Shown piece by piece: positions 1-64,000 of a DNA stretch of 64,000 nt. This DNA comes from Muribaculaceae bacterium (GTDB taxonomy: Bacteria > Bacteroidota > Bacteroidia > Bacteroidales > Muribaculaceae), in assembly GCA_017555085.1 (NCBI GenBank), contig JAFZHD010000012.1, forward strand, positions 1 through 64,000, given 5' to 3'. The translations under genes were made by a program, and so were the position numbers. Positions within the stretch are counted from its first letter, which is position 1. Each line of letters starts with the position of its first letter. The notes below the pieces were generated by a model. The model was not told where the DNA came from. It saw only the letters and a program-made list of their open reading frames with translations, and ran no database searches.

Positions 1-2
1 GT

Positions 3-41
3 TTAGTTTACACCATTGGCTATATACCCAAAACGGACTAA
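3..41 (+). CDS. Possible C-terminal tail of a gene entering from the left (partial)
   Basis: An open frame enters from the left edge and ends at a TAA at 39-41, reading ...VYTIGYIPKTD. A long terminator-like hairpin follows about 30 bases later, as expected behind a real gene end. Only 12 codons are visible, so the product cannot be named and the frame could be chance. Confidence 0.2.
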   Translation, partial: LVYTIGYIPKTD

Positions 42-73
42 ACTTATTTTCGCGTTGGCAGCACTCAAAAAAG

Positions 74-121
74 ATGCTGACGAAAAGAGAAAGATGCTCA
101 TTCTTCTTTTTTCGCCAGCAT
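74..121. terminator. Long imperfect hairpin, likely terminator
   Basis: The arms ATGCTG (74-79) and CAGCAT (116-121) pair, and the pairing continues inward through CGAAAAGAG-type bases against a T-rich right arm, giving roughly 15 pairs with one mismatch. The right side runs into TTTATCTT. It probably ends transcription arriving from the left. Confidence 0.45.
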
Positions 122-143
122 TTATCTTAAAAGTTCAAAAAAA

Positions 144-170
144 TACACCCAACCTTGATTTTTGGGTGTA
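144..170 (-). terminator. Second tandem terminator behind tRNA-Ser
   Basis: TACACCCAA (144-152) pairs perfectly with TTGGGTGTA (162-170) around a 9-base loop. On the minus strand a run of seven T follows. It backs up the hairpin at 176-209 and shares the same GGGTGTA core, so the two hairpins could also pair with each other. Confidence 0.7.
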
Positions 171-175
171 AAAAA

Positions 176-209
176 GGGTGTAAATCTCGTAACTACTTGA
201 TTTACACCC
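176..209 (-). terminator. First rho-independent terminator behind tRNA-Ser
   Basis: GGGTGTAAAT (176-185) pairs perfectly with ATTTACACCC (200-209). Read on the minus strand it lies a few bases past the tRNA 3' end and is followed by a T run, which is the standard intrinsic terminator layout. Confidence 0.8.
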
Positions 210-216
210 TTTGCCG

Positions 217-301
217 CGGAGAGAGAGGGATTCGAACCCCCGGAGGTGTTACCCTCAACGGTTTTCAAGACCGCCGCAATCGACCACTCTGCCATCTCTC
301 C
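217..301 (-). tRNA. tRNA-Ser, anticodon TGA
   Basis: Read on the minus strand this is an 85-base class II tRNA. The acceptor stem GGAGAGA pairs with TCTCTCC, the anticodon loop contains CTTGAAA (anticodon TGA, reading UCA), a long variable arm follows, and the T arm contains GGTTCGAATCC. The discriminator base is G and CCA is not encoded. A canonical promoter (329-360) lies upstream and two tandem terminators lie downstream, so it is a single-gene unit. Confidence 0.95.
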
Positions 302-328
302 AGTGGTCATCTATCTGATTTCCGAATG

Positions 329-360
329 CAAAGGTAATACGCTTTTTTGAACCGTGCAAA
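329..360 (-). promoter_or_regulatory. Promoter of tRNA-Ser
   Basis: On the minus strand TTTG (360-357) is followed after exactly 20 bases by TACCTTTG (336-329). This matches the Bacteroidetes primary sigma factor consensus, and the start point would fall about 20 bases before the tRNA. Confidence 0.8.
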
Positions 361-388
361 TATTTTGACGAAAAAATTTCAAAAAAAT

Positions 389-1315
389 TTATTTTACCTC
401 GATTTTTCTCAATTTTAGGAGTTCCTTGCCTTTTTTATCGGCCAAAACAACCACTTCTTCGCTCACCAATTTTGCCTGCTCCACTTCTTCAAGCGCGATA
501 AGAATTGCCATTTCTCGCTCTTGATCGGGGCACGCCTTCATTGTTGTGATGAGTTGCATAAACTGAATTGAGTTTGACTTATCGGCATCAATGAGCAACA
601 ATCCGTTCACGATGTTGCAGCCCACATTGCCGTGCAAACGCATTTCGGGGATATCAAACACAAGTTTCAATGCCTCGTCGTCACACTCCTCGCCCGACAC
701 GCCGACGATTTGCCACACGCCCGAGAGATAGTCCATGTTGTGTTTGCGCAATTCCATGATTTTGGTTTTGGCCTTGTCAAATATCGACAAATAGGTTTCG
801 TTGCCTTTTTGCACGATTTTGCATGTTGCGGCTTGCGACAATGCATAGTTGATTTGATATTCATAGGGAGCATTCTCACACATGCGCATCGATGAGAGCA
901 TATCGGTAAACACAAGTTTGTTGCCGTCAAGACCGAAATTGCCGTTTATCACATTGCAACCGCCGTTGCCATAAAAGCGCGACTGTGCTGTTTCGAAATA
1001 GATGAAAGGACGCTCATCGCCGGTCACTTTTTCGCCATTAACGGTGCTTACTGTCCACTCGCCTTCAATTTCTTCGGGAGTCACTGTCACAGCCACCTCT
1101 TGGGTGGTTTTTACGGCTTGCGACGCATCTATCTTGATGGTTTTCTTTTTGGGCTTCCAAAACGATTTGCTTTTAGAGGTTTCAGTTTGGGCTACGGTCT
1201 CAACCTTTGCCGACGACTGGTCAGCAGCCACCTCTTTGGTGCTTTTCTTGAAAATGCCGCAACTACTCAACACGAGAGCCGAGGCCAATACAACAGATAA
1301 AGTCATAAATTTCAT
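389..1315 (-). CDS. Lipoprotein with two META (HslJ-like) domains
   Basis: This 308-residue protein starts with a lipoprotein signal (MKFMTLSVVLASALVLSSC) with the acylated Cys at position 19, so it should sit in an outer-membrane or periplasmic leaflet. A Lys/Ser-rich linker leads to two META-type domains, at about 85-178 (starting GEWTVSTVNG) and 198-297 (starting GVWQIVG). Each carries the G-N-x-GCN-x-x-x-G core (GNGGCNVINGNF and GNVGCNIVNGLL) and a later M-x-x-C segment. META/HslJ proteins are linked to envelope stress and novobiocin tolerance in Escherichia coli; the exact role here is unknown. It is transcribed alone, away from the chromate-transporter pair. Confidence 0.85.
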   Translation of the reverse strand: MKFMTLSVVLASALVLSSCGIFKKSTKEVAADQSSAKVETVAQTETSKSKSFWKPKKKTIKIDASQAVKTTQEVAVTVTPEEIEGEWTVSTVNGEKVTGDERPFIYFETAQSRFYGNGGCNVINGNFGLDGNKLVFTDMLSSMRMCENAPYEYQINYALSQAATCKIVQKGNETYLSIFDKAKTKIMELRKHNMDYLSGVWQIVGVSGEECDDEALKLVFDIPEMRLHGNVGCNIVNGLLLIDADKSNSIQFMQLITTMKACPDQEREMAILIALEEVEQAKLVSEEVVVLADKKGKELLKLRKIEVK

Positions 1316-1350
1316 ATTATACGGGTTCGTTATTATTCTTAATTACTCCA

Positions 1351-1382
1351 CAAAATTAATCAATTATTTCCATTACCGGCAA
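1351..1382 (-). promoter_or_regulatory. Possible promoter of the META lipoprotein
   Basis: On the minus strand TTG (1382-1380) is followed by TAATTTTG (1358-1351) with a 21-base spacer. The -7 box fits TAnnTTTG; the -33 box is minimal. Confidence 0.45.
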
Positions 1383-1412
1383 TAATATCAATGCCGTATC
1401 GCCGATTTTATG

Positions 1413-1420
1413 TAATTTTG
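1413..1420 (+). promoter_or_regulatory. Possible -7 box of the chromate transporter pair
   Basis: TAATTTTG lies 28 bases before the first ATG of the pair. No clear TTTG is seen at the right distance upstream, so this is only a half match. Confidence 0.35.
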
Positions 1421-1447
1421 TGACTCGTTTCATTTTTTATCATATTA

Positions 1448-2041
1448 ATGAGCAATATTTATTTTCAGTTATTTGTCACTTTTCTCAAAATCGGCGCTTT
1501 CACCTTTGGGGGCGGTTGGGCCATGATTGCCATCATCGAGCGAGAGATTGTTGACAAACACCGTTGGATATCACGCGAAGATTTCTACGACCTGCTTGCC
1601 GTGGTGCAATCGTTGCCGGGCATATTGGCCGTAAACATTGCCGTTGCCATCGGCGACAAGTTGAAAGGCGGTCGTGGCAGCGTGTGTGCGGCTTTGGGCA
1701 CTATCATTCCGTCGTTTGTGATGATTTTGTTCATCGCCATTTTCCTCACTCCCGAAACCATCAAGAGCAACCCCACGCTCAGCAAAATGTTTATGGGCAT
1801 CAGACCCGCCGTTGTGGCTCTTATCATCGCCCCGGTTATAACGACCGCACGCGCGGCAAAGATTTCGTGGAAAACGATTTTTATACCCGTCAGCGTGGCA
1901 TTGCTCATCTGGTCAAAAATCCCCTATGTTTCCAATCCCATAATATATATTATATTAGGTGGTATCGGCGGATATATATGGTACACCCGCAATCAACTCA
2001 ACAAAGCCAACCAACAGCGCAAGGAGGCAGATAAACAATGA
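1448..2041 (+). CDS. Chromate transporter half (CHR family), first of a pair
   Basis: This 197-residue membrane protein covers one CHR domain. The family signature is near the N-terminus: FTFGGGWAMIAIIERE at about residues 18-33, followed by the LPG segment (VVQSLPGILAVNIAVAIG). Several hydrophobic helices follow, then a basic C-terminal tail. Long-chain ChrA proteins carry two such domains; here the two halves are separate genes overlapping by ATGA (2038-2041), which suggests translational coupling and a heterodimer. The family exports chromate or takes part in anion transport. The natural substrate in a gut bacterium is uncertain. Confidence 0.85.
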   Translation: MSNIYFQLFVTFLKIGAFTFGGGWAMIAIIEREIVDKHRWISREDFYDLLAVVQSLPGILAVNIAVAIGDKLKGGRGSVCAALGTIIPSFVMILFIAIFLTPETIKSNPTLSKMFMGIRPAVVALIIAPVITTARAAKISWKTIFIPVSVALLIWSKIPYVSNPIIYIILGGIGGYIWYTRNQLNKANQQRKEADKQ

Positions 2042-2607
2042 TATATCTCAAACTCATATTGTCATATCTCAAAATCGGCATCTTCGGCTTTGGCGGCGGA
2101 TATGCCATGCTCGCACTCATCGAGCGTGAAATCGTTGGTAACGGATGGATTACCCGACAAATGTTTACCGACATTGTCGCCATATCGCAAATGACTCCCG
2201 GCCCCATCGGCATCAACTCGGCCACATACATAGGCTTTGTTGCCCCTGCCAACTACGACCCCGCCTTTGGCAACATCATTTGGGGCATATTAGGCTCTAT
2301 CCTTTGCACCATAGTGGTGGTGGTTCCCTCCTACCTCATGGTGTTATACACAAGCCATTTCATTGCACGACACAAAGACAGCGTTGCAATCAAAGGCATC
2401 TTCACTGGCATTCGACCCGTGTCGGTGGGACTCATCGCATCGGCCGCCATGCTGTTGATGAACGCCGAAAACTTTGGCACAGAGGCCTACAATGTGATTT
2501 GCAGCATCGTGATATGCATCACATCGTTCTGCCTCGTATATTTTGCCAAGATACACCCCATTTTCGTGATAATTCTCGCCGCTATTGCCGGACTAATCAT
2601 ATATTAA
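2038..2607 (+). CDS. Chromate transporter half (CHR family), second of a pair
   Basis: This 189-residue integral membrane protein repeats the CHR signature of its neighbour (FGFGGGYAMLALIERE at about 17-32, then QMTPGPIGINSATYIG). The second half holds four to five hydrophobic segments. It overlaps the preceding half by four bases and is followed after one base by folC, so all three are probably on one transcript. It most likely forms a functional transporter only with the first half. The substrate is not shown by the sequence. Confidence 0.85.
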   Translation: MIYLKLILSYLKIGIFGFGGGYAMLALIEREIVGNGWITRQMFTDIVAISQMTPGPIGINSATYIGFVAPANYDPAFGNIIWGILGSILCTIVVVVPSYLMVLYTSHFIARHKDSVAIKGIFTGIRPVSVGLIASAAMLLMNAENFGTEAYNVICSIVICITSFCLVYFAKIHPIFVIILAAIAGLIIY

Positions 2608-2608
2608 A

Positions 2609-3904
2609 ATGCTCACTTACGACCAAGCCATAGACTATCTATACACCCAAATGCCCATGTTTCAACGCCAAGGAGCCGGCGCCTACAAGCCCGGACTTGA
2701 CACCTCACACACTCTCGACAAGGCTTTTGGCCACCCCCACCGCCGTTATCGCTCAATACACATTGCCGGCACCAACGGCAAAGGCTCAACGGCCCATACC
2801 ATTGCCGCCATTTTGCAAAGTGCTGGCTACCGAGTGGGACTTTACACATCGCCCCACCTCATCGACTTTCGCGAGCGAATTCGCATAAACGGCGAGATGA
2901 TACCACACGACAAGGTCATTGACTTTGTAGAGCGTTATCAGGGCATGGACCTTCAGTGCCAACCGTCGTTTTTCGAACTGACAATGATTATGGCTTTTGA
3001 GCATTTTGCCAACGAGAATATCGACATTGCCGTTATAGAGACCGGACTTGGCGGACGCTTGGATAGCACCAACATCATCACCCCAATGATGTGTGTAATC
3101 ACCAACATTTCCAAAGACCACACCGCTTTTTTGGGCGACACCCACGCTCAAATAGCCGCCGAGAAAGCAGGCATTATCAAAGCCGACATTCCCGTCATCA
3201 TAGGCGAAGCCGACAGCGAAACACGCCCCGTGTTTGAGCAAAAAGCCGCTGCCGAACACGCCCCCATCACTTTTGCACAAGACCGTCAGGCATTCACATC
3301 GGCCACACTCACTCCCGACGGTGTGTTATATACCGACACTTGCCACGGCAACATCACGGGCCAACTCACAGGCGACTGCCAACACCGAAACACTGCCACC
3401 ATACTGTCGGCCATCAACTGCTTGCAACATGCAGGCTTGGATATCACAGCCGATGCCGTCAAAGAAGGCTTTGCCCATGTGTGCCAACTCACAGGCCTCG
3501 CCGGCCGTTGGATGACCTTGCAAGACTCTCCGCGAGTGGTGTGCGATACAGGCCACAACACCGGCGGCTGGGAATACCTCTCTCGACAACTCAACAACAT
3601 CGAAGGCAATCTCACAATGATTATCGGTTTTGTCAATGACAAAGACATCTCCCACATTCTGGCCATGATGCCCCGCAAGGCACGCTACATTTTCACTAAC
3701 GCCAACATTCCACGCTCGTTGCCCGCAGCTGGGTTGGCGCAATTAGCCGAAGCCACAGGCTTAAACGGCGAAATAATCCCCAATGTGGCACAAGCCTATC
3801 AGCACGCGCTCAACACATCTTCGGCTACCGACACCATATTTGTCGGCGGCAGCACATTTGTCGTTGCCGACCTGCTCGAACATCTTGCCAACAGCAAACA
3901 ATAA
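2609..3904 (+). CDS. folC: Dihydrofolate synthase / folylpolyglutamate synthase
   Basis: A cytoplasmic Mur-ligase-type enzyme of 431 residues, the usual FolC length. It adds glutamate to dihydropteroate and to reduced folates, using ATP. The ATP loop AGTNGKGSTAHT lies at about residues 51-62, followed by the family motif YTSPHLIDFRERIRING at about 80-97. The segment TGLGGRLDSTN matches the conserved Mg/substrate region, and the second domain carries CDTGHNTGG in place of the usual DxAHNP motif. It follows the chromate-transporter pair by one base and ends just before a terminator. Confidence 0.95.
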   Translation: MLTYDQAIDYLYTQMPMFQRQGAGAYKPGLDTSHTLDKAFGHPHRRYRSIHIAGTNGKGSTAHTIAAILQSAGYRVGLYTSPHLIDFRERIRINGEMIPHDKVIDFVERYQGMDLQCQPSFFELTMIMAFEHFANENIDIAVIETGLGGRLDSTNIITPMMCVITNISKDHTAFLGDTHAQIAAEKAGIIKADIPVIIGEADSETRPVFEQKAAAEHAPITFAQDRQAFTSATLTPDGVLYTDTCHGNITGQLTGDCQHRNTATILSAINCLQHAGLDITADAVKEGFAHVCQLTGLAGRWMTLQDSPRVVCDTGHNTGGWEYLSRQLNNIEGNLTMIIGFVNDKDISHILAMMPRKARYIFTNANIPRSLPAAGLAQLAEATGLNGEIIPNVAQAYQHALNTSSATDTIFVGGSTFVVADLLEHLANSKQ

Positions 3905-3912
3905 CACATAAC

Positions 3913-3950
3913 AAAGGCCGAGTCGACATCAATCGCCCGGCCTTTATTGT
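3913..3950. terminator. Terminator between folC and ridA
   Basis: AAAGGCCG (3913-3920) pairs perfectly with CGGCCTTT (3938-3945). The unit lies between convergent genes and probably ends transcription from both sides. Confidence 0.75.
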
Positions 3951-3967
3951 ATCGGTAAATGCCTTGA

Positions 3968-4342
3968 TTATCTCACAGCAATAACCTCGATTTCGACAAG
4001 CACCTGCTTGGGCAGTTCACGCACAGCCACAGCCGAGCGTGCAGGGAAAGGTGCTGTAAATGTTTGTGCATAAACCTCGTTCATATCGGCAAACATTGAC
4101 ATATCAGCCAAGAACACAGTTGTTTTAACCACATTGTCAACTGTCAAACCGGCTTCAGCCAAAATAGCCTTCACATTAGCCAACGATTGTGCGGCTTGCG
4201 CCTTGATGCCTTCGGGAATTTCGCCTGTTGCGGGATTTACAGGAATTTGACCTGAAATAAACACCATTGAGCCGGTGTCGATAGCCTGACTGTAAGGGCC
4301 GATAGCGCCGGGAGCGGCTGTTGTAGCAATTACTTTTTTCAT
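3968..4342 (-). CDS. ridA: RidA/YjgF family enamine/imine deaminase
   Basis: A 124-residue cytoplasmic protein with the full RidA pattern: GPYSQA at 15-20, VFISGQIPVNPATGEI at 27-42, and the catalytic-site region PARSAVAVRELPK with Arg102, which in the family binds the substrate carboxylate. Glu118 near the C-terminus matches the conserved acid. RidA hydrolyses reactive 2-aminoacrylate and similar imines made by PLP enzymes. It lies 32 bases downstream of the YihY/BrkB gene on the same strand and is probably co-transcribed with it. Confidence 0.93.
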   Translation of the reverse strand: MKKVIATTAAPGAIGPYSQAIDTGSMVFISGQIPVNPATGEIPEGIKAQAAQSLANVKAILAEAGLTVDNVVKTTVFLADMSMFADMNEVYAQTFTAPFPARSAVAVRELPKQVLVEIEVIAVR

Positions 4343-4374
4343 TTTTTTTGTTTTGTATTATTAGTTAGTCAATT

Positions 4375-5739
4375 TTATTCTTCAAGTTTGAGTTTCAAAT
4401 CAATGAGTTTGATTTCATCGGCATTGCGACACATTTGTTCGGTCACATCTTCCTCAACCTTAAACAAGTCGGGGAAACGCTTGTCAAACTCATCAACAAA
4501 GCCCGATGCACCATATTGGTCAAGACGGCGAATCATCAGTCCCAATGTGAGTTGATGGACATCGACAGCCGGTTGCAAGCCAAATGTTTCGCGCTTTTCA
4601 TCGAGCAGCACACGCGACACGAGTCCGGCTTCAACCAATTCGTTCACAATCTCTGTGACAAGCCTGATGGGCATGCCATATTTTTGCGAAATCTCTCGCT
4701 GAGTCAACGCACGGCGCTGTTCATACATCTGTCGGGCCACAACGCTCATAAGCGCAACCGTCATTTTGCGGCGATAGGCCGGCGATATGTCTTTGATATC
4801 GTTAAAGTAACTGAATCGGAAAATATTTTGCGACGAGTAGCACAATACAGCCCCCGACAGAGTTATAATCCACACGAAATATAGCCATAAAAGCATCAAC
4901 GGCAAGAAAGAGAAACTACCATAAATGGCATTATATTTCGACACATACAACTGACCTGAAACAAACAGCCATTGCACCACCAAAAACGCCGTTCCCGACA
5001 CAAATCCGGCAACCATCGCATTGCGAAATTTCACTTTAGTGTTAGGAATGAGCATATACATTCCCGCAAAAAACAGCCATGTCAACACCACACTTGCGAT
5101 ATCAAGCATCACGGGGAAAATGGGCGAAAGGAAACGGAAAGTTATGGCATTTTGCAGCGTTTCTGACATAAAAATCGACAGGCCGGTTGAGCAGATAAAA
5201 ATTATGGGCAGGATGAGGAATATAGCTGTGTAATCGGTAATTTTGCGCCACATAGAGCGACTTTTTCTGATACCCCACACTACATTAAACGACTCCTCGA
5301 CACCGCCAAGCAGCGATATCAACGACCACATCAAAAACACGATGCCGATACCCACAAACAAGCCCTCTGATGCCTGCGACAAATAGGAATCGACAAAAGT
5401 GAAAGCCGTATTAAGCAAATCGCTTTGTTGCGGAAAATAGCCAAACATGCGCGATTGCAGCAAATTTTGGAAGCCGAAACCACGCGCAATGGCAAACACC
5501 ATTGCCAACGCCGGCACAATGGCAAGCACAGTGCGATAGGTCAACGCTGCCGCACGCGACTGCAAATCGGTGTTCATGAACGAACTAACCGCCAAATTTA
5601 TGGTCTTTATAAATCTGACAAACAGATTTTGGCGGGTATCGGCCCATACACCGTGGCTACAATACTTCCACAAGCCGACAGCCCATTTCACAAATCGAGC
5701 CATCACTCCGTTTTCGTTGCTTTGAACCTTATTTTCCAT
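4375..5739 (-). CDS. YihY/BrkB-family inner-membrane protein with C-terminal winged-helix-like region
   Basis: The chosen start (MENKVQSNEN) gives 454 residues. The open frame extends upstream to 5790, but the promoter -7 box at 5760-5767 falls inside that extension, so the longer start is unlikely. Residues about 60-320 hold six hydrophobic helices with family hallmarks (RAAALTYRTVLAIVPALAM, PLMLLWLYFVWIITLSGAVL). The C-terminal ~120 residues are soluble and contain a helix-turn-helix-like stretch (LTQREISQKYGMPIRLVTEI) typical of bacterial members. The family was once called ribonuclease BN wrongly; its function is still unclear. ridA follows. Confidence 0.88.
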   Translation of the reverse strand: MENKVQSNENGVMARFVKWAVGLWKYCSHGVWADTRQNLFVRFIKTINLAVSSFMNTDLQSRAAALTYRTVLAIVPALAMVFAIARGFGFQNLLQSRMFGYFPQQSDLLNTAFTFVDSYLSQASEGLFVGIGIVFLMWSLISLLGGVEESFNVVWGIRKSRSMWRKITDYTAIFLILPIIFICSTGLSIFMSETLQNAITFRFLSPIFPVMLDIASVVLTWLFFAGMYMLIPNTKVKFRNAMVAGFVSGTAFLVVQWLFVSGQLYVSKYNAIYGSFSFLPLMLLWLYFVWIITLSGAVLCYSSQNIFRFSYFNDIKDISPAYRRKMTVALMSVVARQMYEQRRALTQREISQKYGMPIRLVTEIVNELVEAGLVSRVLLDEKRETFGLQPAVDVHQLTLGLMIRRLDQYGASGFVDEFDKRFPDLFKVEEDVTEQMCRNADEIKLIDLKLKLEE

Positions 5740-5758
5740 ACTTTCCAAAATATAAAGG

Positions 5759-6355
5759 TCAAAGATAGTGCAAACCGAGAGCAATAGCAAATAATAACGG
5801 GAATTTATTAATTTGCATAGCAGTGGTCAACACCTCGGCAGCTGCTACGCCGTCATTCCCCATCAACTTGCCGGTGCTCGACATTTGAGCAAAAGCCAAT
5901 GCCAGCGATTGTAATTTCTGGCTGTCACCCATGGCAATATCCCCAATCTGTTGCAGGGTGGAAAAAGCAGCTTCGCCCGACATGCCAAATGACATCATTG
6001 TCCTTTGTGCTTCTATCAATCCCGCTTTATCGTAGGGCGTCACTTTTCCATATTCCGATATGCGTTCATACATAGCCTCTGCAGCCTCTGCATTCCCCCC
6101 AAACAAAGTCTTCAGATTCATCAACTGCAATTCCGCTGACGCCCCGGCTTCAGTTATGCCACTGAACACATCATTTAAATTTTGCACAACATCCGTGGCG
6201 GCGGCAAATCCCATAGCTTTTTGTCCGAGTTTATCCATAAACCCTGTTGCCTCTTTCACAGACTTAGACAACTGCTCGGTTTGGTTGACCATTATGCCTA
6301 TATTGCTAGCGAAATTTCCGCTTATGTTAAAAATATAATTGATTACATTTGCCAT
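5759..6355 (-). pseudogene. Phage tail tape-measure protein, N-terminal fragment
   Basis: The frame encodes 198 residues. The first ~165 match the start of TP901-type tail tape-measure proteins: a helical N-terminus, then ERISEYGKVTPYDKAGLIEA, MMSFGMSGEAAFSTLQQIGD and SLALAFAQMSSTGKLMG. Full tape-measure proteins are usually over 700 residues, so most of the gene is gone. After about residue 175 the sequence (AMQINKFPLLFAIALGLHYL) no longer looks like the family and runs into the YihY/BrkB promoter, marking the breakpoint. No promoter is visible on its strand. It is one of several pieces of a Mu-like prophage here and lies opposite in orientation to the head-gene pieces. Confidence 0.8.
5760..5791 (-). 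promoter_or_regulatory. Promoter of the YihY/BrkB gene
   Basis: TTTG (5791-5788) and TATCTTTG (5767-5760) on the minus strand are separated by 20 bases, a near-perfect match. The start point would lie about 15 bases before the ATG at 5739. The -33 box lies inside the reading frame of the phage tape-measure fragment, next to the host-phage boundary. Confidence 0.7.
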
Positions 6356-6378
6356 TCCAATTTATTTTGTTATATTTG
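6348..6378 (+). promoter_or_regulatory. Promoter in front of a small membrane-protein ORF
   Basis: TTTG (6348-6351), a 19-base spacer and TATATTTG (6371-6378) match the Bacteroidetes consensus. The start point would lie about 30 bases before the ATG at 6416. It is the only strong promoter seen pointing into the phage relic. Confidence 0.65.
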
Positions 6379-6415
6379 CAGTAAGGTTATTTATAACAAT
6401 TTTAATTACAATTAT

Positions 6416-6571
6416 ATGGGAATTTTAATATCTATCCTCGTGCCAATAATAGCCATCATCCTTGTGGTTGGATTCATAGGGTGGGTTATTGATTTCCTCC
6501 GTTTTTTATGGTGTTTGTTGCGAGGAGAAGATTTTTCACCATCACGAGAATGGTGGTGGTGGAATAGTTAA
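6416..6571 (+). CDS. Small hydrophobic protein, 51 residues, unknown
   Basis: The ORF starts MGILISILVPIIAIILVVG, followed by a second hydrophobic stretch up to about residue 37 (FIGWVIDFLRFLWCLLRG). It ends in a short charged segment and a Trp-rich tail (SREWWWWNS). One long or two short membrane helices are expected. A good promoter sits about 40 bases upstream, which argues that it is expressed. It lies between two phage-derived pieces that face the other way. I do not recognise the family; a phage inner-membrane protein, a type I toxin-like peptide or a host small protein are all possible. Confidence 0.5.
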   Translation: MGILISILVPIIAIILVVGFIGWVIDFLRFLWCLLRGEDFSPSREWWWWNS

Positions 6572-6805
6572 TCACCTTTTCTTCTCTTCAAATAACCTCG
6601 CTATCATCTCAGCCTGATTTCTTAATCGAAACTGCTCGAGCCACAAGGCTTGTGCATACCATGACGCCCAATCTTCCTCGCTACCCGAGCAGGGATCTAT
6701 CATCAGGTTTGACCTTATCAAGGCACAACCTTTCTCAAATCCGTCTTTTTCGTTGTCGTCACTCAGAAGGTGTGCCTCTACAAGTTTTTTAGTCTTGAAG
6801 TGCAA
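6572..6805 (-). pseudogene. Phage-type small protein upstream of tape measure, probably 5'-truncated
   Basis: The frame encodes 77 residues containing EKGCALIRSN, PCSGSEEDWASWYAQALWLE and a charged C-terminus. From memory it resembles a short conserved protein found before the tape-measure gene in Bacteroidales Mu-like phages; this is recollection, not a search result. The only available start is TTG directly after an in-frame stop, so the true 5' end seems lost. It lies on the same strand as the tape-measure piece and 216 bases before it, the relative order expected in a tail module. Function unknown. Confidence 0.5.
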
Positions 6806-6869
6806 CTATCAAAGATTTTTGACAACTGTTTCGTAGCCTCCATAAAAAGCACAACATCACTCTTTACCG

Positions 6870-6898
6870 AAGACGGGCAATTCCTTAGGTTCAAAAAA
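6870..6898. repeat. 29-base direct repeat, copy 1 (displaced toxin gene end)
   Basis: The sequence AAGACGGGCAATTCCTTAGG... is identical over 29 bases to 8134-8162, which encodes the DGQFLRFKK segment near the toxin C-terminus. The flanks differ, so only the end of a former toxin cassette remains here. Confidence 0.85.
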
Positions 6899-7018
6899 TA
6901 ATGCACTTATATACATGATAGCACAAAAAACACTCCGTTGCCATAAATAATCTTTCCGGTGCTTAATGCTTGTGCCAACATAATTACAGATTCCATTTTT
7001 GTCATCAAGTCCTCCACT

Positions 7019-7160
7019 GCTTTTTGCGTAGCAAAAAATAGGGGAGGTGGGGCGAAGCCCCGGAGGGGTGGAGTATAAAGATGTCGAAATGCTATGTTTG
7101 ACTTAACCCCCTCCGAACTCGCAAGCTCGTTCTCGTCCCCCTATTTTGCCGGCAAAACAA
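7019..7160. repeat. Dispersed-type palindromic repeat unit
   Basis: The arms AAAAAATAGGGG and CCCCTATTTT flank about 90 bases that include the short hairpin GGGGCGAAGCCCC and CTCGCAAGCTCGTTCTCG. Units of this look recur in intergenic and decayed regions of Bacteroidales genomes. Only one copy is in the window, so its repeated nature is inference. Confidence 0.4.
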
Positions 7161-7313
7161 TGGGACACTTGCAAATGATATACCCCAGCAATAATTTAAA
7201 TATATGGTTTTAAGTTGGTTTGCACAAATAAATTTCCAACCTATAGAGAAAACCGCACAAATACCTTGATACAAAAAGATTCAATTGTCATAAGATTACC
7301 TGTTAGGGTGTGA

Positions 7314-7353
7314 TACGTAACCGTGGTTGAGCGGAGCGAGCCACGGGCTACGT
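7314..7353. repeat. REP-like palindrome
   Basis: ACGTA (7314-7318) pairs with TACGT (7349-7353), and CCGTGG (7321-7326) pairs with CCACGG (7341-7346), around TTGAGCGGAGCGAG. The form resembles repetitive extragenic palindromes. No second copy is seen here. Confidence 0.4.
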
Positions 7354-7394
7354 AAATGCAGAAAGGCTCCCAAAGGATGTGATTATCTGAATGA

Positions 7395-8210
7395 AACAAT
7401 TTCTTATACCGAGCTATTCGGGCGTTCCTCCCTCCCAATGGCTGGGGCTGTCGTTGCACAACCGTTCAGGTGCGAAAAGGCAAATACCCCACATCTGACC
7501 CAGAACTCGCAATGCGACGCGGGCAGAACTGCACCGACGGGGCAAAACGCAAGATTTTCCGCTTCAATCCTGGAAAGGCGATGCGTCTATACCCGAAGCA
7601 ACACCCTTATTTCCCTAAAGGTTGCGGTTCATGCTCACGCAAACTAAACCTCGCCTTTGACCCAAAACGACAAATGTGCATTGCGTGTGCCGAATTATCA
7701 CGATTAAAGCGCATTATCGTTAATCGTCTCAAGTATAATCGTCTCAAAAAAGACAAGAACTATCATGATGTTTATTACAACCCCGACAATGGCGGATTAA
7801 AGGCGAGCCACATCGGACACAATTTTGATAAAAAAGGTGGTATATATGAACGTCATGCACAAGAAGCAGGATATAAAGCAGGGCATGCGGTTATCTTGGA
7901 AAATGAACGAAGCGATAAATATAAAGAAAAACAAACAGAAGGGGGCTGGGATAATTTAAAATTTGAAGTTGCCGGTTGCGAGAATGGCACATCAAATAAT
8001 ATTTTGCGAGGTCTTAAGCACTGTGCTTCTAAACGAACTACTGAAATTGCTGTAATTGATTTGCCCAATACGGAATTTGATCTAGAGGTATTTAATCATG
8101 CTCTACGCCGTTATATCGGTCTTGAAAAACTTAAAGACGGGCAATTCCTTAGGTTCAAAAAAATAATCTGCATACATAACGAGCAAATCGTTCATGTAGC
8201 AGAATTATAA
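7395..8210 (+). pseudogene. Mu-like phage minor head protein (gpF type), C-terminal part with CdiA-like toxin domain
   Basis: The frame opens after a stop at 7392-7394 with no sensible start, so the N-terminal body is missing. It begins with the gpF-family end motif FLPPNGWGCRCTTVQV (a GTG inside it, at 7470, could be misread as a start). It then carries a probable zinc ribbon with Cys pairs CGSC and CIAC. The last ~110 residues (GGLKASHIGHNFDKKGGIYE to the end) look like the CdiA-CT tRNA-nuclease-type toxin module that phage head proteins of this group often carry: a helix, a strand with ILENE, a second strand (LKFEVAGCENG), NILRGLKHC, and IAVIDLP. No immunity gene is evident next to it. The gpG stub follows on the same strand, as in Mu. 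Confidence 0.75.
8134..8162. repeat. 29-base direct repeat, copy 2 (inside toxin gene)
   Basis: Identical to 6870-6898. This copy lies in frame in the toxin module and encodes its conserved DGQFLRFKK end segment. Confidence 0.85.
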
Positions 8211-8308
8211 AAAGGAACGAGGGCGGGTCTCTTAAGGTTAATCCCAATCCCTCGCAATGCAAATATACAAACTATTTTTGATATAACAACTAATTAATTA
8301 TAATTTTT

Positions 8309-8464
8309 ATGGCTAATTTCGACACCGACCAACTAAAACGCAATATCCTCAACGATATGCGAGTCGAACTTGCCGACGAGTTTGACCGAAATTTTGAGCG
8401 CAAAGCATTCTTCACCCGCAAGTGGAAGCCTCGTCGCATTTGCTTTTATGCCGCCATGTTGTAG
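8309..8464 (+). pseudogene. Phage virion morphogenesis/tail completion protein (gpG type), N-terminal stub
   Basis: A 51-codon frame starting MANFDTDQLKRNILNDMRVE, continuing through ELADEFDRNFERKAFF to TRKWKPRR, then an unrelated end and a stop. The first ~43 residues match the start of the Phage_tail_S / Mu gpG family, normally about 150 residues. The frame breaks just after WKPRR, and mutS2 begins 29 bases later, so the host-phage boundary is near 8440. Its place directly after the gpF fragment repeats the gene order of Mu-like phages. Confidence 0.7.
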
Positions 8465-8489
8465 GTTTGCGACATTTTTAGTAACTTTG
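8459..8489 (+). promoter_or_regulatory. Promoter of mutS2
   Basis: TTG (8459-8461), a 20-base spacer and TAACTTTG (8482-8489) lie directly before the ATG at 8494, so the transcript would be nearly leaderless. The -33 box overlaps the end of the gpG stub. Confidence 0.55.
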
Positions 8490-8493
8490 TTTT

Positions 8494-10938
8494 ATGATTT
8501 ATCCCGAAAGTTTTGAACAGAAGATAGGATTTGCGGCTGTGCGCGAAATGGTCAAGGCTCGCTGCATCTCTACTTTGGGCGCGGAATACTGCGTTCAAAT
8601 GAAGTTTTCATCTCAATACAACTATGTCAACCGACTGCTATTGTCAACTGCCGAGATGCTTGCAATCATCAATGGCGAAGAAGCATTGCCTTTGGGCAAT
8701 ATTCACGACATGACCGGTCAGTTGAAAGCCATTCGTGTGCCCGGCACATTTATTCCGGCTGCCGATTTGCTCAAAGTGCGCCAATCGTTAGGTGCAATCA
8801 TTGAGATATCATCGTTCTTCTCTCGCCGACGCATTGACGATGCCACACCCTATCCCGTCCTCGACGACATCGCACAAAAACTTTCGCCGTTCCCTCTCAT
8901 CACAGCCACCATCGACCGCATCATCGACCGCTTTGGCAATGTCAAAGACAACGCATCTCCCGCATTGGCCGAAATTCGCTCATCGTTAGCGGCAACATCG
9001 GGAACAATCAACTCAATCATGCGCCGTGTGATTTCGCGCGCCACACAATCGGGCTATCTCGAAGCCGACACCACTCCGTCGATGCGCGACGGCCGATTGG
9101 TTATACCTGTGGCACCGATGCACAAACGCAAAATCAACGGTATCGTTCATGACGAATCGGCATCGGGTAAAACCATCTACATCGAGCCGGCCGAGATTGT
9201 TGAGGCCAACAACCGCATTCGCGAACTGCAAATGGAGGAGAAACGCGAAATCACTCGCATCCTCATCGCTGTTGCCGACGAAATGCGCCCACATGTCGAT
9301 GACATGCTATTGAGTTACACCATATTAGGCGAATTTGACTTCATTCACGCAAAAGCCAAGTTTGCCCACGAAATCGGTGCGACAATGCCAACATTGCACA
9401 ACGACACCGAAATGGAATGGTATCACGCATGCCACCCCATTTTGCTACTCTCATTGCAACGACAAGGCAAACAGATTGTGCCTCTCGACATAACACTCAC
9501 TAAAGAAAACCGCATCTTGGTGATTTCGGGCCCGAATGCCGGCGGCAAATCGGTGTGCCTCAAAACAGTGGGCATTGTGCAATACATGACACAATGTGGT
9601 CTGCTTCCGCCCGTATATGAAAATTCTCACATGGGCATTTTCAGCGACATCTTTGTTGACATCGGCGACGACCAATCAATCGAGGACGATTTGAGTACAT
9701 ATAGTTCGCATTTGCGCAACATGAAATACTGCCTTGCCAACGGCAAAGACAAAACGCTTATATTGATTGACGAGTTTGGCGGCGGCACCGAGCCTCAAAT
9801 CGGCGGAGCCATTGCACAAGCCATCTTGCGCCAATTCAACGAAAACCGCATGTGGGGCGTGGTTACCACCCACTATCAAAACCTCAAACATTTTGCCGAA
9901 GACACCCCCGGGCTCTTCAACGGCTCAATGCTCTATGACCGCCACCTCATGCAACCCATGTTCCGCCTGTCAATAGGCAATCCGGGCAGTTCGTTTGCCA
10001 TCGAAATCGCACGCAAAACAGGCTTACCCGCACACATCATTGCCGATGCCGAGGAAATCGTGGGTAGCGATTACATCAATCTTGACAAATATCTGCTCGA
10101 CATTACTCGCGACAAACGATATTGGGAAAACAAGCGCACGGCCATTCGCCAAAAAGAGAAGAAACTCGAGCAAATCATTGAGCAATATGAAGAAGACGCC
10201 ACGACTTTGCGTGAAAAGCGTCGTGAAATTTTGAGCGAAGCCAAAAACGAGGCCAAACGCATTCTCGACAGCAGTAATGCCACCATCGAGCGCACCATCC
10301 ACGACATTCGCCGCGCACAGGCCGACAAAGAAAAGACCCTCGAAGCACGACGCCGTCTGCAAGAAGAAAAAGAACAACTCAAAGGCGCAGGCAGCGACAA
10401 CGACCACCCATTATTGCGCAAAGCGCCCAAGGGCAAAAAGCCGGCACAAAAGACCGCCGCCAAGCCCGAAAAAGAAATTGCCGTTGGCGACAATGTGAAA
10501 CTCGACGGACAAGGAACTGTGGGCAAAGTGCTTGAAATATCAGGCAAAAACGCCACTGTAGCATTCGGCATGCTCAAAACCCAAGTCAAAGTCAGCCGTC
10601 TGCAAGTCACCACCGCTCAACCCAAACCCGCTTCGCAAGCAACATCATTTGTCAGCACCAAGACCTCTGACAGCATGCGTGAACGCCAACTCAACTTCAA
10701 GCAGGAAATCGATGTTCGCGGAATGCGCGTTGACGAGGCCGTTCAAGCCATCACCTACTTTATTGACGATGCCATTCAGTTTAGCAGCAAGCAAGTGCGC
10801 ATTCTCCACGGCACAGGCACGGGAGCGTTACGACAATACTTGCGCAACTATCTCGACACCGTTAACGGCGTGAAAAGTTACCGCGACGAGCATGTGCAAT
10901 TTGGCGGCGCCGGCATCACAATCGTCGAGTTGGAATAA
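8494..10938 (+). CDS. mutS2: Endonuclease MutS2
   Basis: An 814-residue cytoplasmic protein with the full MutS2 plan: core and lever helices, then the MutS ATPase with Walker A GPNAGGKSVC at about 347-356 and Walker B region LILIDEFGGGTEPQIGG at about 424-440. A long charged coiled coil (about 540-640) and a C-terminal Smr domain (about 735-814) follow. The Smr motifs are VRGMRVDEA (a variant of DLRG) and HGTGTGALRQ (matching HGxGxG). MutS2 binds branched DNA and, in other bacteria, stalled collided ribosomes. Its stop lies 7 bases from the convergent feoB stop, and a phage relic adjoins its promoter. Confidence 0.95.
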   Translation: MIYPESFEQKIGFAAVREMVKARCISTLGAEYCVQMKFSSQYNYVNRLLLSTAEMLAIINGEEALPLGNIHDMTGQLKAIRVPGTFIPAADLLKVRQSLGAIIEISSFFSRRRIDDATPYPVLDDIAQKLSPFPLITATIDRIIDRFGNVKDNASPALAEIRSSLAATSGTINSIMRRVISRATQSGYLEADTTPSMRDGRLVIPVAPMHKRKINGIVHDESASGKTIYIEPAEIVEANNRIRELQMEEKREITRILIAVADEMRPHVDDMLLSYTILGEFDFIHAKAKFAHEIGATMPTLHNDTEMEWYHACHPILLLSLQRQGKQIVPLDITLTKENRILVISGPNAGGKSVCLKTVGIVQYMTQCGLLPPVYENSHMGIFSDIFVDIGDDQSIEDDLSTYSSHLRNMKYCLANGKDKTLILIDEFGGGTEPQIGGAIAQAILRQFNENRMWGVVTTHYQNLKHFAEDTPGLFNGSMLYDRHLMQPMFRLSIGNPGSSFAIEIARKTGLPAHIIADAEEIVGSDYINLDKYLLDITRDKRYWENKRTAIRQKEKKLEQIIEQYEEDATTLREKRREILSEAKNEAKRILDSSNATIERTIHDIRRAQADKEKTLEARRRLQEEKEQLKGAGSDNDHPLLRKAPKGKKPAQKTAAKPEKEIAVGDNVKLDGQGTVGKVLEISGKNATVAFGMLKTQVKVSRLQVTTAQPKPASQATSFVSTKTSDSMRERQLNFKQEIDVRGMRVDEAVQAITYFIDDAIQFSSKQVRILHGTGTGALRQYLRNYLDTVNGVKSYRDEHVQFGGAGITIVELE

Positions 10939-10945
10939 AGCGTAA

Positions 10946-13273
10946 TTAAAGGAATAGCGAGGCGAGTGTGTAAACGATAAAGGCAGCGAGCCATGCTACA
11001 AGCGTGTTGTAGATAACCGAGAATGCGCCATATTTCCATTTACCCGTTTCTTTGACAATAGCAGCCACGCTTGCTATACATGGGCAGTAGAGCAACACAA
11101 ACACCATAAAACTCAATGCCGAAGCAAATGTAAACCCACTCGCACCGTTAACAACACCCAGCGTTGACACCACAATCTCTTTGGCCGGAATACCTGCCAC
11201 GATGGCAACTGTGGCACGCCAATGGAAGCCCAACGGCTGCATAATGGGATTGACAAATTTACCTATCATTTCGAGGAACGAGTCGGTTGCAGGATTTATT
11301 TCGCTTGTTGATGCGGCAATCGATGCGGCTGTTTCGGGAGTCACATCATGATGCGGAAAATAGTTTAACGCCCACACCACAAGACTTGCCACAAGAATCA
11401 ATCCGCCCATTTTGCGCAAATACTGCACGCCACGGTCCCACATGTGGCTCAACGACGATTTGAGCGTCGGCACACGATATGGCGGCAACTCCATCACAAA
11501 CGGAGTTTCATCGGCCTTGAAATACACCTTGCGCAACAGTCGGGCCGTCAACACAGCCACCACTATACCCAACGCATAGAGCATAAAAAGCACCAATGTG
11601 GCATATTGGCCAAAGAACATTCCGGCCAACAGCAGATATATGGGCAATCGTGCCGAGCACGACATAAACGGATTTATCAAAATGGTTATCAAGCGGCTGC
11701 TTTTGCTCTCTATCGCGCGCGAAGCAAGAATCGCCGGCACATTACAGCCAAAGCCCATTACCAACGGTATAAACGACTTGCCATGCAATCCGAGTTTGTG
11801 CATCAGTCGGTCCATAATGAATGCCGCTCGCGCCATATAACCCGAATCTTCCATAAACGAGATAAAGAAATACAGAATCAGTATATTGGGCAAAAAGACT
11901 ATTACACCGCCAACACCGCCTATTATACCGTCAACAAGCAACGATTTCAGCGGACCGTCAGCCATCATGCCGTTAAGCAATGAGCCAAGGGCATCAACAC
12001 CCCAATCAATCCAACTCATAGGGTAACTGCCCACGGCAAATGTTGCCCAAAAGATAAACAACATTATGAGCATGAAAATGGGGAAACCGAAGAGTTTGCT
12101 TGTCACAAAGGCATCAATGATGCGAGTTGTGGTGGCCGACTCTTTTTCGCCCTCGGTCAGCGTTTCGGCCAACGCGCCGGCAATGTAACCATATTTCTCG
12201 TTAGCGATAGCCGATGTTATATCCTCGTCGCGCAATCGCTCTATGCGTTTCACCTCATTGTCACGCAATGTTTTGAGTTGAGCATAATTGGGCAATTCCG
12301 ACAGCAGACCTTCAACCTCACGGTCGCCTTCAAGCATCTTGATAGCCAAATATCGAGGCGAGAAATGCTGCTCCAAGGTATTATCTTTTTTCAACAAGTC
12401 TTTTATCACGCGCACCCCGTCTTCAATATCATTACCGAGGTTGACATGCACATGTCGCACCGAGCGGTCGCGACCTTCATACACATCAATTATGCGGTCA
12501 AAAAGCGCATCAACTCCCTCTCCCGTGCGGAATACCGTTGGAACAACCGGCACACCTATCATATTGCCCAATGTATCGGTGTCAAGTTTTGCCCCTGTGG
12601 CAAGAAACTCGTCATACATATTGAGCGCAATGACCATACTGCGGTCCATGTCTATAAGTTCGGTAGTGAGGTAGAGATTTCGTTCAAGATTTGAAGCAAC
12701 AGCCACATTGACAATAACATCGGGCATCTCCTCTTTCAGATAACGGCGCACATACAATTCTTCGGGCGAATAGGCCGACAGCGAATATGTACCAGGCAAG
12801 TCCACGATATTGAAATCATAGCCGCCATAACTGAAACTGCCCTGTTTTGCAGCGACAGTAACGCCACTATAATTGCCCACATGCTCATGCGCACCCGATG
12901 CAATGTTAAACAGTGTAGTCTTGCCACAGTTGGGATTGCCGATAAGAGCAATGTTGATAGTGTGGCTTTGGCCAGTATATTCGCGCGTAACCTCATCGCA
13001 GTCGTCAATCACATTGAGGTGAGTCATATCGGGCAATTTGTCGGCATCTTTCACTGGAAGCACCTCTATCAATCGCGCCTCACTGCGTCGCAACGACACC
13101 TCATAGCCCATGAGGCTATATTTGATAGGGTCGCGCAATGGCGCACTCAAAACAGCTGTAATCGAGCGGCCTTTGACAAAGCCCATCTCAATCACTCGCT
13201 TGCGAAAAGCGCCATGGCCCAATATCTTGACAATGATGGCCGTTTCGCCCGTTTTGAGTTCTGATAGTTTCAT
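10946..13273 (-). CDS. feoB: Fused FeoA-FeoB ferrous iron transporter
   Basis: A 775-residue inner-membrane protein for Fe2+ uptake. The first ~75 residues are a FeoA SH3-like domain (MKLSELKTGETAIIVKILGH), a fusion usual in Bacteroidetes. The GTPase domain follows, with G1 GNPNCGKTTLFN near residue 115 and G3 VDLPGTYSLSAYSPEE. The membrane part starts at about residue 390 with gating motifs such as GFGCNVPAI, SCSARLPIY and GIPAKEIVVSTLG. It ends next to mutS2. No Fur box was identified in the ~190 bases upstream. Confidence 0.95.
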   Translation of the reverse strand: MKLSELKTGETAIIVKILGHGAFRKRVIEMGFVKGRSITAVLSAPLRDPIKYSLMGYEVSLRRSEARLIEVLPVKDADKLPDMTHLNVIDDCDEVTREYTGQSHTINIALIGNPNCGKTTLFNIASGAHEHVGNYSGVTVAAKQGSFSYGGYDFNIVDLPGTYSLSAYSPEELYVRRYLKEEMPDVIVNVAVASNLERNLYLTTELIDMDRSMVIALNMYDEFLATGAKLDTDTLGNMIGVPVVPTVFRTGEGVDALFDRIIDVYEGRDRSVRHVHVNLGNDIEDGVRVIKDLLKKDNTLEQHFSPRYLAIKMLEGDREVEGLLSELPNYAQLKTLRDNEVKRIERLRDEDITSAIANEKYGYIAGALAETLTEGEKESATTTRIIDAFVTSKLFGFPIFMLIMLFIFWATFAVGSYPMSWIDWGVDALGSLLNGMMADGPLKSLLVDGIIGGVGGVIVFLPNILILYFFISFMEDSGYMARAAFIMDRLMHKLGLHGKSFIPLVMGFGCNVPAILASRAIESKSSRLITILINPFMSCSARLPIYLLLAGMFFGQYATLVLFMLYALGIVVAVLTARLLRKVYFKADETPFVMELPPYRVPTLKSSLSHMWDRGVQYLRKMGGLILVASLVVWALNYFPHHDVTPETAASIAASTSEINPATDSFLEMIGKFVNPIMQPLGFHWRATVAIVAGIPAKEIVVSTLGVVNGASGFTFASALSFMVFVLLYCPCIASVAAIVKETGKWKYGAFSVIYNTLVAWLAAFIVYTLASLFL

Positions 13274-13408
13274 TTTTATGCTACCTACAAATTTTGCGAC
13301 TGCAAATATCGCAATTTATTGTGTATCTATAAAATTATGACCGACTTTTATTTATAATCAATCAAAATAATAACATCTGTTAACCATCAACGCCATCCTT
13401 AATAACAC

Positions 13409-13441
13409 AAAATGCCACTCAGAAATTGAGCGACATTTTGG
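13409..13441 (-). terminator. Likely terminator of the GH13 gene
   Basis: CAAAATG (13409-13415) pairs with CATTTTG (13435-13441), with a second inner stem ACTCA/TTGAG-type around GAAA. It lies 27 bases past the amylase stop on the minus strand. The T run is weak. Confidence 0.5.
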
Positions 13442-13467
13442 TAATATTGATATTCTTCTCGTTGGGG

Positions 13468-16332
13468 TTACTTATCAGCGACAAATACTTTGCAAACCGT
13501 GCCATTGCTATATTGCACGATGTTCACACCTGCCGTGGGAGCATTTAACTTACGGCCAAAGATGTCGTAGCGGGCTATTTCGGTTACGCCATTCTGCGAC
13601 ACAACTTCGTCTATGCCAACAATTCCGACATAACCGGTCGTGTCATAAATACCATTATTCACCCACGACAAATCGGCTGTTTGCACTCCCGAGCCGTTTG
13701 TGAAAATTATCATTGGCATTGTCATCGATGCTGTGGTGTAAGCCTTGTAATATCCAGTCTGACTGTCCTTGCTTATCTTTGTTCCTGGCCATCGGCCAAA
13801 TATCTCCTTATCGCCGTTGCCTTGATCCCAAGCATAAGCATAAACCGACTGCCAATTTGCTTTGGAGTTGTCAAAATAAGCCACATAAGCATCGGCGGGC
13901 ACTTCGGGATTTACGACGGGTTCATCTGTGACCAATCCGCCTTCAATAGTCTTGACATATCCGTTGGCATCATAATAACCGCCATTAACCCACACATAAT
14001 CACTCGTTTGCGAGCCACTACCGTTATTAAACACAATACCGCCACTGGTTATCACATCACTGCCCGCATAAGTCCACTTCCACACATTATTGCCGAGATA
14101 GACACACACCTCGCCGGGCCACACACCGCCTGTGAAATTAGCCTTATCGTTCCACACCCATGCGCGAATTTTTCCGCTCCATGATGCCGAATTTTCAAAA
14201 AACACAGCCTGCTCGCCTTCTTCCATTGTCGGAGGAATTACCACTTCGGGCTCTTGCGTTCCGGGCGTGCTACCACCATTGTTTTCCGAATCCTCCTCTT
14301 GCGTGCCGTCATAGGCAAGTTGCGATTTATTCACTGATGATGACGCATATAGATATTTACCGTCATCGCCCACTTTACCGGGCGCAGGCGTTTTGTCAGT
14401 ATTCAAGACATATACTCGCATATTACCTTTCCCCGAGCACGATGCCGACAATGTGCCGTTTGTCACAGTCTTACTATCTCCCGTAACACAGTCAACATAA
14501 GTACCGTTTGACACTCCCGAGAATGTGGCTGAGCCGCTGATTGTCACCAACACATAAGAGTCGGTTGACGAGTCGGTGTAACGGCGTTTGAAGGCAAAAT
14601 TTCCGTTGCAACCGCTTGTGCTATATTGACCTTTGCGGAGCGCGGGCACAGCAGCGCGAATGAGATTTAGACGCTGAATGTGCATCGCCAACGGATGTGA
14701 CAGCGTTGCTGCCATGTTACCTTGCGCGTTAGTGTATCGGGCAAAGTCGGTAACATCAACATCACCCTTGATATATCCGCCAAAATAGGCTCGGCCTGTT
14801 TCGCGCAATGCCAACTGAGGACCGTTATCAATAACATATCCTTTTCGGAATTCAATTTCAGAACCGTAATACAAACACGGAATACCACGGAAAGTAAACA
14901 TCAACGACAAGTTTTCGGCCCACACATCTTGCGACTTGGCAAAGCGCTGGCTTTCAGGCGCTCCATCGGGAGCATAGTCGTGTGAATCAACATAAACCAC
15001 ATTATATGTGGCATCGTTATACAACTTATCGCCATCTTTAACTCTCCACGCATCTGATGCTTCGGCAAAGTTCCAATGCATAGGGAAGTCTATCACACTC
15101 AACCCCGAATATCGGCTATAATCGGGAGTGTGATAATCGTTGCCGTTGAGAAATGCGTTGGTCGATGTCGGCATGCCGTTATCGTCGAGATAATCTTTGC
15201 CTTGTGCCTGAACCGATGTGGCATTGACATGATTACCAAAATCGCCTTCTTTTACTACTATTCCGTTCCACGACTCGGTGTCGTAATCCCATGCATAGTC
15301 GGCCGATTCTTTCCAAGTATAAAAATAGGGCGAACAGTTCTCGTGATTGCGATAAGTCACATTGCGGTCGCGCGCACACACCTCGCCATACATAAAGAAC
15401 GGACCGCCATTGCGTTTATCTTTGTATTGCTCGGCCAACTCGTTAAACTGCGGGATAAACGCCTTGTTAAAGGTGAGACGCGAAATGTGGCCCGAAGTGT
15501 CAATGCGAAATCCGTCAACACCCATCTTGATAAATTGGCCATAGCAATCAACCAAATACTCTGCGACATAGGGGTTCTCGGTATTCAAGTCAACGCAGTC
15601 TCCGGCTATTTGCCCCCACCAACGCGAAGGGTCATCCCAACCCCAATTATTGCCGACATGATGCCAATAGTTGTTGACATCGTGGTTTTGGCCGTCGCTG
15701 TTTTTCATTCTTGCCAAGCGTGCGCTATATTGCTCGCCTGCACCAAGTGCATCATAGTTATCGGGGAGTTTACCGCCAACAGATTGTGTGAACGGTATCA
15801 TACACTCATCAATCATCGACTGATTTTTTGTCCAATCGCGACTGAAAAGTTTGCACAAATTTTCTTCGCCAAAGTTACCTGTATGGTTAAGCACTATGTC
15901 AAGCACAATTTTCATACCGCGGTTGTGTGCAGCATCAATGAGCGACTGGAACGACACATCTTCGCTCTCATATCGCTTGTCAACACGACTGAAATTTAGA
16001 GCATGATAGCCGTGATAGTCATATCCCGAGCCGTTTTCAACAACTGGAGTTATCCACACGGTTGTAAAGCCCAAAGCCTTGATATAATCGAGTTTCTCAA
16101 TAAGTCCCTTAAAGTCGCCACGCCATGCGGGGTCACCTTGATTTCGCTCTTGGTTTTCCCAACATTGAGTGTTGTTGCTTGCATCGCCGTCATAAAAACG
16201 GGTAGTCATCACAAAATAGATAGTTTCATCTCGAAAGTCATTGCGGTCGCCGACAAATGTCGCTGCCGTTACGGGCATCACAATGGCCATAATCATAGCC
16301 ACGGCCAACCACCTCATCAATTTAGTCATCAC
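13468..16332 (-). CDS. Secreted alpha-amylase (GH13) with two CBM26-like starch-binding modules
   Basis: This 954-residue protein has a signal peptide without a lipobox (LAVAMIMAIVMPVTAA), so it is exported rather than lipid-anchored like SusG. The GH13 barrel shows region I VLDIVLNHTG, region II GVDGFRIDTSGH (nucleophile Asp near 277), region III FFMYGEVCARD (acid/base Glu near 316) and region IV VVYVDSHDYAPD (Asp near 449). A beta-sandwich domain ends near 660. Two similar modules follow at about 704-790 and 815-897, both with W-P-G, FxNGSG and SWVN/VWVN patterns, resembling CBM26. The final ~45 residues (ARYDIFGRKLNAPTAGVNIV...) look like a Bacteroidetes C-terminal sorting or cap motif. 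Starch or glycogen is the likely substrate. Confidence 0.9.
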   Translation of the reverse strand: MMTKLMRWLAVAMIMAIVMPVTAATFVGDRNDFRDETIYFVMTTRFYDGDASNNTQCWENQERNQGDPAWRGDFKGLIEKLDYIKALGFTTVWITPVVENGSGYDYHGYHALNFSRVDKRYESEDVSFQSLIDAAHNRGMKIVLDIVLNHTGNFGEENLCKLFSRDWTKNQSMIDECMIPFTQSVGGKLPDNYDALGAGEQYSARLARMKNSDGQNHDVNNYWHHVGNNWGWDDPSRWWGQIAGDCVDLNTENPYVAEYLVDCYGQFIKMGVDGFRIDTSGHISRLTFNKAFIPQFNELAEQYKDKRNGGPFFMYGEVCARDRNVTYRNHENCSPYFYTWKESADYAWDYDTESWNGIVVKEGDFGNHVNATSVQAQGKDYLDDNGMPTSTNAFLNGNDYHTPDYSRYSGLSVIDFPMHWNFAEASDAWRVKDGDKLYNDATYNVVYVDSHDYAPDGAPESQRFAKSQDVWAENLSLMFTFRGIPCLYYGSEIEFRKGYVIDNGPQLALRETGRAYFGGYIKGDVDVTDFARYTNAQGNMAATLSHPLAMHIQRLNLIRAAVPALRKGQYSTSGCNGNFAFKRRYTDSSTDSYVLVTISGSATFSGVSNGTYVDCVTGDSKTVTNGTLSASCSGKGNMRVYVLNTDKTPAPGKVGDDGKYLYASSSVNKSQLAYDGTQEEDSENNGGSTPGTQEPEVVIPPTMEEGEQAVFFENSASWSGKIRAWVWNDKANFTGGVWPGEVCVYLGNNVWKWTYAGSDVITSGGIVFNNGSGSQTSDYVWVNGGYYDANGYVKTIEGGLVTDEPVVNPEVPADAYVAYFDNSKANWQSVYAYAWDQGNGDKEIFGRWPGTKISKDSQTGYYKAYTTASMTMPMIIFTNGSGVQTADLSWVNNGIYDTTGYVGIVGIDEVVSQNGVTEIARYDIFGRKLNAPTAGVNIVQYSNGTVCKVFVADK

Positions 16333-16378
16333 TTTAATTGCTATGTTAATGTAATTTTCGGTTCAGTAAAATTTTCTG

Positions 16379-16386
16379 CAAAAATA
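16379..16386 (-). promoter_or_regulatory. Possible -7 box of the GH13 gene
   Basis: On the minus strand this reads TATTTTTG, fitting TAnnTTTG, 47 bases before the amylase ATG. No clear TTTG lies 19-21 bases upstream. Confidence 0.35.
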
Positions 16387-16401
16387 CTGTTTTATGCCGT
16401 A

Positions 16402-16440
16402 TAAAAAACGATAAGACCGCCTTAAACGAGCAGTCTTATC
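16402..16440 (-). terminator. Terminator of the DUF4493/PCMD operon
   Basis: GATAAGAC (16410-16417) pairs with GTCTTATC (16433-16440), and on the minus strand the stem is followed by CGTTTTTTAT. It lies 21 bases past the PCMD stop and separates the four-gene operon from the amylase. Confidence 0.8.
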
Positions 16441-16461
16441 ATCTTTTATGCAAAAATCGGT

Positions 16462-18051
16462 TTATTCGTAGTCATAATGCAACTTGAAGTCATCGACACA
16501 AAGCACACTACCCTCACCACCGGTAAAGAAGTCGCCATATTTACTTGCCGACGACACGATAACGGCGTAACGAGGACGACGGTTGGTTGCACGATATTCA
16601 AGGTTGATTTCAAACGGAGTGTATTCCGACACTGTTTCGCCCCATTGCAATGCGCCATAAGCAATAATCTCGGGCGAATTGAGGTCAATCAACTGACGGT
16701 TTTTGGGGTTAGTGCGAATTTCGAATGGCTCAGCCCAATCGGCCAAAATCATATACACAGTTGCTGTGTCGGGACGACCTTTCAAATGAGTGTATTCGTC
16801 GTTTGAATGACTGATTGTAGCACAATTATACTTCATGTAACCAGTGAGTTTTGTGGGGCGTTCGGTAAACTCACGGCCAAATTTAAGGATACCGTTTGTA
16901 CCGTCTGTCTTGTAGTATTGACCTGTAAAGAGGTTACCTGCCGCTAACTTACCGAGTGAAGCAATACCGATAAACTTGGTTTCCAAGCGCGCCGCTTTTC
17001 CGCTCAACCCTGTGGGTATTTCATCGGTGGGCATGCTATTGCTTTGTCCGAGTGTTGCAGCGCCTTTGTTACCGGTATCCCAAAACGACTCACCATCGGC
17101 AGCCCAAGGATTCCACACTTTGCCATCTTGAAACCAATCATCAAATGAAGCATTGGGAATCACAGCCTCGCTACCTGTTGCAAACTGAACTTCGGGGCTA
17201 TATTCGCCGCCAGAATATGCGCGTGCCACATAATCGGCATTGGGTTCAAGGTGAATCAAACGGCCAACAAAGCTGCCGCCGTCAACTGTTACCCACGATT
17301 GAGGAACTGTCAACCATTCGGCACTTGATGCCAAACGATATTCAAAGCCTGTTTCCTTACCCGATTCGGCCGAACCATAAAGCCATGCAACCTTTGTCCA
17401 TGCATCTACACGGTCAAGAGCCACTGTCTGTTCTGCCATAAGCACATATATTGTCCATTGCTGTGTGCGGCCAAATTCGGTCACATCAACAGTTACAGGC
17501 TCAGTAAAATCAACAATCTGACCGGCCAAGTCGGGCGAATAAACAGCAGTTTCGCCACCCAATTTGATTGACTGCACCTCAACAGCCGACATATCAGCAC
17601 CAGCAGCAACATAAGCCACCACCCTGTTTGCGGGAACATCAATAGATGCTGCACCCACTTGATTGGCAATCACAAAATTACGTTCGATGTTTTGAACGGC
17701 TCTGATTGTCCACACATAGTCTTGATACAATCGCAAAGTTACTCTATAAGGGTTGCTCAAATCAACAACGCCGGGCAACTGTTGTTCGCCCACGATTGAA
17801 GCGCCTGCTGTGATGTTAAACTCTGTAATATTAACATTGTGAATGTCAGCATTTTCGCCAAGCACCAATGTTACGCGGCAATTAACCGAGTCAATAACAG
17901 CGGGTTGTTTAAGACCATCGGCACTCAATGACAAGATATTTGCCTGAATGCGAGCATAGGGAATGTCGTTTTCTATACAACTTGTCATTGCAACCGACAT
18001 TGCAGCCACAAGGCATAAGATTATATATTTGATATTCTTTTTCATATTCAC
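16462..18051 (-). CDS. PCMD-domain surface lipoprotein
   Basis: A 529-residue lipoprotein: the signal ends AAMSVAMTSC, with the acylated Cys at 25. The N-terminal part (about 35-220) has two beta-rich repeats with VDLSNPYRVTLRLYQDYVWTI and VDFTEPVTVDVTEFGRTQQW, a pattern of Bacteroidales cell-surface proteins. The C-terminal ~240 residues, from PNASFDDWFQDGKVWNPWAA onward, match the PCMD (putative carbohydrate metabolism) fold, a jelly-roll presumed to bind glycans. It is the last gene of a four-gene operon, 7 bases after an outer-membrane barrel gene. Its ligand is not known; surface exposure is inferred from the family. Confidence 0.8.
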   Translation of the reverse strand: MNMKKNIKYIILCLVAAMSVAMTSCIENDIPYARIQANILSLSADGLKQPAVIDSVNCRVTLVLGENADIHNVNITEFNITAGASIVGEQQLPGVVDLSNPYRVTLRLYQDYVWTIRAVQNIERNFVIANQVGAASIDVPANRVVAYVAAGADMSAVEVQSIKLGGETAVYSPDLAGQIVDFTEPVTVDVTEFGRTQQWTIYVLMAEQTVALDRVDAWTKVAWLYGSAESGKETGFEYRLASSAEWLTVPQSWVTVDGGSFVGRLIHLEPNADYVARAYSGGEYSPEVQFATGSEAVIPNASFDDWFQDGKVWNPWAADGESFWDTGNKGAATLGQSNSMPTDEIPTGLSGKAARLETKFIGIASLGKLAAGNLFTGQYYKTDGTNGILKFGREFTERPTKLTGYMKYNCATISHSNDEYTHLKGRPDTATVYMILADWAEPFEIRTNPKNRQLIDLNSPEIIAYGALQWGETVSEYTPFEINLEYRATNRRPRYAVIVSSASKYGDFFTGGEGSVLCVDDFKLHYDYE

Positions 18052-18058
18052 AACTGTT

Positions 18059-18835
18059 TTAGATAGTTACACCAATACCCAAACTAATGCTCATCAAGTT
18101 TAATCGATAGTCAACACCAGCCGAGAATCGTGAGCCTTGGTTTGCGCCTGTCTGTTTTGCATCTTTCATATAAAGTTTGAAGATATCAAATGCCACATTG
18201 AAATTGACATTATCAATGATAAAGACGCACACACCGGGAGTGAGGCTTACGCTTGATTCAAACACATTAGTAAGCGTTTCTTGTCCGTCATTCTTATACA
18301 ACGACTCGCTACCGCCAACATTCAAAGCAGCCTCGCCAAACACGGCAAAGCGTTTTGCAGCATCAAGGCCGATATACTTGCGATAGAACACCGAGCCCGA
18401 ATAAGACTTGCTGCCATAGCCCAAGTCGTTAAGGTTGATAGACATATCTTCAGTACCAGCCGAAAGGCTACCCATATTGAGGTCGGCCTGTGTATAATTG
18501 AGGCGAACGCCTATCGATTGGTTGTTTGCAAAGAAATATGATGCAGAGGGCTTGATTGAATAAACTCGCACATTGAAATCGAGGTCATTTATGAGCGACA
18601 ACATTTGAATATCGCTTGCATCAAACTCGGCAAACGATGCGTTTAAGCCTATCTGCCAATCGCCTTTGGGCATGAACAAATAGTTTTTCATACCGCGGTC
18701 AAATCGACCATATTTCTTATCAGTAATAACCGAACTTACCACTTCGTCACCCACAATCACTTTGGGGTCTGATGCAATTGACGACATTGTTACCGACAGC
18801 ATCAACAATATGAATGTAATCTTTAATGTTTTCAT
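18059..18835 (-). CDS. Outer-membrane beta-barrel protein, second of two
   Basis: A 258-residue protein with a signal peptide (FILLMLSVTMSSIA|SDP) and alternating amphipathic strands ending SAGVDYRLNLMSISLGIGVTI, typical of a small outer-membrane barrel of about eight to ten strands. It resembles the neighbouring barrel at 18842-19591 in layout: each has NLVPKG- or MPKGDWQIG-like text after the signal, an FFNEVQ- or FAVFGEAALNVGG-like strand, and a GVxxFI/FL strand. They are probably old duplicates. It lies 7 bases before the PCMD gene and 6 bases after the other barrel. Function unknown; an anchor or assembly partner for the operon's lipoproteins is a guess. Confidence 0.75.
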   Translation of the reverse strand: MKTLKITFILLMLSVTMSSIASDPKVIVGDEVVSSVITDKKYGRFDRGMKNYLFMPKGDWQIGLNASFAEFDASDIQMLSLINDLDFNVRVYSIKPSASYFFANNQSIGVRLNYTQADLNMGSLSAGTEDMSINLNDLGYGSKSYSGSVFYRKYIGLDAAKRFAVFGEAALNVGGSESLYKNDGQETLTNVFESSVSLTPGVCVFIIDNVNFNVAFDIFKLYMKDAKQTGANQGSRFSAGVDYRLNLMSISLGIGVTI

Positions 18836-18841
18836 AACTGA

Positions 18842-19591
18842 CTATAAATAAAATGCGACACCAAATGAGAGTGAGAACAGGTTAAGGTTAAGACTTGCCG
18901 AACGAGAATCGCGTCTTGACACATAGATTTGGTCGGTTGTTGACTTTGTTTCAGAGTAACCGATACCAAGCACACCTACATTTACTTCAAGGGCTGTAAA
19001 GTTATTGAGGAACATCACCACACCGGGAGCAACGCCTAAATTAACATTGTAATTGCGCTCAAATGTACCTGTCAACTGTTGACCGCTACCGTTGCAGAGT
19101 TTTGACTCGCCACCGCCAACAGTGAGTTGCACTTCGTTAAAGAAGGCAAATCGGCGGCTTGTACCCATGCTGATATAGTTGCGGAATGCAGCTGTGGCCG
19201 AATAGTTGTGACTGAGGCTATACAAGTTGTCAACGCCAAAATTGGTATCTTCATTGATTGACACGCTACCTGATTCAAGACGATTTAATGTGCGAGCATA
19301 GCCCACTCGCGCACCGATTGTCATATCATCTTGAAACGCATACATAAGCATAGGGCTTACTTTGAACGAATAACTATCGCCCGACAAACCTTCTACCACA
19401 AAAAATTGGTAATTGTCTTGTTCTGATTGCGAATAACCAACGCTTGCGCCAGTAATCCATTGTCCCTTCGGAACAAAATTAACAAGTTCAAGATTGCGCT
19501 TAAACGGCTGCGCATCTTGCTCTTGGGCCATCATTGGCAACGATGCCACAAGTGTAGCAGCCGCCAATATAGTTTTGAATATATTTTTCAT
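18842..19591 (-). CDS. Outer-membrane beta-barrel protein, first of two
   Basis: A 249-residue protein. The signal peptide (TILAAATLVASLPMMA|QEQ) is followed by NLVNFVPKG-type text, a KGQWITGASVGYSQSEQDN strand and repeated amphipathic strands, ending in an aromatic strand (LFSLSFGVAFYL) that suits outer-membrane barrel insertion. It sits between the DUF4493 gene (7 bases) and the second barrel (6 bases), so the four genes form one transcript. The pairing of two related barrels with two lipoproteins suggests one surface complex. That is inference from gene order. Confidence 0.75.
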   Translation of the reverse strand: MKNIFKTILAAATLVASLPMMAQEQDAQPFKRNLELVNFVPKGQWITGASVGYSQSEQDNYQFFVVEGLSGDSYSFKVSPMLMYAFQDDMTIGARVGYARTLNRLESGSVSINEDTNFGVDNLYSLSHNYSATAAFRNYISMGTSRRFAFFNEVQLTVGGGESKLCNGSGQQLTGTFERNYNVNLGVAPGVVMFLNNFTALEVNVGVLGIGYSETKSTTDQIYVSRRDSRSASLNLNLFSLSFGVAFYL

Positions 19592-19598
19592 ATCTTAA

Positions 19599-21899
19599 TT
19601 ACTCTGTTACTGATTGGAATTTTAATGTTTTAGTTGTCGACAAGTCGGCGGCATCAACCACTGTCAATTCAAAATCGTGTTGGCCGGGGAACATTGCGAG
19701 CAAGGGCATAAAGTCGGTAATGTTAAAAAGCAACTCTGTTTTGCCAACTACCGCTTCGCCAACGGGGAAACCAAGTTCGCCAAGAACTTCGGCCAAATCA
19801 CCAGGGTTAGCCAAGTCAAATTCGGAATCCAAACCTACTTCTTGCAACATCTCTTTTGTCAACATTTCAGAGATAATCTTGACATGAAGATTTGCAATAC
19901 CGTTTTCGGCTACGATATCAACTTTTGCCTGAAGGTTTTCGGTAATGATATTCACTCCATTGATATCGAGCGTTGTGCTTGAAATTTGAGGAGCAGCACC
20001 AACAACTTCTTCAGCCACTGCTTCAAATTGCAATGTTGCAGTAGTTGACAAATCAGCAGCATCAATAACTGTCAATTCAAAGTTGTGTTGACCGGGGAAC
20101 ATTGCAAGCAAAGGCATAAAGTCGGTAATATCAAAGAGCAACTCTGTTTTACCTACAACTGCGTCGCCTACGGGGAAACCGAGTTCGCCAAGAACTTCGG
20201 CCAAATTGCCTGGGTTAGCCAAGTCAAATTCGGAATCCAAACCTACTTCTTGCAACATCTCTTTTGTCAACATTTCAGAAACAATCTTGACTTTAAGATT
20301 TGCAATACCGTTTTCTGCAACAATGTCAACCTTTGCTTTAAGGCCTTCGGTGATAACATTCACACCTTCAAGGTTGAGAGTTGTACTTGTGATAACAGGA
20401 GCAGCACCAACAACTTCTTCAGCAACGGCTTCAAACTTCAATGTTGCAACAGTTGACAAGCCTTGTGCATCAACAACTGTCAATTCAAAATCGTGTTGAC
20501 CAGGGAAGATTGCAAGCAAGGGCATAAAGTCGGTAATATCAAAAAGCAACTCTGTTTTGCCTACAACCGCGTCACCTACGGGGAAACCGAGTTCGCCAAG
20601 AACTTCGGCCAAATCACCTGGGTTAGCCAAGTCAAATTCGGAATCCAAACCTACTTCTTGCAACATCTCTTTTGTCAAGATTTCAGAAATAATCTTAACA
20701 TTAAGATTTGCAATACCGTTTTCTGCAACAATATCAATTTTTGCTTTAAGGTCTTCGGTAATAACATTCACGCCGTTAAGGTCAAGCGTGCTACTTGTAA
20801 TAACAGGAGCCTCGCCGATAACGATTTCGGGGACTTCAAATGCCAATGTAACAACTGTTGACAAGTCTTCGTTGTCAATCACTGTCAACACAAAACTATG
20901 TTGACCGGGGAACATTGCAAGCAAAGGCATAAATTCGGTGATATCAAACTCTATTTGAGTTTTGTCAACTACGGCATCGCCCACGGGGAAACCGAGTTCG
21001 GTGAGCACATCGGCCATTGCGCCGGGATTAGCCAAGTCAAATGATGAGTCCAAGCCAATCTCTTGCAACATTGCTTTATTTAACTGTTCCGAGAAAATCT
21101 CAACATATAAGTTTCTAATACCATAAGCAGCCGAAATATCAACTTTTGCTTGAAGGCCTTCGGTGATTACATTTACACCGTTAAGGTCAAGCGTGCTGCT
21201 TGTTGCCTTGGGTGCTCCGGGGTCGTTGGGGTCTTTTTTATCCACCAATTCCTTAACACCAAACACAAGATTAAGAGAGTCGCCGGCAACGAGGTTGGTC
21301 AACACCTTGCGATAAACCACAGAGTCGCCTTTAACCACACCGCTAAATTTTGCCACAGCAGTAGATGCACCGTCAGCCAAATAGAAATGTGCGACACGAG
21401 ACTCGTTTTTGGCAAATTCGAGTTGTTTACCGGCAATGCTCATCTCTACGGTAGCATTGTCATTAACAAGGTCGGCCACTTCTTCGTCATAAGCAACAGT
21501 CACGCTGACCGATGCAACCGAGCAGTCAACGCAGTCAATCACATGGCGCTTACCTTCTTCAATTTTGAACGCCTTAGTACCGGCATAAAAAGCTTGTTCC
21601 CACACGGGTTCAACCGACTCACTTGACGAAGCCGAAAGAACATAGGCTCCTGCTTCAAGTTCGACATCTAATGGAAAATCGGCACCTGTCCATTGGCCCA
21701 TTGATTGGCCGTCAGCATTGCTGATTTCCACTACATAAGAACTGACATCGGCATTTTCAACTCCGTCGACACACAATTGCGACACCGACAGCAGTCCGTT
21801 TTCCGATTTCATCAATTCTTCGGCATTCCACTCTTCGTCACACGACACCATGGCGATCAATGCGCAGAGCGAAAAAAGCGAATAAATGATTTTTTTCAT
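19599..21899 (-). CDS. DUF4493-type lipoprotein with four near-identical ~137-residue repeats
   Basis: The chosen start (MKKIIYSLFSLCALIAMVSC, acylated Cys at 20) gives 766 residues; the frame continues 35 codons upstream, but without a signal sequence. An N-terminal DUF4493-like domain (about 30-210) has ENGLLSVSQL, YVVEISNADGQSMGQWTG and FPLDVELEAGAYVLSASSS. Four tandem repeats start at about 231, 365, 501 and 638. Each opens with xSSTLDLNGVNVITE, contains MLQEVGLDSEFDLANPG and GFPVGDAVVGKTE, and ends FPGQHDFELTVVDA...LSTxxTLKFE. Repeats 2-4 are almost identical even in DNA; repeat 1 has diverged. A beta-sandwich stalk or adhesin is likely. It is the first gene of the operon. Confidence 0.8.
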   Translation of the reverse strand: MKKIIYSLFSLCALIAMVSCDEEWNAEELMKSENGLLSVSQLCVDGVENADVSSYVVEISNADGQSMGQWTGADFPLDVELEAGAYVLSASSSESVEPVWEQAFYAGTKAFKIEEGKRHVIDCVDCSVASVSVTVAYDEEVADLVNDNATVEMSIAGKQLEFAKNESRVAHFYLADGASTAVAKFSGVVKGDSVVYRKVLTNLVAGDSLNLVFGVKELVDKKDPNDPGAPKATSSTLDLNGVNVITEGLQAKVDISAAYGIRNLYVEIFSEQLNKAMLQEIGLDSSFDLANPGAMADVLTELGFPVGDAVVDKTQIEFDITEFMPLLAMFPGQHSFVLTVIDNEDLSTVVTLAFEVPEIVIGEAPVITSSTLDLNGVNVITEDLKAKIDIVAENGIANLNVKIISEILTKEMLQEVGLDSEFDLANPGDLAEVLGELGFPVGDAVVGKTELLFDITDFMPLLAIFPGQHDFELTVVDAQGLSTVATLKFEAVAEEVVGAAPVITSTTLNLEGVNVITEGLKAKVDIVAENGIANLKVKIVSEMLTKEMLQEVGLDSEFDLANPGNLAEVLGELGFPVGDAVVGKTELLFDITDFMPLLAMFPGQHNFELTVIDAADLSTTATLQFEAVAEEVVGAAPQISSTTLDINGVNIITENLQAKVDIVAENGIANLHVKIISEMLTKEMLQEVGLDSEFDLANPGDLAEVLGELGFPVGEAVVGKTELLFNITDFMPLLAMFPGQHDFELTVVDAADLSTTKTLKFQSVTE
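19600..21215 (-). repeat. Four tandem coding repeats, ~410 bases each
   Basis: Unit starts fall near 21215, 20805, 20395 and 19985, with a period of about 410 bases. Units 2-4 share long identical DNA tracts (for example the tract coding for MLQEVGLDSEFDLANPG), while unit 1 differs more. This allows gain or loss of units by homologous recombination or slippage. Confidence 0.85.
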
Positions 21900-21974
21900 C
21901 TTTCTTAATTTTATGTAATTATTATTATTTACTGTGTTATCAATATGCCAAATAGTTTTTTGACACAAACTCTG

Positions 21975-21982
21975 CAAAGGTA
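21975..21982 (-). promoter_or_regulatory. -7 box of the DUF4493/PCMD operon
   Basis: The minus strand reads TACCTTTG, a perfect -7 box, 75 bases before the chosen ATG at 21899. It also lies within the upstream extension of the frame, which supports the shorter start. No good -33 box is seen at the usual spacing. Confidence 0.5.
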
Positions 21983-22091
21983 CTCCATTTTTTTGGTATA
22001 TCACTAATTATCAATCTTAAAAAACGCTCACACCCGCCAAAACGCCCATGTAGCAACGCACAACATTTTTTAGACATTCATCAAAAATCAG

Positions 22092-22122
22092 TTGTCAATT
22101 AGAAAATAAAAGCCTACATTTG
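22092..22122 (+). promoter_or_regulatory. Promoter of the CapD/FlaA1-type gene
   Basis: TTG (22092-22094), 20 bases, then TACATTTG (22115-22122), 28 bases before the ATG at 22151. Confidence 0.65.
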
Positions 22123-22150
22123 CAACATTATATATAATAACCAAGATTAT

Positions 22151-24106
22151 ATGGGCAAAAAAATCCTTGCACGACTTGCACATCTCACCTACATCAAAGC
22201 CATTTTGGTCACTCCGGCTCCGCGATGGATGGTGCTTATCGCCGACACTCTCATTGTCGCGTTGTGCTGTAATGCGACTTTTTTGTTCAACGACCAAGGA
22301 CTACCCATCTCTTCGGTCGCTTTTCAGGCGGGACTCATAACCCTCACCTACCTCATTTTCAGTCTAATACTCAAAAGTTTCCAATACATCATTCGTTTAT
22401 CGGCCATTGAAGACATGTACCGATTGGCCATGCTCGTATCTCTGTCATCGGGCACACTGATTATCGGCTGTTTGATTTTTGAGAGCATTTATGGCAGCCG
22501 CAACATGAGCATTTGGAACATCTGCATCATTGCCGCCGTTTCATTCTCGCTTATGATGTGCATGCGCCTATTAATGAAATATATCTATACACTCATCACA
22601 GGCGCAGCAGGAAACCGCACTCCGGTTATCGTGCTCGGCACTTCTATTAACTCGTTTGTATTTGCAAGCGCGCTTAAAAACGAAACCGAAGGCCGTTTTG
22701 AGCCCGTTGCAATCCTCAACAAGTCTGACAAAAAATACGATTCAACACTTAACGGCATACCCATTATCCAATTTGATGCTGACAACACAAAATCAATCTT
22801 TGACAAATATCATTGCGACACTTTGCTGTTTATGTCAACGCAGATTGACTTGATGCGCAGCGAATTTGCCGACACATTCCTCTCAAACGGCATAAAACTA
22901 CTGATGCTCAATCAGTTTGAGGAATTTGAAGTCGCACCCACCAACGATACTTTACCCACTATGCTCTCGCGATATGTTCGCGACATCAACATTGAGGACC
23001 TTTTGGGACGCGACACAATTCGCACCAACAACCACCACATCGTTCAACAAATAAAAGACTCGGTTGTGCTTATTACCGGAGCCGCAGGCTCTATCGGTAG
23101 CGAAATCGTGTTTCAGATAGCATCTCTTGGTGCCAAAGAAATTGTGTTGGTCGACCAAGCCGAAACGCCGATGCACGATATGCAACTCGAACTCGAAGAA
23201 CGCTTCCCCGAGGCTAAAACACATCTTATTATAGGCGACATCAAAAACCTCACGCGCATGGAATATGCGTTCAAGACATTCCGGCCACAATTTGTGTTCC
23301 ACGCTGCCGCCTATAAGCATGTGCCAATGATGGAAAACAACCCATCAGAGGCTATACGCACAAATGTATTAGGCACCAAAAACATTGCTGATTTGTCTAT
23401 AAAATATGGTGTTGACAAGTTTGTGATGATATCAACCGACAAGGCCGTCAAGCCCACCAATATCATGGGCGCATCAAAACGCATTGCCGAGATATATGTG
23501 CAGTCACTACACTTCCACAACGCAAAAAATCAGTCACAAAAGCACACCCGCTTCATCACAACCCGCTTTGGCAATGTGCTTGGCAGTAACGGCTCGGTTA
23601 TACCCCGCTTTCAAAAACAGATTGAGGCTGGTGGCCCTGTAACCGTTACCCACAAAGAGATTATTCGATATTTCATGACTATACCTGAGGCCTGTTCGCT
23701 CGTTCTTGAAGCAGGCTGCATGGGCAACGGTGGCGAAATATACATCTTCGACATGGGCAAACCCATCAAAATCTATGACCTAGCATGCCGCATGATTTCT
23801 TTGGCCGGACTGAAAGTCAACCAAGACATCAAAATTGTGGAAACAGGTCTTCGCCCAGGCGAGAAACTCTATGAAGAGTTGCTTAACGACAAAGAACGCA
23901 CTATCGCGACTCACCATAAAAAAATCATGATTGCGAAGGTGCAAACCTACGAATTTGAAGAGGTGGCAAAGTCTATCGCCCGACTTGAAGATTTGGCCGA
24001 AACCGACGACACCACCCAACTCGTAGCTCTAATGAAACTCATTGTACCCGAATACCTTTCAAACAATTCGCAATGGGAAAATCTTGACAAACAAAAACAA
24101 CAATAA
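22151..24106 (+). CDS. Membrane-anchored nucleotide-sugar 4,6-dehydratase (CapD/FlaA1/PglF family)
   Basis: A 651-residue protein. The N-terminal ~150 residues hold four membrane helices, followed by a first nucleotide-binding-like domain (TPVIVLGTSINSF). The catalytic short-chain dehydrogenase domain starts near residue 300 with VLITGAAGSIGSEIVFQ, then VDQAETPMHDMQLELEERFP, FHAAAYKHVPMMENNP and STDKAVKPTNIMGASKR. The family has Met in place of the usual catalytic Tyr, as here. These enzymes convert UDP-GlcNAc to the 4-keto-6-deoxy sugar, the first step to bacillosamine- or FucNAc-type sugars for glycans. It lies 15 kb from the capsule operon and may serve it or protein/LPS glycosylation. Confidence 0.9.
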   Translation: MGKKILARLAHLTYIKAILVTPAPRWMVLIADTLIVALCCNATFLFNDQGLPISSVAFQAGLITLTYLIFSLILKSFQYIIRLSAIEDMYRLAMLVSLSSGTLIIGCLIFESIYGSRNMSIWNICIIAAVSFSLMMCMRLLMKYIYTLITGAAGNRTPVIVLGTSINSFVFASALKNETEGRFEPVAILNKSDKKYDSTLNGIPIIQFDADNTKSIFDKYHCDTLLFMSTQIDLMRSEFADTFLSNGIKLLMLNQFEEFEVAPTNDTLPTMLSRYVRDINIEDLLGRDTIRTNNHHIVQQIKDSVVLITGAAGSIGSEIVFQIASLGAKEIVLVDQAETPMHDMQLELEERFPEAKTHLIIGDIKNLTRMEYAFKTFRPQFVFHAAAYKHVPMMENNPSEAIRTNVLGTKNIADLSIKYGVDKFVMISTDKAVKPTNIMGASKRIAEIYVQSLHFHNAKNQSQKHTRFITTRFGNVLGSNGSVIPRFQKQIEAGGPVTVTHKEIIRYFMTIPEACSLVLEAGCMGNGGEIYIFDMGKPIKIYDLACRMISLAGLKVNQDIKIVETGLRPGEKLYEELLNDKERTIATHHKKIMIAKVQTYEFEEVAKSIARLEDLAETDDTTQLVALMKLIVPEYLSNNSQWENLDKQKQQ

Positions 24107-24130
24107 ACTTATTAATCAAAACTGCACAAA

Positions 24131-24856
24131 ATGAAACTTTTACACAAAATCGCAACAGTTGTCGTGGCTTTGTTTATCGCAAACTCAGCCTTCGCACAAA
24201 CAAGTTCAAGTTCAGCACTTCAAGGTCTTTTCGGCAAACTCACAGGTTCAAGCAGCCAAACCAGCAGCTCTTCTAACGAAAGTAGCAGCTCTAACAACAG
24301 CAGTAGCAGCAGTAGCGGTTTGTCTAACATTCTCGGCGCGCTCGGCGGCGTAGTTGAAAACCTCATCTCTACCGACAATATCGAAATCAGCAGCCTCGCC
24401 GGCACTTGGAAATATGCAGCCCCCGCAGTAGCATTCAAGAGCGACGACCTTCTCAAAAAAGCAGGTGGCGCGGCAGTTGCATCACAAGTTGAAGCAAAAC
24501 TCGAAAACTACTACAAATACTTGCGCCTCCAATCAATGCAACTCACTATCGACCAAGCAGGTGCGTTCACAATGGCGTTCAACAAAATCGCTTTGAGCGG
24601 TAACATAACCAAAGACGAAGAAGGCAACCTCCTCTTCAACTTTACCGTCGCTGGCCAAATCAACATCGGCACAGTTAAGACTTATGTGACAAAATCGGGC
24701 GACACTCTCAATGTAATGTTTGATGTCAGCAAATTGATGACCATCCTCGAAAAAGTTGGCTCTTATGTTGGCAACTCTACAATTTCAAGCATCACATCAT
24801 TGTTGAGCACTTACGATGGTATCACAGCCGGTTTCAAATTGACACGAGTTCAATAA
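24131..24856 (+). CDS. DUF4923-like secreted protein with Ser/Asn-rich linker
   Basis: A 241-residue protein with a signal peptide (IATVVVALFIANSAFA|QTS). A low-complexity Ser/Asn segment at about 36-65 (NESSSSNNSSSSSSG and similar) precedes a compact domain from about 80 to the end. That domain begins with ISSLAGTWKYAAPAVAFKSD and has IALSGNITKDEEG and DTLNVMFDVSKLM. The layout matches the DUF4923 family of Bacteroidales, of unknown function. A lipocalin-like envelope protein is a fair picture, but no role is known. It follows the dehydratase by 24 bases and ends before a shared terminator. Confidence 0.75.
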   Translation: MKLLHKIATVVVALFIANSAFAQTSSSSALQGLFGKLTGSSSQTSSSSNESSSSNNSSSSSSGLSNILGALGGVVENLISTDNIEISSLAGTWKYAAPAVAFKSDDLLKKAGGAAVASQVEAKLENYYKYLRLQSMQLTIDQAGAFTMAFNKIALSGNITKDEEGNLLFNFTVAGQINIGTVKTYVTKSGDTLNVMFDVSKLMTILEKVGSYVGNSTISSITSLLSTYDGITAGFKLTRVQ

Positions 24857-24878
24857 TAGCTCTCCAATACACAAACAA

Positions 24879-24911
24879 AAAAGCGAGAAACTTCATCAGT
24901 TTCTCGCTTTT
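24879..24911. terminator. Bidirectional terminator
   Basis: AAAAGCGAGAAAC (24879-24891) pairs perfectly with GTTTCTCGCTTTT (24899-24911) around a 7-base loop, with A and T runs outside. It separates the convergent DUF4923 and Dabb genes. Confidence 0.9.
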
Positions 24912-24934
24912 GTTTTATGGTTAACCGCCAAGTA

Positions 24935-25231
24935 TTATTCAACCACATAGTCAACACAGGCACGTTCGCCTTTGTGTCCGGCCAACAAACCGGCAGCTGC
25001 AACATGTGCAGGGTGTTTTGCATAAACCTCAACATCAGCCATTGTATCAACAACGGCAGTCAATACGAGGTCCCATGTTTCAGCGGGGTTTTCGTTGATA
25101 CCCACTTCCATTGAGCGCAATACTTCTATCTGCTCGGGCAACGCCAACAAAGCCGCTTTGAACTTTTCGGCCACTTCGCGACGCTCCGCGTCAGTACCTG
25201 TCAATTTAAATGCTACAATATGTTTTACCAT
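24935..25231 (-). CDS. Dabb (stress-responsive A/B barrel) domain protein
   Basis: A 98-residue protein from the start MVKHIVAFKLTGTDAERREV. The frame runs upstream to 25324, but that part overlaps the ABC-F gene end and lacks family resemblance. It has the ferredoxin-like Dabb pattern: MVKHIVAFKL strand, helix with FKAALLALPE, VGINENPAETWDLVLTAVVD, then VEVYAKHPAHVAA. Family members are small dimeric proteins, some with lyase or cyclase activity, most without a known reaction. It lies 31 bases downstream of the ABC-F gene. Confidence 0.82.
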   Translation of the reverse strand: MVKHIVAFKLTGTDAERREVAEKFKAALLALPEQIEVLRSMEVGINENPAETWDLVLTAVVDTMADVEVYAKHPAHVAAAGLLAGHKGERACVDYVVE

Positions 25232-25262
25232 TTTGTTATATGTTTTGAGTGTTAGTGTTTGA

Positions 25263-26882
<1,620 letters not shown>

Positions 26883-26924
26883 TTAAATTATTCAATCTTT
26901 TTTACTGTCTTAAAAATCAGGGTG

Positions 26925-26932
26925 CAAAGTTA
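26925..26932 (-). promoter_or_regulatory. -7 box of the ABC-F gene
   Basis: The minus strand reads TAACTTTG, 45 bases before the ATG. A matching -33 box is not obvious. Confidence 0.45.
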
Positions 26933-27120
26933 CAAAAATTAACCCATAATACATAATTGTATTAGCACATTTATGGATATATGCCCCAAACACGGCCCAA
27001 CATCCCATGCGAAAGCAATGCCCGTTTAGTCCCAATATGTAATTTTGCTGATTTGATATATTGTTTTTTAGAGGTTCTTTCAGTGACAATAGCCATTAAC
27101 GCCTGAAAATTCACCATACA

Positions 27121-27750
27121 TTAATATGCGATATAAACCATGTAGTAACTATCGGCCGAAAAAATCACTTTTTCTTCAACAACACGGTTGAGCGTACCCT
27201 CCCACATTGACACAAAGGGGCGAATTGCATATTGCAAGCCCTCGGCCGACAAACGAGTGCAGCCGAAGTTGAATATCGACATCTGCTGTCCGCGGCGGCA
27301 AACCACCTCGGCATCACCACATAGCGGAATAAAGACACCGTGGTCGGTATATATGCGCGCTTTCACGCCGTTTTTCAAATAATCGACAAGCAGACTGACA
27401 TTGCCAAACAAATGGTCCTCGCGCCGACCACTTGCGCCCACAATAGATATATCATCATATCCCCTATCAGCCAAATACTTAACAGCCTTTGTCTGGTCAT
27501 TGGTCTCCTGGTCATGGTCAATGACAATTTTGTCAGCATAAGCATCTTTGATGGTTTGTGACATAGAGTCGCCGTCACCTATTATCACATCAAACTTGCG
27601 AGGAGTGGCAAGATAGGCATTTGCCGCTCCGTCACATACCACCATAACTCGATGTCCGCCAATGATATCAAGCGGCAACTGTGCTTGCGGATAATCTCCG
27701 TTGCCAAGCACCACAATATCAGAATATGAGTAAATATCAATCATTGGCAC
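27121..27750 (-). CDS. thiN: Thiamine pyrophosphokinase
   Basis: A 209-residue cytoplasmic enzyme that transfers pyrophosphate from ATP to thiamine. It shows VVCDGAANAYL near 37-47, VIIGDGDSMS near 56-65, DQETNDQTKAVKYL and VGASGRREDHLFGNVSLL, all family hallmarks. The C-terminal beta sandwich is present. The start may be the first Met or the third residue (MIDIYSYSD); either overlaps the end of the pnuC gene by 8-14 bases, so the two are coupled. The neighbour suggests a salvage route: uptake of thiamine, then trapping as TPP. Confidence 0.9.
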   Translation of the reverse strand: MPMIDIYSYSDIVVLGNGDYPQAQLPLDIIGGHRVMVVCDGAANAYLATPRKFDVIIGDGDSMSQTIKDAYADKIVIDHDQETNDQTKAVKYLADRGYDDISIVGASGRREDHLFGNVSLLVDYLKNGVKARIYTDHGVFIPLCGDAEVVCRRGQQMSIFNFGCTRLSAEGLQYAIRPFVSMWEGTLNRVVEEKVIFSADSYYMVYIAY

Positions 27751-28315
27751 GCATCATTTTCTTCCAATTAATATATCCGAAAACCGCCACTATTGCATAG
27801 AGAGCATAGAGCGCGGCATAAAAATAAATCTCCTTATATATATACAAACCCGCCGACACCACATCAACCACAACCCACACAAGCCATTGCTCAACAAACT
27901 TGCGTGCAAGCATCCACATCGCCACGACACTCAATGCCGTCGTGAACGAGTCCCACACAGGCACAGTACTGTCAGTATACATTGTCAGCACAAACGACAA
28001 AGTTGCAGTCAACGCCACAGTGGCCAACGCTGCCGGCACATAATAAGGGCGCGGCATTGTCGAAATAGGCATTTCGGCCGGTTTATCATCTTTTTTATAA
28101 AACTGCCACGCAACCCAACCATACACAGCCGCAAACATATAATAAATATTGATGGCCAAATCGGCATACAAACCCGCATTGTAATAGACAACAAGCGAGA
28201 GTGCAGGCATAATCACACCCGCTATCCACAATAATGCACTCGCTTTATACTCATAATATAAATAAAGCAAGCCCACCAACACTCCGGCAATTTCAAGACA
28301 CAAATCGGTTGTCAT
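27737..28315 (-). CDS. pnuC: PnuC-family vitamin transporter, probably for thiamine (PnuT)
   Basis: 192 residues from the chosen start (MTTDLCLEIAGVLVGLLYLY). The frame extends 19 codons further, but the -7 box TACCTTTG lies in that stretch, so the shorter start is preferred. Seven hydrophobic helices are visible, with the PnuC-type segments YYEYKASALLWIAG, YYMFAAVYGWVAW and VWVVVDVVSAGLYIYKEIYF. PnuC proteins carry vitamins by facilitated diffusion. Members encoded next to thiN carry thiamine (PnuT), which is why I favour thiamine over nicotinamide riboside. No THI-box riboswitch is seen upstream. Confidence 0.85.
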   Translation of the reverse strand: MTTDLCLEIAGVLVGLLYLYYEYKASALLWIAGVIMPALSLVVYYNAGLYADLAINIYYMFAAVYGWVAWQFYKKDDKPAEMPISTMPRPYYVPAALATVALTATLSFVLTMYTDSTVPVWDSFTTALSVVAMWMLARKFVEQWLVWVVVDVVSAGLYIYKEIYFYAALYALYAIVAVFGYINWKKMMRAND

Positions 28316-28323
28316 AGCAACTG

Positions 28324-28331
28324 CAAAGGTA
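28324..28331 (-). promoter_or_regulatory. -7 box of pnuC-thiN
   Basis: The minus strand reads TACCTTTG, ending 8 bases before the ATG at 28315. The transcript would be nearly leaderless, leaving no room for a riboswitch. Confidence 0.6.
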
Positions 28332-28502
28332 GCACTTTTTTCACAAGTGTAAAAAACTTGACAAAACCTCACACGCCCCGACTCACAAAAACAGCCAAAT
28401 TGAGGTGGTAAATTTGCCCCAAAGTGTCATAAATACACGATTCTGCCGCTATCAGTAAAAAACATTTTTTTAAGCATAAAACTCAATTTTTAAGCACCAA
28501 AA
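28332..28502. other. Divergent intergenic region between pnuC and exbB
   Basis: These bases separate the pnuC and exbB promoters. They are AT-rich and I see no gene, no riboswitch and no strong hairpin, apart from a weak CACTT/AAGTG dyad at 28333-28349 upstream of the pnuC -7 box. Confidence 0.4.
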
Positions 28503-28534
28503 TTTTGTCAGATGAAAATATAGTGATACATTTG
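28503..28534 (+). promoter_or_regulatory. Promoter of the exbB-exbD-exbD-tonB operon
   Basis: TTTTG (28503-28507), exactly 19 bases, then TACATTTG (28527-28534): an excellent consensus match. The ATG of exbB is 217 bases further on, so the mRNA has a long leader. Confidence 0.75.
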
Positions 28535-28751
28535 CAAAAGCATTTTGAAATAAAATGCCATGATAGTATTAACTAAATCGATACCGAAAATAGTGATTAA
28601 ATCGATTGTGATTTTATCTAAGATGTCTTATGGCCTGACACACAGCAGCGTGCCACACCGTAAGCTATTTTCGTGTAACGACATTTTGTAGCGAAATTTC
28701 AATTTTACTAACTAACTTTTTAATAACATTAATCATTTAAAGTAAATCAAA
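28535..28751 (+). promoter_or_regulatory. Long 5' leader of the exbB operon
   Basis: The leader opens with a perfect 7-bp hairpin (GCATTTT at 28540-28546, AAAATGC at 28552-28558). The motif TAAATCGAT occurs twice in its middle part. A further partly paired stretch, GGCCTGACACAC...GTGCC, lies at about 28633-28656. The last 60 bases are A/T-rich and open, as is common before strongly translated Bacteroidetes genes. It may only be a stability or translation-enhancing leader. No known riboswitch is recognised. Confidence 0.4.
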
Positions 28752-29588
28752 ATGGCAAAAACTAAAAAAACTAATGCCCCTGGCATTAAGAACGCGTCAA
28801 TCGTGATTCTTCTTTGCTTCATCTGCACAGCATGTCTCTATCTCTTCTGGTTTGGTAGCCCCACTCACTTCTTCCCCGAAGGCGAAGTTCCCGAAGGCAT
28901 CTCTTCAATGTTCTTCACTGACATCGAAGCTCATCCTCATGACATCTGGGGTACAATCTTCATGGGTGGTATCATCGTGCCCGTTCTCCAATGCTTGTTC
29001 TTGACTGTAATCGTACTCTGCGTTGAACGTTGGATTGCTCTCAACGCTGCTAAAGGTACAGGCGACATCACTAAATTCGTTGCTAACATCAAGACTGCTC
29101 TCGCTGCTAACGACTTCGCAAAAGCAAAAGAACTCTGCGCTAAACAAAAAGGTTCAGTTGCTGCTGTAGTTTCTCAAGCAATCAACAGCTACGAAGAAAT
29201 GGACAAAAACACTGTTCTCTCTAAAGAACAAAAAATCGCTAACATCCAAAAATCAATCGAAGAAGCAACTGCTCTTGAAATGCCTTCTCTCCAACAGAAC
29301 CTCCCCATCGTTGCTACTATGACAACTCTCGGTACTCTCGTGGGTCTTCTCGGTACTGTAATCGGTATGATCAAATCATTCCAAGCTCTTTCTGCTTCTG
29401 GTGCTCCCGACTCAACTGCTCTTTCTGCTGGTATCTCTGAAGCGCTTATCAACACTGCATTCGGTATCGCTACTGGTGCATTTGCGGTAATCGGTTACAA
29501 CTTCTACACTAACAAAATCGACCACCTCACTTACGCTATCGACGAAATCGGTTTCTCAATCGTTCAGTCTTTCGCTGCTTCTCACTAA
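28752..29588 (+). CDS. exbB: ExbB/TolQ/MotA-family proton channel
   Basis: A 278-residue inner-membrane protein: TM1 near 20-36, an extracytoplasmic loop with FGSPTHFFPEGEVPEG, TM2 near 80-100, a cytoplasmic loop with charged helices, then the conserved TM3-TM4 unit LPIVATMTTLGTLVGLLGTV and SEALINTAFGIATGAFAVIG. ExbB forms the pentameric proton channel that powers TonB-dependent outer-membrane transport. Codons are strongly biased to TCT, CTC, GCT and AAC compared with nearby genes, suggesting high expression. It leads the operon exbB-exbD-exbD-tonB. Confidence 0.93.
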   Translation: MAKTKKTNAPGIKNASIVILLCFICTACLYLFWFGSPTHFFPEGEVPEGISSMFFTDIEAHPHDIWGTIFMGGIIVPVLQCLFLTVIVLCVERWIALNAAKGTGDITKFVANIKTALAANDFAKAKELCAKQKGSVAAVVSQAINSYEEMDKNTVLSKEQKIANIQKSIEEATALEMPSLQQNLPIVATMTTLGTLVGLLGTVIGMIKSFQALSASGAPDSTALSAGISEALINTAFGIATGAFAVIGYNFYTNKIDHLTYAIDEIGFSIVQSFAASH

Positions 29589-29638
29589 TCCCTCATTTAC
29601 AACAAATTAAATTGTACAATAATTTAAATTAAGTAAAT

Positions 29639-30403
29639 ATGGGAAAAGTAAAAATTAAAAGAAAGAGTACGCTCATCGACATGACCGCGATGAGTGACGT
29701 GACTGTTCTTTTGCTTACTTTCTTCATGTTGACTTCAACTTTCTTGCAGAAAGAACCCGCAACCGTTATCACACCTTCTTCGGTTTCTGAAGTTAAGGTG
29801 CCCACTGCAAACCTTGTTACAATTCTTGTTTCAGGTGCTGGCGTGGTTGACGGCAAACGCGACGCTTCTGTTGAAGGTAAAATCTTCATCTCTGTAGCAG
29901 GTGACGTTGACTCTACCTTCTCAAGCGAAAACGTTCGTGAAGCGGTTCTTATTGAAGCTGTTACCAACTACAACAAATTGCACAAGAACAACCAAATCGA
30001 ACTCACTAACGCTCAAGTTAAAGCATTCTCTAAGCTCAACATGTTTGGCTTGAAGTTCTCTGAACTTCCCAAATTCTTGGAAATGGAGGTTGCTGAACAA
30101 GACGAAGTGATGAAACACCTCGATAACCCCATCGTTGGTATCCCCATCGATGACAACCGAGACATGAACAAACCCAACGAATTCCAAATCTGGATGCGCG
30201 CTATCTATAATGTAGCCGAAGCAAACAAAGATTTGGGTAACGAAGCGTTTGCTTCTGCTCTCCGTCGCTCTGGCGAAGGTATCGCGGTGAAAGCAGATAA
30301 GGATACTCCTTACTCTACAATTCACAATGTACTTGACAACTTGCAGACACTTAAATTGAACAAGTTCTCTTTGATGACTGCACTTAAAACTGAACAAGAT
30401 TAA
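29639..30403 (+). CDS. exbD: ExbD-family protein, first copy
   Basis: A 254-residue protein: short cytoplasmic N-terminus, one membrane helix (VTVLLLTFFMLTSTF) preceded by the proton-path Asp in IDMTAMSDVT (Asp at about position 21), then a long periplasmic part. Classical ExbD has about 140 residues; here the periplasmic domain is extended by over 100 residues, including EVAEQDEVMKHLDNPIVGIP and EFQIWMRAIYNVAEAN. Such long, paired ExbD proteins are known in Bacteroidetes Ton systems. It follows exbB by 50 bases and precedes the second ExbD by 5. Confidence 0.88.
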   Translation: MGKVKIKRKSTLIDMTAMSDVTVLLLTFFMLTSTFLQKEPATVITPSSVSEVKVPTANLVTILVSGAGVVDGKRDASVEGKIFISVAGDVDSTFSSENVREAVLIEAVTNYNKLHKNNQIELTNAQVKAFSKLNMFGLKFSELPKFLEMEVAEQDEVMKHLDNPIVGIPIDDNRDMNKPNEFQIWMRAIYNVAEANKDLGNEAFASALRRSGEGIAVKADKDTPYSTIHNVLDNLQTLKLNKFSLMTALKTEQD

Positions 30404-30408
30404 TCATT

Positions 30409-31146
30409 ATGGCACAAATAGAACAATCCGATAAAGGCGGCAAAGGCAAAAAAGGCGGCCAGAAAAAGATGGCTATCCATGTGGACTTTACTCCCATGGT
30501 GGACATGAACATGCTTCTGATTACGTTCTTCATGCTTTGTACCACTATGATTAAATCACAGACTCTGCAAATTGCGCTCCCTTCTAACGAAAAAGTAGAA
30601 GAAGCACAGCAGAATAAGACAAAGCAGTCAGAAGCTATCACATTGATCCTTGATACCGAACGTGATGCTGACGGTAATGTTATGATGGACCTCGAAACAG
30701 GCAAACCCAAACATACTGTTTACTATTACGAAGGTAAGCCCGTAGTTGATGATGAAAACAAAGACGGTATTATTGATAACCCCAATATTAAAGTCGAAAA
30801 ATTCATCGGCAACTCTAACACTGGTGAAACATTTGGTATTCGTAACATTCTTCACAATCGCAACAAACAAGTTCTTGAAAAAATCAACGTTCAAAAAGAA
30901 AAATGGAGAAATAAAGAACTTACCGACGAAGAATATCAAACATTGGCAAAAGACATCCGCAATGACTCTACATTGGTTCGTCCCGTAGTTATCATCAAGG
31001 CTGGTCCCAATGCTTCTTACGAAAGCCTCATCAGCGCTCTTGACGAAATGCAGATCAACCAAATCTCTCGCTATCAGATTGACAATATCAATGGCGTAGA
31101 CTCTGCTCTCATTTTCGCATATAAGACTCTCAACGGAATCAAATAA
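30409..31146 (+). CDS. exbD: ExbD-family protein, second copy
   Basis: A 245-residue protein with a basic Gly/Lys-rich cytoplasmic start (DKGGKGKKGGQKKMAIHVDF) and one helix, MNMLLITFFMLCTTM, preceded by TPMVD, whose Asp is the conserved proton carrier. The periplasmic domain is long and contains a calcium-loop-like DENKDGIIDNP stretch. It ends with a typical ExbD fold segment (SLISALDEMQINQISRYQID). Two different ExbD chains point to a heteromeric stator. It lies between the first ExbD and tonB. Confidence 0.88.
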   Translation: MAQIEQSDKGGKGKKGGQKKMAIHVDFTPMVDMNMLLITFFMLCTTMIKSQTLQIALPSNEKVEEAQQNKTKQSEAITLILDTERDADGNVMMDLETGKPKHTVYYYEGKPVVDDENKDGIIDNPNIKVEKFIGNSNTGETFGIRNILHNRNKQVLEKINVQKEKWRNKELTDEEYQTLAKDIRNDSTLVRPVVIIKAGPNASYESLISALDEMQINQISRYQIDNINGVDSALIFAYKTLNGIK

Positions 31147-31179
31147 TGATGATTGACTATATTTATTAACTATTAAAAA

Positions 31180-32037
31180 TTGAAGATTATGGCTAAAGAT
31201 GTAGATCTTTCATCAAAAGAATGGTGTGACATTATTTTTGAAGGCAAAAATAAAGAATTTGGTGCTTACCAAATGCGTAAAGCATCAGAGGCTCGTCACA
31301 ATAAGGCAATGATTGCCGTTTTGATTTTCGCTGCTGTCGTGTTCGCTCTCCCCTTCTTGATTAACACAATCATCCCCGAAGCAGAAGCAGATATCACTGC
31401 CGAAGCCGACCAACAATTGGTGAGCGTGGTTACTGAAGAAGCCGAAGAAGAAGAACCCGAAGAAGAGCTCGAACGTATCGAAGAACAAAAACCCGAAGTA
31501 CTTCCCGAAGAAGTGCTCAACACTGTAAAAGTAACTGAACTTGCTATCGTTGACGACGACCAAGTTAAAGCCGAAGACGAAATCAAGACTCAGGATGAAC
31601 TTCAACAGACAGAAACAGCATTCGGTCAAACAGACTTTGACAAAGGTACTGACGACTTGAACGTTGTTCGCGAGTACAAGGAAGAAATCGTGGTTGAAGA
31701 AAAGAAAGAAGTAGAACAAGTATTTACCGCAGTAGAACAAATGCCCCAATTCCCTGGTGGCGACGCTGAATTGATGAAGTATATTTCAAGCAACATCAAA
31801 TATCCTACTATGGCAATGGAAAACAACATCCAAGGTCGTGTAGTTGTTCAGTTCGTCGTAACTAAATCAGGTAAAATTGGTGAAGTTAAGGTGGTTCGTT
31901 CAAAAGACCCCGACCTTGACAAAGAAGCTGTTCGCGTGGTTAAATCACTCCCCAACTTCATCCCTGGTAAGATGAATGGTCAGGCTGTGAACGTATGGTA
32001 CACATTGCCTATCACATTCAAACTCCAAGGTATCTAA
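31180..32037 (+). CDS. tonB: Energy transducer TonB
   Basis: A 285-residue protein with a cytoplasmic stretch, one membrane helix (IAVLIFAAVVFALPFLI) at about residues 44-61, and a periplasmic spanner that is Glu-rich (EEAEEEEPEEELERIEEQKP) rather than the Pro/Lys-rich spanner of enterobacteria. The TonB C-terminal domain runs from about 190 to the end (FPGGDAELMKYISSNIKYP, IQGRVVVQFVVTKSGKIG, WYTLPITFKLQ). It contacts TonB boxes of SusC-like receptors. The operon ends behind it with a strong terminator. Confidence 0.93.
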   Translation: MKIMAKDVDLSSKEWCDIIFEGKNKEFGAYQMRKASEARHNKAMIAVLIFAAVVFALPFLINTIIPEAEADITAEADQQLVSVVTEEAEEEEPEEELERIEEQKPEVLPEEVLNTVKVTELAIVDDDQVKAEDEIKTQDELQQTETAFGQTDFDKGTDDLNVVREYKEEIVVEEKKEVEQVFTAVEQMPQFPGGDAELMKYISSNIKYPTMAMENNIQGRVVVQFVVTKSGKIGEVKVVRSKDPDLDKEAVRVVKSLPNFIPGKMNGQAVNVWYTLPITFKLQGI

Positions 32038-32062
32038 TCTTTCGATTACAAAATCCTTACAT

Positions 32063-32095
32063 AAAAAAGCCGTTCCTCTGGAGCGGCTTTTTTTA
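32063..32095 (+). terminator. Terminator of the Ton operon
   Basis: AAAAAAGCCG and CGGCTTTTTT arms with inner TCC/GGA pairing around a short loop, followed by a T run. Confidence 0.9.
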
Positions 32096-32202
32096 TTGCT
32101 CTGCTGTCAGCACATCGATGTGTGATGTTAAACATAGATAAATCGGCAGTGGCAAATTGACTAAAAACGAGCAAAACCTTTCATTATCCCACAAAACTTT
32201 AC

Positions 32203-32221
32203 TATATTTGCAGTAACTTTG
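32203..32221 (+). promoter_or_regulatory. Two overlapping -7 boxes before the dxs gene group
   Basis: TATATTTG (32203-32210) and TAACTTTG (32214-32221) both fit TAnnTTTG, about 50-70 bases before the small gene at 32274. Neither has a clear TTTG upstream. Confidence 0.45.
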
Positions 32222-32273
32222 GTTTGTTGTGGGCAATAATCGCCCGCCTGACACTTAATTATAACGCAACAAA

Positions 32274-32474
32274 ATGAAGACAGGACTTATTATAAGATTT
32301 GCATGCCTCACAGTTCTATGGATATTACTGTGTTACCTTGTGATTTCAACCCGCGGGCTCAACTTTTGGACATTATTTGCCATCGTTGTCTCGGGTGTAT
32401 TAGTCTTTGTTCCCAATTATAAAAAGCACATTCGCGGTAATAATGAAAATGAGCGAAAACAACATAAAAAATAA
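32274..32474 (+). CDS. Small membrane protein upstream of dxs, unknown
   Basis: A 66-residue protein with two membrane helices ([20 protein letters not shown] and [17 protein letters not shown]) and a basic tail ([17 protein letters not shown]). Its 3' end overlaps the first codons of dxs by about 32 bases, so the two are probably coupled. I recall similar short proteins in Bacteroidales but know no function. The overlap and shared promoter region support it as a real gene. Confidence 0.6.
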
Positions 32475-34380
32475 TAACGAGGCTGCCGACATCCTCAGCT
32501 CTATCAACTCGCCCGACGACCTTCGCAAGTTATCGTCCGACAAGTTGCCACAGTTGTGTGAAGATATACGCAAATTTCTCATCAGTTCATTGTCAACCAA
32601 CCCCGGCCACTTTGCATCAAGCATGGGCGCAGTTGAATTGACCGTGGCTTTGCACTATGTGTTCAACACCCCCTACGACCGCATCGTTTGGGATGTCGGC
32701 CACCAAGCCTATGGCCACAAATTACTCACAGGCCGTCGTGACGCCTTTGACACTAACCGCAAATTGGGCGGACTCTGCGGCTTCCCCACCCCCGAGGAAA
32801 GCGAATATGATACTTTCACTGCCGGACACGCATCCAACTCCATCTCTGCCGCTCTCGGCATGGCAGTAGCATCGGAATTGCAAGGCGAAAGCCCCCGTCG
32901 CAATGTCGTAGCCGTTATTGGCGACGCATCAATCAGCGGCGGACTTGCATTTGAAGGCATCAACAACGCCGCAAACACGCCAAACAATCTGCTCATCATT
33001 CTCAACGACAATGACATGTCGATTGACCGCAATGTAGGCTCGTTAAACTCTTATTTGGCTCATCTTTCGACTTCAAAGAGTTACAACTCTATTCGTTATA
33101 ACCTCTACAAATTTTTGCGCCGATTGGGCTTGATTTCTGAGCGCAAACGCGGTTTTATCATGCGTTTCAACAACAGTTTGAAATCATTGCTTTCGCGTCA
33201 GCAAAACATCTTTGAAGGTCTCAACATTCGATATTTCGGCCCGTTTGACGGACACGACATTCACCGCATCGTAAGAGTGTTGCGCGACATCAAAGACATG
33301 CAAGGTCCACGCATCTTGCATCTTCGCACAGTCAAAGGCAAAGGCTATGCACCTGCCGAAGACGACCCCGCGACATGGCACGCACCCGGCAAATTTGACC
33401 CCGATACAGGCGAATTGCTCGGTGGCAATAGCGATAAGCCTCAACCATTGAAATATCAAGATGTATTTGGTCACACCATGGTGGAACTTGCATCTAAAAA
33501 CGATAAAATCGTAGGCGTAACTGCGGCCATGCCTTCAGGCACATCAATGAGCATCATGCAAGAGGCCTATCCCGACCGCGTGTTTGATGTCGGCATTTCA
33601 GAAGGACATGCCGTAACCTTTTCGGGCGGCTTGGCCAAAGACGGCTTGCGTCCCTACTGCGCTATCTACTCATCGTTCCTTCAACGCGCCTACGACCACA
33701 TCATTCACGATGTGGCAATACAGAAACTCCCCGTGACATTCTGCATCGACCGCGCCGGCATTGTGGGCGAAGACGGAGTTACCCACCACGGTGCATTTGA
33801 TTTGAGTTACTTGCGCTGCATTCCCAACTTGACCGTTTCGGCTCCAAGCGACGAACGCACTTTACGCAACTTGCTCTACACCGCACAATGTGACAACCAC
33901 GGTCCTATCGCCATTCGCTACCCGCGCGGCAAAGGCCACACCATTGAATGGCAAACACCGATGGAACAAATCGAAATAGGCCGCGGGCAGAAACTTGCCG
34001 ACGGCAACGATATTGCAATTCTATCGCTCGGTCCTATCGCCAACGCGGTGAAACAAGCCATTGAACGCGCCAAAGCCGACGGCATCTCGGTAGCCCACTA
34101 CGATATGATATTCCTCAAGCCCATCGACCAAGACATCTTGCGCGAAGTGGCGATGAAAGGTTGTCCCATCATCACCATTGAGGACGGAACAATCACCGGC
34201 GGATTGGGCTCGGCTGTTGCCGAATGGATGAACGACAACAATTTCAAGCCCGTAATCAAACGCATGGGCATACCCGACCGTTTTATCCATCACGGCAGCG
34301 TGGCTCAATTACACCACATTTGCGAGATTGACCACGAAGCAATTTACAACGCTATTCTGAAATTAAAGCACGATAAATAA
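32443..34380 (+). CDS. dxs: 1-deoxy-D-xylulose-5-phosphate synthase
   Basis: 645 residues from the start [14 protein letters not shown]; an upstream Met at 32407 lies deep within the previous gene and is less likely. The enzyme joins pyruvate and glyceraldehyde-3-phosphate, the first step of MEP isoprenoid synthesis. The TPP-binding motif [19 protein letters not shown] is near 160 and the N-terminal family segment VDVGHQ-like [16 protein letters not shown] near 85. The transketolase C-terminal parts ([31 protein letters not shown]) are intact. trkA starts in its stop codon (TAATG overlap). Confidence 0.95.
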
Positions 34381-35714
34381 TGAAAATAGTAATCGTCGGA
34401 GCAGGAGAAGTCGGTTCTCACTTGGCCAAACTGTTGTCAAGAGAAGAACAAGACATTGTGTTGGTTGACAAAGACGCCAACCGCCTTGCCAATCTTGATG
34501 CCAATTACAACCTGATGACCTTGTGTGGCAGCCCCACATCATTTAGCATCATGAGAGAAGCCGGTGTTGACGACTGCGACCTTTTCATTGCCGTAACGCC
34601 TTATGAAACCACCAATGTGACAGCATGTGCAATGGCCAAAAGCATCGGTGCAAAGAAAACCGTGGCGCGCATCGACAACTATGAATTTATGATTGACGAG
34701 AGCCAAGAGTTTTTCACAAAAATAGGCGTTGACTACCTCATCTACCCCGAGTTTCTTGCAGCACAAGAAATCATGACATCGCTCAAACGCTCATGGGTGA
34801 GACATTGGTTTGAGCTCCACGATGGCGAAATCATATTGGTCGGCGTGAAACTGCGCGACACCGCTCCATTGATTGGCAAGCAACTCAAAGACTTGGCATT
34901 TGTGCAGCGCAACTTCCACATCTCGGCTATCAAGCGCAACCACGAGACCATCATACCTCGCGGTGACGACATTATCCGTGCAAACGACATTCTATATTTC
35001 ACCACCACACGCGACCATGTTGATGACTTGCTCGACTTGTGTGGCAAAGTGCAACACGACATCAAACGCGTGCTCATTATGGGCGGTAGCCGCATCGCTA
35101 TTCGATTGGTTGCAATGGCTGGCGAAGAATACTCGTTCAAAATCATTGAGAGCAACCTTGAAGTGTGCAAACACCTTCCCGAAAAATGCCCCAACTGCGA
35201 AATCGTTCACGGCGATGCCCGCGACTTTGATGTGCTTCGCGAAGAAGGTATAGAAGATTTTGATGCATTCATCGCACTTGCCGAAAGTTCGGAATCAAAC
35301 ATTTTATCGTGCTTGACAGCCAAAGAATTTGGCGTTGACAAGACCATTGCCGAAGTCGAAAACATTCAGTTTATTTCAGAAGCCGAAGGTCTCAACATCG
35401 GCACAATCATCAATAAAAAACTCCTCGCGTCAAGCAAGATTTTCCAAATTCTGCTTGATGCCGACATCAACTCGTCAAAGTGCCTTGCGCTTACCGATGC
35501 CGAGGTGGCCGAAATCGAAGTTAAGCCCAAATCAAAAATCACGCGTGCGGCCGTTAAAGACCTCAACCTATCGCGCGACATGACCATTGCGGGCCTCATT
35601 CGCGACGGACAAGGCATGCTCGTTAACGGTAACACCGTTATTCAGCCTGGCGACCATGTTGTAGTATTCTGCCTCACAGGAGCAATTCACAAAGTAGAAA
35701 AACTCTTTAATTAA
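34380..35714 (+). CDS. trkA: Trk potassium uptake regulatory subunit TrkA
   Basis: A 444-residue peripheral membrane protein made of two RCK units. Each Rossmann fold binds NAD(H): [19 protein letters not shown] at the start, and a second at about 230 (VLIMGGSRIAIRLVAMAG), in which the usual GxGxxG is reduced to GGSRIA. Each is followed by a TrkA_C domain (RDTAPLIGKQLKDL; KPKSKITRAAVKDLNL). It gates the TrkH channel. It overlaps dxs by one base and lies 11 bases before trkH. Confidence 0.93.
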   Translation: MKIVIVGAGEVGSHLAKLLSREEQDIVLVDKDANRLANLDANYNLMTLCGSPTSFSIMREAGVDDCDLFIAVTPYETTNVTACAMAKSIGAKKTVARIDNYEFMIDESQEFFTKIGVDYLIYPEFLAAQEIMTSLKRSWVRHWFELHDGEIILVGVKLRDTAPLIGKQLKDLAFVQRNFHISAIKRNHETIIPRGDDIIRANDILYFTTTRDHVDDLLDLCGKVQHDIKRVLIMGGSRIAIRLVAMAGEEYSFKIIESNLEVCKHLPEKCPNCEIVHGDARDFDVLREEGIEDFDAFIALAESSESNILSCLTAKEFGVDKTIAEVENIQFISEAEGLNIGTIINKKLLASSKIFQILLDADINSSKCLALTDAEVAEIEVKPKSKITRAAVKDLNLSRDMTIAGLIRDGQGMLVNGNTVIQPGDHVVVFCLTGAIHKVEKLFN

Positions 35715-35725
35715 ACACCGATACT

Positions 35726-37204
35726 ATGCCAATGTATAAATCGCGCGCAAAAGTCAACTTGCCGGTGCTCATGAGAGTTACCGGATGGCTTTTAATGATT
35801 GAAGCGGCATTTATGTTGTTTCCGTTGTTGACTTGCCTCATCTATGGCGAGAGCGATTACATGGCATTCCTCATTGGAACAGCAATCACAGCTACTGCCG
35901 GCGGGGCAATGACATTTCTCATCAAGCCCACACGCAACGACATGGCAAAGCGCGAAGGATTTTTGCTCACGGCACTTGTGTGGGTAATCTTCTCGCTATT
36001 CGGCATGATACCCTTCCTTTTATCATCAACCCACTACTCAATTAGTGACGCATTTTTCGAAGCCATGTCGGGCTTTACCACCACAGGCGTGTCGGCATTG
36101 AGCACCGTTGAGCAACTGTCACATGGTCTGCACTTGTGGCGATGTCTGATGCAATGGATTGGCGGTATGGGGATTATCCTTTTCACACTTGCAGTGATTC
36201 CGATGCTCAACCACTCGGGCGGCATGCAGATGTTTAACGCCGAGGTTACGGGCATCACACGCGATAAAATACGTCCGCGAGTAAGCCAAACAGCCAAGAC
36301 TCTGTGGCTTATCTACTTCTTGCTTTCTATCGCATTGTGCTTGTTGCTATGGGCCGGACCAATGGACTTTTTTGACAGCATGTGCCACGCATTGAGTTCG
36401 ATGTCAACAGGAGGTTTCTCAACACGCGATGCCGGCATTGCCGCATGGGAATCAAACTATCTCAAAATTGTTCTTATCGTGTTCATGTTCATTGGCGGTA
36501 TCAACTTTGCGCTGATTTACAAGGCATCTGTGGGCGATTTCAAGAGTTTCAGAGAAAACGACTCGTTCAAAGCATACCTCAAAATTATAGGCCTTGCGCT
36601 AATCGCATATATCGCCGCAATCACATTCAGCGGACAAGCCGTTAACTGGGAATCGGTGAGCATCGACCCGCTGTTCCAAATCGTGTCGGCGTTATCATCA
36701 ACAGGCTATACGACATCGGCCTTTGAAAATTGGGGTACGACTATACTCCTCATCACATTTATCTTGATGTTCTTTGGCGCATGTGCCGGCTCAACAAGTG
36801 GTGGTGCAAAGATTGACCGATTGATATTCATGCTCAAAAACCTGCGCAACGAGGTTCACCGTTGCATACAGCCCAACGCCATCTTGTCGGTGCGTGTCAA
36901 CGGCCGCGTAATTGCGCCCGAATTGGTATCAAAGGTTATGGCATTCTTGTGGATATATGTGCTTATCATCATAGCCGGCGGAGTGATTTTGACCTCGGCG
37001 GGAATGTCAATGCCCGATGCATTCTACTCGGCATTCTCATGCGTGAGCAACACCGGTCTCACATCGGCCGTAACAGGTAACGGAAATGTTTATGCATTTA
37101 TGCCCGATGCAGGCAAGTGGTTATTAAGTTTCTTGATGCTTGTTGGCCGTCTTGAATTGTTTACCGTGCTCGTATTATTCTCACGCAGTTTCTGGCGCAA
37201 ATAA
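35726..37204 (+). CDS. trkH: Trk potassium uptake channel subunit TrkH
   Basis: A 492-residue inner-membrane channel with repeated M1-P-M2 units. Selectivity-filter-like pore segments are visible: SGFTTTGVSAL, LSSMSTGGFSTRD, ALSSTGYTTSAF and CVSNTGLTSAVTG, the four filter repeats of SKT transporters. GACAGSTSGGAKIDR is also typical. It works with the TrkA subunit encoded just upstream. The gene ends 20 bases from the convergent end of the capsule operon; no terminator is obvious between them. Confidence 0.94.
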   Translation: MPMYKSRAKVNLPVLMRVTGWLLMIEAAFMLFPLLTCLIYGESDYMAFLIGTAITATAGGAMTFLIKPTRNDMAKREGFLLTALVWVIFSLFGMIPFLLSSTHYSISDAFFEAMSGFTTTGVSALSTVEQLSHGLHLWRCLMQWIGGMGIILFTLAVIPMLNHSGGMQMFNAEVTGITRDKIRPRVSQTAKTLWLIYFLLSIALCLLLWAGPMDFFDSMCHALSSMSTGGFSTRDAGIAAWESNYLKIVLIVFMFIGGINFALIYKASVGDFKSFRENDSFKAYLKIIGLALIAYIAAITFSGQAVNWESVSIDPLFQIVSALSSTGYTTSAFENWGTTILLITFILMFFGACAGSTSGGAKIDRLIFMLKNLRNEVHRCIQPNAILSVRVNGRVIAPELVSKVMAFLWIYVLIIIAGGVILTSAGMSMPDAFYSAFSCVSNTGLTSAVTGNGNVYAFMPDAGKWLLSFLMLVGRLELFTVLVLFSRSFWRK

Positions 37205-37224
37205 CGCCGTTCTCCCCTATTTTA

Positions 37225-37596
37225 TCAAAAACTCATAAGGAACATCAAGTCTTCGCAACGGTCGCTCAATGCCCTTATAACGGCTTTTAGAGTGACAATA
37301 GACACCTCTTGGTGTGTCAACTTCGCTGTAGTTCCGTTATTATATGCTACTGACAGTTTCACGCCCAAGTCAGTTGCACCATGGGACTCTACATCATTTT
37401 CACTAATTGCCTCGGTTATTTGTGCAACAATGTCATCGCGGTCGGCAGCCGATAACATCACACGGCCGTCTTCGCGCACATCTTCAGTGCCAAAGCAGTA
37501 ATAGACATAAGAGCCGTCGATACTAACATCGGCCATCGCATATTGACGGTCGGTGACATAAAAATCTACAACTTTTACGCTATTGCAATCGACCAT
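37225..37596 (-). CDS. Hypothetical protein at the end of the capsule operon
   Basis: A 123-residue soluble protein without signal peptide or membrane helix. It reads MVDCNSVKVVDFYVTDRQYA at the start and contains YVYYCFGTEDVREDG and LSAADRDDIVAQITEAISEN. It lies 7 bases after the epimerase stop on the same strand, so it is co-transcribed with the capsule genes or at least with the epimerase. I do not recognise a family. Codon use is ordinary for the window. Confidence 0.6.
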   Translation of the reverse strand: MVDCNSVKVVDFYVTDRQYAMADVSIDGSYVYYCFGTEDVREDGRVMLSAADRDDIVAQITEAISENDVESHGATDLGVKLSVAYNNGTTAKLTHQEVSIVTLKAVIRALSDRCEDLMFLMSF

Positions 37597-37603
37597 AGCG
37601 CGA

Positions 37604-38644
37604 TTAGTCTTTCAACGGATTTTTGTCTGATTTATACCAATCGATAAAGCGCTTAATGCCTTCGTGCAGCGAAATTGACGGTTTGTAACCCACCTCTGCT
37701 TCAAGGCGCGAGGTGTCGGCATAGGTTTGATATACATCGCCTTGCTGCATGGGTAGATACTCCTTCTTTGCCTCAACGCCAATCGCGCTCTCAATCTCAT
37801 TGATAAAGTCCATCAATTTCACAGGTTGAGAGCAGCCTATGTTGTAAACCTTTGCAGGGACATTATTGGGGCAAGCGACAGCATCGGGGCATTTGTCAAC
37901 AGCCTGAATTGTGCCTTGAACAATATCGTCAATATAGGTAAAATCGCGTGAAAGGTCACCGTTGTTAAACACCTTAATGGCATCGCCCTTGCTTATGGCA
38001 TCGGCAAACAGCATCGGCGCCATATCTGGGCGTCCCCAAGGACCATATACCGTGAAATAGCGCAGCCCGGTTGTCGGCAGATTATAGAGTTTGCTATAAG
38101 AATGAGCCATAAGTTCATTGGCTTTCTTGCTTGCTGCATATAAACTGACAGGCATATCAACCTTATCATCTTCGCTGAAAGGCACTTTGTCGTTCAAGCC
38201 GTAAACCGAACTTGATGATGCATAAACCAAGTAAGCCACCGAGTGATGACGGCAACATTCCAATATGTTCATAAAGCCCACTATATTGCTATCGATATAG
38301 GCATAAGGGTTACTGATTGAATATCTTACACCGGCTTGGGCAGCGAGATTGACCACTTTGTCAAAACCTTCGGTCGCAAACAAAGCGTTGAGCGACTCTC
38401 GGTCGGTCAAATCCATCTTTACAAAGCGATAGTTGGGCAACAACACACTCTGTACCATCTCGCCATCGGCAAAATTGTTATTCTCAACCGCGATGCCACA
38501 CTCGGCCATACGGCCATATTTTAGTCGCACATCATAATAATCGTTGATATTGTCAAGACCAACGACCTCATCGCCTCGTTGGGCCAAACAAAACGCCAAT
38601 TTTGAGCCTATAAACCCGGCTGCTCCGGTTACCAATATCTTCAT
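37604..38644 (-). CDS. NAD-dependent UDP-glucuronate 4-epimerase-type enzyme
   Basis: A 346-residue short-chain dehydrogenase with MKILVTGAAGFIGSKLAF at the start, catalytic YAASKKANELMAHSY (Tyr-x3-Lys), the family segment LRYFTVYGPWGRPDMAPMLF, and DFTYIDDIVQG. The GRPDMAPM text is a mark of UDP-glucuronate epimerases (CapI/GAE type). With the UDP-glucose dehydrogenase of the same operon it would supply UDP-galacturonate. UDP-arabinose or other related epimerisations are possible alternatives. It lies 9 bases after the glycosyltransferase gene. Confidence 0.85.
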   Translation of the reverse strand: MKILVTGAAGFIGSKLAFCLAQRGDEVVGLDNINDYYDVRLKYGRMAECGIAVENNNFADGEMVQSVLLPNYRFVKMDLTDRESLNALFATEGFDKVVNLAAQAGVRYSISNPYAYIDSNIVGFMNILECCRHHSVAYLVYASSSSVYGLNDKVPFSEDDKVDMPVSLYAASKKANELMAHSYSKLYNLPTTGLRYFTVYGPWGRPDMAPMLFADAISKGDAIKVFNNGDLSRDFTYIDDIVQGTIQAVDKCPDAVACPNNVPAKVYNIGCSQPVKLMDFINEIESAIGVEAKKEYLPMQQGDVYQTYADTSRLEAEVGYKPSISLHEGIKRFIDWYKSDKNPLKD

Positions 38645-38653
38645 AAAAACGTC

Positions 38654-39493
38654 TTACTTACTTGATTTTTCCAATACCGACTTACGCAACTTGCTGCCAT
38701 AAACGCGCTTGACCACCGACACAGGCATCAATCGGAACACCAATCGAGCCAACGGATAAACATAACGCCATGTTACCGTGCCATATAGGCGACGAATACC
38801 GTTTACATAAATCTTGTATTCATTAAAAGCTTTATCGCGACTGCGACGCTTAAACACATCGCCCGCACGGCGAAAATTGATCGTGATTTCATCAACATTG
38901 CCTATTTTGTGTCCAGCACACAGAGCATCATACCACAACGCAATGTCTTGACTTGTGCGATAACGCTCATCGTAGCGCAAACCCGAGTCAAACAATCGGC
39001 GGCGCATCATCACCGTCGGGTGAGCCAATGGCGATGCCTTGTAAATATATTGCAACACCTCATCGTTGGTAAGCGGATAACGGCGCACATTCAAGCACTC
39101 GTTTTCATCGTCAAACTCTTGCAAAGCACCGCCAACGATATCCACATCGGCATGCTGTTCAAAATAGGCCACTTGACGTTCAAAACGCAAGGGGTGAGAA
39201 ATATCATCGCTATCCATTCGGGCCACAAAATCGCTCTTGATGCAGGCAATACCCCTATTGAGCGACTTGGTCAACCCTATATTTGACTCATTGACAATCA
39301 AATTTAATTTATCGCCCAATTTTTGTTGCCACGAAGCAATCACGGCCGAGAGTTCGTCGCCGACAGGACCGTCTTGAACGAGGACAATCTCATCGGGTGT
39401 GAGCGACTGCTCGTCCCACACACTCGTCAAAGCCCGATGCAAATACTCAGCCTTCTCCGACCTATAAACCGCCATCAATACCGATATGCTCAT
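38654..39493 (-). CDS. Family 2 glycosyltransferase
   Basis: 279 residues. The GT-A fold starts MSISVLMAVYRSEKAEYLHR, has the metal-binding ARMDSDDISHPLRFE motif near residue 95 (DSDD), and a later ALWYDALCAG segment. No membrane helix is clear, so it is cytoplasmic or peripheral. It would add one sugar of the repeat unit from a nucleotide donor; donor and acceptor cannot be read from sequence. Its start overlaps the previous gene's stop by four bases. Confidence 0.85.
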   Translation of the reverse strand: MSISVLMAVYRSEKAEYLHRALTSVWDEQSLTPDEIVLVQDGPVGDELSAVIASWQQKLGDKLNLIVNESNIGLTKSLNRGIACIKSDFVARMDSDDISHPLRFERQVAYFEQHADVDIVGGALQEFDDENECLNVRRYPLTNDEVLQYIYKASPLAHPTVMMRRRLFDSGLRYDERYRTSQDIALWYDALCAGHKIGNVDEITINFRRAGDVFKRRSRDKAFNEYKIYVNGIRRLYGTVTWRYVYPLARLVFRLMPVSVVKRVYGSKLRKSVLEKSSK

Positions 39494-40389
39494 AACAACT
39501 GGAAATTAGAACCTAATTCAAAATCAAATTCATCGGGCGAATATTGCACATATCCACTCCACGGATAAAATGTAATTTCGCCAAAATATATTTTGCCTTT
39601 TATATTGTAGAAATCAACCCTTGCAAACGGGAAATCTTCGGACAATTTCTCGGCAAGAGCAACCATTTCGGTTATATTTTCGGGCAAGTTGGGTGCTACA
39701 TCAAATGTCGGGTGGTCACTTCTCACACCGGGCAAAAATTCGAGTTTTTCATTCCAAAAACCTCGGCGGTGGTCCGAATATCGGTTTTTGTCAACCCACA
39801 AATAACGAAACTTGCCGTTAAAGCACATAAACTTATAGTCATCGATTGAACCATCGGCATTCTCATCGCTTTCAAGCAACTGTTCTACAATCACTTGCGA
39901 TTTTTTTGCGCCCTTATAGGCCCATTCGCGCGACACAGCATAGTATTTCTTGTTGCGCCAACTGTCAACAAGCGCAACGGTAGCCTCAACATCAATCTCA
40001 TTTTTGTCGTGGCATATATATACATTATCGCCATTTCCACCGTCGGTGGTTTTAATCACAAACTTTTGGGGCAATGACTCAAAATTAATTTCTCGGGCAT
40101 TGTCACACAACTGATACAATTCATTCAAGTATTGTATTGTGCCGAGTTTTGTTTCAACATATTGGCGTACAGCATATTTATCAACACAATCAAGCATCTG
40201 TTCGTTTCGATAAAATGCCTTATAGCACTGAATTTTTTCGGTGAAGCGTTTTGGCGACTTCATATCGGGCCAACGGTGCAATACAATATAATACTGCATC
40301 GGCAACATCAACCGATCAGGAACCCACGAAAAGGCTCTCAATATCGCATGTCGCACAGCCTGACTATGTATCAATCGTTTTATATTCAT
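39490..40389 (-). CDS. TupA-like ATP-grasp protein
   Basis: From the start MNIKRLIHSQAVRHAILRAF the protein has 299 residues. A Met 15 codons upstream would overlap the preceding gene by 41 bases and is less likely. The TupA-like ATP-grasp pattern is clear: KRFTEKIQCYKAFYRN, KFVIKTTDGGNGDNVYICHD, VEQLLES, DDYKFMCFNGKFRYLWVDKN, FPFARVDFYNIKGKIYFGEI and TFYPWSGY. TupA was linked to teichuronopeptide synthesis; many capsule loci carry relatives that probably ligate an amino acid or similar group to the glycan. The substrate here is unknown. Confidence 0.85.
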   Translation of the reverse strand: MNIKRLIHSQAVRHAILRAFSWVPDRLMLPMQYYIVLHRWPDMKSPKRFTEKIQCYKAFYRNEQMLDCVDKYAVRQYVETKLGTIQYLNELYQLCDNAREINFESLPQKFVIKTTDGGNGDNVYICHDKNEIDVEATVALVDSWRNKKYYAVSREWAYKGAKKSQVIVEQLLESDENADGSIDDYKFMCFNGKFRYLWVDKNRYSDHRRGFWNEKLEFLPGVRSDHPTFDVAPNLPENITEMVALAEKLSEDFPFARVDFYNIKGKIYFGEITFYPWSGYVQYSPDEFDFELGSNFQLL

Positions 40390-40393
40390 CGAG

Positions 40394-41242
40394 TTATTGT
40401 TTAATCGTACGTATTCCATCTTTGATTCCGGCAAAAATCGCTTTTATATATTCTTTGCGCGGAGCGACAAATAACGGATAATAAAAAGTTTTGACACTAA
40501 ATTTCACTAAATTCATGCATTTCCAATATTTAGGTACATATCTGCGATTAAGCAATCTAATAAAGTTGCGAAACTGATAATATGACCTAAAAGGTGTTGA
40601 TTTTTTGTAACTAACCGATTCGTCACAACCCTGGAAATGTGAGAACTGCAAATCACACACCACAAAAGTGTCTAATTTTGCTTTATCATGCGCTCTCCAA
40701 CACCATTCATCATCTACGCCATCAATAAACAATTCTTCTTCCATATACCCCACAACAGAGAAAGTGCTTAATTTTACCAATGAAAACGATGATACTATCG
40801 AATATACCTTATAATAGGACTTTCCGTTATTTTCAACAGTTTCCTTAATGATACTCTTTTTCACATAAGACTTTTGAGTCTTACGATTGATTGGTTGCGG
40901 GCCTATCGCAGCGATATTATATGATTTGCTTAACGACTCATAATTTTCCACCAAGAATTTTACCACATTTGCTGTGGCAACGCTATCCTGATCGCTAAAA
41001 ATAATATACTCAAATCCGGCTTTTTCAAAATATCTTATTCCGATATTTTGCGCGACTGCTATCCCCTTATTTTCCAACAACGGAATATAGTTGATTTTGT
41101 CACATTGAGGTATCTTGTGACTATTGTCAACCGATGAGTTATCAATCAGGCATATTTTATCTATTTGAGGCAATAATGCATCAAGGCCATGTTGAAGTAA
41201 CTCAAAATCGGGGTTATATAATACAATTATTGCTCCTATCAT
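40394..41242 (-). CDS. Family 2 glycosyltransferase (rhamnosyltransferase-like)
   Basis: 282 residues: MIGAIIVLYNPDFELLQHGL at the start, CLIDNSSVDNS, GIAVAQNIGIRYFEKAGFEY and IIFSDQDSV, the DxD-type site. ELFIDGVDDEWCWRAHDKAK matches the rhamnosyltransferase-like GT2 group (WbbL/RfbN type). It closely parallels the next gene (41239-42108) in layout, so the two look like diverged duplicates. The DNA is AT-richer than the flanking housekeeping genes. Overlap with the upstream gene is four bases. Confidence 0.87.
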   Translation of the reverse strand: MIGAIIVLYNPDFELLQHGLDALLPQIDKICLIDNSSVDNSHKIPQCDKINYIPLLENKGIAVAQNIGIRYFEKAGFEYIIFSDQDSVATANVVKFLVENYESLSKSYNIAAIGPQPINRKTQKSYVKKSIIKETVENNGKSYYKVYSIVSSFSLVKLSTFSVVGYMEEELFIDGVDDEWCWRAHDKAKLDTFVVCDLQFSHFQGCDESVSYKKSTPFRSYYQFRNFIRLLNRRYVPKYWKCMNLVKFSVKTFYYPLFVAPRKEYIKAIFAGIKDGIRTIKQ

Positions 41243-42108
41243 ATTTTGGCATATATACTTTTATCGTTCTTAAATCCCGCTGAAATACCTTTCAGCATAT
41301 TTTTCAAGATTTTGCATCCGAGTTTAATAACAATCGGGAAATAAAATAGTCTCAAAAAATACTTGACTCCCACATTGCGTTTCCAAGCAAACGGCACATA
41401 ATCTCGACGGCACAGCCACATATAGTTTCTATATTGATAGAAATAACGAATCGGTGCAGAAATCAATATGCTGTAACCACCAATCTTGATTTCGCGCTGC
41501 CCAACATTATGTTTCAGTTGAATTTTATTGGTTATACCCGAAACATATCCTTTGCGTGATGCACGCCAACACCATTCAAAATCAACGGCATCAATAAAGA
41601 GATTTTCATCAAGACCGCCGATGACATCAATCTTACTTAATGCCACGCAAGAGCCCGAACTAATAATCTCACGTCTTTGTTGAAAACCATTATCGACAGT
41701 TTCATATTTGTGAAACACCGACTTGTATTCTTCATCGGTTTTCTCGTTATAAACCGTCGGGCCTAACAAGAACAAATTATTGACATCTTTTTCAATCAGC
41801 ATATACTGCTTTACCATTTCGCTCACAAATTGCGTCTCAACAGCACTATCTTGGTCAAAGAAAACGACATGAGAGCAACCTGCCTCTTTGGCTTTGGCTA
41901 TTCCGATATTTTGAGCATAGGCAATACCTTTATTTCCCACCAACGGAATATATTGACAATCCTCCGTTGCGAAATGTGCGCTATTATCAACAGCCGAATT
42001 ATCCACCAATATCAATCGACACACACCATTAACCCGACTAACAGTTTGTTTGACCAAACTCAAATCGGGGTTATACAACACTATTATTACCGCAGCCTCA
42101 TTGCCCAT
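41239..42108 (-). CDS. Family 2 glycosyltransferase (rhamnosyltransferase-like)
   Basis: 289 residues from MGNEAAVIIVLYNPDLSLVK; the frame extends 21 codons further upstream, into the EpsG gene, without family resemblance. Key parts are LILVDNSAVDNS, GIAYAQNIGIAKAKEAGCSH, VVFFDQDSAVE and NLFIDAVDFEWCWRASRKG. It shares these with its downstream neighbour. The donor sugar is uncertain: the window has RmlA/B/C but no RmlD, so a dTDP-rhamnose donor would need rmlD elsewhere. Confidence 0.87.
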   Translation of the reverse strand: MGNEAAVIIVLYNPDLSLVKQTVSRVNGVCRLILVDNSAVDNSAHFATEDCQYIPLVGNKGIAYAQNIGIAKAKEAGCSHVVFFDQDSAVETQFVSEMVKQYMLIEKDVNNLFLLGPTVYNEKTDEEYKSVFHKYETVDNGFQQRREIISSGSCVALSKIDVIGGLDENLFIDAVDFEWCWRASRKGYVSGITNKIQLKHNVGQREIKIGGYSILISAPIRYFYQYRNYMWLCRRDYVPFAWKRNVGVKYFLRLFYFPIVIKLGCKILKNMLKGISAGFKNDKSIYAKI

Positions 42109-42109
42109 A

Positions 42110-43150
42110 TCAATACATTTTATAGACTTCATCTCCAAACATTTGAAGTCGATACAAACAATACAAGACATTAAATGCGACTATCGCCAAAATAAAAGTT
42201 CGGCCCTTTTTATCGACCTTCATAAGTTGAGGTATCAGCAACAATTCAAGGGCTACGATACCATAGGCCATTCGGTAAGATGTCGGCATAATCGACACCA
42301 AACACAAGAACAAAACGCCAAAGCAAAACAACCTTGACAAGAAGTTTCGCGATAACACCTTATATGAATAAACAGCGACAGCACATGTGGGCACCAACAT
42401 CGGGATAAGCCCAAATAGTGTTCTTGACAACTCTATTTTATAATCGGTATAGTGTGAGTATTTGTCCAAACCTAATATCGGATTTTTCTCTAACAGTCTA
42501 ATCAAGTCTTGGATAAATGCCACCTCCGAGAACACCAACGCAAACGCCAATGCGCATGTCATCAAAATTAGCATCAATTTGTTGGACATTTTCACATAAT
42601 AGGCCAACACAATCAACGGCACATATATCAATGAGCTTGAATGAAACCCAATCGCTATCAACATACAAATCAGCGCTTTCCAATACTTTTTGTCATCAAT
42701 AAGCAAATATGCCCACAATAAGAATGGCGTTGAGATTGATTGACGAACAATGTTCATCGTTTCCAAGAAATAAGAGTTATAGGCAACGATAAACAAAAGC
42801 ACTGACAATGAGAAATCAAAACTTCGGCGCTTAAATAGCCAAAACAGCGGAATATAAGCTAGCAACGACATTATAAATTGGGCATCATAAGGCGACAAGT
42901 CCATATCGCGCATCGTCTTCACCAACCAATAAAATATCGGTTCATCAGCATAATATTCCAATAAACGGGGCGAGTTATAGATAGTCAAATACATTGAGGT
43001 ATCAGCACCTACCGATTCGTGTCGAAAGGCACACACCACAAACATTGCGAGCATCAGCAACATGCTAACAACATTGCCAATTACTTTATATTTGCCTTTG
43101 AAACAGCACGCAAATACCGCAATTACTACTATGACTATATATATACTCAT
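42110..43150 (-). CDS. EpsG-family polysaccharide polymerase-like membrane protein
   Basis: 346 residues with about ten hydrophobic helices. The family features are ACCFKGKYKVIGNVVSM-type text near the start, FRHESVGADTSMYLTIYN (R-x-x-x-G-x-D-T-x-x-Y, the EpsG hallmark) near 50, and ETMNIVRQSISTPFLLWAYL near 130. It probably works as the Wzy-type polymerase that joins repeat units on the periplasmic side. It is the only polymerase candidate in the operon. Neighbouring genes abut within 2 bases. Confidence 0.82.
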   Translation of the reverse strand: MSIYIVIVVIAVFACCFKGKYKVIGNVVSMLLMLAMFVVCAFRHESVGADTSMYLTIYNSPRLLEYYADEPIFYWLVKTMRDMDLSPYDAQFIMSLLAYIPLFWLFKRRSFDFSLSVLLFIVAYNSYFLETMNIVRQSISTPFLLWAYLLIDDKKYWKALICMLIAIGFHSSSLIYVPLIVLAYYVKMSNKLMLILMTCALAFALVFSEVAFIQDLIRLLEKNPILGLDKYSHYTDYKIELSRTLFGLIPMLVPTCAVAVYSYKVLSRNFLSRLFCFGVLFLCLVSIMPTSYRMAYGIVALELLLIPQLMKVDKKGRTFILAIVAFNVLYCLYRLQMFGDEVYKMY

Positions 43151-43152
43151 TC

Positions 43153-44307
43153 CTATCTCTTTTGTGCTTTCTTGACATTTGGATAGTAATCAAATGTCTC
43201 TTGGAGTATTCTTTTGGGGCATCTTTTCATATACTGAACATAATACCCAAACGGAATTTTCACTTTTTCCTTTAGATGAGATTCACTTACTACCTCATTG
43301 TAAACATCTTGATATAACTCAACCATTTTTACAGGAGAGAAATCGACACAGACAGTTTGTCGTGCACACTCCCCTATCTTTTTTCGGTATTCAAAATCGG
43401 CCGCTAATTTTTCGGCATACGCCACAAATTCGGCAGCATTATTTGCTATAAATCCGTTTTTGCCGTGTTCAAATCTTTCCTTCGGAGCCTCACAGCCCAT
43501 ATACACCACGGGCTTTCTCATATTCATTGCCAAGCCCAAATTTGCGTCAATCGATGCATGAGAATCTTTGGGGATATAATATAATACCACATCAAATGAT
43601 TTGCACACATCAAACCATTTATTAAACGGCAACATACCGTGAAGCACAACATTATCTCGCTTTTCGGCCTCTTTTGACACCCAATTATCGCCTTTGGGAA
43701 CGCCTGCAATGTGAAATTCTTTATTGGGGACATTTATCGCATCAAAGATTTCAAACATATCTCTTGGACACTTTGACAATGTAGTACCACGGCCAAAAAT
43801 TATTTTACCGTCAGTTCTTTGGATATATTCAATATCTTGTGTGTTGTCTATGTCGTCAGAATTACAAAAATATATCTGCGCCTTTTTGCTTTCAGGCACA
43901 AAACTCAATATGGAATCGTTGTATGAAGCCTTATCTATCATAACGAAACAGTCGGTTTTCTTTATTTCGTATGGGCTCATTAACAACGATTTATATGATG
44001 GTCGTTGACAAATTGATGTAACAACCGGCAGTTTCAAGCCTTTCTTTTTTAATGAGGCTAAAAATTGGCATAACACATTTGATGATGTGCCCTTGAAGTA
44101 ATGTATCAAGTCATATTCCTTAAAATCCATCTGCTGAAATTCGTCACTGCCATATTCAACAACATTCAAGTCCGATTTTTGGGCATAGTTCCACTTTGCA
44201 ACAATCAAATGTTTATTGCCGTCGCCACGCTCCTTGACATAATTGGCCAAAGCATCGCTTACACCGTCGCCGTCCTTGTATAATGACAATAGGAATATAA
44301 TTCTCAT
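43153..44307 (-). CDS. GT-B type glycosyltransferase (family 4-like)
   Basis: 384 residues, starting MRIIFLLSLYKDGDGVSDAL. It has a two-domain layout: an N-terminal acceptor half with DLIHYFKGTSSNVLCQFLAS, and a C-terminal half with KIIFGRGTTLSKCPRDMFEI, EFHIAGVPKGDNW, DVVLYYIPKDSHASIDANLG and RKPVVYMGCEAPKERFEHGK, which together resemble family 4 transferases. The usual EGFG/ExxE motif is altered, so assignment to a family is less firm than for the GT2 genes. The DNA is AT-rich, with rare codons, as often in capsule cores. Confidence 0.7.
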   Translation of the reverse strand: MRIIFLLSLYKDGDGVSDALANYVKERGDGNKHLIVAKWNYAQKSDLNVVEYGSDEFQQMDFKEYDLIHYFKGTSSNVLCQFLASLKKKGLKLPVVTSICQRPSYKSLLMSPYEIKKTDCFVMIDKASYNDSILSFVPESKKAQIYFCNSDDIDNTQDIEYIQRTDGKIIFGRGTTLSKCPRDMFEIFDAINVPNKEFHIAGVPKGDNWVSKEAEKRDNVVLHGMLPFNKWFDVCKSFDVVLYYIPKDSHASIDANLGLAMNMRKPVVYMGCEAPKERFEHGKNGFIANNAAEFVAYAEKLAADFEYRKKIGECARQTVCVDFSPVKMVELYQDVYNEVVSESHLKEKVKIPFGYYVQYMKRCPKRILQETFDYYPNVKKAQKR

Positions 44308-44312
44308 TTTTC

Positions 44313-44966
44313 TTACTTTTTATTCTCTATAATAACCCCGGGCATACCTATCACTCGCGAATTTGCCGGTACTGGTTTGGTTACCAATGTACGAGCCGCA
44401 AGAAACGAATTCTGACCGATTGTACCGACCTTGCCCGATATAGTTAACACGCCTTGACCTACAAACACATTATCCTCAATCGTAGTATAAGCGCCAATAG
44501 TCGAACTGCCCGCTATAAAGCAGTTACAGCCAATCGTGCAAGTATGAGATATATCGGCATTTGATAGTATTATTGTGTTTTGCTTCACAACAGTGTCGGC
44601 CTGAACATACACAAACGGAGAGATATACACCGCAACTGGCGAAATTGTCGCAAATCGCGACACCACAGCTGTCGGGTGAATCATTGAAGGCACATTACCG
44701 CCAAGGGCCAAAATCTTGGCAAGCAATTGAGTGCGAATTTCGTTATCGCCCATTGTGAGCATGAAATTCATGCCTTCAAGCGACCCGCGAGCAAACAAAT
44801 CATCAAACGAGCCAATGATTTCATAACCATGGTCTATTTCGCCTGTTCGTGTATCATTATAGTGATACAATCCCTTGATTTTATATCCGCAAGCCTCGGC
44901 CAAGTCAATAGATACAGGTGTATTATGACCTATGCCTAACGCATATATTTCTTTTTCGTGCTGCAT
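44313..44966 (-). CDS. NeuD/PglD/VioB-type sugar O- or N-acetyltransferase
   Basis: 217 residues. The N-terminal Rossmann-like part (YALGIGHNTPVSIDLAEACG, YHYNDTRTGEIDHGYEIIGS) is followed by a left-handed beta helix of hexapeptide repeats (VVKQNTIILSNADISHTCTI, GAYTTIEDNVFVGQGV) and a closing PANSRVIGMPG. NeuD and PglD/VioB relatives acetylate a sialic acid or a 4-amino sugar nucleotide. Because it overlaps a DegT aminotransferase gene by one base, acetylation of a freshly made 4-amino-deoxy sugar is the best guess. Confidence 0.85.
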   Translation of the reverse strand: MQHEKEIYALGIGHNTPVSIDLAEACGYKIKGLYHYNDTRTGEIDHGYEIIGSFDDLFARGSLEGMNFMLTMGDNEIRTQLLAKILALGGNVPSMIHPTAVVSRFATISPVAVYISPFVYVQADTVVKQNTIILSNADISHTCTIGCNCFIAGSSTIGAYTTIEDNVFVGQGVLTISGKVGTIGQNSFLAARTLVTKPVPANSRVIGMPGVIIENKK

Positions 44967-46075
44967 TATTTCACAATTTGGGTTAATACTCGTTCCACAT
45001 CATTTTCACTTAAATCATGATGCATCGGCAAACATATCACTTCATTTGCTATGCGCGTAGCCACAGGCAAATTTGTGTCTGACGCCGAATCAAGACCTTT
45101 ATAGGTTGAGAACGAACTGATGAGCGGATAGAAATAGCGACGGCCGAGAACATTGTTTTCCTTCATCTTGAAATATAGTTCATCGCGCGTCATTCCATAC
45201 TCTTGGGCATCGATGAAGATGGGGAAATATGAATAATTATGCTTTACACCGGCTGTTTCGTCAAAGAATCTGACACCTTTCACATCTTTCAATGCTTCAC
45301 GATATTTCAACGCCACTTGTCGGCGAGCCTCAATAGCATCATCGACAATTTTAAGCGCCAACAAGCCATAAGCACTGCGCATTTCATCCATTTTACCATT
45401 AATACCAGGGGCAACAACCTCGGTTTCGCCGGCAAAGCCAAAGTTTTTAAGAAAGTCAATGCGCTTTTTGGTTTGCTCGTCATGCATTACCAACGCACCT
45501 CCTTCGATAGTGTTATACACTTTCGTTGCATGGAAACTGAGAGTTGACATATCACCCGCTTCAAGCAACGACTTGCCATTGACATCTACGCCAAACGCAT
45601 GTGCTGCATCATATATCACTTTGAGACCATATTTGTCGGCAATAGCCTGAATGCGAGCAGTGTCGCAAGGATTACCATAGCAATGCACAGGCATGATTGC
45701 TGTGGTTCGGGGCGTGATTGCCGCTTCTATCTTATCGGGGTCGATGTTGCATGTGAGAGGGTCGATGTCAACAAACACAGGTTTGATGCCATTCCACCAA
45801 ATAGAATGGGTTGTGGCCACGAAACTGAACGGAGTGGTAATCACCTCGCCAGAGATGTTCAAAGCCTGCAAAGCTGTAATGAGTGGCAATGTGCCATTTG
45901 TAAACAGACTGATATAAGGCACTTTGAGATATTCACACAAAGCGGCCTCCAACTGACGGTGAAACGAACCATTGTTGGTTATCCACTTGCTACTCCATAT
46001 TTCTTTCAACATCAAATTGAAATCTTCCAAATCGGGAAGCAACGGAGATGTTACTGTAATCTGTTTATTTTCCAT
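44966..46075 (-). CDS. DegT/DnrJ/EryC1 sugar aminotransferase (VioA-like)
   Basis: 369 residues, PLP-dependent. It has FTNGTLPLITALQALNI (PLP phosphate region), PVHCYGNPCDTARIQAIADK, VIYDAAHAFGVDVNGKSLLE and STLSFHATKVYNTIEGGALV with the Schiff-base Lys in HATK. The HATK-x-x-NTIEGG text is seen in VioA/FdtB-type enzymes, which aminate dTDP-4-keto-6-deoxyhexoses. RmlA and RmlB in the same operon would supply that substrate, and the next gene would acetylate the product. The exact sugar (Qui4NAc, Fuc4NAc or a 3-amino sugar) is inference. Confidence 0.87.
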   Translation of the reverse strand: MENKQITVTSPLLPDLEDFNLMLKEIWSSKWITNNGSFHRQLEAALCEYLKVPYISLFTNGTLPLITALQALNISGEVITTPFSFVATTHSIWWNGIKPVFVDIDPLTCNIDPDKIEAAITPRTTAIMPVHCYGNPCDTARIQAIADKYGLKVIYDAAHAFGVDVNGKSLLEAGDMSTLSFHATKVYNTIEGGALVMHDEQTKKRIDFLKNFGFAGETEVVAPGINGKMDEMRSAYGLLALKIVDDAIEARRQVALKYREALKDVKGVRFFDETAGVKHNYSYFPIFIDAQEYGMTRDELYFKMKENNVLGRRYFYPLISSFSTYKGLDSASDTNLPVATRIANEVICLPMHHDLSENDVERVLTQIVK

Positions 46076-47522
46076 TTCTTAATTTATTAATTGCTGAAAA
46101 CAATATTCTTTTAAGTTCGACATACTCTTCACATTTGAACATTTCGCTGAGAGCCACCAAAACGATAAGCCCTACAACCAACTGCAACGGGAAGATTATG
46201 TAAAGCGACATTGGCAACAACGACACAGCATAAACAACTACCGCCGTTACCGATGCCAATAAAAACGAGGGCGCAATATCCTTTACCTGTGACCAAAAGT
46301 CATATTTGAGATATTTGCCCGAATAATATGAGTTGAGGTAATAAGATATCAATCCTGTCACCACGCTACCCCACAGCATGTAGTATATATCAATAAATAT
46401 GCCCAACAATATGGGAGCAACGGCAAACACTTTCTTTATTATCTCTAATTTCAAAAACAAATCGGAGCGGCCCTGAACTTGCAACATGTTGAGGTTAAGC
46501 GAATGAAGCGGGTAAAGCATCATTATGAAACACACAATGGGCAACATGTTGGCGGCCTCGTTCCACTTTTCGCCAATCAGCACATTAATCATGGGATGAG
46601 CCACAGCAGCGAGCATGAGCATACACGAAAAGGTTACATACATCGTAACTTTTATCACTTTGCGATAGCCTTCTTTGAGGCGTTGCTTATCATCTTGCAA
46701 CTGACTCAAAACAGGAAAACTTACACGCTGCACAATGGTAGTGAGATTAGACGAGAACACGGCGCTAAACTGTGTTGAACGCGTGTATTGGCCCAACATT
46801 GACGATGAATAGCACTTACCAATCACAATCTGATAGATTTCACGCCATAATGCATCTATCAATCCCGACACCAACAATTTCCAACCAAAACCAAACAACT
46901 GTTTGAAACTTTCGACCGAAAATTTCAATCGCGGACGCCATGTGCCATATATCCACAAAAACAGTGTGTTTAATGTTTGACGCGAGATTTGTTGTCCCAC
47001 CAAACTCCACACTCCCATGCCATACAAAGCCATACCGATGCCCACTACCCCACTAGATATTGAGGCTATGAGCGATATCTTGGTCTGTGTTTTGAAATCG
47101 ATATTCTTGACCAAAATTGTGCGCTGAACTATTGCCACACCATTGATAATAACAATAATACCCATCACTTGGGTTAGCAATGTCAACTGCGGCTCATTAA
47201 AGAAATCGGCAATAAACGGCGCGCCAAAGAAACATAAAACAAACAATGCCGCACTGAAAATGATGTTGGCCACAAAAATTGTGTCATAGTCAATGGGCAA
47301 TACATCTTTTTTGCGCACCAACGCACTTGAAAAACCACTATCAACAATACAGTTAAATATGGCTATGAATATCATAATGATACCCACAAGACCATATTCC
47401 TCGGGCGTAAGAAGATTGGCCAACACAAGCCCCACAAGGAATGAAATCCCCTGATTAGCTATATTGTCGACAAAACTCCAACCGACTCCTTTTACTGTTT
47501 TTGTTTTGAGGTTTTCTGACAT
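46065..47522 (-). CDS. Wzx-type polysaccharide flippase (MOP superfamily)
   Basis: 485 residues with about twelve to fourteen hydrophobic helices. The opening KTKTVKGVGWSFVDNIANQG and LLTPEEYGLVGIIMIF match the RfbX/Wzx-like group. The next segment, DSGFSSALVRKKDV, is also characteristic. It would move the lipid-linked repeat unit across the inner membrane before EpsG-type polymerisation. It overlaps the aminotransferase start by 11 bases. Confidence 0.9.
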   Translation of the reverse strand: MSENLKTKTVKGVGWSFVDNIANQGISFLVGLVLANLLTPEEYGLVGIIMIFIAIFNCIVDSGFSSALVRKKDVLPIDYDTIFVANIIFSAALFVLCFFGAPFIADFFNEPQLTLLTQVMGIIVIINGVAIVQRTILVKNIDFKTQTKISLIASISSGVVGIGMALYGMGVWSLVGQQISRQTLNTLFLWIYGTWRPRLKFSVESFKQLFGFGWKLLVSGLIDALWREIYQIVIGKCYSSSMLGQYTRSTQFSAVFSSNLTTIVQRVSFPVLSQLQDDKQRLKEGYRKVIKVTMYVTFSCMLMLAAVAHPMINVLIGEKWNEAANMLPIVCFIMMLYPLHSLNLNMLQVQGRSDLFLKLEIIKKVFAVAPILLGIFIDIYYMLWGSVVTGLISYYLNSYYSGKYLKYDFWSQVKDIAPSFLLASVTAVVVYAVSLLPMSLYIIFPLQLVVGLIVLVALSEMFKCEEYVELKRILFSAINKLRNGK

Positions 47523-47534
47523 CAGTCGGTGTTA

Positions 47535-48647
47535 TTAGCGACCTTGATACATTGATTCATAATACTTTTCATACTCACCGCTTGTGATGTTATCCATCCA
47601 TTCCTGATTGTCAAGATACCATCGTACGGTTTTCTCAATTCCTTCTTCAAATTGCAATGAGGGCTCCCATCCAAGTTCGTTTTTGAGTTTGTTTGAGTCG
47701 ATTGCATAACGAAGGTCATGACCCATGCGGTCGGTCACATAAGTAATCAAGTCAAGTGAATGGCCCTCGGGGTTGCCCAACAAGCGGTCAACGGTCTTGA
47801 TAATAACATGTATGATATCAATGTTTTTCCACTCGTTAAATCCTCCAATGTTGTAAGTCTCGGCAACCTTACCCTCATGGAAAATCAAATCAATGGCACG
47901 GGCATGGTCAACAACATAGAGCCAATCGCGAACATTCTCGCCTTTACCATATACCGGGAGCGGTTTGCGGTGGCGAATGTTATTGATAAACAACGGAATA
48001 AGTTTTTCGGGGAACTGATAAGGACCATAATTGTTTGAGCAGTTTGTAACGATAGTGGGCATTCCATAAGTATCGTGGAACGCTCTCACAAAGTGGTCGC
48101 TACCAGCCTTTGAAGCCGAATAGGGCGAATGGGGATTGTATTTTGTTGTTTCAAAGAAGAAATCGGGACCATAAGGACCACGGCCGTTTTCATCGCCGGC
48201 GGGGTTAGTGAGCGACAATGCGCCGTAAACCTCATCGGTCGAAATGTGATAGAAACGCTTGCCTTCATAACGCTCGGGCAATGATTCCCAATAAACCTTT
48301 GCCGCTTGCAACAAACTCAATGTTCCCATAACATTTGTGCGGGCAAAAGTGAAGGGGTCTTTAATCGAGCGGTCAACATGGCTCTCGGCAGCAAGGTGAA
48401 TGATGCCGTCAACATTATATGTATTCATCAACTCGGTCATCTTTTCATAGTCGCAGATGTCGGCTTTGACAAATACATAGTTGGGGCTATTTTCTATATC
48501 AACCAAATTGGCCAAGTTTCCGGCATAGGTCAATTTATCAAGGTTGATAATGCGATAATCGGGATATTTGTTGACAAATAGACGAACAACATGGCTACCA
48601 ATAAATCCGGCACCACCTGTTATGATTATATTGCGTTTGAATTCCAT
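47535..48647 (-). CDS. rmlB: dTDP-glucose 4,6-dehydratase
   Basis: 370 residues. It has IIITGGAGFIGSHVVRLFVN, ADICDYEKM, HLAAESHVDRSI, FYHISTDEVYGAL (with the Asp-Glu catalytic pair), YSASKAGSDHFVRAFHDTYG (Tyr-x3-Lys) and VTNCSNNYGPYQFPEKLIP. These are the complete RmlB motifs. It makes dTDP-4-keto-6-deoxyglucose. The product can go to RmlC (next gene) or to the VioA-like aminotransferase further down the operon. Confidence 0.96.
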   Translation of the reverse strand: MEFKRNIIITGGAGFIGSHVVRLFVNKYPDYRIINLDKLTYAGNLANLVDIENSPNYVFVKADICDYEKMTELMNTYNVDGIIHLAAESHVDRSIKDPFTFARTNVMGTLSLLQAAKVYWESLPERYEGKRFYHISTDEVYGALSLTNPAGDENGRGPYGPDFFFETTKYNPHSPYSASKAGSDHFVRAFHDTYGMPTIVTNCSNNYGPYQFPEKLIPLFINNIRHRKPLPVYGKGENVRDWLYVVDHARAIDLIFHEGKVAETYNIGGFNEWKNIDIIHVIIKTVDRLLGNPEGHSLDLITYVTDRMGHDLRYAIDSNKLKNELGWEPSLQFEEGIEKTVRWYLDNQEWMDNITSGEYEKYYESMYQGR

Positions 48648-48661
48648 TTTATATATCGTGT

Positions 48662-49231
48662 TTAATACAATTTATCGTTAATATCAAAGTCTTTGACGGC
48701 ATCTTTGAGCAGCGGCTGTTTGAGGTCTTTCTCGCTCAAAATTGCCTCGATTGTCGGAATTTTCCAATCAATGCCCAACGACTCGTCGAGTAACTGAATA
48801 CCGGCATCGGCCTGTGGTGCATAGTAGTTATCACATTTATACTGAAATACCGCAACATCGGTCAACACGGCAAAGCCATGGGCAAAACCGCGAGGGATGA
48901 AGAACTGACGATGATTGTCTTCGCTCAATTCAACGGCTACATGCTTGCCAAATGTGGGCGAGCCGTGGCGAATGTCGACAGCGACATCAAGCACTGCACC
49001 TTTGACACATCTCACAAGTTTGCTCTGCGTATAAGGCATGCGCTGATAATGCAAACCGCGCATCACGCCGCGCGTTGACATGCTTTCATTATCCTGCACA
49101 AAATTGATGGGCATCACTTTTTCATCAAACTCCTTTTGCGAGAACGACTCAAAGAAATAGCCGCGTGCATCTTTGAATATGCGTGGTTCAATAATCACCA
49201 CACCATCTATATCGGTTTTAATTACCTCCAT
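48662..49231 (-). CDS. rmlC: dTDP-4-dehydrorhamnose 3,5-epimerase family protein
   Basis: 189 residues, a cupin with IIEPRIFKDARGYFFESFSQ, FVQDNESMSTRGVMRGLHYQ (catalytic His in LHYQ), VRCVKGAVLDVAVDIRHGSP, and RQFFIPRGFAHGFAVLTDVA with FQYKCDNYYAP. All fit RmlC. It epimerises the 4-keto sugar made by RmlB. No RmlD reductase is seen in the window, so dTDP-L-rhamnose needs a gene elsewhere, or the product goes to another branch. Confidence 0.93.
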   Translation of the reverse strand: MEVIKTDIDGVVIIEPRIFKDARGYFFESFSQKEFDEKVMPINFVQDNESMSTRGVMRGLHYQRMPYTQSKLVRCVKGAVLDVAVDIRHGSPTFGKHVAVELSEDNHRQFFIPRGFAHGFAVLTDVAVFQYKCDNYYAPQADAGIQLLDESLGIDWKIPTIEAILSEKDLKQPLLKDAVKDFDINDKLY

Positions 49232-49240
49232 ATCAACTAA

Positions 49241-50146
49241 TTAATCATCTAAATTATTACCCCAACGCTCCACTTCATCAATCACTTTGAGCAGATATTG
49301 GCCATACTGATTTTTAATCATGGGCTGTGCCAATTCTCTCATTTTGTCGGCAGTAATCCAACCTTTGCGATATGCAATACCTTCTAGGCAAGCAATTTTC
49401 AAGCCTTGGCGTTTTTCCAACACCTCAACATAGGTTGAAGCCTCACTCAACGAATCGTGTGTACCGGTGTCAAGCCATGCAAATCCGCGACCAAGGGTTT
49501 TAACTTTCAACTCACGGTCTTCAAGGAAACTTTGGTTTACCGAGGTGATTTCCAACTCACCGCGAGCCGACGGCTTGATTGTCTTTGCAATCTGCACCAC
49601 CTTATTGGGATAATAGTAGAGGCCCACCACAGCATAGTGTGATTTGGGATTTTGAGGTTTCTCTTCAATTGAGATACAGTTGCCTTCGGCATCAAACTCG
49701 GCTACACCATAACGCTCGGGGTCGTTTACCCAATAACCAAACACGGTAGCCTTGTTTTCTTCTTCGGCTGTGCGAACAGCATCGCGCAACATCGCGCTGA
49801 AACCTGCGCCGTTAAAGATATTGTCACCCAACACGAGACACACCGAGTCATCGCCGATAAACTCCTCACCAATGATGAAGGCTTGTGCAAGACCATCGGG
49901 TGATGGCTGTTCGGCATACTCAAATCTCACGCCAAAATCGCTACCGTCGCCGAGCAAACGCTTGAACGAAGGCAAATCTTGCGGTGTAGATATAATCAAT
50001 ATCTCACGAATACCAGAGTGCATTAACACCGAAATAGGATAATACACCATTGGTTTGTCATATACAGGCAACAACTGTTTGCTTGTAGCCTTTGTAATAG
50101 GATATAAACGGGTGCCGCTACCTCCGGCCAAAACTATACCTTTCAT
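49241..50146 (-). CDS. rmlA: Glucose-1-phosphate thymidylyltransferase
   Basis: 301 residues: [20 protein letters not shown] (nucleotide-binding GGSGTR), [53 protein letters not shown], and [20 protein letters not shown]. It forms dTDP-glucose from dTTP and glucose-1-phosphate, opening the dTDP-sugar branch. RmlC follows after 9 bases and ugd precedes by 20. Confidence 0.96.
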
Positions 50147-50166
50147 AACTTCATGGTTTTATTTTG

Positions 50167-51483
50167 TTAATCGCGACGAAAAATGTCACGAGTATATACT
50201 TTTTCTTTTACATCGTCGAGTATAGAGTCATATCGGTTGGCAATAATTGCCTGAGACTGAGCCTTAAACTCGTCAAGATTATTGACAACCTTGCTGCCAA
50301 AGAAAGTTGTACCGTCTTCGAGCGTAGGCTCATATATAATAACAATCGCGCCTTTGGCTTTGATGCGTTTCATTACGCCTTGAATTGACGATTGACGGAA
50401 ATTGTCGGAATTTGACTTCATTGTCAATCGGTAAACGCCCACAACCACAGGCTTTTCGAGCGATGCATCAAACGCACTGTTTGCTTGATAACCGCCTGCT
50501 ATTTCAAGCACACGGTCGGCAATATAATCTTTACGGGTGCGGTTACTTTCCACAATCGCACTCATCATGTTTTGAGGCACATCTTGATAGTTGGCAAGCA
50601 ACTGCTTGGTATCCTTGGGCAAGCAGTATCCGCCGTAGCCAAACGAGGGGTTATTATAGTGAGTACCGATGCGTGGGTCGAGACCGATGCCTTGAATAAT
50701 CGCTGCCGAATCAAGACCTTTAACCTCGGCGTATGTGTCAAGTTCGTTGAAATAACTAACGCGAAGTGCCAAATAGGTGTTTGCAAACAATTTTACCGCC
50801 TCGGCTTCTTTTAGGCCCATAAACAGAGTGTCAATATTCTCTTTCAAAGCACCTTGTTGCAACAATTCGGCAAAATCGTGTGCTGCTTTTTCCAATCGGG
50901 GAATATCGGCAATAGCCTTGATTGCATCGTTTTCCTCATCAAAATTCTCAATAAACTTGGGAATGCCGACAATGATGCGACTCGGATAGAGATTGTCATA
51001 CAACGCCTTGCTTTCGCGCAAAAACTCGGGCGAGAATATCAAATTAAACTTCTTGCCTTGATGGTTTGAATCTTGAGCAAATTTTGCCGCATATTTGACA
51101 TAAAGACTACGACAATAGCCCACAGGAATGGTACTTTTTATCACCATTACCGCATCGGGGTTATTTGCGATTACCAAGTCAATCACCGACTCTACGGCCG
51201 AAGTGTCAAAGAAGTTCTTTTGGCTGTCATAGTTGGTCGGAGCGGCAATAACCACAAAGTCGGCATCGCGATATGCACTTGCAGCATCTAATGTCGCGGC
51301 GAGATTTAACTCTTTCTCTTTCAAGTATTTTTCAATATATTCATCTTGAATTGGAGATATGCATCGATTAATCATATCCACCTTTTCGGGCACGACATCA
51401 ACTGCGACAACTTCGTTGTTTTGAGCAAGCAAAGTTGCGATACTTAATCCGACATAACCTGTTCCGGCAACGGCTATTTTCAT
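50167..51483 (-). CDS. ugd: UDP-glucose 6-dehydrogenase
   Basis: 438 residues: [20 protein letters not shown] (NAD-binding), [37 protein letters not shown], and the catalytic Cys in [15 protein letters not shown] at about residue 256. It oxidises UDP-glucose to UDP-glucuronate. The epimerase at the far end of the operon would turn this into UDP-galacturonate. It lies between the Wzc-type kinase gene and rmlA. Confidence 0.92.
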
Positions 51484-51548
51484 ACTCTAAAATATATTCC
51501 TATTAAAACTGCATTAGGTTGACAATTCATGATTGACAACCCAACACT

Positions 51549-53969
51549 TTATTTATTCTTTTTGTTCGCTTTTGCGCCATGCTCATAATAATTGGCACCA
51601 TATGGATAGCCATATCTACTTCCGTAGCGCCCACCACCATCATCAGTCGTAGCGTTGAGTATAAGCGACAGATTCTTAAATCTTCCGCCTTGATAAATCT
51701 CTTCAAGTTCGGGTAGTATATTCTTTTCAAGCAATCCAGCCCTGACAACAAAGAATGTTCGGGTTGCAAATCTCTCAATAATTTGAGTGTCGGCAACGAT
51801 GTCAATCGGAGGACAGTCAACAAATACATAATCATATTCGCCTTTGATTGTCTCGAAACATTGTGCCAATCGTTCGCTTTCAAGCAACTCGGTGGGATTA
51901 GGCGGAATGATACCAACCGGCAACACCCACAAATTATCGTCATACGACGACTTGACAACCAATGACGACAAGTCTTCTTCAACACCAACAAGATAACTGC
52001 TCAAACCGCGACGGGGAGAATCGACATAGGCCGATGCCGATGCGTGGCGCAAATCGCCATCGATTACAAGCACTCGTTTACCTTTGAGAGCAAGACTTTT
52101 TGCCACATTCATCACCAAGAACGATTTTCCGCTACCAGGATTGAATGATGTGACAACAATCACACGCGACTCATCTTTGTGAGTCATCAACTCCACATTT
52201 GTGCGCAGCACGCGGAACGCCTCGTTGATAATATCTCTGTTGCCTTCTTGAACGACAACCACATTTCCCGCCCCGACTTTCTTATTCCAGAACGAAGCCG
52301 ATTTGCCGTGCAAGGGAATTTCGCCGATCATAGGCACTGACAAGCGGGCCAAATCACGACGGCTACGAACAGTTGTTATAAGACTTTCGCGAAGGAATAT
52401 ATAAGCACACGGTATGAGCAACGCAAGCACAAACGCAACAAACAAAATTTTCATTTTGCCAGGTGATGTGGGACGCAACTCGCCCATCGGAGGTGTGATG
52501 ATGCGTGTATTGTCAGCAGTAAAAGCTCTTGTCAACTCGTTCTCCTCACGCTTTTGGAGAAGATATAAGTAGAGCGCCTCTTTTACCTTTTGTTGACGGC
52601 CGACTGTCAAGAGATATTTTTCCTGACCGGGATTTGCCGCAATGCGACTTGTTGTTTGAGCCTCGTTTTGTTTGAGGTTTTTCAACTGTGTTTCAAGGCT
52701 TACCACGAGATTTTCAACCGAAGCCTCGATTGCGCCGCGTGTTGACTCCAAAGAAGCCTCCAAGTCTGCTATCACGGGGTTTTGAACATCGCCACCCGAT
52801 GAAAGTTGCGATAATCTCAACTGCATTGCGTTATATTCGGCAATCTGCGACTCTACGCTATTGCTTGACAAGCCCGAGTTTGCGGGCAACAATTTGCGGC
52901 GGTTTTCGTCTTTTCTCACATAATTGAGAATATATTTTGCCATCGCAAGTTCATTGTTGATTTTGAACATATCCTCCATATGCTTTGAACTTTGCGACAT
53001 ATACATATTGGTCGCTGCAGCCATATCGGGCAACAACTGTTGGCTTTTGTATGACGAAATGCTTTCATCAACATCGCCAAGTTCTTTGACAATGCTATCC
53101 AAACGCTCTGCGATGAAACGAGACGTGCTCACAGTGACTTTGTTTTTGTCATCAAGCCATTTTTCGTTGTAAACATTGATAATTTCATTGAGAACATCTA
53201 CTGCTCGTTGAGGCGAAACATCGATATATGACAAATTGATTACATCGGCATCTTTATTATCGAGTGTCACTTCGAGTTTCTTCTGACAAGCCTGTGCTGT
53301 TGAGTGCAAACCGTTTTTGCTTACATAGATGTGATGTGCCTTGCCTTCTTCCCATTGAAGAGTCGGAGTCACGGCAATGCGACCGATGGGTGTGTTCATG
53401 GGTTCAATCAACAAACCGGTCACAACCTCATCTGACTTAAATTTCTCATCATCAATTCTCATCACAAATTCCGACAAAGTGACAACACCGTTTTCATCGA
53501 TGTCAACTTCCACCTTCGCACTTGTGTTTTCGTCCATATCCAAGAATTTCACATTGATGGGGAGATTGGAGCCATAAATGGTTTTCTTGTGGAAAGTGCC
53601 GTCGGTTTTATATCTCATATTGAGTTGCAATCGCTCCACGACTTCCATCATCACCGATGGCGAGTTGATGGCAATCAGTTCGTTATAGACATTGCTGTTT
53701 GTTGAGAACAAGCCCAAATTTGAGAACTCGCCCACTGCGTTTGAAATCGACGAACCTTCTGAGCCCGACTTAATCAACACCTGTGACGAGCGTGTATAAC
53801 TCGGTTCTTTAACAAGAATATATGCCACCGCGAGTGTCATTACGATAGCAAATGATGCTACAAACCAATACCATTTTGACAAGCACATGAACACAAAATC
53901 CTTGATGCTCAATGTTTGTTGGTTGTTTTCCTCTTCTACATATTGTTTTTTCTGCGAATTTACAGCCAT
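51549..53969 (-). CDS. Wzc-type tyrosine autokinase / chain-length regulator
   Basis: 806 residues. The first helix is near 33-55 (WYWFVASFAIVMTLAVAYIL), followed by a Wzz-like periplasmic domain with coiled coils, a second helix near 515 (MKILFVAFVLALLIPCAYIF) and a cytoplasmic BY-kinase domain. Walker A is TSFNPGSGKSFLVMN near 611, Walker A' is VLVIDGDLRHA, and Walker B is YDYVFVDCPPIDIVADTQ. The C-terminal tail has a Tyr/Gly cluster (GGGRYGSRYGYPYGANYYE), the autophosphorylation site. It controls polymer length and export together with the Wza-like protein encoded 10 bases upstream. Confidence 0.93.
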   Translation of the reverse strand: MAVNSQKKQYVEEENNQQTLSIKDFVFMCLSKWYWFVASFAIVMTLAVAYILVKEPSYTRSSQVLIKSGSEGSSISNAVGEFSNLGLFSTNSNVYNELIAINSPSVMMEVVERLQLNMRYKTDGTFHKKTIYGSNLPINVKFLDMDENTSAKVEVDIDENGVVTLSEFVMRIDDEKFKSDEVVTGLLIEPMNTPIGRIAVTPTLQWEEGKAHHIYVSKNGLHSTAQACQKKLEVTLDNKDADVINLSYIDVSPQRAVDVLNEIINVYNEKWLDDKNKVTVSTSRFIAERLDSIVKELGDVDESISSYKSQQLLPDMAAATNMYMSQSSKHMEDMFKINNELAMAKYILNYVRKDENRRKLLPANSGLSSNSVESQIAEYNAMQLRLSQLSSGGDVQNPVIADLEASLESTRGAIEASVENLVVSLETQLKNLKQNEAQTTSRIAANPGQEKYLLTVGRQQKVKEALYLYLLQKREENELTRAFTADNTRIITPPMGELRPTSPGKMKILFVAFVLALLIPCAYIFLRESLITTVRSRRDLARLSVPMIGEIPLHGKSASFWNKKVGAGNVVVVQEGNRDIINEAFRVLRTNVELMTHKDESRVIVVTSFNPGSGKSFLVMNVAKSLALKGKRVLVIDGDLRHASASAYVDSPRRGLSSYLVGVEEDLSSLVVKSSYDDNLWVLPVGIIPPNPTELLESERLAQCFETIKGEYDYVFVDCPPIDIVADTQIIERFATRTFFVVRAGLLEKNILPELEEIYQGGRFKNLSLILNATTDDGGGRYGSRYGYPYGANYYEHGAKANKKNK

Positions 53970-53979
53970 AACAGAAATC

Positions 53980-54810
53980 TTATTTTAAGTCTACTGAGTT
54001 TACGATAAGCAATGCCACAGATGTCAACAACGATGCAATAGAAATCCAGAACGAAGTCGAACGGATGTTATTGCCATTGACTGTTGATTGGCGTTGTCTC
54101 ACCTTATTGGGTTGAACATATATGATATCGCCTTGTTGCAAATAAAATGCAGGCGAATTTACCAAATCTTGTGCCGATGTCAAGTCAAGCACATAAGTCA
54201 CTTGTTTGCCACCTTCGTTTCGCAACACAATCACGCCTTCGCGCTCGCCCATAACGGTCAAGTCGCGCGCCATGCTTATCGCTTCCAAAATTGTCATTTT
54301 GTCTTTGTCAAGGCTATAACGACCGGGGCCGTTCACTTCACCGAGAACCGAGAATGTGAGATTAGCAAACTCAACAGTAACCACCAATGGGTCGTCCTGC
54401 AACAAACGCTTGTCCAAAAGCATGCGTTTGATTTCGTTGGACAACTGTTCGCGAGTCATGCCTTCAACCTTCACCTTACCCAAGATAGGGAATTCGATAA
54501 AACCTTCGCTATCGACAGTGTAGCACGACAAGCCTTGTGATTGTTGGGTATAATTGATTGTCTGACCTATGCGAGTAGGCACATAAGGAAGGTTGTAAAG
54601 ATTGTTATATTCTTGGTCTTTTGTGTTTACAACTACCGTAATTTTATCTCCTGTTTTGAATTTTATGTCGCCGCTTGTAGCCAAAGCCAACTGTGTTGCG
54701 GCATCAACATCTTGGAAATAAGAAATTTTAGGAGTAGAGCATGATGAGATAAACAACACACTCACAAGCACATATAACAAGTTTAAATTAACACGCATTT
54801 GTATTTGCAT
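53980..54810 (-). CDS. Wza-like outer-membrane polysaccharide export lipoprotein
   Basis: 276 residues with a lipoprotein signal ending VLFISSC (Cys24). It then has the polysaccharide export domain (FKTGDKITVVVNTKDQEY, DSEGFIEFPILGKVKVEGMT) and one SLBB domain (LTFSVLGEVNGPGRYSLDKD, ISMARDLTVMGEREGVIVLR), and a C-terminal helix (ISIASLLTSVALLIV). Wza-type proteins form the exit pore. It is the first gene of the capsule operon, about 30 bases behind the strong promoter. The start may be the Met at 54798 instead. Confidence 0.92.
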   Translation of the reverse strand: MQIQMRVNLNLLYVLVSVLFISSCSTPKISYFQDVDAATQLALATSGDIKFKTGDKITVVVNTKDQEYNNLYNLPYVPTRIGQTINYTQQSQGLSCYTVDSEGFIEFPILGKVKVEGMTREQLSNEIKRMLLDKRLLQDDPLVVTVEFANLTFSVLGEVNGPGRYSLDKDKMTILEAISMARDLTVMGEREGVIVLRNEGGKQVTYVLDLTSAQDLVNSPAFYLQQGDIIYVQPNKVRQRQSTVNGNNIRSTSFWISIASLLTSVALLIVNSVDLK

Positions 54811-54842
54811 TATCGGTTTTACAAAACATTTTTATACAAATA

Positions 54843-54874
54843 CAAAGGTAACTCTTTTATTTCAAAGAGTCAAA
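54843..54874 (-). promoter_or_regulatory. Promoter of the capsule operon with dyad in its spacer
   Basis: TTTG (54874-54871) and TACCTTTG (54850-54843) on the minus strand are separated by 20 bases. The spacer is exactly filled by the perfect inverted repeat ACTCTTT (54851-54857) / AAAGAGT (54864-54870). A regulator bound there would sit between the two sigma contacts. Confidence 0.75.
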
Positions 54875-54957
54875 TTAAAAGACACTTTTATGGCGCACGA
54901 AATACACTTATACAACGCGACAAACGGCATTTTGCAATTTCACAATCGCCACCTCGC

Positions 54958-56049
54958 CTACTGCTTTCTGAAACGAGTCAACAGCACATTCAATCCCACC
55001 CAAAGCAAAATATCAAAAAGCAAGATTAAATTCACATCAAGCACCCACGACAACACCACATTGAGCAGGATAAGGGCAATCGACATGGCAAGAATAAACA
55101 CCATCACCACTCGTTGCGACAATCCTGTAGCCATCATCTTGTGGTGAATGTGAGTTTGGTCGGGCTTAAAGGGGCTGCCACCGCGACGAATGCGGCCGAT
55201 AACCACCCTCACAACATCAATGCAAGGAATAAACAACGGCGCATAAGCCAACACCATCGGGTTGACATCTCTCACAGTTGCGCCAATCTGGCTTATCTTA
55301 ACAGCAAAAAAGCACAACAACAAACCCAATGTGAGCGAGCCTGTGTCGCCCATAAATATCTTCATGCGCTTTTTCGCATCGCCAAACACATTGAAGTAGA
55401 AAAACGGCACGACTGTACCCAACACGGCAAATGCAATAGCGGCGTAAATGTATTCGCCAACCATAAAGAAGGTTATGCCATAGCACAAAAACGCTATCGC
55501 ACTCATGCCCGATGCCAATCCGTCAACACCATCAATAAAGTTTATCGCATTGACTATATACACCACCATGAACACCGTAAACACCGCGCCCAACCAATAA
55601 GGCACCGTATCAAGGAAAAACACCCCATAGAAATGACATGCACACAGGCCCGACGCCAACAGCAACAAGCCGCTTGTGATTTGAGCGACAAATTTGCCAC
55701 GGTATCTCACACCAATCAAGTCATCGGCAAGCCCAACAAGGTATATCACAATTACTGCGCTTGTCAAAAACGCAATGCTTTTCATATCCGACACCAAGCA
55801 AGTCAACACCTCGATAGAGTCAAACACCAAGGTAACGCCCAACAACAACGACACTGACAAAATAACCACCGGCATGAAAGCCATGCCACCCAATCGCGGC
55901 ACTGCGCCTTGATGTATTTTGCGACCGTCAATGTTGTCAAACAGTCGTTTCTTGAACGCAATGAGCAATATCTGCGGAATAAGCACGCCCGAGAACACGA
56001 CGGCCACCACAAATACCGACAAAACTGATATCAGCCAAAACAGACTCAT
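54958..56049 (-). CDS. Polyprenyl-phosphate sugar-1-phosphate transferase (WecA/TagO type)
   Basis: 363 residues with about ten to eleven membrane helices. Signature parts are HQGAVPRLGGMAFMPVVILS near 46, LVGLADDLIGVRYRGKF (the DD pair binding Mg), NAINFIDGVDGLASGMSAIA (NxxxxDGxDGL, the hallmark), KIFMGDTGSLTLGLLLCFFA and RGGSPFKPDQTHIHHKMM (HHH-type motif). It starts lipid-linked sugar assembly by moving a sugar-phosphate, probably GlcNAc-1-P or a relative, onto undecaprenyl phosphate. It lies 83 bases upstream of the capsule promoter region and follows the serine hydrolase gene by 27 bases. Confidence 0.92.
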   Translation of the reverse strand: MSLFWLISVLSVFVVAVVFSGVLIPQILLIAFKKRLFDNIDGRKIHQGAVPRLGGMAFMPVVILSVSLLLGVTLVFDSIEVLTCLVSDMKSIAFLTSAVIVIYLVGLADDLIGVRYRGKFVAQITSGLLLLASGLCACHFYGVFFLDTVPYWLGAVFTVFMVVYIVNAINFIDGVDGLASGMSAIAFLCYGITFFMVGEYIYAAIAFAVLGTVVPFFYFNVFGDAKKRMKIFMGDTGSLTLGLLLCFFAVKISQIGATVRDVNPMVLAYAPLFIPCIDVVRVVIGRIRRGGSPFKPDQTHIHHKMMATGLSQRVVMVFILAMSIALILLNVVLSWVLDVNLILLFDILLWVGLNVLLTRFRKQ

Positions 56050-56076
56050 GACTTCTTGATTTCGTTAAACGCTTTA

Positions 56077-57561
56077 TTACTCCCCTACAATAACAAAAGG
56101 TTTTGAGGGGAAGTTTTGATTTACTGTAATTTCAACTTTATCGCCAAATTTCACATCAAGGCGAATTGATGTCACCCAATTGACATAATGAATCTTTGCC
56201 GACAATGTGTTGTCTTCATTCCACGCATAGCAAGAGCCGGTGTAGAATGGGCCGGTAATTCCCGAAAAGCGCGCTTGCGCACCAATAGAGTAATTGGGAT
56301 AACCGCCAAGTTGAGATGTGAGCCATTGCTTGTAGCCCAACTCGATAGCCGACTTGCTGCCGTCTTCCTCAACAACATTGAGAACGACTTTTTCTTTATC
56401 AAAAGCAAAAGCAACCGATTTCCAACCGAGTTTATTCTTTCCTAATTTGATTTTCTTGCCGTTGTATTTCTTAGACAAGTCGTTATATTCATTTCCCTCA
56501 AGCAAAGGAAGAGACGCAGAGGCCTCATATTTTTCCAATGATTCCAACGCTGCGGGAGTAGTTTCAATAGCGCAATTCAAGCAATGTTTCACCACTGTAT
56601 TCCAAATATTACCGCGTTCGGGCCAGCCTTTACTTCTCGAGCATTGGTTTAAGACTACCACCATATTCTTTTGAGGCACAACGATTATATATTGACCAAA
56701 CGCACCGTCAGCGCGCCATGCACCGGGATACTCGCAAAGCCAAATCTGATAACCATAATCATTGGCATCGCGCACGACTCTAACAGTCATCATTTCGTCA
56801 ATCCATTCGCTTGAAATCAACTGCTTGCCTTCCCATTGGCCTTTATTCAAGAGCAACTGACCAAACATTGCCTGCGACATTGCCGACATATAAATACCCC
56901 AGCCGCCGGTTACGATGCCTTTGGGACACAATTCCCATTCTACATCATTGATTCCCATAGGGTCAAACACGCGTTCCTTCAACAATTGCAACACATCTTT
57001 ACCCATAACTTGCTGCACAACAGCCGACAATAAGTAAGTTTCGATTGAATCATAAGAATATCTCGTGCCAGGTTGCGCAAACAACGGGCGAGACAAATAG
57101 TAGTCAACCCAGTCTTGCTGTGTGTTGCGCATACCGCCTTCGGTCTTAAAGCCCGAGCGCATGGTGAGCATATCTTTGATTTTAACGCCTGCTATTGTTG
57201 AGGCATATTTGGGGAAGAATTTTGTCAACTCATCTTCTACCGACAGCTTGCCGTCATCAACTGCAAGACCCACTGCGGCAGCAACAAAAGTTTTAGACAC
57301 CGAATAAAGTGTGTGACGATGTTCTGCTTTGAATGGTGCAGGGTGCAATTCACCTGCCACCTTGCCGTCAACCATAACAATCAAGTGATGCAACTCGGTC
57401 TCGGTGCTTGCAAGCAATGAATCATAAAGCAACTCAAGTTGCTTGGGCGCAATACCCACCGATGCGGGTGACACTCGCTGAGGTTTGGCACTTGCAAATG
57501 CCGCCAACGGCAGCATCAAAAATAAAAATGCTAAAACTTTAATGGTTGACAACTTTTTCAT
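56077..57561 (-). CDS. Serine hydrolase of the beta-lactamase/PBP fold (class C-like)
   Basis: 494 residues with a signal peptide (LAFLFLMLPLAAFA|SAK). The catalytic S-x-x-K is TLYSVSKTFVAAAV at about residue 90, the Y-x-S/N motif is in YSYDSIETYLLSAVVQQVMG, and a third-box-like stretch lies in GAWRADGAFGQYIIVVPQK. A C-terminal ~150-residue beta domain follows, as in many DUF-extended beta-lactamase-related enzymes. Family members are D-Ala peptidases or esterases; a true beta-lactamase role is not implied. Periplasmic location is expected. Confidence 0.87.
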   Translation of the reverse strand: MKKLSTIKVLAFLFLMLPLAAFASAKPQRVSPASVGIAPKQLELLYDSLLASTETELHHLIVMVDGKVAGELHPAPFKAEHRHTLYSVSKTFVAAAVGLAVDDGKLSVEDELTKFFPKYASTIAGVKIKDMLTMRSGFKTEGGMRNTQQDWVDYYLSRPLFAQPGTRYSYDSIETYLLSAVVQQVMGKDVLQLLKERVFDPMGINDVEWELCPKGIVTGGWGIYMSAMSQAMFGQLLLNKGQWEGKQLISSEWIDEMMTVRVVRDANDYGYQIWLCEYPGAWRADGAFGQYIIVVPQKNMVVVLNQCSRSKGWPERGNIWNTVVKHCLNCAIETTPAALESLEKYEASASLPLLEGNEYNDLSKKYNGKKIKLGKNKLGWKSVAFAFDKEKVVLNVVEEDGSKSAIELGYKQWLTSQLGGYPNYSIGAQARFSGITGPFYTGSCYAWNEDNTLSAKIHYVNWVTSIRLDVKFGDKVEITVNQNFPSKPFVIVGE

Positions 57562-57591
57562 TTCTAAAAGTTATTTATTAGTAAAACTCCA

Positions 57592-57599
57592 CAAAGTTA
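57592..57599 (-). promoter_or_regulatory. -7 box of the serine hydrolase gene
   Basis: The minus strand reads TAACTTTG, 31 bases before the ATG. The expected -33 position lies in the tnaA terminator and shows no TTTG. Confidence 0.4.
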
Positions 57600-57612
57600 A
57601 CAAATTAAAATG

Positions 57613-57651
57613 TAAAAAGCACACCAATCACAAAAATTGATGTGCTTTTAT
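57613..57651 (-). terminator. Terminator of the tryptophanase gene
   Basis: AAAAGCACA and TGTGCTTTT arms with additional ATTG-type pairing flank an A-rich loop, and a T-rich stretch follows on the minus strand. It lies 21 bases past the tnaA stop. Confidence 0.75.
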
Positions 57652-57671
57652 CTATATTATTTCGCTATTGA

Positions 57672-59123
57672 CTACAAACTGTCGCCAAAATCTTCGCGGA
57701 ATTTAGCAGCCAAACGGTCTTGCCAATCATCGATAGCCTCCAAGCGGCCAGAGAAGAAACGCAATACTTGTGGCTCATCTTTCCACTTCAAACCGCCAAT
57801 CAAGTGACGGTTGTCATACAACCATTTCACGCGGTCGGCACAATACTTGATTTGAGAGAGTGTGAACACACGGCGAGGACATGCCAAGCGCAACAATTCC
57901 AATTCGGCATAGTTTTCTGTACCGTCTTCGTTGCGTTGTTCTGAAATTGAACCGCGTTCCATACCACGAATACCGCCGGCAATATACAACGCCGCTGCGA
58001 GAGCACCTGCGGGATACATTTCGTGGGGCATGTCGGGCAAGAATGCCGACGCATTGATGTGAGCGCCAAGACCACCGGCTGGCTTAACCATAGGCACACC
58101 ATATTCATCAAGCTCTTTAACGAGATATTCAATGAATTGAGGACCTTGATTGATGATTTCTTCGTCCATAGTTTCAAGAAGACCAACTGCCATGGCTTCC
58201 ATAGCGCGCACTTCCATACCACCATAAGTCAAGAAACCTTCAAACAAAGGAATCAACTCTTTCATCTTCATGATGAGGTCGTTATTGTTAGACACGATAC
58301 CACCACCGCGAGAGAAACCGAGTTTGCGGCTTGAAAAATAGATGAGGTCCATCGCATCGGCAATCTTGTGAGTGATTTCCTTGATAGACATGTTTTTAGC
58401 TGCTTCTTCGCGAGTCTTGATGAAATACAAGTTATCTTGCAACAACGATGCGTCAAGAACCGACATAATGCCGTTTTCGCGACACACTTTTGCCACTTCG
58501 AGCATATTTTCCATCGAAAGGGGCTGACCGCCAATGAGGTTAGTACCGGCTTCGATGCGCACAAAAGGAATATGCTCTGCACCCACTTCGGCAATAAGCG
58601 CTTTCAAACGGTCGATATCGAAGTTTCCTTTGAAAGGATGAATATAATCGGGGTCGAGACCTGCTTTTGTCACAAGTTCTTCTACTCTACCGCCCATGCG
58701 AGTGATGTGAGCTTTTGTAGTAGTGAAGTGGAAGTTCATGGGCACAACATCGCCAGGTTTTACAAACGATTCGGCAAGGATGTTTTCACATGCACGACCT
58801 TGGTGAGCGGGCAAGAAATACTCGGTTTTGAACACTGTTTTGAGAGCCGACACCAAGCGGTTGTATGTTTCAGAGCCTGCATAAGAGTCGTCGGCTTGCA
58901 TTGATGCAGCCACCTGATTATCACTCATCGCGTTAACGCCCGAGTCGGTAAGCATATCCATGAACACATCTTTGTTTTGCAACAAGAAAGTGTTGTTACC
59001 GGCTTCTTTGATTTTGGCTACGCGTTCTTCTACATTGGGGAGAAAAAGTTTTTGGACCACTCTCACCTTGTGCATTTCCAAGGGTACTTGTTGGTCTTGT
59101 TGGTAAAATTTTACTACTGACAT
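57672..59123 (-). CDS. tnaA: Tryptophanase (PLP beta-eliminating lyase)
   Basis: 483 residues, cytoplasmic. Family text: FLLQNKDVFMDMLTDSGVNA, MSDNQVAASMQADDSYAGSE, FLPAHQGRACENILAE, RIEAGTNLIGGQPLSMENM, and the PLP Lys in YFSSRKLGFSRGGG. The closing part includes GGIRGMERGSISEQRNEDG and LELLRLACPRRVFTLSQI. Members split L-tryptophan to indole, pyruvate and ammonia. The related tyrosine phenol-lyase shares the fold, but the overall text resembles Bacteroidales tryptophanases. It is a single-gene unit with its own terminator. Confidence 0.87.
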   Translation of the reverse strand: MSVVKFYQQDQQVPLEMHKVRVVQKLFLPNVEERVAKIKEAGNNTFLLQNKDVFMDMLTDSGVNAMSDNQVAASMQADDSYAGSETYNRLVSALKTVFKTEYFLPAHQGRACENILAESFVKPGDVVPMNFHFTTTKAHITRMGGRVEELVTKAGLDPDYIHPFKGNFDIDRLKALIAEVGAEHIPFVRIEAGTNLIGGQPLSMENMLEVAKVCRENGIMSVLDASLLQDNLYFIKTREEAAKNMSIKEITHKIADAMDLIYFSSRKLGFSRGGGIVSNNNDLIMKMKELIPLFEGFLTYGGMEVRAMEAMAVGLLETMDEEIINQGPQFIEYLVKELDEYGVPMVKPAGGLGAHINASAFLPDMPHEMYPAGALAAALYIAGGIRGMERGSISEQRNEDGTENYAELELLRLACPRRVFTLSQIKYCADRVKWLYDNRHLIGGLKWKDEPQVLRFFSGRLEAIDDWQDRLAAKFREDFGDSL

Positions 59124-59178
59124 AGGTTTGTTATTTAGATTTGTTTGTTTTATGCGATTGGTTTTTATCTTTTGCTTG

Positions 59179-59186
59179 CAAATATA
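59179..59186 (-). promoter_or_regulatory. -7 box of tnaA
   Basis: The minus strand reads TATATTTG, 56 bases before the tnaA ATG. A matching -33 box is not clear. Confidence 0.4.
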
Positions 59187-59236
59187 ATTCTTTTATATCA
59201 ATTTTATAGCATTTTTGCAAAAATAATTACAAAATT

Positions 59237-59270
59237 TCAGCCAAACCGTCATTTTTGACAATTTGGCTGA
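59237..59270 (-). terminator. Terminator of the choloylglycine hydrolase family gene
   Basis: TCAGCCAAA (59237-59245) pairs with TTTGGCTGA (59262-59270); an inner GTCA/TGAC stem extends it. It lies 22 bases past the gene's stop on the minus strand, followed by a T-rich stretch. Confidence 0.8.
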
Positions 59271-59291
59271 TATTTCACACTTGTTTATTCA

Positions 59292-60356
59292 CTACTTTAT
59301 AACAATATACTGAATAGGCTGCTCTTTCACCTCATCCATGGGGCACGACTGATACTTAACCTTGTCAAAATCTATGGTTGACAAGTCTATGCACCTAATC
59401 GAGTTGTCATAGGCGGTTTTGTAATACACCATGCGATGAGTCAAGTCTATTGCCGATGTCCATTGAGTAGCACTCGGAATGTCGGGGACCTCGCCGGCGG
59501 GGTGTTCAATACCGATGGGAATGTCAAAATTGTTGAGAATGTGGAAACATTGCAACACTGTTTCGTGGCCTGTTGCGAGTTGCGGTGCCGTTGCGCGATA
59601 AAACGCTATCCTCACAAATCGTGACGGAGGAGTTGCATCGCCCGGCAAGCCCAAGAAACCCGAATTACCGCCAATAGGCTTTAATGTCACATCGCCCAAT
59701 TTACGGTCGGGAGCAGCACCCGGAAACAGATTTACATAATTATTAAGGTTGGTCACATGCCACTGAAATCCGGGAGCGTTGGTCAGCACACCCACAGTAT
59801 TTTCATAGAAGTGAGGCTCACCGTCAACAATTTCAAGCACAACTTGACGGCCCGACGGCTCACCGATGCGATAATGCACCACCGAATTCCGGTCAAGACC
59901 AACGATGCGAACATTGCCAATTGCCTCTTTAACCTCGTCAATCGATGCAAATTGCGTCAATATCCATGTGGGCACTTGCAAATCTCCGAGTGTTTCATCA
60001 TTATGCGACGGTGAATATTCTTGATACTGACCATATTCGGGAAAGAAAAACAACCCGGCCGACAGTCCAGCCTCGTTAACGCCTTCGCAAATAAACTCCT
60101 TCATCACCACCGACATGCCCACAACACCAAAATTGGCCGTAAACATCAGTCCGTTAATGCCCGTTGGAGTAAAAGATGTTATTTCCTGACCGCGGGGAAT
60201 AATCACATACTCGCTTTTCAAAGCTCCTGCCGCAGCTTCAATAGTGCGCGCTTGCACATACGAGCCATCACGAGCTGTGAGCGACAATCCCGTGCACGCC
60301 ATTGCCTGCACTGCGCCGCAACACAAAGCCGTCCCTAACATAACTTTACTATTCAT
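59292..60356 (-). CDS. Choloylglycine hydrolase family enzyme (bile salt hydrolase / penicillin V acylase)
   Basis: 354 residues from MNSKVMLGTALCCGAVQAMA|C; the upstream Met at 60386 would spoil the signal. Cleavage after AMA exposes Cys21 as the N-terminal nucleophile, and the text CTGLSLTARDGSYVQARTIE has the conserved Arg that follows it. Later parts are GINGLMFTANFGVVGMSVVM, EGVNEAGLSAGLFFFPEY, VLTNAPGFQWHVTNLNNYVN and GNSGFLGLPGDATPPSRFVR, all typical. Family members hydrolyse amide bonds of conjugated bile acids or penicillin V. In a gut Bacteroidales, bile salt is plausible, but the choice is not certain. Periplasmic. Confidence 0.88.
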   Translation of the reverse strand: MNSKVMLGTALCCGAVQAMACTGLSLTARDGSYVQARTIEAAAGALKSEYVIIPRGQEITSFTPTGINGLMFTANFGVVGMSVVMKEFICEGVNEAGLSAGLFFFPEYGQYQEYSPSHNDETLGDLQVPTWILTQFASIDEVKEAIGNVRIVGLDRNSVVHYRIGEPSGRQVVLEIVDGEPHFYENTVGVLTNAPGFQWHVTNLNNYVNLFPGAAPDRKLGDVTLKPIGGNSGFLGLPGDATPPSRFVRIAFYRATAPQLATGHETVLQCFHILNNFDIPIGIEHPAGEVPDIPSATQWTSAIDLTHRMVYYKTAYDNSIRCIDLSTIDFDKVKYQSCPMDEVKEQPIQYIVIK

Positions 60357-60422
60357 ATCTGGTACATATAAAATTAAACTACACACCTATAACACCCCAC
60401 CACTCCGTTTTGTTTCGGACCA

Positions 60423-60450
60423 TAAAAAAATGCGGCCAATGATGACCGCA
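60423..60450 (-). terminator. Terminator of the gmk-to-DUF695 gene run
   Basis: TGCGG (60431-60435) pairs with CCGCA (60446-60450) with some inner pairing, and on the minus strand a run of seven T follows. It lies 18 bases past the DUF695 gene. Confidence 0.7.
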
Positions 60451-60467
60451 CAATGAAATAACTAACG

Positions 60468-60995
60468 CTATTTGTTATTATTTTTATATCCCTCCAGGAA
60501 GTAATCAATAGAATCCCAAGTCGGGTCTGTTTCTATTCGGTATTCAAACGCTCTTGTTTGATCACCTTTGGCAATAAGGTCATCAAGATAGTTTATTGCC
60601 AAATCCGGATTATTTAGCACCCATATCATTTGGCATGTTCCATCATTACTGGTCACTCGTGCCACAAACAAAGCATTGGGATGGACGGCATCATTTTTTA
60701 GTGCTTTATCAAATTCATCTGTAAAATTTCGCATAACCGCAAACTCCTCAGATGAAGGCCATTGATTTTCATCAACATCTTCAAATTCAAATATGATTGA
60801 GCAATAATAGCCAAACACTTGTTTTAATTGCACGTCTTCCTTATAGTCCCCCAAAGACTTATTTATTAGCATAAGGTGCAACTCGACACCATCTTTTGAA
60901 CGCACTTCTGCTAGGACAAAACTCTCATCAGGCAAACATATATTCACCTGGCGTGTTTCTTTCTTTTTCCCAAATAGCCTGCCCTTAACCCCCAT
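60468..60995 (-). CDS. DUF695-like protein
   Basis: 175 residues, soluble, with a basic start (MGVKGRLFGKKKETRQ). The segment QWPSSEEFAVMRNFTDEFDK, followed by ALFVARVTSNDGTCQMIWVL and AFEYRIETDPTWDSIDYFL, fits the DUF695 fold, also found among candidate immunity proteins. No signal or membrane part is present. It lies 46 bases after the M18 peptidase gene on the same strand and ends at a terminator, so it is probably the last gene of that run. Function unknown. Confidence 0.65.
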   Translation of the reverse strand: MGVKGRLFGKKKETRQVNICLPDESFVLAEVRSKDGVELHLMLINKSLGDYKEDVQLKQVFGYYCSIIFEFEDVDENQWPSSEEFAVMRNFTDEFDKALKNDAVHPNALFVARVTSNDGTCQMIWVLNNPDLAINYLDDLIAKGDQTRAFEYRIETDPTWDSIDYFLEGYKNNNK

Positions 60996-61041
60996 ACTTA
61001 TTTCTCTTTCAGAGCCTTATAACTATTTACCACAAAACTCA

Positions 61042-62337
61042 TCAACTATTATAGAACTCGGTGAATGCTTTGATTACATAAACATGGTCGTCGGTTGAGC
61101 ATGTTTCTCTCACCGAGTGCATTGCCCACATTGCGCTACCCATATCCACGCCACGCAAGTCAAGTTGCGATGTGAGAATATTGCCCAGAGTTGAGCCACC
61201 GGCCGAGTCACTGTGGTTGACAAAGTATTGACAAGGCACTCCAGCTTTGTCACACACGGCCTTAAACACCGCTGCCGAGTCGGCATCGGTCATATATTTG
61301 CAATTGGCGTTTATCTTGATAACAGGACCGTCGCCAAGCACGGGGTGGTTGGTCGGGTCATGCTTTTCGGCATAGTTGGGGTGAACGCCATGTGCATTAT
61401 CGGCGCTAACCATAAACGAGCGGGCAACAGCACGCAAAAATTCTTCTTCACCGCCACCTTGGCATGCCACGATGCGGCGCAAGATATTGGCCAACACAGG
61501 CGATGCTGCACCTTGTTTTGTGCCACTGCCGGTTTCTTCGTTGTCAAATATCGCCATTACGCGAGTCATTGAGCCATTACCCGATTCAAGAAGGGCTGTC
61601 ATAGCAGCGTGAGCCATACCCAAGTCATCAAGACGGCCCGATGTGATAAACTCATCGTTTACACCCACCAAGCAAGCGGGTGTGGTATCATAGAGCAACA
61701 AGTCGCAGTCGAGAATATCTTGCTCGTCAACACCCAATTCATTTGCAACAAGTCGCAACACATAGCCGTCGCGCTCAATCATGCTGTCAATGCGGCCAAT
61801 CACGGGCAACATATCTTTTTGTCTTGACAAATGATTGCCATCATTTACCGAGCGGTTAAAGTGGATTGCCAAATGTGGGATTGTGAGCAACGGACGGCCA
61901 ATCTTTACAAGTTTTGTCACGGGATTCAACACATCATTGCTGCGCAACATCACTCGGCCGGCGATTGACAAAGGACGATCAAACCATGTATAGAGAATAG
62001 GGCCGCCATAAACCTCGGTGTTGAGTTTCAAAATGCCGCCGTCCGACACCATTTCGGGATTGGGTTTGATGCGGAAACCGGGCGAATCGCTATGTGCCGA
62101 GATAATCTTAAATCCGTCGGCAGCGCCACCCTCGCCCACCACAAAGGCAAATATGGCCGAGTGGTTTTTAACTACATATCGGCGGTCGCCGGCTTTGAGG
62201 TTCCAAGCATCGGCTGGATTTAACTGACTGAATCCGTTGGCTTCAAGTGTTTCGCTAATGGTTTTTACCGCCCAAAAGTTACACACACTTTTGTTCATAA
62301 AGTCAACAAGGCCTGTTATATATTTATGATTTCTCAT
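61042..62337 (-). CDS. M18 family aminopeptidase
   Basis: 431 residues, a cytoplasmic zinc peptidase of the aspartyl aminopeptidase type. Metal and catalytic regions: IISAHSDSPGFRIKPNPEM (His/Asp, near 80-95), GRLDDLGMAHAAMTALLESG with the bridging Asp, IFDNEETGSGTKQGAASPVL (catalytic Glu pair), VSADNAHGVHPNY and the final His in MWAMHSVRETCSTDD. It removes N-terminal, often acidic, residues from peptides. It follows the DUF5063 gene by 12 bases. Confidence 0.92.
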   Translation of the reverse strand: MRNHKYITGLVDFMNKSVCNFWAVKTISETLEANGFSQLNPADAWNLKAGDRRYVVKNHSAIFAFVVGEGGAADGFKIISAHSDSPGFRIKPNPEMVSDGGILKLNTEVYGGPILYTWFDRPLSIAGRVMLRSNDVLNPVTKLVKIGRPLLTIPHLAIHFNRSVNDGNHLSRQKDMLPVIGRIDSMIERDGYVLRLVANELGVDEQDILDCDLLLYDTTPACLVGVNDEFITSGRLDDLGMAHAAMTALLESGNGSMTRVMAIFDNEETGSGTKQGAASPVLANILRRIVACQGGGEEEFLRAVARSFMVSADNAHGVHPNYAEKHDPTNHPVLGDGPVIKINANCKYMTDADSAAVFKAVCDKAGVPCQYFVNHSDSAGGSTLGNILTSQLDLRGVDMGSAMWAMHSVRETCSTDDHVYVIKAFTEFYNS

Positions 62338-62349
62338 ACACTCAGATTT

Positions 62350-62871
62350 TTATTGATTATCACTAATGTTATAATTGATTCCGTGCAACGCTCTCATCAC
62401 ATTGCACAAACGTTGTCCCCAATAACTTTCAAACTCGTCTCTCACGGCCACAACAGCCATTTCGACCAATTCTTCGGGGCTTTCTTTCACCATAACCACA
62501 AAGTTATACAGCACCTGGAAAATATCGGCCAATCCTTCCGACACACTCGCCGCAATGGGAGTGTCAGAATACTTCATATCTTCCTCAAACACTTCGAGAT
62601 ACACATCATCAGGACCGAGCAGATTTTCAACCGAACATCTTACCGATTCATAATAATCTTCCTCGAGCGCGCTTTCCAAATAAGCCTCATCGCTCGGGTC
62701 AAAATCGGTTTTCAAGTCGGTGGCTGAGATGTAAATTCGCGGCAACAATCGCAACATCGATTGCACAAAAGCCTCGCGTTCGCTTTCGCGGGCCTGCCCC
62801 ATTGCCACACAGTATTCATTGCACAATGCAATAAATGCCAAAGTGTTTGTGTTTAACGCTGTATTATCCAT
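62350..62871 (-). CDS. DUF5063 protein
   Basis: 173 residues, acidic and mostly helical, without signal or membrane segments. The text LAFIALCNEYCVAMGQARES, LRLLPRIYISATDL and YWGQRLCNVMRALHGINYN matches the DUF5063 family common in Bacteroidales. No reaction is known. It stands between nadD and the M18 peptidase with gaps of 10 and 12 bases, so it is part of the same transcript. Confidence 0.75.
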   Translation of the reverse strand: MDNTALNTNTLAFIALCNEYCVAMGQARESEREAFVQSMLRLLPRIYISATDLKTDFDPSDEAYLESALEEDYYESVRCSVENLLGPDDVYLEVFEEDMKYSDTPIAASVSEGLADIFQVLYNFVVMVKESPEELVEMAVVAVRDEFESYWGQRLCNVMRALHGINYNISDNQ

Positions 62872-62881
62872 TATATATATG

Positions 62882-63457
62882 TTATTTTTTATACAAATTG
62901 TGTTTTATGATATAGTCGTTCACGCCTTTGGGCAAAAACGCGTCCATATCATTGCCGAGGGCTATCCCCTCTCTGATAAATGTGCTTGACAAATTCACCA
63001 CCGGTGCATCAACAAATCTCACGCCATCAACATCGCCGATAACGACATCATAACCGGGGCGAGGATACACTATCACGCCATAATCGGCAATAATGCGGTC
63101 GCTATCGCGCCAACGGTCAAATATCTGCCAATTATCCGAACCGATAATAAGACTGAATTGTTTGTCGGGATAATCTTTTTTAAGACGGTCGAGAGTGTTG
63201 ATGGTATATGACGGTCGCGGCATCGACAGCTCGATGTCACACACCTTTATATGCTCGCAATCGCCGGCCGCCACTTGCAACATTGCCAATCGATGATTGT
63301 CGTCGGCAAGGCCATCGGCCTCTTTGAGCGGATTGCGTGGCGACAGCATGAGCCACACTTGGTCAAGGCCGGCATATTGGGCCAAATAGCTCGCAAGCAT
63401 CACATGTCCGACATGAACCGGATTAAACGAGCCGCCTAATACACCTATCCGTGTCAC
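62882..63457 (-). CDS. nadD: Nicotinate-nucleotide adenylyltransferase
   Basis: 191 residues. The nucleotidyltransferase motif GVLGGSFNPVHVGHVMLASY is at 6-25 (HxGH), followed by LSPRNPLKEADGLADDNHRL, FSLIIGSDNWQIFDRWRDSD and the closing SSTFIREGIALG (ISSTxIR motif). It makes deamido-NAD from nicotinate mononucleotide and ATP. It lies 4 bases after gmk. Confidence 0.95.
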   Translation of the reverse strand: MTRIGVLGGSFNPVHVGHVMLASYLAQYAGLDQVWLMLSPRNPLKEADGLADDNHRLAMLQVAAGDCEHIKVCDIELSMPRPSYTINTLDRLKKDYPDKQFSLIIGSDNWQIFDRWRDSDRIIADYGVIVYPRPGYDVVIGDVDGVRFVDAPVVNLSSTFIREGIALGNDMDAFLPKGVNDYIIKHNLYKK

Positions 63458-63461
63458 TCCG

Positions 63462-64000
63462 TTATGAATTAATGTGATTTAATATTGCGGCGCGTGTTTC
63501 GGCTACGGCCTTTTGAAGGTCGTCATTAACTACACAGCAGTCATATTGCGGAGCAAAACCGATTTCAAATTCGGCCTTGCCTACACGCTCGTCAATCACC
63601 TCGGGAGCATCGGTGGCACGGCCTTCAAGACGGCGGCGCAACTCTTCTACCGACGGGGGCATCACAAAGATACTGATGGCACGCTCGCCATACATGCGCT
63701 TGACATTAACGCCACCTTTGACATCAATATCGAGAATTACATTGTGGCCTGATTGGCAGATGCGTTCCACCTCACTTTTAAGCGTTCCGTAAAAACGACC
63801 GGGATACACTTCCTCAAACTCCACAAATGCGTCCTCGGCGATTTTTTGGCGAAACTCATCATCGGTCAAGAAGAAATAGTTTACGCCATGCTCCTCGCCC
63901 ACGCGAGGCTGACGGTTGGTTGCCGACACCGAAAATTGCATATCAACACCGCCTTGCTTAAAAATCTCGTTGATAATAGTTGATTTGCCACAACCCGAAG
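63462..64000 (-). CDS. gmk: Guanylate kinase (N-terminus beyond the window)
   Basis: The frame continues without a stop to the right edge. The visible end of the P-loop is SGCGKSTIINEIFKQGGVD at about 63942-63998, so the Met at 63941 (MQFSVSATNRQPR) is internal and only a few N-terminal residues are missing. The GMP-binding text SATNRQPRVGEEHGVNYFFL, FVEFEEVYPGRFYGTLKSEV and NVILDIDVKGGVNVKRMYG are complete. It phosphorylates GMP to GDP and heads the gmk-nadD-DUF5063-M18 run. Confidence 0.95.
   Translation of the reverse strand, partial: SGCGKSTIINEIFKQGGVDMQFSVSATNRQPRVGEEHGVNYFFLTDDEFRQKIAEDAFVEFEEVYPGRFYGTLKSEVERICQSGHNVILDIDVKGGVNVKRMYGERAISIFVMPPSVEELRRRLEGRATDAPEVIDERVGKAEFEIGFAPQYDCCVVNDDLQKAVAETRAAILNHINS

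Follow-up and report, generated by a model that had tools for sequence, protein, structure and literature searches.

A conserved Bacteroidales operon pairing small outer-membrane barrels with DUF4493 and PCMD lipoproteins as a possible surface glycan-binding complex

Four consecutive genes of a Muribaculaceae bacterium encode two small outer-membrane barrels flanked by lipoproteins with DUF4493 and PCMD domains, and their core recurs as a conserved unit among relatives. A plausible, if tentative, reading is that the operon specifies a SusCD-independent, surface glycan-binding outer-membrane complex, in which the barrels would dock the lipoproteins and which would serve in glycan attachment or retention. 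The operon lies in a 64,000-nt stretch of contig JAFZHD010000012.1 (hereafter the window), with the following features.

19599–21899, minus strand: P0001, a lipoprotein (766 aa) with lipobox Cys20 (CDEEWNAEE), a DUF4493 domain at ~34–222 and four Ig-like repeats at ~229–762 (Pfam, AF2, repeat comparison)
18842–19591, minus strand: P0002 (barrel A), an outer-membrane barrel (249 aa) with a signal peptide, 10 predicted strands and C-terminal FYL (AF2, Foldseek, orthologs)
18059–18835, minus strand: P0003 (barrel B), an outer-membrane barrel (258 aa), paralog of barrel A (sequence identity, position)
16462–18045 (ATG) or 16462–18051 (possible GTG), minus strand: P0004, a lipoprotein (527 aa from the ATG; CIENDIPYPR) with an Ig-like N-terminus and a PCMD jelly-roll at 300–522 (Pfam, PDB matches)
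21974–21982, minus strand: -7 box TACCTTTGC of the Bacteroidota type, ~75 nt before the start codon (ATG) of P0001
16401–16449, minus strand: intrinsic operon terminator with 20-nt arms, a 9-nt loop and a U run
24131–24856, plus strand: DUF4923 lipocalin-like secreted protein (Pfam, E = 3.1e-44), one gene away from the operon and behind a CapD-like gene

Operon layout and encoded proteins

The open reading frames of the minus-strand set, which a preliminary description had placed at 16462–21899, were recovered at these coordinates. They are separated by 7, 6 and 13 nt, so that the 6–7 bases described for all gaps hold for the first two, and for the last (then 7 nt) only if P0004 begins at the GTG. 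One -7 box and one terminator delimit the set, as had been proposed. The terminator hairpin folds at -27 kcal/mol (z = -6.2), while the TACCTTTGC motif is only modestly above chance in the window (47 occurrences versus 29 expected), so that support for the box comes from its position. Both PCMD and DUF4493 occur once in the 2.34 Mb Muribaculaceae-type host genome, in each case at the operon. Intergenic inverted repeats were short and AT-rich, with none convincing as an invertible promoter, the Rfam search over the window returned a single tRNA and nothing else, and a phage origin was set aside, as viral contigs contained no relatives.

P0001 belongs to the DUF4493 family (PF14900; E = 5.7e-28, residues 48–222; 98.7 bits against a cut-off of 27). 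It had been described as a DUF4493 repeat lipoprotein, and the domain and lipoprotein assignments stand, but DUF4493 itself is a single N-terminal domain, and what is repeated is an Ig-like unit of 135–136 aa, present four times. In the AF2 model (pLDDT 86.9) each unit shows the same confident strand-and-helix pattern, and the Foldseek matches were tandem Ig-like chains, with the stalk repeats also resembling, at low TM, the extender domains of RTX adhesins and ice adhesins (6xi1, 4p99). Units 2–4 share 84–88% DNA identity among themselves and ~70% with unit 1. The unit is present in 56 distinct DUF4493 proteins. It is single in 51 of these, doubled in two and tripled in another two, and P0001 alone contains four copies. 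At a closely related locus (L055; barrel A 96% identical) the corresponding protein has three units rather than four, indicating rapid change in the length of the stalk.

The two barrels are indeed related (28% identity; BLASTP E = 5e-24). Barrel A is modelled with ten strands (AF2; pLDDT 83.5) and matches the OmpA, OmpW and NspA class in Foldseek, although generically (E ~5e-5, TM ~0.4). This likeness to the small OmpA/OmpX/OmpW barrels (PF13505/PF13568) has limits, as P0002 and P0003 fall below the cut-off of every Pfam family, with PF13505 weakly matched by 12 of 38 barrel homologs, and both are nearly always paired with PCMD lipoproteins. No PorP/SprF-like or secretion-barrel fold was matched, FapF being recovered only at low TM (Foldseek). 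The set had been taken for a surface or secretion/adhesion device; its parts do look like outer-membrane and surface proteins, whereas a secretion role found no support.

P0004 is a PCMD protein (PF13201; E = 3e-46, residues 300–522; 158.5 bits against a cut-off of 28), confirming with P0001 that lipoproteins of these two families, each with a lipoprotein Cys motif, flank the barrels. The PCMD profile matches four structures (PDB 3s30, 4jrl, 3hbz and 4het). BT2081, one of these, combines an Ig-like domain with a jelly-roll that has a deep conserved pocket, in which Asp259 (near Arg290) and Asp338 are possible catalytic residues (PMC2954218). P0004 likewise has an Ig-like domain ahead of a C-terminal PCMD domain with the same pocket residues. 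Across ~107 orthologs, each pocket position (Asn149, Gly151, Asn200, Phe202, Phe206, which is Tyr here, Tyr261, which is Tyr/Trp, Asp338 and Phe340) is either retained or changed conservatively. In contrast, the proposed catalytic pair Asp259/Arg290 is lost (I, H, T or V at 259; variable at 290), suggesting that the PCMD lipoprotein is likelier to be a binder than an enzyme and disfavouring a glycosidase. We know of no ligand for any PCMD protein; a carbohydrate is suggested by fold and context. P0004 differs from BT2081 further in its longer N-terminus and in having small barrels rather than SusC as partners.

With the signal peptide removed, the N-terminal domains of P0004 match BT1761 (8a9y chain T; E = 5.5e-7), a levan surface glycan-binding protein whose Ig domains are seated on the lip of its transporter (PMC7618045). 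Both proteins have a lipid anchor and Ig-like spacer domains, but the C-terminal ligand domain of BT1761 is DUF4960 rather than PCMD, and the present operon includes neither a SusCD transporter nor a hydrolase. A BAM-associated lipoprotein was also considered and set aside; the Bacteroidota BAM descriptions compared do not mention PCMD.

Lipoprotein export signals, defined as at least two acidic residues among the six following the lipid Cys, are present in P0001 (CDEEWNA) and P0004 (CIENDIP). They occur in 77 of 110 DUF4493 proteins, 20 of 80 PCMD lipoproteins and 20 of 86 other lipoproteins. As sequence statistics, these counts support surface exposure of DUF4493 proteins and do not clearly favour it for PCMD lipoproteins.

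Conservation and variation of the locus

A genome-collection scan with barrel A as query gave 267 relatives, of which 80 were kept, the closest being from ruminant-gut MAGs, and neighbourhoods were surveyed in 99 genomes of the family and 295 of the order. After removal of five duplicates, 107 loci were counted. In 92 of them the gene for barrel A is followed without interruption by those for barrel B and the PCMD lipoprotein (median gaps 5 and 11.5 nt), establishing the set as a conserved unit and not a chance neighbourhood. Barrel B immediately follows barrel A in 95 loci, and in 8 the gene calls place the PCMD lipoprotein directly behind barrel A. This trio is the invariant core. The DUF4493 component is variable: 60 loci have DUF4493 genes directly upstream of barrel A and 41 have none there, while in some genomes the DUF4493 cluster is on another contig (for example, C48 in genome G002, with the barrels on C37). 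Up to four DUF4493 lipoproteins stand in tandem at one locus. The commonest DUF4493-containing form has three (31 loci), usually of ~830 aa, ~420 aa and, as a DUF4493–PCMD fusion, ~710 aa; a single DUF4493 gene, as in the window, was found in 22 loci. P0001 is nearest to the second, ~420 aa type. Since a complete locus generally encodes three DUF4493 lipoproteins, the window operon is a reduced version, although its stalk is extended and is the longest sampled.

Within the 99 family genomes, 77 encode both barrel A and DUF4493, none barrel A alone, 10 DUF4493 alone and 12 neither, a co-occurrence whose significance (Fisher p = 7e-10, kinship of genomes ignored) is overstated because the genomes are related. 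The 12 genomes with neither span five genera, and two genera (g1 and g13) hold both states, suggesting joint loss or gain more than once. Order-wide, 33 of the 295 genomes gave matches. Distant Bacteroidales include loci with a minimal barrel and PCMD pair (L174, L180) and others with one barrel and several DUF4493 lipoproteins (L164–L169). PCMD proteins of a second type have a PF13568 barrel as their partner. These minimal pairs and the PF13568-paired type suggest that PCMD with a barrel is a recurring theme.

Further genes recur around the locus. For example, a same-strand PF13568 small barrel lies nearby in 21 loci (median gap 42 nt). The DUF4923 gene is linked in 35 distinct loci, usually divergently, and in two (L118 and L121) lies 4 nt past the PCMD gene. 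It is present in 95 of the 99 family genomes, mostly as a single copy, including genomes without the system, and is therefore a linked rather than a dedicated gene; its product is a possible extra partner. No SusC/SusD pair was found in the operon, the scanned flanking genes of the window or the identified recurrent neighbour clusters, and no glycoside hydrolase was found among the identified recurrent neighbours. In these respects the operon departs from Sus-like polysaccharide utilisation loci, as it has no SusC/SusD pair and no conserved co-encoded glycoside hydrolase.

A possible glycan-binding complex and its alternatives

In the complex envisaged here, the two small OmpA/OmpW-type barrels would sit in the outer membrane as docking platforms. 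The jelly-roll pocket of P0004 would bind a sugar or glycan end without cutting it, and the Ig-like spacers would raise the PCMD domain, an arrangement known from surface glycan-binding proteins in Sus utilisomes. The membrane-anchored base may be formed by the DUF4493 lipoprotein, whose Ig-repeat stalk of variable length would extend the assembly, while the additional DUF4493 proteins of most relatives, which also bear PCMD domains, are probably reaching arms. The likeliest purpose of such an assembly would be attachment to, or retention on, glycans.

The bound glycan could instead be the cell's own capsule, exopolysaccharide or lipopolysaccharide. The PCMD lipoproteins would then bind this layer, which the barrels and DUF4493 proteins would tether to the outer membrane. 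Such a self-envelope organiser is unlikely, although several observations are consistent with it: the breadth of the system in the family and the 58% mean column identity of the PCMD lipoprotein across relatives, a pattern from which niche-specific glycan loci differ; the absence of recurrent hydrolases; the CapD-like polysaccharide nucleotide-sugar gene (PF02719) that is the divergent neighbour in 8 distinct relatives; and the exopolysaccharide cluster at 37.6–54.8 kb in the window. However, the CapD neighbour is confined to those few relatives, the exopolysaccharide cluster is ~16 kb from the operon, and to our knowledge no capsule-binding PCMD protein has been reported. Uptake is another alternative and appears distinctly improbable. 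Here, the barrels would be small pores or channels fed with oligosaccharides by the PCMD and DUF4493 lipoproteins, a role in keeping with the N-terminus of P0004, which resembles a surface glycan-binding protein, with the Porin_O_P-like gene found 3 nt downstream in 6 loci, and with PCMD proteins such as BT2081 lying near SusC in polysaccharide-utilisation loci (PMC2954218). The amylase gene downstream in the window would also fit, and had earlier prompted the suggestion of a link to starch, but it is no conserved neighbour, being linked only in the window and at L055; its separate -7-like box (16378–16386, minus strand) is in line with the transcript of its own that had been assigned to it. 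The missing SusCD and conserved hydrolase further argue against uptake. Ten-strand barrels of the OmpA/OmpW class, as predicted here, are usually too narrow for oligosaccharides.

Least likely of all would be a fimbria-like appendage, in which DUF4493 lipoproteins, as relatives of the type V (Mfa/Fim) system, polymerise into or cap a short structure with PCMD as the tip adhesin. With signal peptides removed, DUF4493 aligns with Mfa2/FimB at an hhalign probability of 61% (p = 8e-5), whereas all 14 control profile pairs reached at most 3.3%; in addition, one DUF4493 member matches PF08842 (E = 0.0014), and the DUF4493 profile weakly matches the anchor BT1062 (3gf8; E = 0.46). The seven plus seven strands predicted for DUF4493 (AF2) equal the core-strand count and two-domain arrangement of BT1062, which has two transthyretin-like domains (PMC2954217), and the tandem DUF4493 lipoproteins of the larger loci would suit polymerisation or capping. 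At profile level this weakly suggests kinship with Mfa2/FimB, a lead rather than family membership. In contrast to those anchors, DUF4493 proteins have C-terminal Ig or PCMD domains and adjoin barrels, which the described fimbrial operon does not mention (PMC2954217), and the operon has no fimbrillin genes. Nor did P0001 match the Pfam fimbrillin families, and no fimbrillin was among its best 50 Foldseek matches, a list dominated by multi-domain Ig chains and obtained with the whole protein rather than DUF4493 alone. The single DUF4493 gene left in the window genome also counts against an appendage. The glycan-binding complex remains the preferred reading.

Implications for the family

The components of the operon are known families, and their barrel-centred arrangement without SusCD appears undescribed. 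In line with the preliminary description, which could match the set to no described system, the open-licence papers searched in full text include none that deals with the locus, and none that names DUF4493, the PCMD domain/PF13201 or DUF4923. The more specific proposal of an undescribed Bacteroidales surface machine, in which small barrels dock sugar-binding lipoproteins on a base derived from a fimbrial anchor and so form a glycan-binding appendage with neither SusCD nor a fimbrial shaft, is rather doubtful at present. The locus is carried by 77 of the 99 sampled genomes of an abundant gut family (Muribaculaceae-type) and scattered across other Bacteroidales families. It offers an ordered set of candidate partners for two functionally uncharacterised families, and the evidence from it speaks against hydrolysis as the role of its PCMD proteins. 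Should the locus encode an attachment complex, it would provide a candidate means by which these bacteria cling to mucus or plant fibre.

Neighbours of the operon

Two genes lie close to the four-gene surface operon in the window:

13468-16332, alpha-amylase of 954 aa with two CBM26 stretches
24131-24856, DUF4923 lipocalin-like gene

Linkage of the amylase to the operon was found only in the window and in the close relative L055. The DUF4923 gene is near-universal across the family, mostly as a single copy, and the barrel/PCMD cluster is repeatedly linked with it, in several arrangements.

A second PCMD type

At four of the relatives' loci, PCMD proteins of another, distinct type, about 375-404 aa long, are encoded as partners of a different small barrel gene (about 250-270 aa):

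L043, 3873-5778
L045, 14727-16645
L047, 4982-6973
L050, 5086-7096

Both of the paired barrels tested (L043 and L047) belong to PF13568, and carriers of the pair include genomes without the operon studied here.

Other genes of the window and the genome

Elsewhere, the window encodes:

37604-54810, minus strand, long exopolysaccharide/capsule cluster (epimerase, glycosyltransferases, Wzx-type flippase and Wzc-like kinase)
59292-60386, choloylglycine-hydrolase family protein of the bile-salt hydrolase type (PF02275)

Outside the window, at G000:C33:37600-38070 of the same genome, a 1069-aa frame contains a weak Mfa2 match (E 6e-4) and is perhaps another fimbria-related surface protein.
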